A stretch of 64,000 nucleotides of DNA, taken from the NCBI GenBank assembly GCA_003290165.1, contig QNQO01000458.1, positions 186,001 to 250,000 on the forward strand. Reading direction: 5' to 3'. Below are positions 1 to 64,000 of the stretch, piece by piece (the first letter of the stretch is position 1; each line of letters begins with the position of its first letter). Source of the stretch: Berberis thunbergii (Eukaryota; Streptophyta; Magnoliopsida; Ranunculales; Berberidaceae). The notes below the pieces were generated by a model. The model saw nothing but the letters and a program-made list of their open reading frames with translations, was not told where the DNA came from and searched no databases. A program made the translations under genes and the position numbers.

Positions 1-570
1 TCCACTACAATACCACTCCCTTGAGTCTAGATTATAATTAAACAAGCCAGAAATACAAAATAAAAGTTACTATCGTAAACATGAAAAAAATCACCAGTAA
101 TTGTATAACTCAATCAGAAAAGCATAAGCTAAAATTCTCTTCATAAAATAAAATCTCAAAATTAGTCAATGACGATGTACGATTTTACTTGTAGGGTTTG
201 TTCAAAGTTCAAATAACTTTTGAATTTTTCACTTATTTCATTCAACATTATTATGTCACATGGCATCCTAATCTAAAGTGATATTTTCTCATTCATTTCT
301 AGATCTCGAAGATAAACACACTTAACAAAACATTGTTGTGTCCTTAGTGAAAACAAAGGACTTTCACAACCTCTATAGAGCATATTATGGAAACTTCCGA
401 ATAGGTTCCCATAGTATGAACTTGAAGTATTGGTGTTGTCACAGGCTTGTGCATGTGTGTGTGTGTTCTCCTCAGCTCATACTCTTTTCTGAATCTAGTG
501 TATCTGTTTATAACTTCATAAGTTCAATCAGTTCCTTGCTGTTACATACAAATAATCAATGCACACAGAC
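1..570. other. PGRL1 intron 4 (part), no other gene
   Basis: This sequence follows the GT donor at 570-569 on the minus strand. No further PGRL1 exon (the conserved GPRCSLRS-type segment) was found on either strand, so it is read as intron. A short TG/GT-rich run lies near 455-467. Nothing else is supported. Confidence 0.55.
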
Positions 571-3559
571 CTTAAGTTGCATCTTCAGTCTGTCATATTC
601 TTCATCTGACAGTATTGGTTTCCCAGCAACATAAGCCATTGAAGCTTCCAGAAACTTTTGTTCCTCAGAGCCTGCAATTTTAACAAATTAGCAGCGTCCT
701 GTTGTTGAGATATTAACGAGTTCTAGTTTGGATGTAAGGAGTTGGGAGAAAACCATCCCAAGAGTATTAGATCCAAGGAGTTATATGTACTTAGCATGAC
801 GACGCTGCTTCCTTCCCACATCAATTCTTCCTTAAGATTATCAAATTCTTCATTTGACATGATAGCCTTTCCCTCATAATAGAATGACTTGAATAGAAAC
901 AAAAATAGATCCATTATTGTCCAAGAAAATAGCAACTAAAGAAACAAAAGAAAAAAAACTGTGCTAACATAAACAAAGGACAAAAGAAAAGTTATAATCA
1001 AATGAGCAAAAAGCCCGTGCAAGTATCAAAAGGAACATGTTGTCATAAATTAAAAAAGTACTTGCATATGTTATAAATACTTGAGAAACATGTCAATTCA
1101 GAAAGGAGGAGGAAGAAACAGTTTCAATACTTGCAGTGCTTGAAGAAAATCTTGCTCGAGTTCCCCCAATGATTTCTTCTCTTTCTTATCAATGCTACAA
1201 TAAGGCATGATGTTTCTATCGACATCTTCATCCCCTTTTGTCTGACCTGCAAATTACACTAGGGTCAGAAGATGGCTTCTCTTTCATAGAAAACATAATA
1301 TCTTTAAACTAAATATCAATAAGTAGACAAGAGGAACCAAAACATCTAAACTCCTTACTTTACCAATGACTTGAAAGAGTTACTAAACTAATTACCAATT
1401 ACATTGTTGATCTTAAAATGTTATTTAGATCACTTAAATATAATTTCATAAATGTCATTTTTTTCAATGTCATTTTGTTTTTTCAATTATTGATGAATTG
1501 AGTTGGGTATGAAGGAGACTCATAAAATTCTGAAATGATTATCTTTCCTTATCAGGTTTTAATTGTAACTAGCTTTTAAATATGTGTGGTGCATGTGTCA
1601 TGTGCTCTAATTCTTCGGCAAAATGTTATTTAGATCACTTAAATATAATTTCAGTTCAGAAAGTTCAGTGTAAAACTGATGTAATTAGATTTCTTTTAGT
1701 TATATTGTAATAGGACAAGACCAATTAGGACATTGGTTTCCTACTAGGTTTAGGGTTTGTTTCTTGTTAGAGAAGTTAGGTCCGTTATAAACAGGAGTAT
1801 AGGTTGTTCATTGTATTTTGGTTGATTGAATAAAAGTTTAATTCGTTTATCAGCTTTATTTCGTTTATCAATTTAGTTTTCGATTTCTGTTTATTTTACA
1901 AGTTCAGTTCTATCAAAAACACTTTGGTTGATAAATGTTGGCACATGGAATTTCACAAACTGCATTTTTAAAATTTCCTCCCAATTTTGATACATTATTG
2001 GTTTACAAAAAAGTTTGGAAGAAAAAGGAAAGTTAATGTCGGGATATTGGCAGTAATATCGGGCTAACGAATTAAGAAAAAACACAGATATTGTAATAAT
2101 AGTTTTAGACCTTTTGAATGAGAAAGAAGTCAATGTCCTACTATGTGCTTCGATTATACACCCACATGCTCTTCTAGCTAGCTTTGTATCACAATCACAT
2201 AAAGAACATTTGGCATGTGGCATAGGCCAACTGCTTTCTTGTCCCAACTCCATTGTCCCATTTGTCTTTTCTAAAGCCTCATTCAACACATCCCATCGAA
2301 CAATGGAGTACTTGATTTCAATGATAAAATTCTCTGCAAACAATGGTTTTATTCTACTGAAAAATACCATGCCCACTAAATTTTATCAGTGCAGTGGTAA
2401 ATTCTCTACAATACAATTGGGTATAAACCCAATATCAAATCTCATTGTCACTAGGATGGCTTCTTCATTTGGAGTTCATTTGTAATTTAAAGAAGTGGTA
2501 GCTCAGTTTTATTAGTTTACTTTGTTGTGATTTTTGAAGCACCACAAAGAATGATTCTTAATTGGGTTTCATCATCCTCTCCAAGAGCATGGCAGTATAC
2601 TTGATTTCACATAATGAAGGAAATCACCTTCCTTTTTCTTTTTCTTTAACGTGATACCTTGAGAGCCTCCATCAAGCTTTCATTCAGTTTGTTCCTCATA
2701 TTTGGGGGCTTGAATGGAAGGTAACAGATCAGTATTCACTGTCTACATATATCCTATTAAAACCTTGGCAAATACCTCTCTTAAAAAGTAACAGAGACAG
2801 AAGCGCATTTTACACAACCACTCGCTCCGGGTGTACAGAGAAGAGGAGGAGATGATTCCATGTTTCTCTAGGCTATTGGATTGGAAATGGACTAAAGAGA
2901 GGAGAAAAAAAGGGAAAAAAACTCGTTACTGATGATCTCTTCTTTTTGAATGAATGCAAGAATTCAATAAAAAAGATGACTAACAGAGGAAATAACCAAA
3001 AGAAATGAGGAGGAATGGGACTTATTTTCCCAAAAACCAATCGATCTACAAACAAAAACAAGTCTCTCTTCAATCTGTTTGTTTGGTTGGCAGAATAGTT
3101 TGGGCAAATTTAACGAAAATAAATTACAGGAGTGAAAGAGCTCTCTCTGTCTCTGGAAAAATATACAAAAAATAAAATTGGAAAATTCTTTCATGCAATT
3201 TATCAAACAGTTGTCCAACTAGTCAATTAAGCCACGATCAAATCACCTTCAACTAGGAATAATATTCAAAATAGCAAAAAGCAATAACTAAATAATCTGA
3301 AATTGTGGAATGTGAAACATTTCAAAGATGGGGGGATATAGAAAATTTTACCTTGCTGTTCAGTGGCTCTGGGGGAGATGATGAGAAGTCGGCGCCCCCG
3401 CGGAGATAAGTTGTGAGTGTTGATTTGGATGAATGGGTTGAAGTGGAGTTTTGACGTGGATGGAGATGAGGAAGAGAAAGAATGAGTGATGAAGGGTTTG
3501 GTGAGTGGTGCAGAAACAAGTCTAGGAGAAGTTAGAGCAAAGCCTAACTGAGTCACCAT
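571..3559 (-). CDS. PGRL1: PGR5-like protein 1 (PGRL1), chloroplastic, 5' four exons
   Basis: PGRL1 is a thylakoid protein that works with PGR5 in antimycin-sensitive cyclic electron flow around photosystem I. Four minus-strand exons are read: 3352-3559, 1131-1246, 791-887 and 571-671 (522 nt, 174 codons). All join in frame at GT donors. Exon 3 uses an AAG acceptor. The ATG at 3557-3559 opens a Ser/Thr-rich, basic N-terminus typical of a chloroplast transit peptide. Exons 2-4 carry the strongly conserved PGRL1 stretches ending SLGELEQDFLQALQ, SFYYEGKAIMSNEEFDNLKE and SEEQKFLEASMAYVAGKPIL. The membrane spans and C-terminal cysteines known for the family would lie in exons beyond the left edge, so the gene is cut by the window. 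Intron 1 is 2.1 kb and contains a solo LTR. No damage is seen. The identification is firm; A and B paralogues cannot be told apart here. Confidence 0.93.
1677..1915 (+). mobile_element. Solo LTR in PGRL1 intron 1
   Basis: This 239-bp sequence begins TGATGTAATTAG and ends TTCTATCA, so it has the TG...CA ends of an LTR. It is flanked by the perfect 5-bp direct repeat AAAAC (1672-1676 and 1916-1920). It matches the LTR at 58839-59098 along its length, for example at GGTTTGTTTCTTGTTAG and TTTATTTTACAAGTTCA. No internal region adjoins it, so it is a solo LTR left by LTR-LTR recombination. It lies inside an intron on the strand opposite to PGRL1. Confidence 0.9.
1916..3351. other. PGRL1 intron 1, remainder
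   Basis: This intron sequence lies between the solo LTR and exon 1. Overlapping open frames occur on both strands near 1.9-2.5 kb, but none resembles a protein family I know and they shadow each other. A 34-bp direct repeat (around 1416-1449 and 1620-1653) lies just left of the solo LTR. No gene is supported. Confidence 0.5.
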
Positions 3560-3712
3560 TTTGATTTTGTGTAGACGAGTAAGAAAGAAGTGGGTGGCTT
3601 TGGAGTTGGAGGTTTGGTTTAAGGTTTCATTCGTTACATTGACTGTGTGAGAGAGCCAAATGGAGGGCAAGATAAGGCAGTTTGAGGATGTGTGGAGGGA
3701 ATTTTTAAACAA

Positions 3713-6287
3713 ATTGTAGGCTATTGCTCCTTTTTTTTGTTAAAGCCTTTGGGATAATATTAATATATAATTAAGTATGATTACAAACTTGTAGGCTGCG
3801 ACAATAGCCAAATTATGAGCTTCTATATTGAGGTCTCTATACACATACTTACAACCCATGATAGAGGCAAAAAGAACAAGTCACACCTAGTCCACAGAAA
3901 AATAGGGTGAAATTCATCATCATGGAGAAAAACAATAAGGTTCGAATCGCCAAAAAGGAAACATGGCTTCCACTGTTGTGCATGTATACGTTAAAGGGTT
4001 GCCTCTGCCGCATAGCATTTTGCCATAATACTATCAAGAACCTTGCCCGAAATCGAGCATGCCAGTGTCAAGAACCTTGGACATGGATCAAAGCAATACA
4101 GGAGGTCACAGTCTCAGAAAGGGGACCTGAAGAAAACTCTCGGTGAGATGTCGAGGTGTGGGTGTCAACCTGCTTGTCTGTTTAAGTTGTTTCAAGAATT
4201 TTGGAAACCGAGCAAAAACTAATGTGGGGGACTTTTGAGTTGATGACCGCTCGGTTGAGTGGACGATTGCTAATACTACTAATCATGCATACATAATTTA
4301 ATTGGAAAAGGGAGGGGAGGATATAAATGAAGGGTGTCGCTATATATACCTACATTTTCTATAATTTCCACTTTGTACCACTTGCCAAACTTGCGAGTAT
4401 TGTCGGAAGGCTCGACTCCTCTATAGATAAAACACTCAAAATCCCATCTCCATTTTCAAGCCATTTTTATGACCTTTTTTAAATTTCATCATTTTTTAGT
4501 ACGTGAACATGATTTAGAGCTTTCTATGTACTTTGAAAGCTTAAAAGCTTGAAATGGGAGGTGGTTGAATGGAGATGAAGGTGATTTTGGATGGATGAAA
4601 GCTTGAAGATGAATGATATAAGAAAAAATGGAGGAGGTGAAGCCTTTGTGGGTAACAAGGTGTTCCAAAATCTTTGAAAATGAGATTGGTTGAAAATGGA
4701 TAAGATTGGTTTACGTAAAGAAGGTTGATTGGAGACGGATGCAATATTATGTCGGGTTGAGGAAAATATTCACATTTCAATCTATGCCTCCATTTCCTTC
4801 CCTTTAAATGGAGGCATGGTTGTTGGGGTGACGCTTAAAATGGCAAAACAAATTGTGTGTGTTTTTTGTGAGAGGCTTTCTTGATTTGGGGATGATCATA
4901 GGATTTGAGAGCGGTGCCTCCAACGTCTACCACCACAACCACCGCCCATTGCATTTTGCCCCCTTGATGTTTCAATGCCTCTACGTAACACTATAGAAGA
5001 TGTAAACAAGGAAAAGCTACCATCATGCGATTGTGGAGCCAATTGATTAAAAAATGGAGAATTTGATGACACGTACCCTTCAAGAGCCATCGGTGGGCTT
5101 TTAATGTATAAGATGGGTTAAGTCATCGGTGGGCTGAGATGTTCATACCAAGGAATGTGATTTCACGAAATATGTCGAGATTTCACGAAATATTTATTAT
5201 TTTGAAGTTACTGAAATCTCTTTCGAACTACGAAATACGACAATTTTCTTGAGATGAGAAATAAATATTTTAATCTTCGTATATTTTAACATGTTATAAC
5301 GTTATTTTAGTATAAAAAAATTTGTTATGTGAGTTATTCTTTTGTAATATGTAGTCTGTATGACACTACAAATAGTGTGGGACTATTTATGTAATATTTA
5401 AAAGTTTAAATGCATAACTTATATTGTAAAATTTGAAATCGCAATTGAAATTTTTACTTTTTTTCTTCATAAACGAAATATTTCACAAAAAATTCTTAAA
5501 ATCAAGAGATGGAAATTAACTCGAAAAACGAAATCAAAATCTTTGGTTCATACATTAATTAAAAGTGATGAGGAAGGTTGGTCATGTGAGGGGCAATTAC
5601 CGGCATTTTTTGACGATGAGTCATGGCCATGCAATTGTGAAGCCAGCTAATGAGAATTACAAACTTTAGGAAATACCACTCGAGAGCGGTAGGTAGTCAG
5701 GATATACCTACGACAAATCTGGTGTAGCCAATCTTCACTTGAAAGAAAAGGGCATGAGGAGTGGGAGTGGTGACAAGAATAGATGTCGTAAAGGGTAAAG
5801 GTGGAGGTGCCTTGTGGTCAGGCGCCGGCACAATGAGGATGATAGGTGGTGGGGTTGGGGGTGGAGCAGCGACGAGAGTAGCAAACACTTATGCAAACAA
5901 AAACAAAAACAAAAATAAGAATTTGTAAAGGAAACCCCTTTTCACTCAAACTTGAAATTTGCCTTGCTTATCCTTTTCCCCCTCTCCTTCCTTACTTCCT
6001 TTTAAATAATTAACCACAACTCACCCAACTTCTCCATTATCTTCACTCTTTCCAACATCGGTCTGTACCTCCATTCATCTCACGCCTCACACCTTATGAT
6101 CTATCCCAAATCAAGAAATAAACACACAAATCCTTCTCCCATTTCAGGCCAAAAAACAATTTTATTCAAACAATGGTTTGAATGTCTAATGTTTCCCTCA
6201 GCTCCCTTTAAAATATAAAATCCTAACCCATGACTTCATTTTCCTCTAAACTATAGTCACGAGATATATCCCAAATATTATATAAAA
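3713..6287. other. Intergenic spacer upstream of PGRL1
   Basis: No convincing coding exon is found on either strand. Low-complexity stretches include poly-T near 3728-3738 and an AAAAAC run near 5896-5920. Around 5150-5530 is an AT-rich segment with repeated TTTCACGAAATAT words, probably old transposon debris. The PGRL1 promoter must lie at the left end, but I cannot point to a clear TATA box. Confidence 0.4.
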
Positions 6288-6299
6288 TACTACAAAAAA

Positions 6300-6525
6300 A
6301 AACCCTTTAATAGCGTTTCAAAAACGCTATGGTAGGATACCATAGCGTTTTAGTAACCGCTATGTCTGCCGCCGCTATAATAGACCCTGGGTCTATTATA
6401 GCGTTTTAAAAACGCTATAGAAAGTTAGCCTTTTAAAAACGCTATAGTAGATCCTTTTATAGCGTTTTAAAAACGCTATTGAAATCCTTTTATAGCGTTT
6501 TAAAAACGCTATGGTAGAATCATAC
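6300..6525. repeat. Left subterminal inverted-word repeats
   Basis: This is a cluster of short palindromes of the form TAGCGTTTTAAAAACGCTA separated by about 20-40 bases, with variants using TTTC or GTAACCGC. In CACTA elements such words are the binding sites of the TNPA-type protein. They support calling 6288 a transposon end. Confidence 0.75.
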
Positions 6526-7026
6526 ATATAAATTTTTTTTTTTTTGCTATCAAATGACTTTTCATTACATCTTATAAGTTTGAGAAGCAGTTCAAGGAAA
6601 AATTATTACTACCTTCTTCAAGGATATGCTTTTTGACGATTGGACACATCATGTGATTCTATAACACCAGAAATTATTGAACAAGATTCAATCTGCCTTC
6701 AACTACATGACAAATTACAAGAAACCAAAAAACCTGTGCTGCATTGCTTCACATTTAAATTGTAAAAGAGAAAACTTCAACAATAGAAGAGAAGAACTGA
6801 CAATCCACTATACGAAAAATGACCAAGCTATGTCCTCAGCATCACAATTTAGGTGCTTCATAAATTAGCATATTCTAACACAAAAATAATTCTGAATGAA
6901 ACAACCTAATCTCGCAGTACACAACTACAAAACACTAACATCTGAAAAGCCCCAAACCATTATCACTCAAAACTGGGTAAAGAATTAACTCCTTAATATG
7001 GAGTCTATTGCCGGTGCCAGTTTGTA

Positions 7027-7440
7027 CTACAGTAGCAACTCTGCAATTTGTATTGCATTTAGAGCAGCTCCCTTCCTTATTTGATCGCCACAGACAAATA
7101 TGTCCAACCCGTTTAAGATAGAAGCTCCTTGTTATCAGAAATTGTAGTAAAAAAAAAACTACTGACAATAGTTGATTGATTCCTAAATCTGCCTTACCCA
7201 TGATTTCCCTCCTGAGACAGATCTCGGCGTATCCTACCAACTGCCACATCGTCTTTGTTTGATACCTGAATCCAAAGAAAAAACAGACCTTTCAATTCAC
7301 AAAAAACTATGCCATGGCTTGCAAACATGTATGTATGAATGTGAGAGAGGGACCTCCAATGGAGTCGGAAAGTGATTGGATGCCCGGTCATCGATAACAA
7401 CTACACCAGCAGCTTTGCTGAGGATATCCCTTGCTGTATC
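7027..7440 (-). pseudogene. Aspartate-semialdehyde dehydrogenase, captured 3' exons
   Basis: Three minus-strand exons match the C-terminus of plastid aspartate-semialdehyde dehydrogenase, the second step of the aspartate pathway to lysine, threonine and methionine. They are 7354-7440 (contains IDDRASNHFPTPLE), 7198-7265 (VSNKDDVAVGRIRRD) and about 7027-7109 ([19 protein letters not shown], then stop TAG). The family's NAD(P)-binding N-terminal half and active-site cysteine region are absent. No AG precedes the last exon (the bases read AAAC), so its acceptor site looks lost. The fragment sits beside other unrelated fragments inside the CACTA-like element, and I read it as captured, not native. 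Confidence 0.88.
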
Positions 7441-7624
7441 CTGACAACATATACAAAAAAGTTAATAAGTGCACCAAATAGCAACTTTAAATATGATGTT
7501 GGTTTATCTTTTATAAGAGCTCTAATTGCAATGCTTTACTAACAACATGAGACCATATGAACCTTGTACGCGTCACCAATCTATTTAAGGTTATATCTGA
7601 ACTAATATGGAAGTTCTCACAAAC

Positions 7625-7861
7625 CTCACGAGTTCCTAACTGATCCAGTCGGTAAGATCCATGCATTCTCAACAGTTCCACCTGCAAAATAAAAGAACTT
7701 CCAGTGGTATATTCTACAAAGAATTTTTTTTTTCTAAATTTAATCATAGAGAATAAGAATCAACCATTTGAAGCTAGAGAATTCCTTACCACAGTATCAA
7801 GCCAACCAACTGAAAGTGCTGATGATATCCCTTCTCAGTATTTGGAATCATCTTCAACTGC
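7625..7861 (-). pseudogene. Nucleoporin NUP85, captured two-exon fragment
   Basis: The two minus-strand exons at 7790-7861 and 7625-7681 (24 and 19 codons) match one short internal part of plant NUP85, a scaffold member of the NUP107-160 nuclear-pore subcomplex. Recognisable parts are SSALSVGWLDTV and HGSYRLDQLGTRE. The conserved tryptophan of the family's RYWE motif is replaced by TGA here (Y-stop-E), a nonsense change. Exon phases and GT/AG borders are intact, so the piece was copied from genomic DNA, not from mRNA. It is far too short to function. Confidence 0.82.
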
Positions 7862-8497
7862 CTGTGTATGAAATTATTATGTTCTAAATAAAATAAGCTT
7901 CGTTAATATTAGGATTTTTCGGAAGTAGATTAAAAAGAGAAAAACTTTCATTGAAATTCTGCCCCATCCTGATCCAAAAATTTTGATGGGGGTTCATGAA
8001 ATCACTAGTATTAGCAAATTTTGTATGGTTCATTACATACCTGTCTACTTCCAAGTGTCTAGGCGTATCTTTTACGCAGATTACTGTTTATTTGCACCTC
8101 CAAACACCCACAAAATATCTCACCAAAATCAACAATAGTGGGTGACAAGAGTGCAATATAAGACATGACATTAGAACATTCGATGGATATGCTAATAGGT
8201 GTTATGATGTGGTAATCCTTGATTCTCACCTGTTTGTATCTTCTGCACAGCATGTGCAAACTGGGTCCAAAGAATCTATTGGTTGCAACGTCTTTTTTAT
8301 GCAGAAAATCTTGATGTCGTAAAATATTCAGGGTATCTAGGGAATAAACTTTATAAACTTACAGGAGTAGGGGCAATGACGCTTTGAGCAAACAAATATT
8401 GGATTGTAGAACTCCCAAAGCTTCTCATATTCCTTTATGGTAAACACACACATAAAAACAAATCAGATCATAATAATCAATGTATGCACACAGTAAC
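7862..8497. other. Captured-region spacer, possible unrecognised exons
   Basis: Two minus-strand pieces look exon-like. About 8362-8440 reads SFGSSTIQYLFAQSVIAPTP before a GT, and about 8230-8285 reads ILWTQFAHAVQKIQTG before GTGAG. I do not recognise a family for either. They lie between the NUP85 and NUG2 fragments and share their strand. Confidence 0.3.
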
Positions 8498-8600
8498 TTG
8501 CCAAATGATTTATTGATGCTGGCATGAAAAACTAGAGTAGGAAATTCTTTTGATAATACTCGCAGCCATCCTTCGTAGCCTAGGCTGGAATGAGATCACA
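8498..8600 (-). pseudogene. Nucleolar GTPase 2 (NUG2/NOG2-like), captured exon
   Basis: One minus-strand exon matches the segment of the circularly permuted GTPase NUG2 that follows its G4 motif. CDLIPA is followed by TAG where the family has tryptophan (AWATKGW). A 1-bp deletion then moves the frame, after which WLRVLSKEFPTLVFHASINK reads on. NUG2 acts in late pre-60S ribosome assembly in the nucleolus. With one stop and one frameshift in about 100 bases this is a dead fragment. No other NUG2 exons are seen. Confidence 0.82.
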
Positions 8601-8969
8601 CTGAGGAGATGGGCAAAAGTTGCAAGCAAAAGTAAGGATCACAATAAAAACGAAACAAAGTTTGAATCATAATAAACAAAGTTTAGTGCTCATTCCATTT
8701 CAACATATTAGGTAGGCCGCATACTTACTCAAATATGGCTTTTGTTAATCAACATGAAGAATGTTTGTCTTGACTAATAATGTGAATAAATATGGAATAC
8801 ATGTCAAATATGGCTTTTGTTAATCAATATGAAGAATGCTTGCCTTGACTAAGTATGCGGATAACAGGGTATCATGGCAGTTGTTGTGGGGATATCTTGG
8901 GATCATTAAATCTTTCCACTTATGAAATCCACAGAAACAAAGTATCAGGAACTAATTTCTTGAGCTTAC

Positions 8970-11044
8970 CAGTATTTATCCATGTGTCAAGAGCCACTCT
9001 AAGGGACCATCGTGTCAAATAACAAGTCATCCCAAGTGTATGGAGCTTTTCTAACTTGGTATCTCCAGAACCAACAGCTACTCCACAGTAGTAACTGCAT
9101 AGAGTAAAGAGGATAAATCAGACGCTATTAACAGAACAAAGAAAACATCTTAACAATCAAGCGATAGATTTTATGTTTTTTGTTGCTGATATGGGTATTC
9201 TGACCTTACTGAGAGTGTATGGCATAAGAACAAACTGGACACCTAAAAGTCCCCATATGGAGGGTTTTTCAGCTCCTTTAATCTGCAAATCAAGTTCTTT
9301 CTCAAGATCTTCTCCTGCCTTCCTGGTAGTGAGCAAATGAAGGTCTTTAAGTACATTTCAAATACATACAAAACGAGCCATGAACAGTGAAGGATACGAG
9401 TCTGAATGGAAAAAATAAAGCTAGGCACCACCATGAAAAATTATAATGAAACACATCTTTTCATTTTGATTACAATTCTGACAGTTTCTGCAACCCAGAA
9501 CATTTAAACAGTCCAATGAGTGAGAGTTATGATAAAGACATACTTGTCTATCTGCTTGTGTCCCTTTTTCTTGCTAGCCACTCCACCATTGCGTTCAAGT
9601 TCCAGTGCCCGTAATCTATTCTTGTAAGCCGGTGTCTTCTTTACCATCCTTATGGCCTGAAACAAGTGAAGAGTACTTCAAAATATTGAATTGAAGTGAA
9701 ATAAACACTTTCCGATGATTAAATATGGAAAACGGAAAGAAAATACATGAAAGAGCAAACAAAGAGCAATTTGTTACAAGCAACTGTCTCCAGAGAAAGT
9801 AGGATAAAATATGAATGCATGATTGTATTCAGCAATTTTCTTCTAGTGCAGTACTAATGCATTGATTCATTCCACTTTCAGAAGTAAATTGACATATGTC
9901 GGACTCATTTGCGGTCCTGAAAGTAGTGTCTAGCGTTCAAGATATCACAGATTATATCAGGATCATGATACTTTTTGGCAATCTTATCGAAAAGTCATCA
10001 ATATGCTAAGATAAGGCAATTTGTTACTACTCATGTATTACTTAGTTGTGATAGTATGCTTCTAACATTAGTATAAAACTGAAATTTTCAAAGATATGTG
10101 AAAAAATTGATGATCTAAGCATGCAGTGTCCGATGAGAGTAGCTGTGAGCGTGAACATGAGTATTCGACACGATATGTGCCGATAGAGTGTCGTTATGTA
10201 GCTGTCATACCTATATTATTTGTTGAAGAGGTCAAGAAGATCAAAACATATTAGCATTAGTTTCTCCATCAGGGATTGTCTCTTAAGGGTTGTCTTTTTG
10301 GTTCTCTTGAATAATTGATTGGTTATGAGTTGTTGCATATTATCCCGAATTCCCAGGTCATGATTGTTGTATATTATCAGGGCCTAAAGAAGAATAAACT
10401 GCAAACCATTTTAAAAGAAATTTCCTGCATAAGGGCATTTTGTTTGGACAAATATAAAACTCAACCAAAAAGATATCACAGGTCACAAACATATTAATTT
10501 ATTATTTACTACTGTAAGATCTACTCCAAAAAAGGATGGAGAAAAATATTCACTTTTTACCAAAGAACAATTCCCATCTTTCCGGGAATAACCAAATTTT
10601 CCAAGGAGGGCAAACCAGGTTTGTGGTATCAGCACACATATACATGATGAAATTAGATCTGAATTTATCTCTTATCCACAGAATTACTTATCCAGATCAG
10701 TTGAAAACTTCATAATGAAAGGAAATACTACTGAAATGTCTCAGTTACAATAGATTTTATCTCGGTACCTGTGTATACCTTGTCCACTGATTAAGATATT
10801 GAAATGCTGAGAGAACTATAAGCAGACCCACAAAAACAGCACGAGTATCCTGGTAGAAAATAAATGTATAAGTTAGGGATACAACAACAAGATAAAGCTT
10901 TTCTACCTACTACCAGAATATCCAATTATGAGATGAACTTCGGAATGAAATTATTTTTTCGTTCGGAATTACAGAAGGGCCTAAATCTCTTACCGTTTTG
11001 TGCCCATAATATGCATGATAGTAGCGGGCAGTATTGTAGAATAC
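8970..11044 (-). pseudogene. DnaJ protein C50-type (ERdj-like), captured, J domain missing
   Basis: Five consecutive minus-strand exons match the plant chaperone protein dnaJ 50: 10994-11044 (VFYNTARYYHAYYGHKT), 10769-10849 (membrane segment FVGLLIVLSAFQYLNQ), 9544-9656 (AIRMVKKTPAYKNRLRALE), 9205-9322 (LQIKGAEKPSIWGLLGVQFV) and 8970-9094. Phases agree across the first four. The last exon has an apparent 2-bp deletion after RYQVRKAPYTWDD, which puts YLTRWSLRVALDTW in another frame. The upstream exons with signal peptide and HPD-bearing J domain are absent, so co-chaperone activity is impossible. The final C-terminal exon was not found. Introns are kept, so the capture was from genomic DNA. 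Confidence 0.88.
9657..10768. other. Intron between captured DnaJ exons
   Basis: AT-rich intron sequence. A segment around 10010-10210 shares words such as GTGTCG, ACACGA and CATATNTTTGAAAA in inverse orientation with 59690-59890. This suggests an old MITE family member in both places. No coding exon is seen. Confidence 0.35.
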
Positions 11045-12552
11045 CTGAAAGGCAGAAAATAAATAATATTATTGTTTAAAGCAACTGAAAAAATCTGTTT
11101 AATCCCACATAGAGCAGTCTGGAAGGTATAAACCTTTGAAAAAAAAAGTATTATAAAGGATTCAGCAACACGAAAATGTTTTTGCATGCAACAGGAAAAT
11201 TCTGAAAGCATTACACTTAAAGAATATGATCCTACTTTGTATAGAAAATGGGTATTCAACTGCTCATATTATGAGAGTATTGTCTATAAGTGGATAACAA
11301 ATTTTCCAATAATCGCATGCAAAGTGTTAAAGAAATACATGTTAGGGGCTTTAGGATGGTATTACTAAGCAAAATGAAACCAAACTCAAAGAATGGACTT
11401 CTCATTATCATCTAGACCAAAGTGGCAGGGTACCAATGGTAAGCCTAAGGTTTCTGGTGACCGAATTTTCACAATTTTGGTTACATTGTTTCATAATTCT
11501 GAATTTCTCAGAGTCCAAATTCAGACAAATTCTTCTTTCTATATGATAGAAGAATTGGCTTCGCCCCTCAATTTGATAAATAACAGTGAAGTGTCACTTC
11601 CTGTAATACTCTTCCCTCACATACCTACTCATTGTTTTTTAATAAATTTTAATTTTTTTTCTTTTGGTTTTTCTGAATTTTCCAAAATCAATTAAATTGA
11701 AGATAAATTTGATTTTCTCTAACATGCATGTCTATAATGCACATAAAACAGCAGAAAATTTTGCCCAAATATCTTTACCGACATGAAAATTGGATATTTC
11801 ATTCTCCATTGCGGTGCCGGTAACACTACAATGCAAATTTGATTCATGACATTGAAAATTTAAGTTTGGGTATTAGTAATTGTAGCCAATTGTAAACCTC
11901 ACCCAAATCCAATAATATACTGAACAATTGTAGCCAATTGTCTCGCTCTGCATCTTAATGTATGTAAAGAACCAAAGGCTATGAATGACTTCAACAAACA
12001 AAAAGGCACAACTGCATATATCCTTTAACATATATGTATCATATTTTAACAAATGTATCACAAAGCTAAAGTTTGAGGCTACAAAATAGTTACAAATAAT
12101 AAACCTAAATAAGCATGATAAGATAAATGTGTACACAGGCAATTGAGAGAGACAGAGTCTGACATTTGCAAAGAAGAGATTCCATATGAATAAATTAAAA
12201 CTTACTGCAGCCAGACAATTTTAGTAAAATCTAAATATCTTCAATATACCAAGCAGAAGAGGAGAAAAACCTACCAAGAAAACTAAAAGGCATACAAAAA
12301 TAGAGTAAAAAGTACATGCAAACTAAAGGAATAGCTTCCTTACGTTGTTGCACCCCAACCTACATCTTTGTTTAACAAAGTATAATTGAGGCACAATATG
12401 AGATCGTTGTATTAGTTTAAAGTAACATTTCTAATTGCATCAACCTCATGCACTAACATTTCACTAAATTGCACCAAAGTATAATTGCATCAAGTATTGG
12501 TAGAAAGATGAGGACTTGAGGAGAGTAATAGAATTACAAGGAAGAAACTTAC
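11045..12552. other. Captured-region spacer without recognised gene
   Basis: This stretch lies where the J-domain exons of the DnaJ gene would be expected on the minus strand, but no HPD motif or J-domain-like sequence is present. Short open frames on both strands are not recognisable. A capture breakpoint probably lies here. Confidence 0.4.
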
Positions 12553-12695
12553 ATGTTCTTGTTTGCTCGCCCGGCCTTCTTCTCTCCATTGGTCATTCGA
12601 TACATGCACAGACTGAAAACCATTAGAGCGTGCTTTCTGAAGCTCTTCAAATGTCATACCAGATTTCTTTAATTTCAACAATCCCCGAACAGCAA
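12553..12695 (-). pseudogene. Unrecognised captured exon
   Basis: A minus-strand exon-like frame reads GLLKLKKSGMTFEELQKARS and then NGFQSVHVSNDQWREEGRA, before a consensus GTAAGT donor at 12552. The residue mix and donor look like a real plant exon and it shares strand with the neighbouring captured fragments. I do not recognise the family. Confidence 0.4.
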
Positions 12696-13078
12696 CTTAA
12701 CCTGGCGATATAGAACAACTACAACGTTATTTAAAAAATATATATATAAATAATAATGTTGTCATGAATCACATAAAAGATAGTCCCATAACGAGAATTA
12801 GTGCCCTTCGTTATGACCACTACTACAAAATTTATGTTGGAAATAAAGCATTCCCCGAAAAAAAAAATCCTAGACAAAGCTGCCAAGTGGACAAGTCAAA
12901 ACGGAACCTCAATTTCAAAAGTTTACATGGAACTTGATTGATTAGTTCATGAACATCTTCTTTTGATGTAGCTTTCACAATAAGGTGGTTGAACATATAG
13001 ATTAGTTTTTGCAAATAGAGCTATAGTCATAGGATCATGCACCATGTTTTGATTTGAAAACATTATTTCCCTTTGCCT

Positions 13079-13116
13079 GTTAGCTTCAACAAATGAGCTA
13101 AACCCAATCAGGATCA
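13079..13116 (+). repeat. Left part of 55-bp unit split by the inner CACTA element
   Basis: These 38 bases, starting GTTAGCTTCAAC, plus the 17 bases at 22934-22950 rebuild one 55-bp unit. A second, nearly identical unit follows directly at 22951-23005. The inner CACTA element therefore inserted into the first of two tandem 55-bp repeats. The last 3 bases here (TCA) are the target duplication. Confidence 0.88.
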
Positions 13117-13134
13117 CACTACACCAAAAGGGCT

Positions 13135-13612
13135 ATTTAGCTACGCCGAGCTGCCCACGGTTTTAAACCGTTGCTGTATTTGCCACGGCCAGTAACCGTA
13201 GCTATACGTACCAACAGCTTAAAACCGTGGGTACAAAACAACTTGGCCACGGTTTACAACCGTTGGTAAAGTTGTCACGGCTAAACACCGTGGCTAATAT
13301 TAGCCACGGCTCCAGACCGTGGGCATGTTTTGCAACGGCTTAAAACCGTTGCAACAAAAATATTAGCAACGGTTATAAGCCATGGCTACATGTAGCAACG
13401 GTTCAAAACCGTTGCAAAAAAAAATTTAGCAACGGTTCTAAACCGTGGCGACACTTAGCAACGGCTTAAAACCGTGGTAACAAAAAAATTAGCAACGGTT
13501 CTCAACCGTAGCTAAATCTAGCAACGGCTCAAAACCGTGGCTAAAAATAATTTAGCAACGGTTTTAAACCGTGGCTAGGTCTAGCAACGGCTCAAAACCG
13601 TGGCTACATGAA
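13135..13612. repeat. Left subterminal repeats of inner CACTA
   Basis: About 17-18 variants of a unit resembling GCAACGGTTTTAAACCGTGG occur in alternating orientation at about 25-35 base spacing. They match the array at 22484-22915. In the superfamily such arrays bind the element's own accessory protein. Confidence 0.9.
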
Positions 13613-14008
13613 AAGCTGAAAAATAAAATTGGGCGGGCTTCCCTTCTTTTGGCGCTCGACCTTCCCTCCTTTCGCAATTTCGCAATTTCACCAAATCGAT
13701 CGACTCTCCCTCCCTCGACCTGCTTCTCCCTCCATTCGATCGACTTCCATCGACCTGCTCCCTCCCTCGACTCGACTTCCCCCCTTTAAGTGTGGAGAAT
13801 TAGGTCGATTTCTGGCGGGTGAAATTTTGCTAAAAAATTTTGCTTCCCGCGCGTTCCCGCTCCATCTCCCCCTTTTCAACTAAAATTTCAAGGAGAGGGA
13901 AAGAGAGAAGGAGAAAGAGAAGGAGAAGGAAAGAGAGAGGGAGAATTCGAGCAACCCAAACAACCAAAACCCTTTGCTCCATCATGTCATATCATCCAGT
14001 AAAGTAAA
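13613..14008. other. Spacer before CREG fragment, CT- then GA-rich
   Basis: Pyrimidine-rich sequence with ATCGATCGACT words (13695-13790) is followed by a GA-rich run (about 13890-13945). The position directly before a start codon suggests a captured 5' UTR or promoter segment. No coding exon is seen. Confidence 0.35.
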
Positions 14009-15188
14009 ATGGTGTCCAAAATAGTCTCTGCTCTATGTTTTTTCTTCGTTTTTGTTGTCCTTGAAGCTTCAATTGCAGTACAGGGGAGAAACTTGTATTG
14101 AAAACAAAACTAAATCCTAATGATGCTGCTGTGTTTGCTAGATGGTTGGTCTCTGAGAACACATGGGGGGTCTTAAGGTGAATCTCTATATCTCTCTCTC
14201 TCTCTCTATTTCCATTTTTTCCAATTAGAATTTTTTATGAGTCTAATTTAAGTGTTCGTGGATTGTAGCGGTGTTGTATCTTTGGTTATATGAAACGGGT
14301 TATGGTTATTCTTAGGTTTATATAATTGGTTGTAGCTGGATTTGGATAATAATTGTTAAATGTGGTTTGTTGGAGGCACCTTTGGTTCTCTTTGTAAAAT
14401 GGGTTAGTTGATTTGGTGGAGACAAAAGAAGTCTTGTCAATTTTTATGACTAACACTGGATTGTGTTTGTCTCAATGATGATGAAAACACCCATTTTACA
14501 ATTCTGTCTAAATACGTGTCATCATGTCTGTGACTGGCTGAATAAAAGAATTGTTGAGGTATAGATTTTAACTGAAAACTGAACAAACAAACAAGCAACT
14601 ATTTTTAAGATTACAAATACGATACAAAGCATGAAAGCATTGAAAAGCTCATTTACGAGATCTTTGAACACATTCTATACTTTCTGCATTTTTTGATCTC
14701 TATGTAATATGAAAAGAATGACTCGTATATGTTTCTTTTGATAAATTAATGTGGCATTAGCCACTATCCTTGTTCTGGGAAGCAAAATTTGTATTTGTGG
14801 TTAAGTCCTCATATGAATTTGGACCATGATGTTAACATTGATACTTTGTTCCTGCAGTATCATCTCCAGTGACTTGGGAGGAGCTCCCTTTGGGTAAATT
14901 ATTTACATTTTCATACAGTTTGGCTAAGTTATTTTTTTACACCAAACTAATTTTTGATTGACATTATTATTCTCCGATGTATTCAGAAATGTAGTTTCAT
15001 TTAGTGATGGGAAACCTGGTAAAGGCTGGGGCATCCCATACTTCTACTTGACCACTCTTGACCCTACTGCAAGTAATGCATTGAATGATTCAAGGGCTTC
15101 ATTTACACTCAGTGAGTTCCCTCTTGGAACTTGTGGCAAGACAGATCCTGAGAACCCAACTTGTGCAAAGCTTACACTTAATGGAAAG
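14009..15188 (+). pseudogene. CREG-like protein (FMN-binding split barrel), captured 5' exons
   Basis: Three plus-strand exons match the plant homologue of CREG1 (PNP-oxidase-like split-barrel protein of the secretory system). Exon 14009-14177 has an ATG, a hydrophobic signal peptide and then NPNDAAVFARWLVSENTWGV. Exon 14858-14893 (SSDLGGAPFG) and exon 14987-15188 (NVVSFSDGKPGKGWGIPYFY through PENPTCAKLTLNGK) follow, with correct phases and GT/AG borders. Between signal peptide and barrel the frame is broken by a 1-bp change (NLY-stop). The C-terminal exons are missing, so this is a captured, disabled fragment. Confidence 0.88.
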
Positions 15189-16807
15189 GTGAATAATTAA
15201 ACATTTTGAACACTCATCTTTTTTGTGTCGATATTTTCATTAATACATGATGTACTATGGATGACTTGACCTTCATTTCTAGCACTTTTTCATTAGTCCA
15301 ATGAATATATCTTAGTCTAAAGCTTTGACATTGGCTATTTCAAACAATGATAAATGCTTATGTTTATAACTTTCATACCTGTATGCATATCATTAATTAA
15401 GAATGTAATAGTATTGAGAGACTGTGAGAGCATTTTTGATTGATTTGTGGAAATTTTAGAGGCTGGTTCCACAATAATAATAGGATGCTATCAGTATGGT
15501 GGTTATGGCCCATTTCTAATAAAGTGCTCTTCATCTTCATGTGTCTCTACTCTTTCCAAATTTGCCACGACTTACGTAGTTTGAACTCTGCTTCTTTCCT
15601 TGCTTTCATGTTAAAAAAATTATATTCCAGGAATTTTTTTTTCAGTTTTAAAGGTTTTTACTTGGACTGCTAGTAGAGATTCTGCAAAATACATCGTATA
15701 GCTCTTTACTAACTTTGACATCAACAGCCGCAGCATTTCATGCAATCTTTAGCTTGAACAAGATGGCTCTTTAATTTTGACATCAACAGCTCTTTAATTT
15801 ATATTGGAAATTTATCCTTTGCATTTTAGCTTGAACTTTAGGAAACAACCAAAAGTCTCTTGCGTTTGAAAATTGTTGGTTAAAGTCCACACTCACCTGG
15901 AAAGTTTTCGGACTCCACCAAATTATATATACACACTTAAGCTGCATACTAAACAAGATGGCTACAATCCGGTTCACAACACTTCCGACAAATTCATGTT
16001 CTTAAAGAATTCCAAGTAAATAAAATCGACATTGAAGGAATCTGTTTTCCTCCAGACACCTTTAAGGAGGATAGCATCAACTCCATCCAATTTGATTCAG
16101 ATGGATAGGCAGGAAACTGTATACATCGGGTTTTTAGCAGAAGGGTTTGGGGTAGCAGCTCTTTTAGTTGTAGTTTGTTTTGTTTTTGCTGTGCTCCTAT
16201 TCTCTTTCTTTGTTTCTTTATGTATAGATCTGTGTTTTATTGATTAAAAAAATTCTTAACATAAAAAGGGAAAAAAAAATAAAGAAAGAAACAGAATACG
16301 TAGTTATTTTTTTGGCATGCAAACTGAAATCACTATCTTCCTTTAATTGTTTTGCTAGTGTTTTCGATTCTATGGCATGAACAAATGAAGCACATACACC
16401 ATGCACACATGCATGTGCAAACACACACTCTTTGGTTCATATTGTATAACATGAGATTATTTACCAAGAAGTTAAAATCTAAGTGGTTTTGGTTGGAATA
16501 CTCCTACATATAAATTGAAATCCATTGTGTGTTCGAATGCCAAAATATATGGAAATATTTGTTTATAAATGTTCTAGTTTATGTTGCATCCTTTTTATTT
16601 TATGTTGTGTGTACTGCAAAGATCTTGAATGCTGAAGGTTGTTATTTATCTTTATTTGCATACATTTGGCAACTTGTAAGTATTTGCCTTTATTCATCCA
16701 TGATGCTATTTCTCAAGAACAAACATTGGTGTAATGTTGAATGAGGATTGCCATCCTGTAATCTGTCTGTCTATCTTTCTTATTTTGCCAACTTGGTATA
16801 CGAGCAG
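15189..16807. other. Spacer between captured CREG and NUA fragments
   Basis: No recognised exon. Some open frames occur on both strands but none resembles a family known to me. The junction between the CREG-derived and NUA-derived DNA must lie in this stretch. GA/CA-rich low-complexity runs occur near 16262-16285 and 16393-16430. Confidence 0.4.
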
Positions 16808-17266
16808 GAAAAGGAACTTTTGGAGTGGCATAACACATGGCTCAACGAGGAGTTGACAGTTAAAGTCACAAGTCTCATGGAACTGCGTAAATCACATTCG
16901 GAACTTGAGGCAGAGATGTCTTATAAGCTCACAGATGTAAGTTTTTTGGTTGTTTTTTTTTTCTCGGTGTCATGGCAGTTGGATATTTTTATATTTTTTT
17001 TTCCAGGTTGAGAGACAATTCAGTGAATGTTCAAGCTCTTTGAAGTGGAGCAAAGAGAGACTGAAGGAGCTAGAATCGGAATTGACATCACTGCAGGATG
17101 TATGGGCTAATCTATTGTCGCATGTCTTTTTGAGTTATGCATTTTCTTCTCACCTAGGTTGCCTTATAACCTTACACATGTGTTAATATCTTTCGTGAAG
17201 GAGTTATGCTCTTCCAAAGATGCTGCTGCTGCAAATGAAGAACGATTCTCTGCTGAAATTTCAACT

Positions 17267-18534
17267 GTGAGTTTAATTGAAAATTTTACTTTATATTACT
17301 TTCTCCAATGTTTCCTCATATATTAGTGAAAATGGCTTGAGCGTTTTGCTGGAAAGTACACTAGTGTCATTGTAAATTTTTTCTGGAAAGCACATGAGTG
17401 GATTACACTATGGTAATTTTTGTCATAGTATTTCCCCTTGTCTCCCTCTCTCTCCACACACACATTCAGGTAATCAGGTGGTGACATGATATTTCACGGC
17501 CCTTTGCACATTTTAGCATGTCTTAGGCAAGCTTTCCCATGCCTTTGGCATATACTAGCCTCTGGCATGCTGTGCGTATCACATGCTAGAAGCACCATGA
17601 GTTTTGAAAACTATTAATGTTGATTGGAGGTATCATTTTAAAGATTGTTAGGGAATGTGTTAGGACAATACCATTATACCGATTTCACAAAAATAAATTT
17701 TTGGACTAAAAGTCGTTATATAATAAGTTACTGACAAGGTTTTTATAAATGCTAAGGCACGCTTATTAACTTGCATTGAGGCGAAACACCCTAAGGGAGT
17801 GACAAAAGCCTTAACTGTGAAATAATGCATGTTTCAGCCCTGAGGTGTACACTCTCTTGAGATCCATAAGCTCAATTATGTTTCTTGTGGTTTATTGGCC
17901 ATTTTTATGTACAAGTTTTGTTGCTTAGCGAGATAAAATGTGAGAGAAGTCTAAAAAGAATTAAAATATAACTGTAGGAGAAAAAAATGTTCGCTTTTAA
18001 ACATCAACTTTGATTAGTGTTCATGCTTCCTAGGTGGCAATCTTTGTGATTCACTATTGGGCAATATTCACCTTCTCTGTAGTGTGAACAGATTCATGAT
18101 GGGGTAGTAGTTTGGCATGCAAGTTAGTTGTTCTATTATGTTCTATTAATCTTATGCAACATAAGTAACAGGAGGACATGTAATGTGTAGCGCATTACAA
18201 GCAGATACCAGGTTAAAGTTCAAAACATTATCAGGTTAACTTTATTTGAATAATGTGATCTTAAATCACTTTTTTGTATGATTTTGCATGCACTCATTTT
18301 TCAACCTTATTTGCAAGGCTCCTCAATGTGTTAGTTTGTTTCAACATTTCTGGACAACGCCATCGACAATACTTTATTTTTGTGACTAGGATCAGTGCAT
18401 GAAAATATTTCGGTTTTTAGGATGTTAGATTTTGAATGATATATGTGCTTCCATCTACTTATAGTTTCACTTTTGGAAGTTCTATAATCTGTCTTGGTGT
18501 ACTGTAAGTTTTAAATTTCACATCTTGATTGAAG
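17267..18534. other. Intron within NUA fragment
   Basis: A 1.27-kb intron between captured NUA exons 3 and 4. No coding content is seen on either strand. Confidence 0.5.
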
Positions 18535-18859
18535 GTGACTAAGCTTGTTGAATTATATAAAGAGAGTTCCGAGGAATGGTCTAGGAAGTCGGGCGAACTT
18601 GAGGGTGTAATCAAGGCATTGGAAGTAAGTGGTGATTGCATCCATGTCAGGTTACTGCAGACTGTGTCTATTCAGTTTCATTTATATGTTTATACCTTTG
18701 GTATGCAGAAACATTTGAACCAAGTTGAGATTGATTATAAAGAAAAACTTGAAAAGGCACTATCAGCAAGAAAACAATTTGAAAAGGTATGGCTTACCTC
18801 CATGTGTAGTTAACATGGTATAATTTGTTTACATCTAACTTCTGTAAGCTTTTTAGTTC

Positions 18860-19480
18860 AAAAATTCTGAACGGTATACTAATCACCCTCAATCTCCTTA
18901 TTTGCTTGGAATCATAAATCTCGTTGAAACAAATCAGCTAAAAACAGATACGAAACCATGGACTGTTTTCGCAAAAAACTGTTTGTATAAACTGGATGAA
19001 GCAAGACTGATTTTGCAATAACTTTGCTTTTATTCCAGAAGTGGAAGAAGCAAGGATCTGTTTATAAAAACAGATATCGAAGATGCAATCGAAGAAGCAG
19101 GACTCAAATTGATTCGAAACTCTGTTTGAAAAACTGTTTCAGTAGAAGCTCACAAATTCTCTGTTTTTCGTTTCAAGAACTGGAAGAAATCAAGAACTGT
19201 TCAAGCAGAAAACTCTGTTGTTTTCAAGAACTGTTCCAGAAATAGAATCACTTTATTGTTTCAATAACTGGAAGAACAAGACAGGATTTCGGATTAACTC
19301 TCCATCATACTCTCTTCTCTGTTTCTGTTTTGCAGGAAAAACTGGAAGAAGCAAGCTGTTTTGAAGGTATTCTGCTGCTCTGTTTTTTTCGTATGAAGAA
19401 GCAAAACTGCTCTGTTGATATGGGGAAGAAGCAAGAACTGGAATTCATTGCTCTCTAGCAGATGAACTGTTTTCTTCATT
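18860..19480 (-). repeat. Diverged copia-type LTR fragment in NUA intron
   Basis: Bases 18868-18920 share words with the minus-strand solo LTR at 28745-29650 (ACGGTATAC, TCTCCTTATTTGCT, GGAATCA). The rest is a run of degenerate GAAGAAGCAAGA-like repeats with CTGTTT words. It is probably a decayed, rearranged LTR; exact ends are not visible. Confidence 0.4.
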
Positions 19481-20316
19481 TCGTTATTCTGAAGAGCTAA
19501 TACCAGATGGTATATATAGAATTTGGTTCTTTTATTACAACGTTAGGAAGCTGCCGAGTTGAAAGAAAAGCTTGAAAAATGTGAAGCCGAACTTGAGAAA
19601 AGTAGAAAATCTGATGAGTTGCGCCTTCTCCCAATCAGTAGTTTTACTGAAGAAACGTAAGTACCTTCGATGTTTGATTGTACTTTACGAGCTTATTATC
19701 CTGGAAATTCTTACGATTCATATATATCTCAGTTTGTTTGTGAAGATATCATGGTTGTAGTTATCTGTTGCGCATTTCTTTTGTTGGATATATTCTTCTG
19801 CAGGTAATAAATGTACTATGTCAGTTCTAAATGCTTTGACGTCTTCAAGTTTGATTTTGACATTTTTCTTCTACCAATATCACTTGTTTAGTTGCTATTG
19901 TACAGTCTACAAAGCTTTTTATTGTCGTTGAGAGTTCTTCAATTTGATTGGTATTTTGCAGATGGACTTGTGGTACTGAGACTGATGATGTGAATCAGAG
20001 TAACCTCGTGCCTATTCCCAGGGTGCCAACAGGTGTTTCAGGAACAGCTTTAGCGGCTTCCCTTCTGCGTGATGGTTGGAGTGTGAGTGGATCTTTTGTG
20101 GTTTATATTTTTGAATACCAAAAAAATAAAAATTACATGACCTACATCTTCAGAATTTCATTCTTATGTCAAGCATTAGTTTATTTTTTACTTGCCTTTG
20201 TTTTCAATTTCTTTTGTTATTAGTTGGCTAAAATGTATGAGAAATATCAAGAGGCTGTTGATGCATTGCGACACGAGTGTTTGGGTAGAAAGCAATCAGA
20301 AGCGATATTAGAACGG

Positions 20317-21172
20317 GTGATGTATTCTTACCTTTTTTTTATCATATTAATATTTTGTTTTGCATGGAAGTTTGAACTCTTTGTTTGTTCTCCTTTATTT
20401 CAATCCTTTTACTTCTTAAAATTTTTTCTTCGCCTCTTCTATTCTGTGAATTCTTGCAGTTTACTTGGTTTGATTGAGATCACGATTGAGGTTTTATTGA
20501 TTCATATTTTGAGATTTCTACTTCTAGCATTGCCACTTCTAAGTTGTTTCATAAAGATAGGCACATATTTGATTTGCAGTATTAGGAAGCCCTTAGTTGC
20601 TTAGAAAAGTTAGCCCAACAGTCTACAGTGTGATTCAAGTGATCTTGTTTCATTTGGAAGTAACAAGATCTCTTTTCATTTGGAAGTAACAAATAAAACT
20701 TGTGTAGATTATGGAGGGTTGTGTTGATCATGGATTTTCGAGATCATCCATGTCTCTTGCATTATTGCATATACCAAGTTGTGGAGGTTTTTCATTTGAT
20801 GCTGACACAAGTTTTTTCTATGATTCTGTTTGTGTCAAGGTGTCTGAACGACACCTGAATATTAAAACAAAAAAAGAGATTAAGAAAAGAGATGATGTCT
20901 TTATTATAGAAAGTGATGACATATGTTATGCCTTGACTACAAAGCTAATATGAGGATCTTCCATATCCATGACTTGTATTTTATTTTTTTCTTGTAAATC
21001 AGTTTTTGATAAATTAGAGTTTTCATGTTTTTCATAGGAATAGCTCATTGCCATTAAATTTTTGAGGTCTTATATTTGTCTATACCATGAGATGATAGTT
21101 TTGTTGTCTTGTGGTTATTATTTGTAACTATTTTCAGATTCGTTCTATCCCACACAGTATTCGATTGTGTAG
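20317..21172. other. Spacer between captured NUA and TAF6 fragments
   Basis: No recognised exon. Around 20640-20690 the words TTTCATTTGGAAGTAACAA repeat in tandem. An 80-codon open frame at 20711-20953 (many Ser, Asp and Lys) has no family I know. The NUA/TAF6 junction lies here. Confidence 0.4.
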
Positions 21173-21281
21173 GTGATCGAAGCTCCCCTGCCGAAAGCCC
21201 CTCTAGATACATCAGTTGTAGCTCATTGGCTTGCTATTGAAGGTGTACAACCAGCCATTCCAGAAAATGCTCCAGTTGAAG
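21173..21281 (+). pseudogene. TFIID subunit TAF6, captured exon
   Basis: One plus-strand exon encodes [20 protein letters not shown] followed by [15 protein letters not shown]. This is the conserved linker just after the histone-fold domain of plant TAF6, a general transcription factor subunit. It lies between a TAG acceptor (21170-21172) and a GT donor. No other TAF6 exon is recognisable, so it is a single captured exon. Confidence 0.85.
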
Positions 21282-21851
21282 GTCTGTCTCTTAGCTCCAG
21301 TTTCACCTTATGCAGAAATTACTCGTATAAAGAGTTTGAGACAACCTTTTACATTGTCATTTTTTTAACATTGACATTTTCAACATCACATGCATGTATT
21401 TCAAATTAATCCAAGAACCCCATCATAGTTAGAAACTAAACATTACAGAGAAAATTGGTTAAGGCATTGCTTGAATATATAAATCTTATTAGGTGAGTGT
21501 GAAATTAGTGTCAAACTGTCAATACTCATCTCAGTCATGCCATATTGGAGCCACTTGGTCTGAAAGTATTCTAGTGGTGTTCTATCTTTTGATTCCTTGT
21601 TTTAGTTGCAACTGCTAAATGAATGAACAAAAAAGTTAGAATCAAAGAATTGCATTAGAGTTGTTTTGTTCCCTTTTGTTTTATGAGAAGTAGCCTGAGA
21701 ACGAAGAAGCAAGTAATAGCATCTTGTTTCCTTTCTCTATATTGCTCCGATCATGTGGATGTCACTCCTTTCCAAAAATATATTTATAAGTTTAATTTCT
21801 TTTTATATAGAGGGGAAATTGACCTCGTCATTGACTATTGGCTATGAACAG
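21282..21851. other. Spacer after TAF6 exon
   Basis: AT-rich sequence with no recognised exon. It may be a TAF6 intron remnant and the junction to the last, unrecognised fragment. Confidence 0.35.
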
Positions 21852-22163
21852 GTACAGGACATTAGCCAACAGCAAAAATATGGATTTGGTGGAACCTGGG
21901 AAAATCTGGCCAAACTTTCAGGATGTAAGATTTTCGCAAATTTGATGACTGCATTGAGTTTACCTAAACGAGAACACTTTCTCATATTCAGAAGATCTTA
22001 TGAATTTTTCTTTAAACTGGTGCAGGGTGAGAAGGATCATCCACTTGATATCCAAGATAGGAAATGTTTTCTCGAAAAATTGGATGAGGTTGCTGATGAT
22101 AGGGACGCTAAGGAGGATTTAAATATGAAATGCCTCCTAGATATGCTTAAAGACTCTCATTGA
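21852..22163 (+). pseudogene. Unrecognised 3'-terminal exons in inner CACTA
   Basis: Two exon-like plus-strand pieces follow consensus CAG acceptors. From 21852 the frame reads VQDISQQQKYGFGGTWENLA. From 22026 it reads GEKDHPLDIQDRKCFLEKLD and ends CLLDMLKDSH plus TGA. The last piece is acidic and helical. Joining them at the nearest GT donor does not keep frame. I cannot assign a family; it could be a fourth captured gene or an accessory gene of the transposon. Confidence 0.4.
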
Positions 22164-22438
22164 CCATATGAAGAACTATAGTGGTACTCACATGAACAAT
22201 CAACAAAGTTTAACAAGGAAAAGTCAAGATTCAAACAGTAGAAGAAATTTGGATGAAACAAGCTTAGATATGCTCCTAGATATGCCTCCTAGAAATTTGT
22301 ATTTGAGATATTATTTGATAGATTTTGACTCAATGTAATACATTTTCTTATTAATTACATTACTTTGCCTCCATTAATTACATTACTTTGCCTCCATTAT
22401 TTGATAGATTTTGACTCAATGACTCAAAGTCATTTGAT

Positions 22439-22440
<2 letters not shown>

Positions 22441-22483
<43 letters not shown>
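22441..22483 (+). repeat. Poly(A) run of about 40 bases
   Basis: A nearly pure A tract (C at 22440, then A) stands exactly where the right subterminal repeat array begins. Just upstream (22340-22435) a segment with TTACTTTGCCTCCATTA is repeated. It could mark an old retroposed end or be replication slippage. Confidence 0.7.
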
Positions 22484-22486
<3 letters not shown>

Positions 22487-22915
22487 CCACGGTTTTAAAC
22501 CGTGGCTATTGCCACGGCTCAAAGCCGTTGCTATCACGTTTGCCACGGTTTAAAACCGTTGCTAATAGCTACATCTTGTCACGGCTTAAAACCGTGGCCA
22601 GGGTTAGCCACGGCTAAAAACCGTTGCTACCTTTTAGCCACGGTTTACAACCGTTGCTAATATCTACACCTTGTCACGGCTTAAAACCGTGGCTATTTTT
22701 GCCACGGCTAAAAACCGTTGCTATTCTCCTTGCAACGGTTTAAAACCGTGGCTAAATGCTGAAAATCACCACCCCTACTCAAACATAAAACCGTTGCTAA
22801 ACATTTTAGCAACGGTTTATAGCCGTTGCAACAAATTTCGCGACGCCTCTGTAGCCAACGGCTCTTAGCCGTGGCAATGGGTTACGCCCACGGTACAGAA
22901 CCGTTGCTAAAGGGG
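22484..22915. repeat. Right subterminal repeats of inner CACTA
   Basis: Palindromic units around ACGGTTTTAAACCGT in both orientations, matching 13135-13612. They end just before the CCCCCTTTTTGGTGTAGTG-type terminus (read inward). Confidence 0.9.
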
Positions 22916-22950
22916 GTTTTTGGTGTAGTGTCACTAAGGTGGGGATACAT

Positions 22951-23005
22951 GTTAGCTTCAACAAATGAGCTAAATCCAATCAGGATCACTAAGGTAGGGA
23001 TACAT
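22951..23005 (+). repeat. Second 55-bp tandem unit
   Basis: An intact copy of the unit split at 13079-13116 / 22934-22950, differing at two positions (TAAATCC for TAAACCC; GGTAGGG for GGTGGGG). It shows that the tandem duplication predates the CACTA insertion. Confidence 0.88.
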
Positions 23006-23484
23006 GCAAACATGCATTCACTACATATTAATTTAGTTAGAGAGGCTTACTTGATCCTGCAGGTGTAAACAGATGGAGTCTTTCAACTCCTCTAACTGTG
23101 AGTATAATATTGGATGTGTCTAAAAATCAACATCATCTACATTTTGCGAAAGTTTTCAGACACGCACACAAAAAAAAAGGGCCTTTAGTCATGAATCTGA
23201 CCAATAATATTGGAAAGGAAAGATTGAAATTTAAAAGTATCTAAGCAAACAATAGCATATTAGATTCACATCACATCCATATCAAAACATTAAATTTTAC
23301 GGCATTCTAATGTTGTAGCTAACAATACCTGTACTTAGTTCAGGGTAATTTCCATTACCCAAAAGCCTAAGCATGGCTGACATCCGTCCCTTTCCAAATG
23401 TGCATACCATTGACACCAAAGAAACCTAAATATTATACACAACCATCAGTTACCACGAAATATTCAAAGAGATAACCAATTTCA

Positions 23485-23965
23485 ACCAAAGCATCCAGTC
23501 TTACTGAAGTTCCTCCTCAACAAGTCGTACTCCTTCACCTTCAATCCACTCTCAAGAAGTTGCATCCACTTGTCACCTCGACGGTGACATAGCAAGAAAT
23601 CTTCTCATTACACCCAATTCTGAAGAAAAAAAATTGTTAACACAAAAAAAAAATAAAAAAAATCAAAGGGTCAAAAACCCCATCAACCAAATCAATGTAA
23701 AATCAAAATGAACAAAAACATAAAAGAGAGAAACCCTTTTTGTTTGTTAGATACATACCTTAGGAGAAAACTAGGGTTTGTCCACTCAACAACTCCAACA
23801 CCTACAAATAAAAATCAGTGAAAAACGATGGGGGTTTGGGAGGAAAAGATGTGCAATGGGGTTTAGGGGGTAAGAGAGAGATAGACTTAGTATACATACC
23901 TTGGAGGCCTTGGTGAGACGATCTCTACTCTTGCCGACGGAGATGTTGAGGACGAGCTTCTGCAC
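23485..23965 (-). pseudogene. 60S ribosomal protein L11, captured exons
   Basis: Minus-strand exons match cytosolic RPL11 (uL5): 23900-23965 (VQKLVLNISVGKSRDRLTKA), 23759-23801 (VLELLSGQTLVFS then TAA where the family has lysine) and about 23485-23619. In the last, [11 protein letters not shown] and [19 protein letters not shown] lie in different frames. The start exon is not found; upstream is CT-rich sequence that may be its captured 5' leader. Sequence at 23340-23430 may be a further, badly diverged RPL11 exon. A premature stop and a frameshift make it a pseudogene fragment. It shares strand with the other fragments of the outer CACTA-like element. Confidence 0.83.
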
Positions 23966-24483
23966 CTAGATCTCTATTTCTCGATCTCTCGATTTCTCTC
24001 TCCCTCACTCTTTCCCTCTCCCTGGATCTCTCTCACTCTCGCTTGAGCGGCGTGCCTTTGGTTTGAAGAAAGCGGCGCGCCTTTGGTTTGAAGAAGAGCG
24101 GCATCCCTCTCCCTGGATCTCTCTCACTCCCACTCCCACTCTCCCTGGATCTCTCTCTTTCGCTCAATTTCTCTCTCCCTCACTCTTTCACTCTTGCTCT
24201 TGATTTCTCTCACTCTCCCTAGATTTCTCTCTCCCTCACTCTCGCTTGTTAGAGCGGCATACCTTTGGAGAAGAAAAATGCCTCTCCGATCTGCTGCGAT
24301 TGACGGGGGAGGAGAGCGAAACTGAGGGAGAAAGACGTAGATGTTGAAGAGGAATCGAGCGAGTTTTTTCACTTCCCGCGAGGCTTTTGAGAAGCAATTC
24401 GCGCATTTCTTTTTTCACTTCCCGCGAGGCTTTTGAGAAGCAATTCGCGCATTTCTTTTTTCACTTCCCACGCGGCTTTTGGT
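23966..24483. repeat. CT-rich tract and 46-bp tandem duplication
   Basis: From 23966 to 24245 the plus strand is strongly CT-rich (CTCTCTC, CCCTCACTCT). From about 24370 a unit with TTCACTTCCCGCGAGGCTTT occurs twice in tandem and once partly (to about 24480). No coding exon is supported. Confidence 0.6.
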
Positions 24484-24780
24484 CTATAGCGGTTCCAATT
24501 TTAATTGGCTTTGAATTCGGTCAATTATAGTGGTATTCACAAAAACGCTATAAACTTATGCTATCAATGAACACTTTTCTTGTAATAATCAATTATTTGC
24601 CACACCACCATCTAGATCATCTGCAGGTTCTTGGTCTATCAGAGCTGAGTTTCAAATACCTAATTGGGAAAGAGAAAGGAAATCTTGTCTTCAATTAGCA
24701 TTTAACAAATGGAAACTAGTTCTTTGTTGTATATTTAGACATGTAAACATAAGGAGTTGAGTGCAGAAATTCTAAATGTC

Positions 24781-24945
24781 GAGGAAGTGGGCGAGGAAAC
24801 GAGCGAGGGGAGGGAGGTGGCGGGGTGGGGACCGTTCATCTCCCTCGGGATGCATGTCATCGATTTTTGTGCGCACATCTCGAGGGAGGTGAACGGTCCC
24901 CACTCCGCCACCTCCCTCCCCTCGCTCGTTTCCTCGCCATGTAGA
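24781..24945. mobile_element. Foldback MITE, MULE-related
   Basis: Arms of about 58 bases (about 24790-24851 and 24884-24941) are almost perfect reverse complements (GGCGAGGAAACGAGCGAGGG against CCCTCGCTCGTTTCCTCGCC) around a loop of about 35 bases. The outer ends (TCTAAATGTCGAGG) resemble the ends of the adjacent MULE (TCTAGATGTCGAGA). The words GTTGAGTGC and GTTGAGTGA stand on the two sides and may be a 9-bp target duplication. Confidence 0.75.
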
Positions 24946-24988
24946 ACTGCTCAGTTGAGTGACATCAATTATAATGTGAAACTTTGCA

Positions 24989-25850
24989 GGGTCATTCTAG
25001 ATGCGAGGAAATGGGCGAGGGAGGGTGGGGCGCACGTGCAAGAGGTGACACGTTGTAAAAAAAAAAAAAAAGGAAAAATAGCAAAATTTTGGGGAGAAGA
25101 AGGAGGGAATGGGGAGGATAGCTTTCTCCCCATTTTCAATCTCAGAGACAGAGAACCTCTCCTCCCCATTTTCTCCCTCTCTCCATTTTCCATCTCGACA
25201 AAGATAGAGAATGCCCTCCCTCTCCCCAAACGAAGCTCTCCCTCTCCACCCTCTCCCCATCATCAACTCAAACCAAGCCAGAGAAGAAGCTCAAACGAAG
25301 CCAGAAAAGAGAAGAAGTTCTCCCTCGTCCCTTTCCTCTAGCAAAAGGTAAACCCGGCGATACCTACTTTTACTTGATTTTCCTTCTCATTTTAGGGTTT
25401 CTCTGGGTTGGTAGATGTCAAAGCTTTGTTTATGATATGGTGCTTATAGCCATGACCTTGGGTCCTTGTGTGTTCTTGACTTGGTACATGAGAACCGGAG
25501 GGACAAGGCCATGTTTTCTTGACTTGTGTGCTCATTTTAGGGTTTCGTTTGCAGCTCTCTCATTTTTTTTGTTTATTGACTTGTGTGTTCTTAACTTTGC
25601 AATGATTATGAAAGATGGTGGACAGTGGTCGATTTAACTGTATTTCTTTGATTTCAGAGACGGCGAACAGCGCTTGATGAACTCAACATGTGTAGCATCT
25701 TTGAAGAAAATGATGTTATGTGTGTAAGTTCATTAATTCTTCAAGTTTTTTATGAATGCAGAAAAATTATGGCCCTGAGTTGGTAGATGTCAAAGCTTTG
25801 TTTATAAATGGTGCTTATAGGCATGACCTTGGGTCCTTGTGTGTCAGCAC
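24989..25850 (+). repeat. Left terminal inverted repeat of the Pack-MULE
   Basis: It matches the reverse complement of 30230-31854 (without the nested MITE) from end to end. Inside it a segment of about 60 bases (GATGTCAAAGCTTTGTTTAT...CCTTGGGTCCTTGTGTG, near 25415-25475 and 25786-25847) is itself repeated. The purine/pyrimidine-rich outer part (25012-25330) could act as a 5' leader. Its open frames are matched by equally open frames in the other TIR, so they are a property of the repeat and not a gene. Confidence 0.88.
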
Positions 25851-25853
25851 TGT

Positions 25854-26959
25854 CAGGTAAGAAATATGGTTTGGCATGGGAGGTGAGGTTTAATGTGGCT
25901 ATTGGTATTGCTGAGGCCATAAATTATCTCCACAATGAGTGTCCTCAGCTAGTGATTCATAGAGATATTAAGTTGTCAAATATTCTACTATTTGAAACAT
26001 ACAATCCATAGGTAATTTTTGCCGTAAACTATATGAATCCCAAATTCAAAATTTGGTTCTTTCCAATATGAATGTTTTGTTTTTGACCTTTGCAATAGCT
26101 ATCAGATTTTGGACTTGCCATATGGGCACCAACAATTTCATCTCACGAGATAGGCGATGTGGTAGGGACTTATGTGTATCTAGCTCCGGAGTATTTTATG
26201 TATGGGAAGGTTAGCAACAAGAAAGATGTCTGCTCCTTCGGTGTAGTTCTACTTGAACTATTAACTGGAAGAAAGCCGATTAGCTCAGAGACTCCAAAGG
26301 GTCAAGAAAGCTTGGTGATGTGGGTGAGAATCTCCTTACAAAAATCTCATTTGTAACATTGTAGGAGTACTTTTCACTTAAAGACATGTGTTTCATGTGC
26401 AGGATAAACCAATGCTAGAAAGTGGGGATATATCGAGTTTATTGGACCCCAAACTGGATGGAAAGTTCGATGAGAATCAAGTGCAAAGAATGGTTCTTGC
26501 TGTAACCCTTTGTATTAAAAGGTCTTCTAGACTCCGGCCAAAAATTAATAAGGTACTATAGTTGTATTTTTGAATATTACATATTAACGCATTGATGTAC
26601 AAATGAATAGCTATGGTGTGTTATTTGGTTTAGTTATTCAGGAGCAAATTGCATTATTGAAATTGTGGTCGATAAGATAAAATTTTGACTCAATCTTCCT
26701 GGTTCAGATACTAGAGCTTCCAAGAGGTGACAAGGATATAAAGGCATGGGTGAACAACAATATCGATGGTCAACAAGAGTTTGATAATCACGAAGGTGAT
26801 GAAGCCTATCCAGACTCTTTTACCGAGTCACATCTAAGTGTTGTTTTGCTTGAAGTGGACGATACCACTACATCATTCAGTAGTGTAGAACAGAGCAATC
26901 ACCTTACCTTGGAGGACTACCTGAAGGGGAGATGCAGTCGATCATCAAGCTTCGACTAA
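25854..26959 (+). pseudogene. Class VI receptor-like cytoplasmic kinase, captured 3' half
   Basis: Four plus-strand exons cover the C-terminal half of a plant Ser/Thr kinase: about 25854-26011 (catalytic loop HRDIKLSNILL), 26099-26323 ([22 protein letters not shown]), 26403-26552 and 26708-26959 (ends DYLKGRCSRSSSFD, stop TAA). That tail is typical of RLCK-VI kinases, many of which carry an N-terminal universal-stress-protein domain. The glycine loop, the VAIK lysine and any N-terminal domain are absent. The codon before the first donor is TAG where the family has CAG (P-Q-LSDFG), so the frame is broken. The left border coincides with the end of the MULE TIR. It is a captured, inactive fragment. 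Confidence 0.88.
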
Positions 26960-27504
26960 ATTCCTTCAAATGTAGAAGATATAAGTTTTGTCATGCATGA
27001 ATAATGGTTTTAGTTAAGCAAAAACTGAAGAAAAAAAAATATGTGAAACAAGGCCTGTGTTAATATCAATGATGTCAGTCATGGAATGGTGTTTGGTATG
27101 TGTGCAGATTTTCTTGTTATGGAAACCAAGTGACGATTAACATTGTCATCTCATTTCAACTCATCAAAAGCAGGAGCTAGCTACTTGCTAGAAGCTTTAC
27201 TCAAATGTTAGTTGATTGACAATCCCAGTTGGAAGGAAAGATATTGTTTGTTCAAACTTTTGCAAATTCAAGCAACGAAATAAACAAAAGAAAGGAAGCA
27301 AAAATATACTGCATATAACACATGAACATTGTTCAACAGAATACTGGAAACATCCACAATCTAACATCTTTTAATGAAACTCAAGGAAAAGTCGAATGTC
27401 AAGAAAGTCACACGTTACAAATAAAAGAAGTCCTCTTATTAAACTAAAGTAAACCGTTTACAAGGCCACATTCAATTACACCATTCTCAGAAAAGGCAAG
27501 GTAC

Positions 27505-28167
27505 TCAAAACTTATACTTGAAACCATCCTTTATTTCTGTAAAGCGGCTCTGAAGGGAGCTAGGTTTAAGAGTAGAATCAGTATTATCGCCACATTGAAT
27601 GTCAGTTTGTCCAGAAGTAGAACTTCGCTTTTGTATAGGAACACATTTAGCTTTTTCAAGATAAATAATATTTTCTTTTCCAGGAATAGAACAAGAGCTT
27701 TCTGAGCCATGTGGTCTTTTGTGATCATGAAGGCCACCTATAACAAATATTAGCAGTTCAAGTAGAATGTTAATGCCAGTGAGAAATAACATGAACTAAA
27801 AAGACTAAGAATACAAAAACTCAGAGTTTTGAAGCTTGCCATCAGAGGATGAGCTTTGCAACTTTCTCTTATTTCTGTCATAAGTGCTGCCAGATGATTT
27901 ATACATTTCGTTAGGCCGTTGATGTTCTTCAGTAACATCACTTTTCTGCAATTCATTTTCATTTTCTCTTTCCTTTTGATCAACTCGATGGTCATGTTTC
28001 ACTTTGCTCTTCCCATCCTTTTGCCTCTTTCCATGATTTTTTTCTTTCTTCCCATTCTCCAATTTTTCTTTTGATTTTAACTCATATCTTTTCTTCTCGT
28101 TCTTCTTTGCTTTTCTTCTTTCTTCCTTGGCTTTAGCCCTTTCTATCAAGGCTCTCTCTCTTTTTCC
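27505..28167 (-). pseudogene. Lysine-rich, myb-like protein X-type protein, captured 3' exons
   Basis: Two minus-strand exons: 28167 to about 27830, with long Lys/Glu runs (ERAKAKEERRKAKKNEKKR) and then SDVTEEHQRP...STYDRNKRK, and 27737-27505, ending DGFKYKF and TGA. The arrangement of a charged repeat, a TEEH.RP motif, an NKRK motif and an STSG.TD tail resembles a plant family of lysine-rich nuclear proteins of unknown role. The donor of the first exon is not clear in phase, and the family's MSRCFPFPPPGYEKK-type start is absent. It lies inside the MULE and converges on the kinase fragment. A short exon-like piece at about 28712-28745 may belong to it. Confidence 0.6.
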
Positions 28168-28744
28168 CTAGATAAAAGCACCATCAAGCAATCAGTACTG
28201 AGCATACATTAAAGCCAATAATACACAGGTTGGAATCAAATCCATTTACAAATGCAACACAAATAAACCTGGGAGAAGTTGACATATATAATTGGTGATT
28301 ATTCAATGCATATATGAAAGTTTTTATCATGAAAGAGCAAAACTGATAATCTAAAGTACTATAGAGCTCAACATATGCAACAGAGAAACAGTAGGAAGAA
28401 GGTTGTTTACATACATGATTCAATTAGTTTTTTTCACAACTGATCTAGCAGCTACATTTTGTTATGACTGATTATATGGAGCAGCAACTAAAATGTCACA
28501 GATAAGACATTCCCAAGTATTTTGAAAAAACTCATATACTGACCATGTTTGCTAGTATAATGTACTAGATGTTTTACTCAAGCAAATTCCAATATGCAAA
28601 TATAAACCATAAATTCCATCCAAACATAATGTAAGCAAAAATTCTTTGAAAAACAAAGTAAATCTATGAAGTAAATTCATCCTTAACATACCTGTTTGTT
28701 GTAACTTCTGTATAAGATTCAACTGCTGTAAACAATTCAAATAA

Positions 28745-29650
28745 ATAGTTAGGAGCGAATGTACCAATTTTGCTTGGGTTGAGTCGCGGACTAGGTCGCT
28801 CTCTTTAAGACGTTTCGCGGCTCTGCCAAAAATTGTGCAAGCAGTTTCGTAGCCCCGCCGTCCCCAGGATAAAACAGCCCAGAATCTTCTCTGTCTCGTT
28901 CAAAAATGCACAATAGATGAACGGTATACAATTCACCCTTAATCTCCTTATTTGCTCGGAATCACCATTACAATATGAATTGCAAGAATCACTTGTTTTG
29001 CAAAACTAAAATCACTTCATTACAAAAAATGAAAACTCTCTTTCTTTTCAATCTCTTTGTTTTTATTTTTCTACCCATATCAAAATTGTGAGTTTTTGTG
29101 TTGTTTTTATAGTGAAACATCACATTCGTTGTAAACCAAAAAATCAGCTAAATACATTATAATTAAAACATCAATAAACAAAACAAAACGTGGAAACCGT
29201 TTGCTTTAAGAAAGAGTCCAAAACCGGTCTAGATACATAGCGTGTGGAAAACGTGGGAGAAAGAATCGCGGCGGGATTTAAGCCAAACGTGTTTTAGAGA
29301 GACCGTCCAGATACATCCTGTCTAGATTTGGTCCTCTTCAGAAGTTTATTTTTGTTTAAATAAATTTTCAGCAAAAAAATGTTTTGCTCTCTAAATGACT
29401 CGACCCGACGGACGGCGGCGGCGGGTGCGAGAGTCTATCTCTCCCCTCCTCATAAAAGAGTCGTACCCCCAAGGGGTCCAAACCCAAGTCCTAACTGTCT
29501 CCTTATATACTCTAACACAAAGAGATATATAATAGATATGGGACTATAAATTAGAGAGTGATTCAAAGATCAAAATAGGAGAGAAGTCCAGGGCTCAAAA
29601 CCAGGTAAACACACATTTGTTGTTATTTTTAAAAAACCAAATTTGCAACA
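28745..29650 (-). mobile_element. Copia-type solo LTR
   Basis: Read on the minus strand this starts TGTTGCAAATTTGG at 29650. It matches the LTRs at 41645-42629 and 45259-46214 at both its outer part and its inner part (GAACGAGACAGAGAAGATTC, GGACGGCGGGGCTACGA, CGCGACTCAACCCAAG). No internal retrotransposon sequence adjoins it. The inner end (about 28745) is diverged and no clear 5-bp target duplication is seen. It lies inside the MULE, so it inserted after, or travelled with, the captured DNA. Confidence 0.75.
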
Positions 29651-30229
29651 CATTTCATATTCGTTCCCACTATCTAGAATATTTGAGTTTTGCTCAAAAC
29701 ACTGCACTGTAAATAATTGCCAAGTAACATCAAAACAACTACGAGCGTTCTACATTTAGTGGACTGACATGGAAGCAACCTACATTAAAATGATTCTCAA
29801 AATTTTCTAACATAAAAAACACCATTAGAACAGCGTAAGATTGAACTTCAGTCCTGGAAAACTGAGAAGATGACCTAATCAAATCTACATCTAAAGAGAC
29901 TGAATGAAGTAATGTAATGGCTGAGTAACCTCAATCAAGTTTGCTTCTATAATGCTTTTTGTCCATATTAATTGTGCTCAAGTTTAAATTTTCCAAATGC
30001 CCTAGATAGAATATTAATAACATGGTCTTAACTCGTAGAAATGCAATGACAAATCTATGGACTGAAAAGCAATTTCTTAACTAGTACGAGCAAGTCATCC
30101 AACACTTGGATTTTTAGATGCCATAAAAAAATAGAGGAATAAGACACACAAATATATAAGCATAAATACATAGCAAAAAAACACGTTGAGCAAGAAAAAT
30201 TATGGCTATAAGCACTACTAAAAAAAGGC

Positions 30230-31854
30230 TTGAGCACACAAGGACCCAAGGTCATGGCTATAAGCACCATATTATAAACAAAGCTTTGACATCTACCAAC
30301 TCAGTGCCATAATTTTTCTGCATTCATAAAGAACTTGAAGAATTAATGAACTTACACATATAACATCATTTTCTTCAAAGATGCTACGCATGTTGAGTTC
30401 ATCAAGCGCTGTTCGCCGTCTCTGAAATCAAGGAAATACAGTTAAATCGACCACTGTCCACCATCTTTCATTATCATTGCAAAGTTAAGAACACACAAGT
30501 CAATAAACAAAAAAATGAGAGAGCTAAACGAAACCCTAAAATGAACACACAAGTCAAGAAAACATGGCCTTGTCCCTCTGGTTTTCATGTACCAAGTCAA
30601 GAACACACAAGGACCCAAGGTCATGGCTATAAGCACCATATTATAAACAAAGCTTTGACATCTACCAACTCAGAGAAACTAGGGGTGGGCATCCCATCCC
30701 GCGATCCCGTTCTCGTCCCTTCCCGTCCCAATTTTTTCGGGTCTTAATGGGATTGAATAATTCCATCCCGATCGTCCCGTCCCGATCTAGAATGGGATGG
30801 GACGGGATGAAGATTTTCAATTCCGCCAATCCCGTCCCGAACTAATTTTTCAATATTTATTATTAATTTTATGATTGCAATATTTGGATGCCCATACAAA
30901 TTCCCTGATGCATATAACATTTTAGCATCTAAAATTCTCAATGTCGTTAGGCAATCAACTCATATTTGAAGACCAATTTGTTTAATTGTATTTAACTAGG
31001 GTACATTCGATTTCATTGAAAACTTTGGATACTCAACCTATAATACAATTTAATGAGTTCCTAGTATCATCTCATTTGCAAGGATAAATATGCATGAAAA
31101 TTAAACTCTGTGAGAGATTCCAATGACAACTTCATGTGCTTATTATGACATAGGTTACATTATGTTTAGTTGATTGCATTTTGGTTTATTATTTCATTTT
31201 CAGCATGGTTTTGTGTGAACATGCAATTTGATGAAGATCAATTTTAGTTATTGAAATTGCATGGTTAATTTGAAACACGCTAATCCCGTCCCGTCCCGAA
31301 CCCGTTTGGGATGGGACGAGGTCGGGATGGGGTTTATCTCATCATGTCCCGTCCCGATCCCGTATGAACGGGATGTGATTGGGATGGGTATATCTCGTCC
31401 CATCCCGTCCCGTGCCCACCCCTAAGAGAAACTCTAAAATGAAAGGGAAAATCAAGTAAAAAGTAGGTAGCGTCGGGTTTACCTTTTGCGAGAGGAAAGG
31501 GACGAGGGAGAGCTTATTCTCTTCTTTGGCTTCATTTGAGCTTCTTCTCTTCTCCTTCTTCTTCTCTAGCTTGGTTTGAGTCGATGATGGGGAGAGGGTG
31601 GAGAGGGAGAGCTTCGTTTGGGGAGAGGGAGGGCCTTCTCTATCTCTGTCGAGATGGAAAATGGGAAAAGGGAGAGGGAGAAAATGGGGAGGAGAGGTTC
31701 TTTGTCTCTGAGATTGAAAATGGGGAGAAAGCTCTCCTCCCCAAAATTTTCGATTCCCCCCCCCCCCCCCCCCCCGCTTTTTTTTACGACGTGTCACCTC
31801 CTGCACGTGTGCCCCACCCTCCCTCGCCCATTTTCTCGACATCTAGAATCACCC
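30230..31854 (-). repeat. Right terminal inverted repeat of the Pack-MULE (interrupted)
   Basis: Reverse-complement copy of 24989-25850, split at 30680-31424 by a hAT MITE. It is rearranged at its inner end, where the segment CACAAGGACCCAAGGTCATG occurs twice, as in the left copy. A run of about 20 C at 31757-31776 replaces mixed sequence in the left TIR. Confidence 0.85.
30680..31424. mobile_element. hAT-like non-autonomous element (MITE)
   Basis: This 745-bp element starts TAGGGGTGGGCA and ends TGCCCACCCCTA, a perfect 12-base inverted repeat. It is flanked by a perfect 8-bp target duplication AGAGAAAC (30672-30679; 31425-31432). An 8-bp duplication and this terminus are typical of the hAT superfamily. 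The subterminal zones are full of CCCGTCCCGATCCCG words in both orientations. It has no coding capacity. A relative begins at 63905. Confidence 0.94.
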
Positions 31855-32502
31855 AACTTTGTATGATGAGTTGAAATGGATAGTTAGCTGCATAAATGAG
31901 AAATTCATAGTGTTAGTTACATAAATGAGAAATTCACAGTTTGCAACTAGAGATTTTACTATAATAACTTAATAAGTTTTGTAGCTACCTTAGCATTGCA
32001 TAACTAAGTAAATGTCATAGTATGCAACTAAAGATTTTACCGTAATAACTTGCAAGCCACAACTACTAATAAATGTCCCACATTACTCTTCAAATGGATA
32101 AACAACTCTAAGTATATAATGATGGCATAAAAATAAATACATAAGCATCATTAAAAGTTCTAATATATTTTACAAGCATTGCATCTCCTTTACAAGTATT
32201 TAAAAAAAAAAATTTAGGGAAGTGCCAGCATAAAATTGCATATAGTTAATAATTAAGAAAAAGAATAATACATAAGTTAGGTAACTAAGTTAAGTCACCG
32301 GTGGCTGAGAGATGAGTGATGAGAGGAAAGGTGGTAGTGGTCCCTTCCTATGAGTTACATTGCATTTGCCGTAGGGATCTTTGACTCCCACCTCTCTCGA
32401 GTGGTATGTCCTCAACACGAATGACAATATTCAATTAGGATTCATTTGTTATCTCTTTAAATTGTCTTATATGCTATATCTAATTGGTTATATAGTTTTT
32501 TA

Positions 32503-32620
32503 TTTTTGAAAGGTACGCATATCCCAGAACCCATAAAGATGCCGCAAACTGGGTTTGAACCCATGACCTAGTGGTACTATCCACCAAGCTCTAACCGTTG
32601 AATTGTCATGCCATTGGCAC
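32503..32620 (-). mobile_element. tRNA-derived SINE
   Basis: Read on the minus strand: TGCCAATGGCATGACAATTC, then a box-A-like region, then GGATAGTACCACTAGGTCAT and the box-B-like GGGTTCAAACCCA. The same order recurs at four other places in this window. RNA polymerase III A/B boxes with an AT-rich tail fit a tRNA-derived SINE. Confidence 0.8.
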
Positions 32621-33019
32621 AACACATCAAACTTGTTAGTGGTAGATTGAACTTGGGAGTAGAAAAAAAATTGGAGATTACTAGTTCTTGAATTTAAAAA
32701 AACTTGTATGAATTAATTGATAGATTTGTATTTTGTGGCTTTCCCGAACCAGATGAAGCAATTTCTTGATTTTGCCATGAAAAACTTTTTGAATGTTCCA
32801 ACGCCATAAATCCCACATGGTAACTAAGACTAACAACCCAAATTCACACAAAATGCTTTTGTTGCACTGCTCAAACCACTGATAAACAGAGAGACATATG
32901 GCAGTGAGCTTACACACTTAGCCACAAGGGAATACCACACAAAGGCACTTCCACACTTAGTTTCCAGAAGATATTTTGAAAAAGAAAAAAAATGTTTGAT
33001 AGCCATAATTTTTGGAAAC

Positions 33020-33160
33020 TCCACTAGGCGGCAAGGAAATGGACAAGGGAGGGGATGCAACCCTTCATCTCCCTTGAAATTCGTGGAGGCACACATCTCG
33101 AGGGGGATGAAGGGTCACACCCCCTCTCTCGCCTGTTTCCTCGCTGGTTCCCTCACCATT
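33020..33160. mobile_element. Foldback MITE, same family as 24781-24945
   Basis: The arms GGGATGCAACCCTTCATCTC and GGGATGAAGGGTCACACCCC (about 33050-33078 and 33098-33125) fold back on each other. The right half ends CCTGTTTCCTCGCTGG. Spacing and sequence resemble the element at 24781-24945 but with more decay. Confidence 0.65.
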
Positions 33161-33842
33161 TAGAAAAATCGTTACATACCAGGTAGTATTTCAGAAAGAT
33201 GGTATGACTTGAGTAGCAATTCTACAAGTAACTAGTATGACTAACAAAATGAAGTTTGGAAGAAATACCAATGTAATGTATGAAAAATGTATGTCTCATA
33301 CTATACCATATTTGTACCATGTCACGTTGACATAGTACCATTTCGTTGTTGCAAAGGCATGTTTTTTAGTCCTATTTCTATTCATTCATTAAGCTTTGTA
33401 ACGGTTGGGGTGTGAATGAGTACCTATTGTGCTTTTGGTTGCCATGTTTGAGCGGAGAGGAGAGGAGGCGATCTGCAAAGAGGAAGACATTCATTCATTG
33501 TTTTTATATATATATATTTTTTTAATACCCGGGTACCCAACGTGCTCTACGAAAGGGAACTGAAATCGGGCCGGGCTTTGGACTGAATATTAAAAGTAAC
33601 AATTAAAACCAATCCGAACTATCCCGCTTGGTCTAGTTGTCGGTCTCAACTCGACATTAATGAAGTCCCCAAAGAATGAATATTTGAGTTCTTTCATCAT
33701 AGAATGCCTTTTTGACAAGATTTTTCAAATACAAAGGTGTCGTAATTTGTAATTTTTGTTTCCCCTCCACAAATTCGGGTTAGTTATGTGCAATGCACGA
33801 TAGCTTTCATGTAAAGTAAAACTCTGGCATTCTTAGTTGGAC

Positions 33843-33925
33843 TGGGCTCAACTAGTTGGGGCCAAGCAAGAACCGACCCTAACCCAAAAGATGAGTTAAA
33901 ACCCTAATGTTGAACATATATAAAA
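33843..33925 (+). promoter_or_regulatory. Ubiquitin-L40 core promoter with site II and telo-box
   Basis: TGGGCT (33843-33848) and TGGGGCC (33857-33863) resemble site II elements. AAAACCCTAA (33897-33906) is a telo-box. TATATAAAA (33917-33925) is a TATA box 53 bases before the ATG. Site II plus telo-box is the known promoter signature of plant ribosomal-protein genes, which fits the downstream gene. Confidence 0.75.
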
Positions 33926-33956
33926 GCAACCTGCATTGGCGAACGAGCCCCTTTGA

Positions 33957-39280
<5,324 letters not shown>

Positions 39281-40948
39281 ATGAGATTGCAGGGGTTCTT
39301 GGTAGGTTTTTTGTGTTGGGTATTAAGAGGATTTTGGACGTGAGAAGTAAATCTGGGAAAACTGGGATTCATACCCCCTTCATCTGTTTCAAAATCTTTT
39401 GTTATTCTATCCAGCAAAATGTTAGCTTGTTTGGGTCAATGTGATATTTATGTTATTTTGCATGTAGACGATTCGATAGCTTATAACCTGTTTTTGACAT
39501 ACCATTCAAGGAATGAGTTTCCCGGTGAAGCTTGCTTATTTTATCAACTACTTCATATAGTTCACATGATTTTGGGATTTATATTATTTTTTTCGTCATA
39601 TTATGTTAATTAACAAATTTCATTCAATTTTTTTTTTAAAATATCAATTTATCTTACATGTGGTTTGTACATGTTTTTTTATTAAAATCACGTAAATCAT
39701 GTTGTTTGATGATTATATTTGATCCAACGATTAGGGAAATGGTTTATATTAATTAAAAAAAAACTAATGAGCCAAAATAAGAGTAGCTATAAACTAATAA
39801 AGGCCAAATGAAAAGTAACCCTAAATCCTTTACCTGCAATTGGTTGATTGCGTAGATCATGTACAATTGCAATGAAAAGTTAGCCATAAAAAAGGGTTAT
39901 AGTTTGTATTTCATTCCTATTCCACACCTTTAGCACTTAGTTTGTGTTTTATTCCTTCTCTTATTGAAGTAGTTTCACTTTTATAGGATTTAGACTTAAA
40001 TGTTTCAAAACTTCAAGCTTTTAAAATTGAAATTCTTAGATTTTAAAATTGTGTCTTAAAAATTTGATAAAAATAATAAAATGTTAGTTTTGCCTAAACA
40101 AGCCAAAAGAGACTTGGTTACAACGAGTGGTAGGCATGAGATAGGATGAACCTCATCCCTATCATATCCCATTCATTCGAGATCTGAACGGGATAGATCT
40201 TGTCCCGTCTCAAACGGGTTCGAGAATGGATGAACATATACTAAATATATAAATAAATACATAAATAAATAAAAATAATTCCCAATGGCACGATAGCTCA
40301 ATGGTTAGAGATTGGCGGATGGTACCACTAGGTCATGAGTTTGAACCCAACTGACAACATGTAAATAGCAAGGATTGTGATTTCATTTTTTGAGGTAATT
40401 TCAGTGAGTTGATTTTAAGAAATATTCCGTCTGTGTATAGAAAAAATATAAAAATTGCGGTAGTAATTTTAAAGTTATCAATATAATTTAAGCATTGTGG
40501 ACTCTTGTATACTACATTATAACTCTGGCTAGCCTCCAATAAAGGCAAAGTTTGTGAAGGTTTCAACAAGTTACTCACCAAGCTTTCCAAAGACAAATTA
40601 CATAAGAACACCTCACAGATTGCAATTATCATCTAAATTCCAATGTAGGAACTATTGAGAGTTTTCCAAACCTCAATGTTGTCGATACTCCACTTTTTAT
40701 GTACATAATTTGTTTGTTAAAGATTTGTAACCTCACAATTTCTTTAAGAGTACATTTGATGTTGGTCCGTTCTACTAATAGTGCAAATGGTTTCAGTCTC
40801 TTTTATAAATTTTTTGATAAGGTGTTAGTCCCTTGTTGTCAATACAATTATCTTGTCTACGTGCTTCTTACATGATGCTAGAAAAGACTTAATTAAACTA
40901 CCATTGCTTGAGAAAAGGAGATGGACAGTGTAATCTAACACGAAAAAT
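39281..40948. other. L40 3' flank, no further gene
   Basis: Contains the L40 3' UTR region, one partial unit of the 145-bp repeat (about 39670-39750), a SINE and the duplicate blocks listed above. At 40125-40230 (and 36985-37100 in unit 1) words such as CCCATTCATTCGAGATC and CGGGATAGATCTTGTCCCGT look like decayed hAT-family subterminal repeats. No extra exon is seen. Confidence 0.5.
40281..40372 (+). mobile_element. tRNA-derived SINE (duplication unit 2 copy)
   Basis: Plus-strand copy with TAGCTCAATGGTTAGAG (box A) and GAGTTTGAACCCAAC (box B region). It occupies the same position in unit 2 as 37131-37240 in unit 1. Confidence 0.85.
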
Positions 40949-41644
40949 TAGGGGTGGGCACGGTTCAGGACGGTCAGGGATTAAGCTTGTTTCGATCCCG
41001 ATTCAGTGAAACAGGATGGAACGGTTAGGGATAGTTTTTTTTTTGCAGAATCATTTGGTCCCAGACCAAGACGAAACCATGCCATCTCGATTCAAAATAT
41101 TCGCTGGTTCAGGCCCAAGCCCAATATTGAATTAAGTCGGATTCTCCGTTGCTCAACCCAGCCAATTTGCGGACTAAAGAGCCCAAGTTGGCTCAAGCCC
41201 AATACTGAATAAATCCAATAGCTCTCTGTGGTTTCTTATTCTCAAACACCCCCTTGAATTGAATTAGAATTGGAATTGGAGAAGAAGAAGAAGATAGCTC
41301 GATCAATCCCTTTGCCTTATCAATTTCAACAACCGCTCGAGTCAACCACACTCGAAGGCTCATCATTCTATCCCGATCCTGTAAAGCCAGTGGTGAAATG
41401 GCGGTTCAAGTGGTTGTTCTTGAGGAACTCATCATCCAAGAAGTTCGCACCAGTAGAAGTGCTACCAAGTAACATGAACGTAAATGGAGAGTTCGAGCTG
41501 AGTTTAGTGTGCTTGGTGAACATGGTTCAAAACTTCATCGACTATAGCAATGAGAAGTAGAAATGAGGACGCAACCGCTGCAATTGCAACAACTGCAATG
41601 ATAGCTCTGACGAAGAGCTTGACTTGTTCGGTGGATTCAGCGAC

Positions 41645-42629
41645 TGTTGGAAATATGGTTTTTTAAAATAAAAGAAAATGGGTGTGAACCTGGGTTTGAA
41701 TCCTGGATCTCTCTTTAATTTTAGTCTCTGGATCTCTCTCTAATTTTAGTCCCACATCTTCTATATAACTTATTGTGAAAGAGTTTATTAGGAGATTGTT
41801 AGGACTTGGGCTTGGACCCCTTGGGGATACCACACTTTTGTGAGGAGGGAAGAGATAGACTCTCGCGCCCGTCGCCGTCCGTCCATCGGGTCGGGTCGGG
41901 TCATTTAGAAAGCAACCTATTCTTTTTGCTGAAAATTTATTTAAACGAAAATAAATTTTGAATTGCTGAGAAGGGAGACTGAGTCAAATGCATCAAGACG
42001 GAATGTTGGCTGACTCTGTCCTCCACGCGTTGCGCCAACGGTAGCGTGATTTTCTCCCCACGTTTTTCATGCAAATGTTGTGTCCATGTATCTAGACAGG
42101 ACTTTGTCCATGTATCTAGATGTTTTCTTAATTCCACACGTTTTTCATGTTTCTTTTAATTGCATTCTCTAAGCAATGTATCTAGTTGTGATTTTGTATT
42201 TGAACGAATCTATATTCTCCCTATACATACAATACAAACTTAAAGTTTAGATACAAGAAGAGAAAAACAAAGCATTTTGCAAAAACAAGCATTTTCGTTT
42301 TGCAATTAGTTTTCGTTTAGCATTTCAATCAAATAAGAGTTTTTCTTGTTGTTGATTTTTATACAATGTATTGGTAATTCCGAGCAAACAAGAGATTAAG
42401 GGTGAAAAGTATTTCGTTCATCAACAGTGCAATTATTTGAACGAGACAGAGAAGATTCTGGGTTGTTTTATCCTGGGGGACGGCGGGGCTACGATACTGC
42501 TTGCACATTTTTGGGCAGAGCCGCGAAACGTCTTAAAGAAAACGACCTAGTCCGCGACTCAACCCAAGAACAATTGGTACCTTCCTTCCTATCTTTTAAT
42601 TTGAACTTTTACAACATTTACAAACAATA
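41645..42629 (+). repeat. 5' LTR of copia element
   Basis: 985 bp, colinear with 45259-46214. It shares long words such as GGGTGTGAACCTGGGTTTGA and AACGAGACAGAGAAGATTCT. The two LTRs differ at many scattered sites and small indels, so the insertion is not recent. Confidence 0.9.
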
Positions 42630-42655
42630 ATTTTAAGACATTTTCTATTTCTGCC

Positions 42656-42770
42656 ATGACTACAATTACTGAACTTGCTGCAAAAGACCTTAACAGACCC
42701 TTTCGCTTTACGGGCCAACATTTTAAAAGATGAAGACAAAAGATGTTGTTTTTCCTAACAACACAAAAGG
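42656..42770 (+). pseudogene. Copia gag remnant
   Basis: From ATG 42656 the frame reads MTTITELAAKDLNRPFRFTG and QHFKR, then TGA in place of tryptophan, then RQKMLFFLTTQK. This is the usual start of a copia gag polyprotein. It stops being recognisable after about 38 codons. Confidence 0.75.
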
Positions 42771-43797
42771 TTGCATATATTTGTGCAAGAATGCACACAC
42801 TTGATCACACACAAAGACTTGAGTTAATTATTAAAGAAGTGAATTGTATATACTTGGTTATATATAGATTAGCGATGAACAGTTAATATCCTGATTCAAA
42901 TAGGAAACAAGGTAATGGCACTGTTTAGTGCAAAGGATCATGTTTCGAGTCTGTTGCCATTATTCGTTTTGGATTATGAATGAATTTGAACCTTAAAAAT
43001 AAAAGAGGAAAAATCTGAGGATTATTTCCATAATAATGTACTGATAGTTCAATCCATAATAGCTAGTTGGTGCATTACGAATTGCACTAACAACTAAAGA
43101 ATTTGGCTGAGCATTTTGCTAGACTCTCTGTGTCCTTTTACTAATGACTATCCTTTTCACCAATCTATTGAACTTATTATGAACATCAAGTTAAAAGATG
43201 TGAGTTTCCAGTAGCTTAGTGCATTTGTAATGATAGAAATTGTATGGATTGTGGTATGATTGTGTTTTTTCTGTAAATCCATTGAAAAACTTTAGTCTAG
43301 GCTCTAAACCTATGAAGGACTAACTAGAGGAGATTGTGTATGAGTAGAACACCTCTTTGTAATTTCAAATATTGATTAAATGGTTTTCATCCTTGTGTAT
43401 GCGGAGCTGAAGTCAAGAGAAGCCACACATGAGGGTTTATCATTAAACTCAAATGGCTTTTTAGAGATTTTTTTTCAGCAGTGGCAGCCCACTTGCACCT
43501 AAAAGCATACCCAATGAATATTTTTAGGATTGAAGGGCCACCCACATCTGCATTGAGACATCTTCATATCTTCTTCACTAAGTATTCAATGTCTTACTTT
43601 TTTGTGGATACTCTTCACAAATCTTCAACTTTTAGGGGGAAAGAAAGATATAAGCTTTATCATTTAACATTGATTCAGTAAACATTGCTGCGCCATATAA
43701 TCGACTTCAGTGAGTGTAAACTCCGTAATCCACTCTTGAAATCTTTAGTTGGATGGTTGCTTAAGCGTGTGCTAGAAGCTAGAAAACTTGGGGTAGT
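42771..43797. other. Copia internal region without recognisable coding
   Basis: This is where the rest of gag, protease and most of integrase should lie. Only AT-rich sequence and short frames are seen, so it is deleted or replaced. Around 43450-43680 a 66-codon frame has no known match. Confidence 0.4.
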
Positions 43798-44688
43798 TTA
43801 GCTTATGTTAGGATTCCTGATCCTAAAAGGTATAAGCTTGCAAATAGGGCACATGAATGTGCATTCATAGGATATGCCATGAACAACAAAGCTTCTATAT
43901 TCTATAATCTTAAAGATCACGTCATTATAGAATCAAACGACGTTGACTTCTATAAAAATAAATTTCCTTTTATTTCGAGGAATAGTGGGGGTACATCCTC
44001 AAATAATGTGCCTATGATCAAGATGAATGAAACTGATAAAGCCACAGAATCTGAGCCTATGAGAAGTAAACGGAAACGAACTTCTAAAAACTTTGGCCCC
44101 GATTACTATGTCTTTTCAGTCGAGGAGGATTCCCTTAGCTTTCAAGAAGCCTTATCCTCTATAGATGCAATTGAAAGGGTCATGAGGTACCTGAAGAGGA
44201 CTAAGAACCTCAGATTACATTATCAGAAGTTTCCCGCTGTCCTTGAAGGATATAGCGATGCTGATTGGAACACCCTTTCAGATGACTCCAAAGCCACCAG
44301 TGACTATATTTTCAATATAGCTGGTGGAGTTGTTTCTTGGAAATCAAAGAAACAAACCATTCTGGCACAGTCCACGATGGAGTCAGAGATGAAAGCATTA
44401 GCCACGGCTAGTGAAGAAGCAAGTTGGCTAAGAAACCTGTTAGCAGAGATCCCTTTATGGGAAAGACTGATTCCAGCTGTCTTGATCCATTGCGATAGTA
44501 CCGCGACTATTGCAAAAATACAGAACTATTATTATAACGGCAATAAACGACAAATACGTCGTAAGCACAGTACAGTTAGAAAGGTTTTGTCTACTGGTGC
44601 TGTGAGAGTGGATCATGTACGAACTGATGCGAACTTGGCCGATCCTTTGACGAAAGGATTAGCTAGAGAGAAAGTTTTCAAAACCTAA
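43798..44688 (+). pseudogene. Copia pol remnant: integrase tail joined to RNase H, RT deleted
   Basis: One open frame starts with the integrase C-terminal block (AYVRIPDPKRYKLANRAHEC, IGYAMNNKASIFYNL, then RSKRKRT), continues to QEALSSIDA, and jumps directly to IERVMRYLKRTKNLRLHY of the RNase H region. RNase H runs on with EGYSDADWNTLSDDSKATSD, STMESEMKALATASEEASWL and RVDHVRTDANLADPLTKGLA. The whole reverse transcriptase domain with its YVDD motif is missing at the SSIDA/IERV joint, yet the frame stays open. The normal RNase H acidic residues are mostly still visible. It is a defective element. Confidence 0.88.
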
Positions 44689-45258
44689 AAAGGAATGGGA
44701 CTAACGCCCTTAGATTGATGAGTTATTCATAACGGTAACCCAACCTATAGACTGGAGATCCCAAAAAATAGGTTCAATGGGTAATAACAAGTCGTGAATG
44801 ATATGATGTGAATCATGATGACAAAATAACAATCTCATTCCTAGATTAAAGCATGAATTCCTGAAGCATAGTAGGATGAGTTAAAAACTCTTAATGAGAT
44901 ATATACTCTATGTGGAGTGGAGTACCTAGCTAGAGGAGTACTCTTGATAGACTCACCTAAGTGATTGTAGAAGTCTGGCCGCTTCCTATGGAATTTGTGG
45001 GCAAAATTCCTAGAGCCTTCACTATACTGGGATATACGTGCATGGCCGTAAGGCACGGGCTTTTAAGACTTCACCCTGGTAAGGTTGTGCGTGTAATGTC
45101 TGTTAGAGATAGAGTTCAAAACTACGAGTTACTCTAGTATAATCTAAAGCATGAACACTACGCAAGAGTTCAAGTCGAAAGACACTTTTGTTTATGCACA
45201 ATCTTATATATTTTTTAGATTGCTCAATGACAATTGTTTTAAAAATCCAAGTGGGGGA

Positions 45259-46214
45259 TTGTTGGAAATATGATTTTTTAAAATAAAAGAAAATGGGTGT
45301 GAACCTGGGTTTGAATCCTAGTTCTCTTTCTAGTTTCAGTCTCTGAATCTCTCTCTAATTTTAGTCTCACATCTTCTATACAACTTATTGTGAAAGAGTT
45401 TATAAGGAGATTGTTAGGACTTGGGCTTAGACCCCTTGGGGGTACCACACTTTTGTGAGGAGGGGAGAGATAGACTCTCGCGCCCACTGCTGCCGTCGTG
45501 TCGGGTCATTTAGAGAGCAACCCATTCTTTTTGCTGAAAAATTTATTTAAACGAAAATAAATTTTGAATTGCTGAGAAGGGAGACTGAGTCAAATTCATC
45601 TAGACGGAATGTTGGCTGACTCTGTCCTCCATGCATTGCGCCAACGGTAGCGTGATTTTCTCCCCACGTTTTTCATGCAAATGTTGTGTCCATGTATCTA
45701 GATGTTTTCTTAATTCCACATTTTTTTTTAATTGATTTCTCTAAACAATGTATCTAGTTGTGTATTCTCCCTATACATACAATACAAACTTAGAGTTTAG
45801 ATACAGGAAGAGAAAAACAAAGCATTTTGCAAAAACAAAGCATTTTGCAAAAACAAAGCATTTTGCAAAAACAAGCATTTTCGTTTTGCAATTAGTTTTC
45901 GTTTAGCATTTCAATCAAATAAGAGTTTTTATTGTTGTTGATTTTTATACAATGTATTGGTGGTTCCGAGCAAACAAGAGATTAAGGGTGAAAAATATTT
46001 CGTTCATCAACAGTGCAATTGTTTGAACGAGACAGAGAAGATTCTGGGCTGTTTTATCCTGGGGACGGCGGGGCTACCAGACTGCTTGCACATTTTTGGG
46101 CAGAGTCGCGAAACGCCTTAAAGAGAGCGACCTAATCTGCGACTCAACCCAAGAACAATTGGTACATTCGTTCCTATCTTTTAATTTGAACTTTTACAAC
46201 ATTTACAAACAACA
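45259..46214 (+). repeat. 3' LTR of copia element
   Basis: 956 bp. A short unit, AACAAAGCATTTTGCAAA, is present three times in a row (45815-45870) where the 5' LTR has one, an expansion private to this LTR. The end TACAAACAACA gives the CA terminus at 46213-46214. Confidence 0.88.
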
Positions 46215-46262
46215 ATGACTCCATCGTTTCCTCCTCTGCTGACCTGTTAGACTTTTTCAAGG

Positions 46263-46689
46263 TTTACTTCCTTTCGATCGACCCACAAATCGTGTCCTCC
46301 ATGCTTCAACTGATCAGTCACACTCCCAACTTATCGATCCACGCCGTAATTGAGGAGCGTTGTAGCGAGGGAAGGAGAGAAAATATCTACTTGAAGAAAA
46401 TATTAGTAAGAAAAATAAGATCCGCTATTTGATTTTGACAAGTTTTAGTTTTTGGAGAATAAGACTTGCAGAAAAGACGAATGAGAAGAAGAGGGTGACG
46501 AAGGAGTAGGGTAGAAAAAACAAGACGACTAAACTAATTAAACTAACTGAACCGATCAAAATTGAAATTTAAAAAAAATTTCAAAACTGATAATGTCTGT
46601 TTGGTTTTTGATTTTTCCGATATTTTAACCGAAAAAACTAAATATATATAATATAATAAATAATATATATTTTATATAAAATAAAAGGA
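46263..46689. other. Spacer after DUF506 fragment
   Basis: The frame after the retrotransposon stays open to about 46430 (IHAVIEERCSEGRRENIYLK) but no longer resembles DUF506. Then comes AT-rich sequence with TATATAATATAATAAA runs (46640-46680). Nothing further is supported. Confidence 0.4.
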
Positions 46690-47240
46690 GTTTTTTGAAT
46701 TTTAGCCTCGTTAGTTTATGTCCAAATGAGTTTAGCCCTTATTTTAAATTTTAATTGAGTATAACACTCTTTTTCTATCAGATCTAGTAAGTCAACTATG
46801 TTAAATTATTGACTAAAATACCCTAACTTTAATGCATGTGCTAGCTAAAAAAAATCCACCAAAACACATTGAAATGCTAGGATTTTAATGATAATCATGA
46901 GATGATATGGTTGGTTGATAAAATAAAAAAATCTAAGTTCATCTTGACTGCCATCTCTGTAAAAAAAACCACTACTACTCACTTTTCCAACTCAACAAAA
47001 TCTGGCTACCATTAAAAATCTTGCCTTTGAATGTGTGTTCGATGAATTTTTTTGAGCTAGCACATGTTTTATATGTGCATTCAAGTTAGGGTATTTTAGT
47101 TAATAATTTAACATTTATCTGTCAACATAGTTGACCTGACAGATCCGTTTGAAAATGAGTGTTAGACTCAATTAAAATTAAAATGAGGGTTAAACTCAAT
47201 TGGATATAAACTAATGGAGGCCAAACTCAACAAAAACCTA
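46690..47240. mobile_element. Foldback MITE with arms of about 200 bp
   Basis: The left arm (about 46693-46855: GAATTTTAGCCTCGTTAGTT, GTCAACTATGTTAAATTATT, CATGTGCTAGCT) is the approximate reverse complement of the right arm (about 47053-47232: AGCTAGCACATG, AATAATTTAACATTTATCTG, AACTAATGGAGGCCAAACTC). The unpaired middle is about 200 bp. No coding content. Confidence 0.75.
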
Positions 47241-47748
47241 AAACAAAATAATATGTTTAAAATAGTCGATCGGTTCGATTTCGGTTCAAACCAACTAAAG
47301 TCGGTTCAGTGCTCGGTTCGGTTTTTAACCCTATGAAGGAGGGTGGTGGAGTTTGGCTAGCATTTTGAGGTGGGCTTGGATTTGAAAGATGGGTGGTAGA
47401 GTTTAGCTAGGGTTTTGAGATGGATTTGAATTGGACTTGAACTGAATTTGGGCTTGGACTTGGATTTGAATTGGGTTTGAAAGGTGGCTCCAGTAATCGA
47501 GAAGGACCGGGACAAAAGTTGTGGAAATTGGCCGATTCCGTCCCTGCTCCAACCGGTCCGAGACTAGGAACTGGATGAAAATGGTAGGAACCGATTAATC
47601 CCGGTTTGAAATGGGTCGGGATCGAAATTCTTTCCCATCCCTATGAACATTGCCATACATTCCAACAAGAACAAGTATAAAGGTTATGATGTGATAAGCC
47701 TAAGCCAAGTTTAAACTAGAGAACAAATTTGTTCACCTACCACTGAAT
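47241..47748. other. Spacer with decayed repeat words
   Basis: GGTTCGGTTTTTAACCCTA-like and GGTCGGGATCGAAATTCTTT words point to old hAT-family debris (about 47270-47645). A GGATTTGAATTGG-type degenerate tandem runs 47380-47480. No gene. Confidence 0.4.
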
Positions 47749-48110
47749 GAGGGTATATGGAAAACACTTATGACATGCACATCACACCTATTCGTCAAAT
47801 AGGAACTTAACAAGTTCTTTGTAATTTTTTGTACTGATCTAGTATTAGCTAATTATGTATACCTCATCAGGAAGTATAACGAGTAGTTGCATCACTATAA
47901 GAAATTTGAGCTTTGGTAAAGAATGTTATGAGGTTATATGGACAACACTTATGACACGCACATCACACCTATTCGTTAAGTAGGAACTTAACAAGTTCTT
48001 CGTAGTATTTTGTACTGATATAGTATTAGCTAATTATGTATACCTTATAAGGAAGTATGACGAGTAGTTGCATCACTATAAGAAATTTGGGTTTGGTAAA
48101 GAACGTTGTT
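47749..48110 (+). repeat. 181-bp tandem duplication ending in CACTA-like termini
   Basis: Unit 1 (47749-47929) and unit 2 (47930 to about 48110) match closely (AACACTTATGAC, CCTATTCGT, AAGTATAACGAGTAGTTGCA). Each ends in CACTATAAGAAATTTG followed by GGTAAAGAA, which resembles a CACTA transposon terminus. Following sequence to about 48370 has words such as CGTCACGTCTC and GACGAATTCACAACTCGTCA. Confidence 0.75.
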
Positions 48111-48511
48111 TCTCACTGAAACATGTTAATTCGTCACCGTTTAGCAATGATAATGAATTTTAGTCGTCACGTCTCTCACATAAGGGGCGTCAAGGAAAGT
48201 ATTAGGTGACGAATTCACAACTCGTCACGGAAAGTTAGCTTACGTGGCGCGTGGTTCCTCATATAAACTTAGCGCGCGAATATACAATTACAACATGGGT
48301 GACAAAAATTTCGTCATCGTAGAGTGTTATGCGTAACGAAAATTTGGCGTCACGTGTGATGATTTTTGTGATTAATCGTTCTTCACTTATTTGATTTATA
48401 TGTGAGGAACAGTTTATCACGATAGTGATCTAAATATATACTATGAACTTTCAGTGAGGAATTTCTCATCACTTATATAATTTATACGTTAAGAACAGTT
48501 TGCCATGCTAA

Positions 48512-49147
48512 GAGCATATCCAAAGGTTTAAGTTAAGAAATTAGCTTTTGAACCCTTCAAGAAATTATTCGATGAGATTAGCTTTTGAACAATTACTATG
48601 AAATTATCGCATAATTTTATAGATGAGATTAGAAAATCATAAATAAGAGCATATCCAAAGGTTTAAGTTAAAATGAGGGATTAACCATCTCTCATTTTAA
48701 TCAAAAACTAAATTTATGAGTTCCTTATTTATTCATCACTCCAATCACATCCGCTATTTTAACTTTTTCATCATTATTTAAATATATCTTTTACTTTTTC
48801 ATCTCATTATTCCTTTTGTTTTGTTTTGATTTTTATTTTTTAATTTGAAAATTAAAGATTTGGAATATTTTAATGATATTTCAAAATTTAGGGAATAGTT
48901 GATTGCCCCTAAATTTAGGAAGAAGTTGAATGTGAAGTTAAAATAGGAAATGGTTTATAAGATCCATTGGAGTATACAATTTCTCACATGAGACCTTTAA
49001 AATAAATTTTTTTTGACTATTTTAGGGGTTTCATTAGAGATGCTCTAAATAGGCATCATAAATGTGTATGTGCAATTAAAAAATATAAGCGGGTTAATAT
49101 TAGGGGTGTAGAAAATGACAATCCTAAGGGGTTCGATGTAGATGCTC
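48512..49147. mobile_element. Harbinger-like MITE (outer), split by a second copy
   Basis: Starts GAGCATATCCAAAGG and ends GTAGATGCTC, flanked by the 3-bp duplication TAA (48509-48511; 49148-49150). A 3-bp TWA target is typical of PIF/Harbinger MITEs. The element is interrupted by a related copy at 48647-49046. Confidence 0.75.
48647..49046. mobile_element. Harbinger-like MITE (inner)
   Basis: 400 bp, starting GAGCATATCCAAAGGTTTAA and ending CATTAGAGATGCTC, with TAA on both sides (48644-48646; 49047-49049). The first 25 bases are identical to those of the outer MITE, so a family member inserted into its own relative. Confidence 0.8.
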
Positions 49148-49150
49148 TAA

Positions 49151-49671
49151 AACCACAAATGCGATTGATTGGGATGCCCTAATGGGAAGAGTGAGTGAGA
49201 ATAATGGCTTCGTTTTCACTCAACCTCTATTCCTTATTCCTAGGAGGAGTAAAGCCAGTTATCCCACCACATTCCAATCAAAACACACGTCACTTCCAGT
49301 TCCCATCTCCCGTTCATCATTCTCTCTCTCAATTGCTTTCATCTCCTCTCTTCACCTCACTTGACCACCCCACAGACGCTTTGCTTCTCTTCTTTATTAA
49401 AACTTCCCTTCTCATCACTCTTTCTTTATATTTTCAACTATCTCACATTCTCTCAAAACCTCTCTCTCTCTCACACACACACACATTTCGAAATCTTCCT
49501 TCTTGGATCTCAAAATCTCTGCTCGATCTCTCGCACATGATTCGAATTCTTGATTCGCATTCACTCTGATCAGTAATTTCGCCACTTTCTTTCCCCAATT
49601 TGTTGAAATGTTTCCATTTCTATGCCAATTTACCCCTAATTTTCTCTGTTTTTGCAGGTTCTGTATCGACA
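49151..49671 (+). promoter_or_regulatory. GAUT1 upstream region and 5' UTR with intron
   Basis: CT-rich leader sequence (TCTCTCTCTC then ACACACACACAC at about 49463-49487) is typical of a plant 5' UTR. A likely leader intron runs from GTAATTTC at 49573 to TTTTTGCAG at 49657, leaving 14 bases before the start codon. Open frames here are a consequence of low complexity. The exact transcription start is not visible. Confidence 0.55.
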
Positions 49672-52600
49672 ATGCCTTCAAAGCGGGGGTTTCAGAGGAG
49701 TCGAAGTGGAGGAGGTACTTGTTGCGGATGCCGTCTTCCTTTCGTCGTTCTTCTGTTCTTCGCGGTGCTCTCTCCTTTGATTTTCCTCACCGGTCGAGGG
49801 TTTCACTCTGCGAAGATTAACTCTGGTTAGTTCTTGATTATTTATGAAAATTGGATTCACCTTTGGTTTTAATTGCACTTGAGAGGGATCTCACACTGCT
49901 CGAAATTGCACTTTGAAATGAACTAGAAGTAGAATAGAATATAATGCTTTTTAGTAGTGCTAAATTGCGTTGATCTGGATTATCAGGTTTGTATCTCATA
50001 CATCTCTTCAACTTACGAGTACATTATATAGGTTTGTTTGTTGCTTATTCCCATTTTAAAGTTCAATAACTTCTTTGATTGGAGGCTCAATTCGACAATG
50101 ATTTCGAGGGACCAAATATGTCACTGACTGTAGGGCCATTAGCTTTTTCAACGGGGTTTACGAAATTGTATCTAAAGTGTTGATTACTAGGTCAACAACA
50201 ATACTTCAGCAAGCAATCTCTCATTTTTTTATGTGCTTCGGTGAGGGGTAGGCGAGTTTATTAATAGCGAGTCATCCCTAATCAGCTTATCGACTCCTAA
50301 GAAAAAGTTATCTATGTTTTAATAATTAAACTGGGCTTGAAGGCTTTTGATAATGTTTTATGAAAATATCTAGATTCGATTATGAGCTGTATGGATTTTG
50401 ATCAAAAGTGGATTCATTGGTTGCACACATGAGTTAAGGGCTTACCCAAATGATGCTTAAAGCAAGGAGCGGGTGGCCTTGTATTAAGTTTATGGGGATC
50501 TAATAGTAGTATTCCAATTTCATTCTCCAGTTCATTGACGACACAATTATTTTTTATGATGCTTGTGAGGAATGAGTTTTTGCCATCAAGACGATGCTCC
50601 TTGGGATTGAAGTAATTTCAGGCCGCGAAATCAATTACAAAAAATCAGTTTTGCTGCCTATTGGTGAGGTCCCCACCCACAATCAGTTTGTGAGCATGGT
50701 GGGTTGTGGTGCTGGCTCTCTCCCCACAACCATCCTGGTATGCCTCTTGGTAAGAAATACGAGTATAAAGTGTTGTGGGATGAAGTTCTTGAGAGAATGG
50801 AATCGAGATTGGGCAATTGCAAATGTAATTAACCATTTAAAAGTTGGCTGGTTGATGTTAGGGATGGCAACGGGGTGGATTGGAACGGATTTGGGCAAAT
50901 TCGTCCTCGCCTCGCCGAGATTCGTGGATTCTTGACTATCTGTTTATATAATTTTTTAAAAATCTTCCCGCTCCGGACAGATTGGTGGATATCCGTCCGC
51001 CCCGAATAATCGTTAAAAAAAACTTAAATTGTCTTCTCAACAAATTGGTGCGTTGCTCCCTTCCACTTTCAAGTCGATCGATCCCGTCAACCACTGACCA
51101 ATCCACCGATAGTGGATTGACTTCCCGCCGCTCCCCCTTCTTCTTGTCAATCGAAAGTGCCCCCTACAGATTGATCTCCACTTCTCCGATCTCCCCACAA
51201 TCGATCGACTGTTGACATGCCTTTACTTCATCCGATCAAAATCTCCACCCTTCCCACTCGTTCGATTAACCCCTTCTATGCCTCACACAATCAATCGATC
51301 CCCTTCCCTTCCCTCGAGATGTCTCCTCCACAACCCCACCCACTGTCTCCTTCGAACGATCAACAATAGTTGATAGCCTCCTCGATTGCAACTTCCAATC
51401 CACTCCATAGTTCGATCAACCCATCCTTTGTACTCCACCGAAGAAGAGAAGAGGTGGCCGGCGGAGGCGACTAGTGATGGAGAGAAGAGAAGCGGCGGGG
51501 GTGTATGTGAAAGTGTGAGGCGACAATGAGTGGAAATTAGGTTTAAGAGAGAATAGGATTTAGGCTTTTATATTATAAGAGCATTTTATTAATAAAATAG
51601 ATAAATGGATATTGCCAAATCCATATCCGCCCCAAATATGTGATGGATACCATTTGGATTCCTGAATCCGCCTCGAAATTTGCTTAGGCACATCCAAATC
51701 CTCCCTATTCAGTGCGAGCAAGGCAGATATCCGTGAAAATCTGCTCCATTGCCAACCCTGGTTGATGCTGATATACTCAATGCTTGCAAGCGTTGCGGTC
51801 TATATACTTTCCTTATTCAAAATTCTAGACTCAATAGCTACTGAGGTGGGGAAAGAATGTGTGATTTCCTTTGGGGTTCTTTTCCTTGTCATGGAATATG
51901 CACTTGATTGGTTAGGAAAGGGTTTGTTGCTCGAAATCAAGTGGTGGGTTGGGTATTAGACAATTCGAGGTTTTCAATATTGCTTTGCCTCCAAATGGCT
52001 TTGGAGGTTTGCGATAAAAGAAGCTTTATGGAGAACAATAATAGTGGATAGATATGCTTGCAATAGATGGAGCTGAGAGCCAAGACTAAATACACACCTT
52101 TTGGCTGTTCCATGTGGGGAGAATCAATACGTTGTGTGCCGATGAATTCCACCCACTTCAATTGACATTAATCGTGGCAGAGCAACTTTGTTTGGTGTAG
52201 CATCCAATCCCTGACTAACTCTTGCAGTTCTCATTCCTAGGTATCTAAGACACCGTTTGAAGAATGGTTTAGTCAGTGACTTTTGAAGCCCACAATGGAG
52301 ATAGAATTAGCTTATGGAAAGACCACTGGAAAGGTGACAATCCTCTCAAAATGAAGTACCCAACCATCTTCAATGCGTACAACTTGCAGCAAGGTAAAAT
52401 CAGGGAATTTTCTTCTTAGGAGAACCCTCGATGACTGAGAGGTCTCCCAATTGGCCCATCTTCTTCAGGACATTGAGTCACCTTGATGAAGATATAGATC
52501 AATGGGGTTGGTCAGGAAAGGGTAGCTCTTTCACTGTCAAGACTATTATGATCAGATCAAACCCCATGCCTCCTTCTCTAATCAAGAATTAATAATTCAC

Positions 52601-55600
52601 CAATCACCAATTGCACCAACTCATATGGCTTAAAGAAACCCCTCCCAGAGCATGATTTTTGCGTTGGACCATTATGCATGGGGGATTGTTAACTATTGAT
52701 AATCTGAATAGGAGAGGAATGGTCATGATTTCTGCTTTGGACCATTATGCATGTGGGATTGTTGACTATTGATAATCTGAATAGGAGAGGAATGGTCGTT
52801 ACAAATCAATGCCCCTTGCATGGTCAGGATTCCGATCATATGTTTCTTTCATGCTCTTTTAGTTTGGTCAGAATGTATTAGAGAATTCAAAATGTATTAG
52901 AGAATTCAAAATTCAAATTAATAGCCCAGAGGTTGGTTAACTACTGATTTCAGGGCCCTTAGCTTGTCATCCATATGCAAATGGGTCTGGGATAGACTCC
53001 TCATAGTTTGGTTAACCGTAATTCTGTCACGCCCCCTACTTGAAAACACGCACGAGGTATAATATTGCTAAAATTAAAATATGTTAAAATACAAAATAAA
53101 TTTATTCTAAAATTAAATTTGTTACGATGATCACAACGGTGAAAACGGTAGTAAAAATAGAGTTACGGTTCAAATTTTATGATAAGTCAAAATTGGGTCA
53201 AATAGATGACGTCAAGCTAACGTCATCATCTTTTTCCTAAGAGTAGATTTTCTGAAGATTTGCAGTCCAACAGAGTAACTTCAGTCACACAAGTTATACT
53301 TAACTTCTTTCAAAAAACAACAATTTTTACACCATTGGAAAACTCCTACCTTCTACTTTCTAAAGATGCAAGAGTTATACTTAACTTCTTTCAAAAAAAA
53401 AGAAAAAGATCTTGACAGGTTCATCACGTTTTCAATTCAGACTTCAAATTTTAGCAATTTACAATTCAACTAACCAACTTCAAACACCTAGAACTTCTTC
53501 AATACTTAGCCAAATTTTGCATATAAGCTACCTATAAAAAGCTCGTAGGTTCATCTTTCTAATGAAAGCAATCAAATACAAAGGTATTGACAAATAATAA
53601 AATCTCATTATAAAAAGACACCCGGTTATTCATCTTAACAACAATTGCAAACCCCACAATTTATACAAAGTAGTAAACATAGACTCATAATAGGTTAAAA
53701 CCTTCAAGAAGTAGTAGATATACTCACCAGCTATAGCTGTTGTAGTCTTCAAAGCACAAAACCTTCTTCTTCACAACATTCTCCAAAGATCCTAAACGTA
53801 TTTTTTGTAGTAGCTATTGAGTCTATGTTACCATTTCTTTGTGTAAATTGTGGGGTTTGCAATTTTGGTTAAGATGAGTAATCGGGTATATTTCCATAAC
53901 GAGATTTTCTGATTTTGTCAGTACCTTTGTGTTTGATTGCTTCCATTAGAAAGATGAACCTGAGAGCTTTATATAGGTAGCTTATATGTGAAATTTGGCC
54001 AAATATTGAAGAAGTTCTAGGTGTTTGAAGTTTGTTAGTTGAACTATAAATTGTTGAAATTTAAGTCTGAATTGAGAACTTGATGGACAGGGTGTCAAGA
54101 TCTAGTTGTATTTCTGTTATTGAAAGAAATTAAGTATAATAACTCTTGCATCTTTAGAAAGTGGAAGGTATGAGTTTTCTAATGGTGTAAAGATCGTTGT
54201 TTTTGGTTGAAAAATGCGACTTGTCTATTGAATTGCAAATGTTTTGGAAAATCTGCTCTTAGGAAGAAGATTATGACGTCATCTGTTTGACCCAATTTTG
54301 ACTGACCGTAGAATTTGAATCGTAAATTTGTTTTTACTACCGTTTTGATCACCGTGACAATTTAATTTTAGAATAAATTTATTTCGTATTTTTAACATTT
54401 TAATTTTAGCAATATTATGCCTTGTGATGCGTGTTTCAAGTATATGTTTATTATTGAATCATTGTGCATCATATGTGATTGTGATCTTTAAAAGCTTGGT
54501 TTAATCTAAATGGAACTATAGAAATGATGTGATTTGTTAAGTATTGGGAAATCTTGAATTTGACATGAATACCCTACTTCGACGTTTGAAATGTACAAAG
54601 TGGTACAATATGGCCCTAGAGGCCTTGGTTTTGATATTTGTATAATCCGTACAGAGTGAGTTATACGGTGCCTGTTTTCAATAGGAGAAAACTAAACCAC
54701 TATACGAGTCATGACTTGCGTGATATAGTGGAGTGTTCCTGAAAAGCAAAGACTAATTTCCAAAAGGAAAAACTAAGCTACTATACAAATCATGACTCAC
54801 GTGATACAGTGGAGTGTTCCTGAGGGGACAGGGAAAGAGTGTGAACTCAGTCCTCTTCTAGCGTGCAATTTTATTTGTGATTTGGCCCGTGTGTCCATTT
54901 TTTTGAGTGAAGTACGCATTTTAGAGACGACCCGTTTGAAATGCATATATACTCAAAATGGGTATTGGTACACCGTACATGTATGGAAATGAGACACATT
55001 CGACACATGGATAAGTGCGATAGGGTATTCATGGTCTAAATTTTTTATGTAATCTATTATCTGAAGGGAAACCTAATCCATTGTACGAGTTTTGACTTGC
55101 ATGATACAATGGGGAGTTCCTAAGGACCAATAGAAAGGGACTTGTCTTGAAACAGAGTGTGTCATAAATAAAAAATGGTATGATGTCTTGAAACAGAAAA
55201 AGTCGTGATATGAAAATGATATGATCTAATTTAAAAATAAGTATGCGAGAATTTGAGAAAATGATAGAAATTTTCATCCTTTTGAAAGGAAGGGTTTGCT
55301 AAAAAGTTATGACTTTGCTGATCATATGAATAGTTGATCATATGGTTGATGCATAATGAATAAGTTGTATAGTATGATGCAATGCAAATATGGATGTATC
55401 ATGAACTGTGGATCATTATATTTTTGTTTTATTTGCTGTTGATTTTTATTCTGCTCATACCAGTTTTAGCTTACTCATTTTGCTTTGTTTTGTGGCAAAT
55501 GGTGTACTCTTATTGGAGTGTAGTCGTTGGAAGTGAGTTTTTTTATCAAACCGAGCGGAAGTATATCCTAGTACTTTCCAGAGTTTGTAAGATGTTTTGT

Positions 55601-58600
55601 ATCTTGCTTTTTGGTGTTTAGTATATAAGTTATGTTTGCCAATGGTGTGATGGCTCAATGGTTAAGCAGTAGCGGATGGTACCACTAGGTCACAAGTTTG
55701 AACCCAACCGGCGGCATCTGGGGTGGGAGGGGTTAAGGGATAAAAATAATAATAGTAATAACAAAAAAGAAAAAAAAATATAAGGTTGCCAGTGGAGTGG
55801 TTGTAATAGTTTGGATTTTTGTGTAATATAATGGAATTTCGTTTCTGAGAAATTTTTATGTGCGAATGTGATTAAGTTTGTATATCACGTGCCGTTTGTA
55901 GGAAATATTTTTGTCTGGTGGAACTTTCCTTGTTAGCGGGGCGTGACAGGTCATTAGATAGTTTATGGCTAGACTGAAGATTACTTTGTGGATTTGGGTC
56001 AAAGTTGGGGTGTATTTAGAGACACCCAATTCTCCTCTTGTATGTTTGACTGGGGAGAGATCTTGAGAGACAAAGACCATTAGCTTTGGTTGTATTCTTT
56101 TGCATTTTGTAATACCATACTTTTGTTTTGCTGATAAAAAAAAATTCTCCTCCCCTGCCTGAAATTTCTATTTATCTGTCCTTTCAATGAGTGGGAATTA
56201 GAGGAAGCTTTACTTCTAGTCCATCACAGATGACTGGGACAAAGTTGTTTGGGGTGGGAAGAAAGTTGCCTATTCAGCAAAAGAGGTCCTTGAAGTGTTA
56301 GCTACGCCTTAGAATGCTGTCTTTACAAATGGTTTCTTGGTACCAACAAAAAGGAGCAGTCCCTCACATCCGCGTGTTTTGAAAGACAAATATTATCGCA
56401 TTTTTAAGGGTTGAACAGATCAGAGCATATGGGGTGCATGGGAATCAAGGAGATGTGGAGAATGGCAGCATTCTTGGAAGCAATTTAGGGATATCTCCTG
56501 ATCTACGTTCCTTTGTTCTGGAGTGAGTTGTTTGCTTTTGATATTTTCCCTTGATATGTTTCTTATTTTGCTGTTAAATAAAAGAAATATAATGGAGTTT
56601 GGTCTTGACTCTTGAGTGGAAAAGCTGGATGTAGATTTGCATATCAACACCTAACTTGATGATGGCGAATGAGTTGGTGATGCAAAAATTTGGTTGGGGG
56701 ACCCCTCACTGGAAACCTGACAGGTGGTTTTAATGAATGTGGCTTGGAGGAAGGTACTCCATTCAAAAACATTGTTTTTCTTTTGTTGGGTAGCGATTTG
56801 GAATCCTTTCTCTGCTAAAGATGTGTTGAATAGAGGATGAATTACTCTGGATGTGGCGTTCCTTGGTTGCTCATGAACGCACTTGAAGACCATTTATTCC
56901 TCCATCCAAGCTTGCTTAGGCCATGGGTTCTCATTTTTTGAATGTCATTTGGTCTAGCATGGTTTCCAAATTCCAGTTAATTTTTTGGTTTACATAGGAT
57001 GAGATTTAATAGGCTTTCTTGGTCTTTGTTGGAGCATTACAAGACTTGCAGTCTATTAAGAACTTCCCATCAGCAGCAACAGTTATGGGTGTTCTGTTGA
57101 TCAGAGCAAGGCTTTTCTTCTAAAATAGTCCTAGAATCCACTTCTGGACATAATTGCTTAAGTGGGGTCCTAGAAAATAATATGCAATGTAGATATGTTT
57201 TCAATTCCGTTTATTTTACAAGTTCAATTATATCAATTGGTATCAGAGTCAAATCATTATTATTATTTGGTTCGATTTAATAAAAAAAAAGTTCGAAGAA
57301 AGAAGAAGATTGTAGATCATTGAAGATTTGAAGAGAAGTTGAGAAGGAAAATAGAGAAGAAGACAACACTCAACCGACCTGTCACAATTGCCCACCAACA
57401 TTGCAATCTCAGCCACCACAACCACCAACACCTGCTTTCGCCATTGTGAACTCCTTCGCAATGTCCCTCACTATTGTTGTCCCAAAAACAATCCATTGCA
57501 CCCCTCCCCCCCAAACAATTTGTCACAACCCTCCCACCGGTGCAACCTGCACTGCCGGCTCTGCCTTGTCTAGTCGAAGCCGCCGCCCTTGAACCTCCTT
57601 TCTGTTCCAGTTCGTGGGAAAATAATTTTTTTTAGTAATTATATCCATTGCATCCCCCCAAACAGTCGTAGCCCCCCCCACCGGTGCAACCAACGCTGTC
57701 GCCTCTGCCTTGTCCAGTCGCATTCCACCGCCCCTGAACCCCCTTTCTGGTGTTCCAGTTCGTGGGAAAAGAATTTTTTTTGTAATCATACTTAAACCCC
57801 TACCATTTTATACTTAGGTCTTGTTTTTTTCCCCGTTAAATCTCATTAGCTATTTTCACCCCACGTATTATGAGAGCACCCCACCTGTAAGAAAAAAATG
57901 AATGATATCCATACCTCTGTTATTCCTACTAGTACCCATCCCATTCCCCATCCCCGTCCCCATACCAATACCACTATAGCTTAAGTCCAAATATCACCCA
58001 ATACCCCACGGTATCTTATAGTGATATCCTCCAGTTTACTATTTCCCTCCACGAACCACCTATGACTCCTCGTACGCCGAACCTGAACCCAAGTCTCCTA
58101 TACCACCACCACACCCCGTGATCAATGACATAACACCACTACCACCTAAACCAATTTGTCCTACACCCCCAACCCATTTGCTAGTGATGTACTCCCCACT
58201 ACCCCCTACATTGTGATATAGGTTGATTGCGAGATTTAGTAGATCGAGAAGCAACATGGGAAGAGGAGAGGCCCTAACAGAAGATTCGAGAGCGTCAAGC
58301 TCAATTTGAAGCAGATGAACTTGCCTAGAAGTATCGCGAAGATTTCAAAGAATCGCTAGAATGAGTGCATTAGAAGATTGACGATAGGAGTAGGGCACTT
58401 TTCAATTACAAAATATTTGCACATAGACACAGATGGATGAGCCATACTGTTTGTCAGATTCCATTACACTTTTTGAAGAAGTTAAGGTCACATTCACATG
58501 TACATGATTTTCGACTTGTGAGCCATTTGACTTGTATGACTTCTTTCCTATTTTTGAGCACACTGTGGATGTTCCCACTAAGTGATGATGATTATGTTGA

Positions 58601-61600
58601 TCCGTATTGGGACATTTTTGTGATGCGCTTATGCACATGCACCTTCTTAGGTTTCTTGTAGCTTCTGGTTCTGAGTCACCTTGATTTCTTTCTAAGTTAG
58701 TTCCTCTGTTTTTAGCCAGTGTGTCATGGAAAGGTTAGAGATCGTCTACTTTGAGTGCACTTTGCCTTATGTTCAGTCACACGTTGCTTGTGTTCATCAA
58801 ACTTCTTCGACTTTAAGCTCGAGGATCAGCTTTTAGGTTGATGTAATTAGGTTTTTTTTAGTAATAATATCATTAGTTATATTGTAATAGGACCTCTTTA
58901 GTAATAGTATCATTAGTTTCCTATTAGGTTTAAGGTTTGTTTCTTGTTAGAAAAACTAGGTCAATTATAAATAGGAGGGTAGGTTGTTCATTGTAAGTTG
59001 ATTGATGAAAAAAAGTTTAATTCGTTTATCATCAATTTATTTTATTCAATTGTTGCATTGTTTTCAATTCCGTTTATTTTACAAGTTCAATTCTATCACA
59101 ATTTAAACATTAAACATAGCCTATAGTAACTTTACTTTGTTTCACACTCAAAACATTATGGACACTATTCAAATCCTATTAAAGGAACATATTCAAGACC
59201 ACCAAGTTCTACTCTTCTTTGGTTGAAATATTTTAATTGCCCTTTTGACTTTTGACCTCAATAGTCAAAAATGGAAAAATCTAGTCAAGTTTTAATTGTG
59301 CCTCCCAAATTGTTTTAAGTCAAAATTCTACTAATTAGAGCATCTAAGACCATGTTAATGTTTAAAGGTTTAAACATTTAATGAGACCTTTGGTGGTTTG
59401 CACCCCATCTTCCCTCGATTTTTTTATCCTTTATTCAAACCAATCGAGAGTTCTCTAAGATGGAATTGATTGGAAGAATTAGATTCTTGCTAGTGATCCT
59501 GAGAAATGTGGTGACAATCATGAATATTAGTTGGTGTTTTGTACTGTAATTACTAATTTGTTGCATAGCATGCATATCTTATACAGGTAGAATTCATGGT
59601 TTTTATTTATAATTGAATGAAGCAATAAAGCTTACTGAATATAGCTAAAGATTCCTTTAGACCTATGTAACAACGACACTATTTTTACAATAAAAAAACG
59701 TGTCGTCACGTATCGTGTTGGATACTCGTGTCGATACTTTGGGATACTCTTATTGGGAATTCCATGCTTAGATGATCAATTTTTTCACATATATTTGAAA
59801 ACTTTCTCTATACTAATCTTACGAGCATAGTATGGAAACTTAGTAGGACATGAGTGACAATATTGATCTACAAGTGAATAAATGTAACTTGTAGTTCAAA
59901 ACTTATTGTTGAAAACAATGAAAAGTAAATAATACTAAAATGTATAAGCGTGTCCCATAGCATATTTCGTATTGTGTTTTTTTGGTCAACATATCCGAGA
60001 CCATGTATCCGTGTTGGATAGCGATACCCCTATTCCTGTCGTCGTACATAGCTTCAGAGGATATGCTGGGAGCCTTTTGAAAAGTTTTGAATGCTAGAAA
60101 GTAAAGTTTGCTTCTTCATATGTTTCCTGCTCGGTTTATTTTGTATCCTAGTTAATTAGACGGTTCATTTGATTTCTTCAGGACATCACAAGGATATTCC
60201 AACTGGTACAACACAGGTATCTGTATTGACACCTATCTCGTTCATTTTACTTCTAGATTCTATGATCATAGCATGTAGTGGCATGTTCTATGATCCTGAG
60301 GTTTGGAATTTTGTGTGGGTGTAGATTGAAGATTGGAGGGAACGACTGGCCACACAACACCTAAAATCTCTTTTCTCAAAGGAGGCAAGTCTGTATAATC
60401 TTGTAAAGTCTCTGTGATGGACATTTCCTGAAGCACAAGTATTATTAGGCTTGCTCATTTCAGTGGACCTACTAATGGTGGTAATATATGTATCAGGTGA
60501 TTGATATCATCAGGTCCAGCACGGGCGACTTGGGACCCTGGAGTCTTGATCACTTCAGAAAAAACTCGTTGTCATCTTCATGGAAAGTTGTTGGTTTGGA
60601 GAGCCATGACCAGAAGAATGCCACTTCAAACGAAGTAAGTATATGGCACTGGTCAAACATACATTTCTAATTATGAATTAAGTGGCTGCCATTTTTCTAA
60701 TCACTTGTCTGTTCTATCTTTGTATTTATCAAGCAAAAGCATATGATTCTAGATGCCGGAAGTGGGAATTCTCAACCCCCAAAGGAAACTGTTGCTATTG
60801 CTGGTGAGTTATGGTCATGGACCTGTTAATGATTTATTTATTTGTGGTCTCTATGTTTGTGCATGCGTTATTATTTTCTAAAGATCCTTGGCTTATCATG
60901 CAGATACTCAAATTCAAGTTGTTGATACGCCTGAAAGACTGATTCGGAGGGTAATAAATCTACACAAGTTGCTGGTTATCATGTCAATGTGGTCTTAAAT
61001 ATTCCCCAATATCTTTTGCAAATACCAGCAGAAGGAAAACAAAATGTCGTTAATTGGATGAACTAAACTTTGATCTGATGGTGTTTGACTATTGTTATGC
61101 TATTTTGCAGCAATTAAGAGACAAAAGGCGTGAAAAACGGGCAACTCAGCTGCTCCAGCAAGATAATGAAGCAATTGTAAAATTAGAAAATGCTGCCATT
61201 GAGCGCTCTAAAGCAGTTGATAGTGCAGTTCTGGGAAAATATAGCATTTGGAGGCGAGAAAACGAAAATGAAAATTCTGATTCAACAGTACGTTTAATGC
61301 GGGATCAAATAATTATGGCTAGGCTATACTCAAGCATCGCAAAGATGAAGAACAAGGTCAACCTATATCAAGAGCTATTGGCTCGGCTAAGGGAAAGTCA
61401 ACGTGCCTTGGGAGAAGCAACTACAGATGCAGATCTGCACCGAAGGTAGTAACAAACCACATTTTTTTTTTTTTATGGGTCCTCTCTCTATGTCGACGGT
61501 TCCTAACTTCTCATTGGTAAATAGTGCACCTGAAAAAATAAAATCCATGGGTCAAGTTCTATCGAAAGCAAGAGAAGAGCTTTATGATTGCAAGTTGGTA

Positions 61601-63089
61601 ACTAGGAAGCTGAGGGCGATGCTTCAATCAGCAGATGAACAAGTTAGGAGCTTAAAGAAGCAGAGCACATTCCTGAGCCAGTTAGCAGCGAAGACAGTTC
61701 CGAATGGGATTCATTGCCTATCTTTGCGGCTAACGATAAGCTACTACCTCTTATCTCCTGAGAAACGGAAGTTCCCAAAGAGTGAGAATTTGGAAAATTC
61801 TCGTCTTTATCACTATGCCCTTTTCTCTGATAACGTCTTGGCTGCATCTGTTGTTGTCAACTCAACCATTAGGAATGCGAAGGTGATGAGAATTTCTTAA
61901 ATAGCATACCAACTTCTCTTCCTTACTTGTATTGGAAGTAGAATTGCTTCCACGTCTGTCAACTTTTCTTTTGTTCTTATACTAGATGTATTCTTGGCTG
62001 AATTTCAGGAACCTGAGAAGCATGTCTTCCACCTAGTTACTGACAAATTGAATTTCGGTGCCATGAACATGTGGTTTCTATTGAATCCTCCTGGAAAAGC
62101 CACAATCCACGTTGAAAATGTTGATGAATTCAAATGGCTCAACTCATCTTACTGCCCGGTCTTGAAGCAGTTGGAGTCTGCTGCAATGAAAGATTACTAT
62201 TTTAAAGCGGGCCAAGGCAATACTCTTGCAGCTGGTTCTTCCAATCTGAAATACAGGAACCCAAAATATCTTTCCATGCTGAACCACTTGAGGTTCTATC
62301 TTCCTCAAGTGTACCCCAAATTAGACAAGATATTGTTTCTTGATGATGATATTGTGGTCCAGAAGGACTTGACTGGATTGTGGTCAGTAGATCTCCATGG
62401 AAAAGTTAATGGTGCGGTGGAGACATGTGGGCAGAGCTTCCATCGGTTTGACAAGTATCTCAATTTTTCAAATCCACATATTGCAAGGAATTTTGATCCC
62501 AATGCATGTGGTTGGGCATATGGCATGAACATGTTTGATCTTAAAGAATGGAAGAAAAAGGACATAACTGGAATTTATCACAAGTGGCAGAGCATGGTAA
62601 GCTTTAAACAACTTTACCAAGATTCTGTAGTTTACTAATTTGTCTCACCATATAGTGCAAGAAAATATGTAGCTTAATTTTGAAAAAATACACTGAAACA
62701 CTCAACTTGCAAAATGTCCATGGTAAAAACACTAAATATCGGCACATATCATTTGCTAGTCTATAAAACTAAAGTCTGGAGATTTATACTAGTTTTATTT
62801 TCTCTTGAATTAGAATGAAGACAGAGCACTTTGGAAGCTCGGGACTTTACCTCCAGGATTGATAACATTCTATAAGTTGATGCATCCGCTACATAAGTCT
62901 TGGCATGTACTTGGATTGGGATATAACCCAAGCATTGATCGAGCAGAAATAGATAATGCAGCTGTTATTCATTATAATGGGAACATGAAGCCGTGGTTGG
63001 AGATAGCCATGACTAAATACAGACCATACTGGACCAAGTATATTAAGTATGATCATCCCTACCTACGCAACTGCAACCTAAGTGAATGA
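49672..63089 (+). CDS. GAUT1: Polygalacturonate 4-alpha-galacturonosyltransferase GAUT1
   Basis: GAUT1 is the Golgi glycosyltransferase (GT8 family) that extends the homogalacturonan backbone of pectin from UDP-galacturonic acid. Ten coding exons: 49672-49825, 60182-60216, 60325-60384, 60497-60634, 60734-60803, 60904-60950, 61111-61445, 61525-61882, 62009-62596 and 62814-63089. They join in frame to 686 codons plus TGA, close to the 673 of Arabidopsis. A type II membrane anchor lies at residues about 22-40 (LPFVVLLFFAVLSPLIFLTG). The stem has WRERLATQHLKSLFSKE and AAIERSKAVDSAVLGKYSIW. The GT8 metal-binding DDD is at residues 511-513 (KILFLDDDIVVQKDL), followed by the conserved NACGWAYGMNMFDL and HYNGNMKPWL. 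Intron 1 is 10.36 kb and full of transposons. Intron 3 starts with GC instead of GT (GAG/GCAAGT). No coding damage is seen, so it is probably functional. GAUT3/4-type paralogues are less likely because the N-terminus matches GAUT1. Confidence 0.96.
50859..51760. mobile_element. hAT-like element inside the LINE
   Basis: 902 bp starting TAGGGATGGCAA and ending TTGCCAACCCTG, an imperfect inverted repeat of 12. It is flanked by the 8-bp duplication GTTGATGT / GTTGATGC (50851-50858; 51761-51768). The LINE frame continues across it. The middle is CT/GA-rich with repeated ATCGATC and CGATCAA words and has no transposase. Confidence 0.9.
52655..52800 (+). repeat. Short tandem duplication within the LINE
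   Basis: The words TTGGACCATTATGCATG and AATAGGAGAGGAATGGTC occur twice about 77 bases apart. The second copy belongs to the LINE tail reading RRGMVVTNQCPLHG. This is a local duplication. Confidence 0.75.
53036..54440. repeat. Long inverted repeat, arms of about 620-650 bp
   Basis: The left arm (53036 to about 53690) pairs with the right arm (about 53820-54440). For example ACTTCAAACACCTAGAACTT faces AAGTTCTAGGTGTTTGAAGT, GACGTCAAGC faces GACGTCATCT, and AACTCCTACCTTC faces GGTATGAGTTTT, with scattered mismatches and small indels. The loop is about 130 bases. A transcript through it would fold into a long hairpin. Confidence 0.85.
54441..55637. other. Single-copy right half of the inverted-repeat element
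   Basis: AT-rich. A motif of about 40 bases built on CTATAC.AGTCATGACT, then GTGATA.AGTGGAGTGTTCC, is present three times (54690-54740, 54776-54822, 55077-55122). Open frames on either strand match no family known to me. Confidence 0.4.
55638..55775 (+). mobile_element. tRNA-derived SINE
   Basis: CCAATGGTGTGATGGCTCAA begins the copy. Box-A-like TGGCTCAATGGTTAAG, then GCGGATGGTACCACTAGGTC and box-B-like AAGTTTGAACCCAAC follow, with an A-rich tail (AATAATAATAG..AAAAAAGAAAAAA). Same family as the four copies between 32 and 41 kb. Confidence 0.85.
56160..57190 (+). other. Further LINE-like debris in GAUT1 intron 1
   Basis: A frame near 56230-56310 reads DKVVWGGKKVAYSAKEVLEV, resembling the zinc-finger/RVT tail region of plant LINEs. 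It breaks into stops afterwards. The remainder has no recognised content. Confidence 0.45.
57196..59098 (+). mobile_element. Short non-autonomous LTR retroelement with truncated 5' LTR
   Basis: The 3' LTR is 58839-59098 (TGATGTAATTAG...TTCTATCA). Only the last 40 or so bases of the 5' LTR survive (about 57196-57235, TTTATTTTACAAGTTCAATT...TATCA). They are followed two bases later by TGGTATCAGAGTC (57238-57250), the primer-binding site for initiator tRNA-Met. The internal region (1.6 kb) has no gag or pol that I can recognise. It includes a tandem duplication of about 150 bp (57488-57630; 57648-57780; shared words CACCGGTGCAACC, CTCTGCCTTGTC, TTCCAGTTCGTGGGAAAA). The LTR family is that of the solo LTR at 1677-1915. 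It is a TRIM- or LARD-like element. Confidence 0.82.
59099..60181. other. 3' end of GAUT1 intron 1
   Basis: AT-rich sequence without recognised exons. 59690-59890 contains GTGTCGTCACGTATCGTGTT-like words shared in inverse orientation with 10010-10210, suggesting a diverged MITE. The intron ends in TTTCTTCAG at 60181. Confidence 0.45.
60385..60496 (+). other. GAUT1 intron 3 with GC-AG borders
   Basis: The exon 3 end AAGGAG is followed by GCAAGT, otherwise a perfect donor, and the intron ends TATCAG. The reading frame (LFSKE then VIDIIRSST) only works with this border. GC-AG introns are a known minor class handled by the U2 spliceosome. Confidence 0.85.
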
Positions 63090-63540
63090 ATGTACAAAGA
63101 ATCTTATAATACTGGTAATCGTGAAGCTTGGAAGCTTAATCTGCTATGTGCTGAGAAGTGGTTAGCTTGGTATGATATATCGCACGAGAGTTGTTTCCTT
63201 ACCTGTATTATGTACTTTTATTCAGATTTCCCTCATTGGTTATTCTTCCTGTGTTCATTCATTTTGATTCATTCGTCTGTCGAGAATAGATGCCATTGTC
63301 ACGCTTAGTTAGGACAGAGTACGAAAGTTTTACTACCTACTGACTTGTAAATCTCCTTTCTGTATTATGTATTCAGAAATAACTTACTGTCTGTTAATGA
63401 GTTACCAGTGAAATACATCTTGAGATTTCATATGTTCTGCTTTTTATGTCAGAAGACCATGTATTAACAGTTTGTAAGGAAATGATGTGCTTCAGGTATT
63501 AGAGGGTTATAGCATCACTTTTTTTTTTCTTTTTCATGCC
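63090..63540 (+). other. GAUT1 3' UTR and flank
   Basis: After the TGA the sequence is T-rich with no further exon. AATAAC/AATGAG-like words occur, but no clear AATAAA polyadenylation signal is seen within 350 bases. Confidence 0.5.
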
Positions 63541-63835
63541 AGGGTGTGTTTGATTTTTTGGTGTTTCATGTAAAAAGAAAATTTAATCCCAAAACTAAGT
63601 TTTCCGGTGTTTATTTAGGCTCCCCTCAGAAAACTTTTCCCTCAGGATATTCAACATCCACAAAATTGAAATGTTCTCTCTAATGAAAATTTGAAATCAA
63701 ACACACCCTTACATTGAAATATTCACTCTAATTTGAAATCAAAGCCTCATTGGAGAATTCCTTCACAAAATTGAAATGTTCTCTCTAATGAAAATTTGAA
63801 ATCAAACAGTGAAATTTTTTTTGAAAACACACCCT
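63541..63835. mobile_element. MITE with GGGTGTGTTTGATTT termini
   Basis: AGGGTGTGTTTGATTTTTTG at the left is matched inversely by GAAATCAAACACACCCT ending at 63709 and again, more loosely, by AAAACACACCCT ending at 63835. The internal words ATGTTCTCTCTAATGAAAAT are repeated. It looks like a small inverted-repeat element with a duplicated right end. Confidence 0.65.
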
Positions 63836-63904
63836 AAATTAGAATGTATCACTAAACTCTGTTGATCATCAAATGTCTATCAAGTCAAGTCAAGTCATTC
63901 TCAC

Positions 63905-64000
63905 TAGGGGTGAGCATCACATCTCGCGATTCCGATCCTGTCCCGTCCTGATTTTTCGGGTATTAATGGGATTGAATAATTCCATCCCGATTTAAAATGG
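63905..64000 (+). mobile_element. hAT-like MITE, cut by the right edge
   Basis: TAGGGGTGAGCATCACATC opens a copy of the family at 30680-31424. Shared following words are TTTTTCGGG, TTAATGGGATTGAATAATTC and CATCCCGAT. Only the first 96 bases are in the window. Confidence 0.82.

Follow-up and report, generated by a model that had tools for sequence, protein, structure and literature searches.

The 64-kb window of Berberis thunbergii DNA analyzed here (the whole stretch of 64,000 nucleotides) contains, at 13117-22930, an element with perfect 13-bp terminal inverted repeats (TIRs), adjoined on each side by TCA, which carries pieces of CREG, NUA (nuclear-pore anchor/TPR) and TAF6 genes. Its features are as follows:

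13114-13116: left target site duplication (TSD), TCA, defined by the duplication and the empty-site match
13117-13129, plus strand: 5' TIR CACTACACCAAAA, outer or 'A' type terminus, from exact-match search
13140-13610: 5' subterminal array of ACGGYT / ARCCGT palindromic units, from motif counts
13620-13785, plus strand: CT-rich leader of the A terminus, common to siblings with other genes (PEPC in L006 and L008)
13784-13791: deletion scar, from comparison with L033/L035 and other siblings, in which this place is taken by the remaining A leader with a spacer and a second 5' terminus, B
13790-15409, plus strand: CREG segment (exons 14009-14177, 14858-14893, 14987-15188)
15407-15792: element-internal DNA of unassigned source, with short repeats beside the NUA junction
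15793-20971, plus strand: NUA segment, introns included (parent C4827:350735-355562, 99.0-99.1% identity)
16808-16936, 17007-17099, 17201-17266, 18535-18624, plus strand: NUA exons 1-4 of the 8 listed
18709-18786, 19547-19656, 19962-20082, 20224-20316, plus strand: NUA exons 5-8
18871-19511: other DNA of ~640 bp, source unassigned, in place of 290 bp of the parent's NUA intron
20972-21118: older element DNA separating NUA from TAF6, also in L033 and L035, with microhomologies CATG (left edge) and TTAT (right edge)
21115-21820, plus strand: TAF6 segment (exon 21173-21281; 97.5% identity to parent C1144, L049)
21818-22441, plus strand: DNA of unassigned source with a short ORF (to 22160), no homologue detected
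22442-22483, plus strand: poly-A run of 42 nt (23 nt in L036, 15 nt in L034)
22484-22917: 3' subterminal array, from motif counts
22918-22930, minus strand: 3' TIR, from exact-match search
22931-22933: right TSD, TCA
22950-23006: 57-bp tandem copy of the uninterrupted target site (96.5% identity)

A preliminary description of this DNA had claimed perfect TIR ends, a perfect TCA target duplication and subterminal palindrome arrays on both sides, and all three are borne out. CACTACACCAAAA occurs exactly twice within the 64 kb, at 13117-13129 (+) and 22918-22930 (-), and a search allowing one mismatch gave no extra site in the window (expectation 0.12; one of 100 shuffles reached two). The motif C[AC]ACGG[CT]T or its complement reaches 22 occurrences over the first 500 bp of the element and another 22 over its last 447 bp, compared with only four in all 54,186 bp beyond it; when the first 500 bp were put through 200 plain shuffles, the mean was 0.04. 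TCA is present at both flanks, and all 40 genome loci that were scored carry an uninterrupted match to the empty site (joined flanks plus one TSD), the matches spanning 439-443 of 443 bp at 99-100% identity. Each of the three copies followed to both of its ends shows a perfect 3-bp TSD (TCA, TCA and GCT). CACTA (En/Spm) elements are recognized by TIRs starting with CACTA, a 3-bp TSD, short direct and inverted subterminal repeats, and mobilization by a TNP2-type (Transposase_21) transposase. The element at 13117-22930 has CACTA-type TIR starts, the 3-bp TSD and the subterminal arrays; the 10 of its longer ORFs that were scanned lack a transposase domain, and its longest open frame is 147 aa. 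It is a complete, apparently non-autonomous CACTA.

The captured pieces were identified by domain and structure matches. The CREG piece matches Pfam PF13883 (1.4e-29), the NUA/TPR piece PF25481 (4e-21) and the TAF6 piece a PDB entry for TFIID subunit 6 (7e-10). Against the PDB, the NUA fragment gave coiled-coil matches that were all weak (best E 0.012) and no TPR structure, and its identification is based on Pfam, the protein match listing and the parent gene. With GT/AG sites bounding three CREG exons, eight NUA exons and one TAF6 exon in a single orientation, the claim of intron-containing pieces on the plus strand holds. The extents of the fragments needed correction, to 15793-20971 for NUA with its introns and 21115-21820 for TAF6, with 18871-19511 and 21818-22441 being other DNA; the ORF at 21850-22160 gave neither a homologue in the homology search nor a Pfam match. 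CREG is present as described, but its frame is not intact, because exon 1 (14009-14177) carries a 1-bp deletion that is unique to this copy among the 15 contigs sampled, itself included. The C10688 copy has another, different 1-bp deletion in this exon, which is full length (170 bp) in 13 of the 15. CREG exons 4-5, present in L033, are absent here, and sibling elements additionally hold DUF819, NDX, cysteine-synthase and PEPC pieces.

A search of the 2.24-Gb assembly for parental genes, as had been proposed, succeeded for NUA (C4827, 99.1% identity, introns included) and TAF6 (C1144, 97.5%), but for CREG gave only a diverged candidate. No CACTA terminus of this type was found in the 9.9 kb of C4827 and 3.9 kb of C1144 that were read. 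The nearest chromosomal CREG gene, C427, has only 85.7% identity over 635 bp and may be a paralogue rather than the parent. C1162 and C1552 were dropped as CREG parents, each starting with a B terminus, as was C1464 for TAF6, a paralogue at 76-80%. Over ~3.1 kb, the NUA parent differs from 10 sibling copies and the 13117-22930 copy at 19-29 sites (0.6-0.9%). Nineteen of these differences are fixed in all 11 copies, which differ from each other by 0.33% on average. TAF6 has diverged further from its parent (1.8-2.5% versus about 0.9% for NUA). The capture had been called datable, and this is upheld for NUA, whose near-identical parent is known. We saw no CREG-NUA-TAF6 order outside CACTA ends, with three copies read end to end.

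Searching for further copies with the same TIRs revealed many near-identical copies with shared ends and differing cargo. The junction between NUA and the element occurs 55 times on 53 contigs (reversed-pattern control, 0), indicating a single NUA capture that was then amplified, and the sampled copies have 22 distinct left flanks. Four contig pairs share flanks, and the assembly seems to hold both haplotypes, inflating copy counts; the first-look counts of 2935, 1359, 320 and 1765 are unscored candidates and not copy totals. Copies of the 13117-22930 type, without the inner terminus, lie at 11 distinct sites. The outer TIR of L033 lacks its first base, and this copy may itself be immobile. 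The family is young, with many near-identical copies.

To place the B terminus missing at the deletion scar, we compared the 5' regions of related loci. C1162 and C1552 each have a B terminus that directly adjoins other DNA and is followed by CREG, and judging from these 5' ends only, both would be stand-alone B elements. An A end lies outside the B end in nine of ten upstream regions fetched, representing seven distinct sites (the tenth is cut by the contig end); counting L003/L004/L035 and L005, A+B composites total nine distinct sites. The 10 bases preceding the inner B end are identical in 17 of 17 composite loci and different in both stand-alone ones. L006 and L008 have an A end and a PEPC piece, with no B terminus or CREG within 1.5 kb. 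The forms of the Pack-TYPE fusion model (A-only, within the 1.5-kb scope, B-only, by 5' ends, and fused AB) are present, and the surviving forms are B-only CREG carriers, A-only elements, A+B composites with an intact inner terminus and 13117-22930-type elements lacking it. The composite could instead have arisen when B inserted itself within an A element, which later lost sequence. Only one 3' end was seen, in the three 13117-22930-type copies read to both ends, with no composite among them.

Aligning the fragments for capture breakpoints, another check proposed at the outset, uncovered 4-bp microhomology against gene-free siblings at two edges. CATG at the right junction of NUA is common to the parent and L035, and TTAT at the left junction of TAF6 is common to the parent and L033/L035, which hold other DNA there. 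The gene-free comparison sequence covers these two edges and not the right edge of TAF6; the left junction of NUA shows repeats, not clean microhomology. These junctions bear on whether every gene piece was gained by fusing neighboring elements, as in the Pack-TYPE model, with internal termini deleted afterwards and no repair capture. The A+B composites do show a fusion whose internal terminus is intact, and the terminus deletion is evident in 13117-22930-type copies, but the NUA right and TAF6 left edges adjoin element-internal DNA that exists gene-free in siblings and have microhomology in place of any terminal sequence, so that fusion as the sole route appears unlikely. A simple capture order of CREG, NUA, TAF6 is contradicted by C16, where TAF6 and both an outer and an inner end match separately inside 9 kb of one strand, and which is not among the 55 NUA junctions. 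L033 has NUA and lacks TAF6 at the shared junction. Given the cargo of these two loci, any single linear order fails without later loss or copy exchange, and the higher divergence of TAF6 also counts against NUA having come first.

We also considered whether the CREG-NUA-TAF6 chimera might be a functional new gene, spread for the use of its protein to the host or the element. The exons, from the first of CREG across NUA to TAF6, are compatible in length and splice sites, the captured pieces examined share one orientation, and a full 170-bp CREG exon 1, as in the 13 contigs, would by arithmetic give 432 codons. However, exon 1 is broken by different deletions in the 13117-22930 and C10688 copies, the NUA coding sequence differs from its parent by two silent and two replacing changes in 780 bp, too few to gauge constraint, and by Pfam annotation no protein among the 120 listed, out of 703 matches, joins two of the genes, making such a gene a very improbable explanation. 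It is scarcely credible that the multi-gene structure is an artefact of assembly, or a segmental duplication of the host that two CACTA ends came to enclose: both haplotypes do seem to be in the assembly, but the same NUA junction at 55 places, the distinct left flanks, the empty sites and the location of both known parents, of NUA and TAF6, on other contigs contradict it.

Taken together, the element is very probably a non-autonomous Pack-CACTA whose gene load was built stepwise by fusion, then microhomology captures, deletion and amplification. The assembly shows the stages separately, together with the junctions, the parents of NUA and TAF6 and the copies. As for the enzyme, we infer from the family that a TNP2-type CACTA transposase, binding the subterminal repeats, would presumably have mobilized the element in trans. 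Element B, with its own 5' terminus, would first have carried CREG; B would then have adjoined an A-type 5' end, and joint use of the outermost ends would have given the A+B composite, which multiplied with its inner terminus still intact. The NUA and TAF6 pieces would next have been inserted into existing element DNA within the family, the likeliest mechanism being template switching, or end joining, at short microhomology while gaps were repaired. In the lineage of 13117-22930 a deletion would have taken out the inner terminus, and further deletions CREG exons 4-5 and part of TAF6, this form being copied, by a rough clock, perhaps within the last few hundred thousand years. Whether two routes acted in turn within one CACTA lineage, end-to-end fusion and then microhomology-guided repair captures inside the fused element, we judge to be evenly balanced. 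On this two-route reading, an internal terminus could stay intact in a fused element since it is the outermost ends that the transposase uses, and high activity would keep intermediates and parents together, so that each capture route could be read base by base.

In our view, gene uptake by cut-and-paste transposons has largely been argued from end products. Here one genome holds the precursors, a fused intermediate that has kept its internal end and a cleaned-up descendant, as well as gene-free sibling sequence at the NUA and TAF6 capture points and near-identical NUA and TAF6 parents, and their joint survival makes fusion and repair models testable side by side. A recent multi-gene capture in dozens of copies also offers a natural setting in which to test exon shuffling and how small RNAs affect the parent genes.

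The designation as a multi-gene Pack-CACTA with clear borders stands, given the TIRs, TSD, empty site, shared ends with differing cargo, and host-gene pieces with parents elsewhere (NUA, TAF6). Calling it uncommon was too strong in light of maize Pack-CACTAs (PMC8903248) and soybean Tgm-Express1 (PMC1947982). Pack-CACTAs are described in Arabidopsis, maize and rice (PMC8903248; review PMC13317346; Catoni et al. 2019, as cited in these two), and in maize they held the most distinct loci (PMC8903248); acquisition by fusion of neighboring elements A and B is a published route (PMC8903248, PMC13317346). Our element resembles them in its CACTA TIRs, 3-bp TSD, several host-gene pieces and A+B fusion. 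Unlike Pack-CACTAs as these accounts present them, A-only, B-only, intact A+B and inner-deleted A+B forms coexist in one genome, and whereas most CACTA Pack-TYPE elements of rice and maize are low copy (PMC8903248), one junction occurs 55 times here, perhaps with both haplotypes counted. Tgm-Express1 is likewise a CACTA bearing intronic and exonic pieces of unrelated genes, five in its case (PMC1947982). It is described as one F3H insertion with chimeric transcripts shown, whereas our element is known from DNA and has many near-identical copies and two parental genes. The chromosome-wide catalogue of wheat 3B, with 140 CACTA-mediated capture events, similarly reports many captures, with a few CACTA families dominant among them (PMC4290129), compared with one lineage traced junction by junction here, and pvCACTA1 of common bean is likewise a very abundant CACTA family (PMC4938662). 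Overall, the kind of element is already known, as a Pack-CACTA with a published fusion model, and it is the record of its assembly that is unusually complete.

The element at 13117-22930 is a real, young, multi-gene Pack-CACTA. Its 13-bp ends, TCA duplication and subterminal arrays, claimed in the preliminary description, proved genuine and far above chance. When the assembly of the same genome (2.24 Gb, 11,732 contigs, the window being C458:186001-250000) was searched for the empty site, both flanks joined with a single TCA gave one unbroken match at 99-100% identity at 40/40 scored loci (248 first-look candidates). Sequence comparison within the window revealed that the target site has a 57-bp tandem duplicate directly to the right of the element. 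Since the empty site is shown twice, we conclude that the element lies inside a young repeat. Other features observed in the window, in forward-strand coordinates, are as follows.

22442-22483, poly-A run abutting the 3' subterminal array (42, 23 and 15 nt long across three copies)
25397-25846 and 30231-30679, two repeats in inverted orientation (96% identity, ~4.4 kb apart), possibly the termini of a further DNA transposon
35084-38216 and 38414-41476, a stretch of ~3.1 kb duplicated in tandem, with 84-92% identity between pieces
41642-42631 and 45257-46216, similar direct repeats (86.7%) around an ORF (43879-44688) with no significant Pfam match, whose residues we take to be copia-like RNase H; repeats and ORF probably make up an LTR retrotransposon of some age
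61054-62638, exons of a GAUT-like galacturonosyltransferase (PF25557, PF01501), the clearest host gene observed in the window

Pfam identified CREG (PF13883, 1.4e-29) and the nuclear-pore anchor NUA/TPR (PF25481, 4e-21) in the element, and TAF6 matched TFIID subunit 6 structures (7e-10). A chimeric query retrieved plant homologues of all three, and among the 120 proteins listed out of 703 matches none combines two of CREG, NUA and TAF6 by Pfam columns. The pieces do contain introns, as had been described, with GT/AG sites kept at 8/8 NUA exons, 3/3 CREG exons and the TAF6 exon. Parental genes were found for NUA and TAF6: the NUA piece matches C4827:350735-355562 at 99.0-99.1% identity across introns as well as exons, and the TAF6 piece matches contig C1144 at 97.5% over 711 bp, with a longer capture in sibling L050 (98.2% over 1332 bp). 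Neither parent has a terminus of this CACTA family within the stretch read. A second TAF6 gene (C1464) was rejected as parent at only 76-80%. The strongest chromosomal candidate for a CREG parent (C427) reaches just 85.7% over 635 bp, suggesting that this capture is older or that the true parent was missed. In window-type copies ~640 bp of other DNA (18871-19511) stands in place of 290 bp of an NUA intron; sibling L033 and the parent retain the original length at this point.

The family is abundant. The 184 bp at the element's 5' end matched at least 99% at 40/40 scored loci, the window counted (2935 first-look candidates), as did the CREG part (40/40; 320 first-look candidates), and the 40 places scored for NUA, out of 1359 candidates, include the parent gene. 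By pattern count, the NUA-to-element junction occurs 55 times, spread over 53 contigs (exact in 52 cases, with one mismatch in three), and the reversed-pattern control not once. Four contig pairs have identical flanks, indicating that both haplotypes were seemingly assembled and that true site numbers are possibly only half of these counts. Three of the 55 junctions lie in a tandem array on C1794, where one family member (69166-82790) has three NUA places spaced ~5.9 kb apart; locus L037, which spans part of it, holds the NUA-TAF6 stretch (window 15735-21634) in two copies, head to tail. At six of 11 sibling NUA loci compared (L012, L013, L016, L017, L018, L019) the match to the window ends at 17190, and five of these loci, compared upstream of the boundary, have the same other DNA there. 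Judged by sequence, the six form a further subfamily that lacks NUA exons 1-2 in this position.

Siblings L033 and L035 have two 5' termini: the outer one (A) and, 1.30-1.35 kb further in and immediately ahead of CREG, another (B) that is ~81% like it. This inner terminus matched at 98-100% at 40/40 scored loci (1765 first-look candidates). The outer end was also present in nine of ten upstream regions fetched (seven distinct sites), and the tenth, truncated by the contig end, matches the A leader as far as it goes. The 10 bases before the inner end are identical in 17/17 composite loci, making a single founding event likely. On C1162 and C1552 an inner-type terminus directly abuts other DNA and is followed by CREG at 96-99%; from their left ends, these look like candidate stand-alone B elements. 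Window-type loci, without the inner terminus, occupy 11 distinct sites.

Cargo varies among siblings. L033 carries NUA, part of a DUF819 gene (PF05684, 2.6e-12) and CREG exons 4 and 5 (PF13883, 8.7e-15, using a peptide joined over a frameshift in its exon 5; the B element L074 has this exon open). NUA was not found in the 10 kb of L035 that were read, which contain CREG and DUF819 together with fragments of an NDX homeobox gene (PF24426, 3.1e-25) and, with a frameshift, of cysteine synthase (PDB match, 4.3e-22; no match by Pfam scan). L006 and L008, at different sites, share a PEPC exon (PF00311, 3.4e-9) after the same 5' end. All seven captured genes have the element's orientation, which, with few independent captures, is suggestive only.

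At the NUA right edge CATG is common to the parent and L035, and at the TAF6 left edge TTAT is common to the parent and L033/L035, which then run into other DNA; we estimate the chance of a match of at least 4 bp at one junction at roughly 1.5-3%. Repeats of nearby DNA, filler-DNA-like, precede the NUA left edge, a 21-bp repeat follows the TAF6 right edge in L050, and ATT is present where a later deletion was joined at 21820. Such features are compatible with template switching or end joining in gap repair, by which the NUA and TAF6 pieces would have been gained. Two observations go against a simple sequence of captures: contig C16 has both termini and TAF6 without the NUA junction, and divergence from the parent is greater for TAF6 than for NUA. 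Either piece may therefore have been captured first, and exchange between copies is possible.

Over ~3.1 kb of NUA, ten sibling loci and the window each differ from the parent at 19-29 sites, 19 differences being fixed in all; L018, L033 and L034, with part of the stretch deleted, were dropped and the L037 array left out. Copies differ from one another by 0.33% on average (range 0.03-0.61%), with C10688, which appears as both L010 and L036, counted once. If a rate of about 6.5e-9 per site per year is assumed, these divergences would place the NUA capture roughly 0.5-0.7 million years ago and the spread of copies about 0.25 million years ago. Given an intact exon 1, the reading frame predicted across CREG, NUA and TAF6 stays in phase. 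CREG exon 1 has one 1-bp deletion in the window copy and a different one in C10688, and of the NUA coding differences two are silent and two replacing; by these measures nothing suggests that the predicted frame has been selected as a protein.

Overall, the element is of a kind already known; what makes it valuable is that one genome has kept all these stages together. The A, B, AB fusion series that PMC8903248 proposes for Pack-TYPE elements is seen in this family, and the composite here has been copied to many sites with its inner terminus intact.
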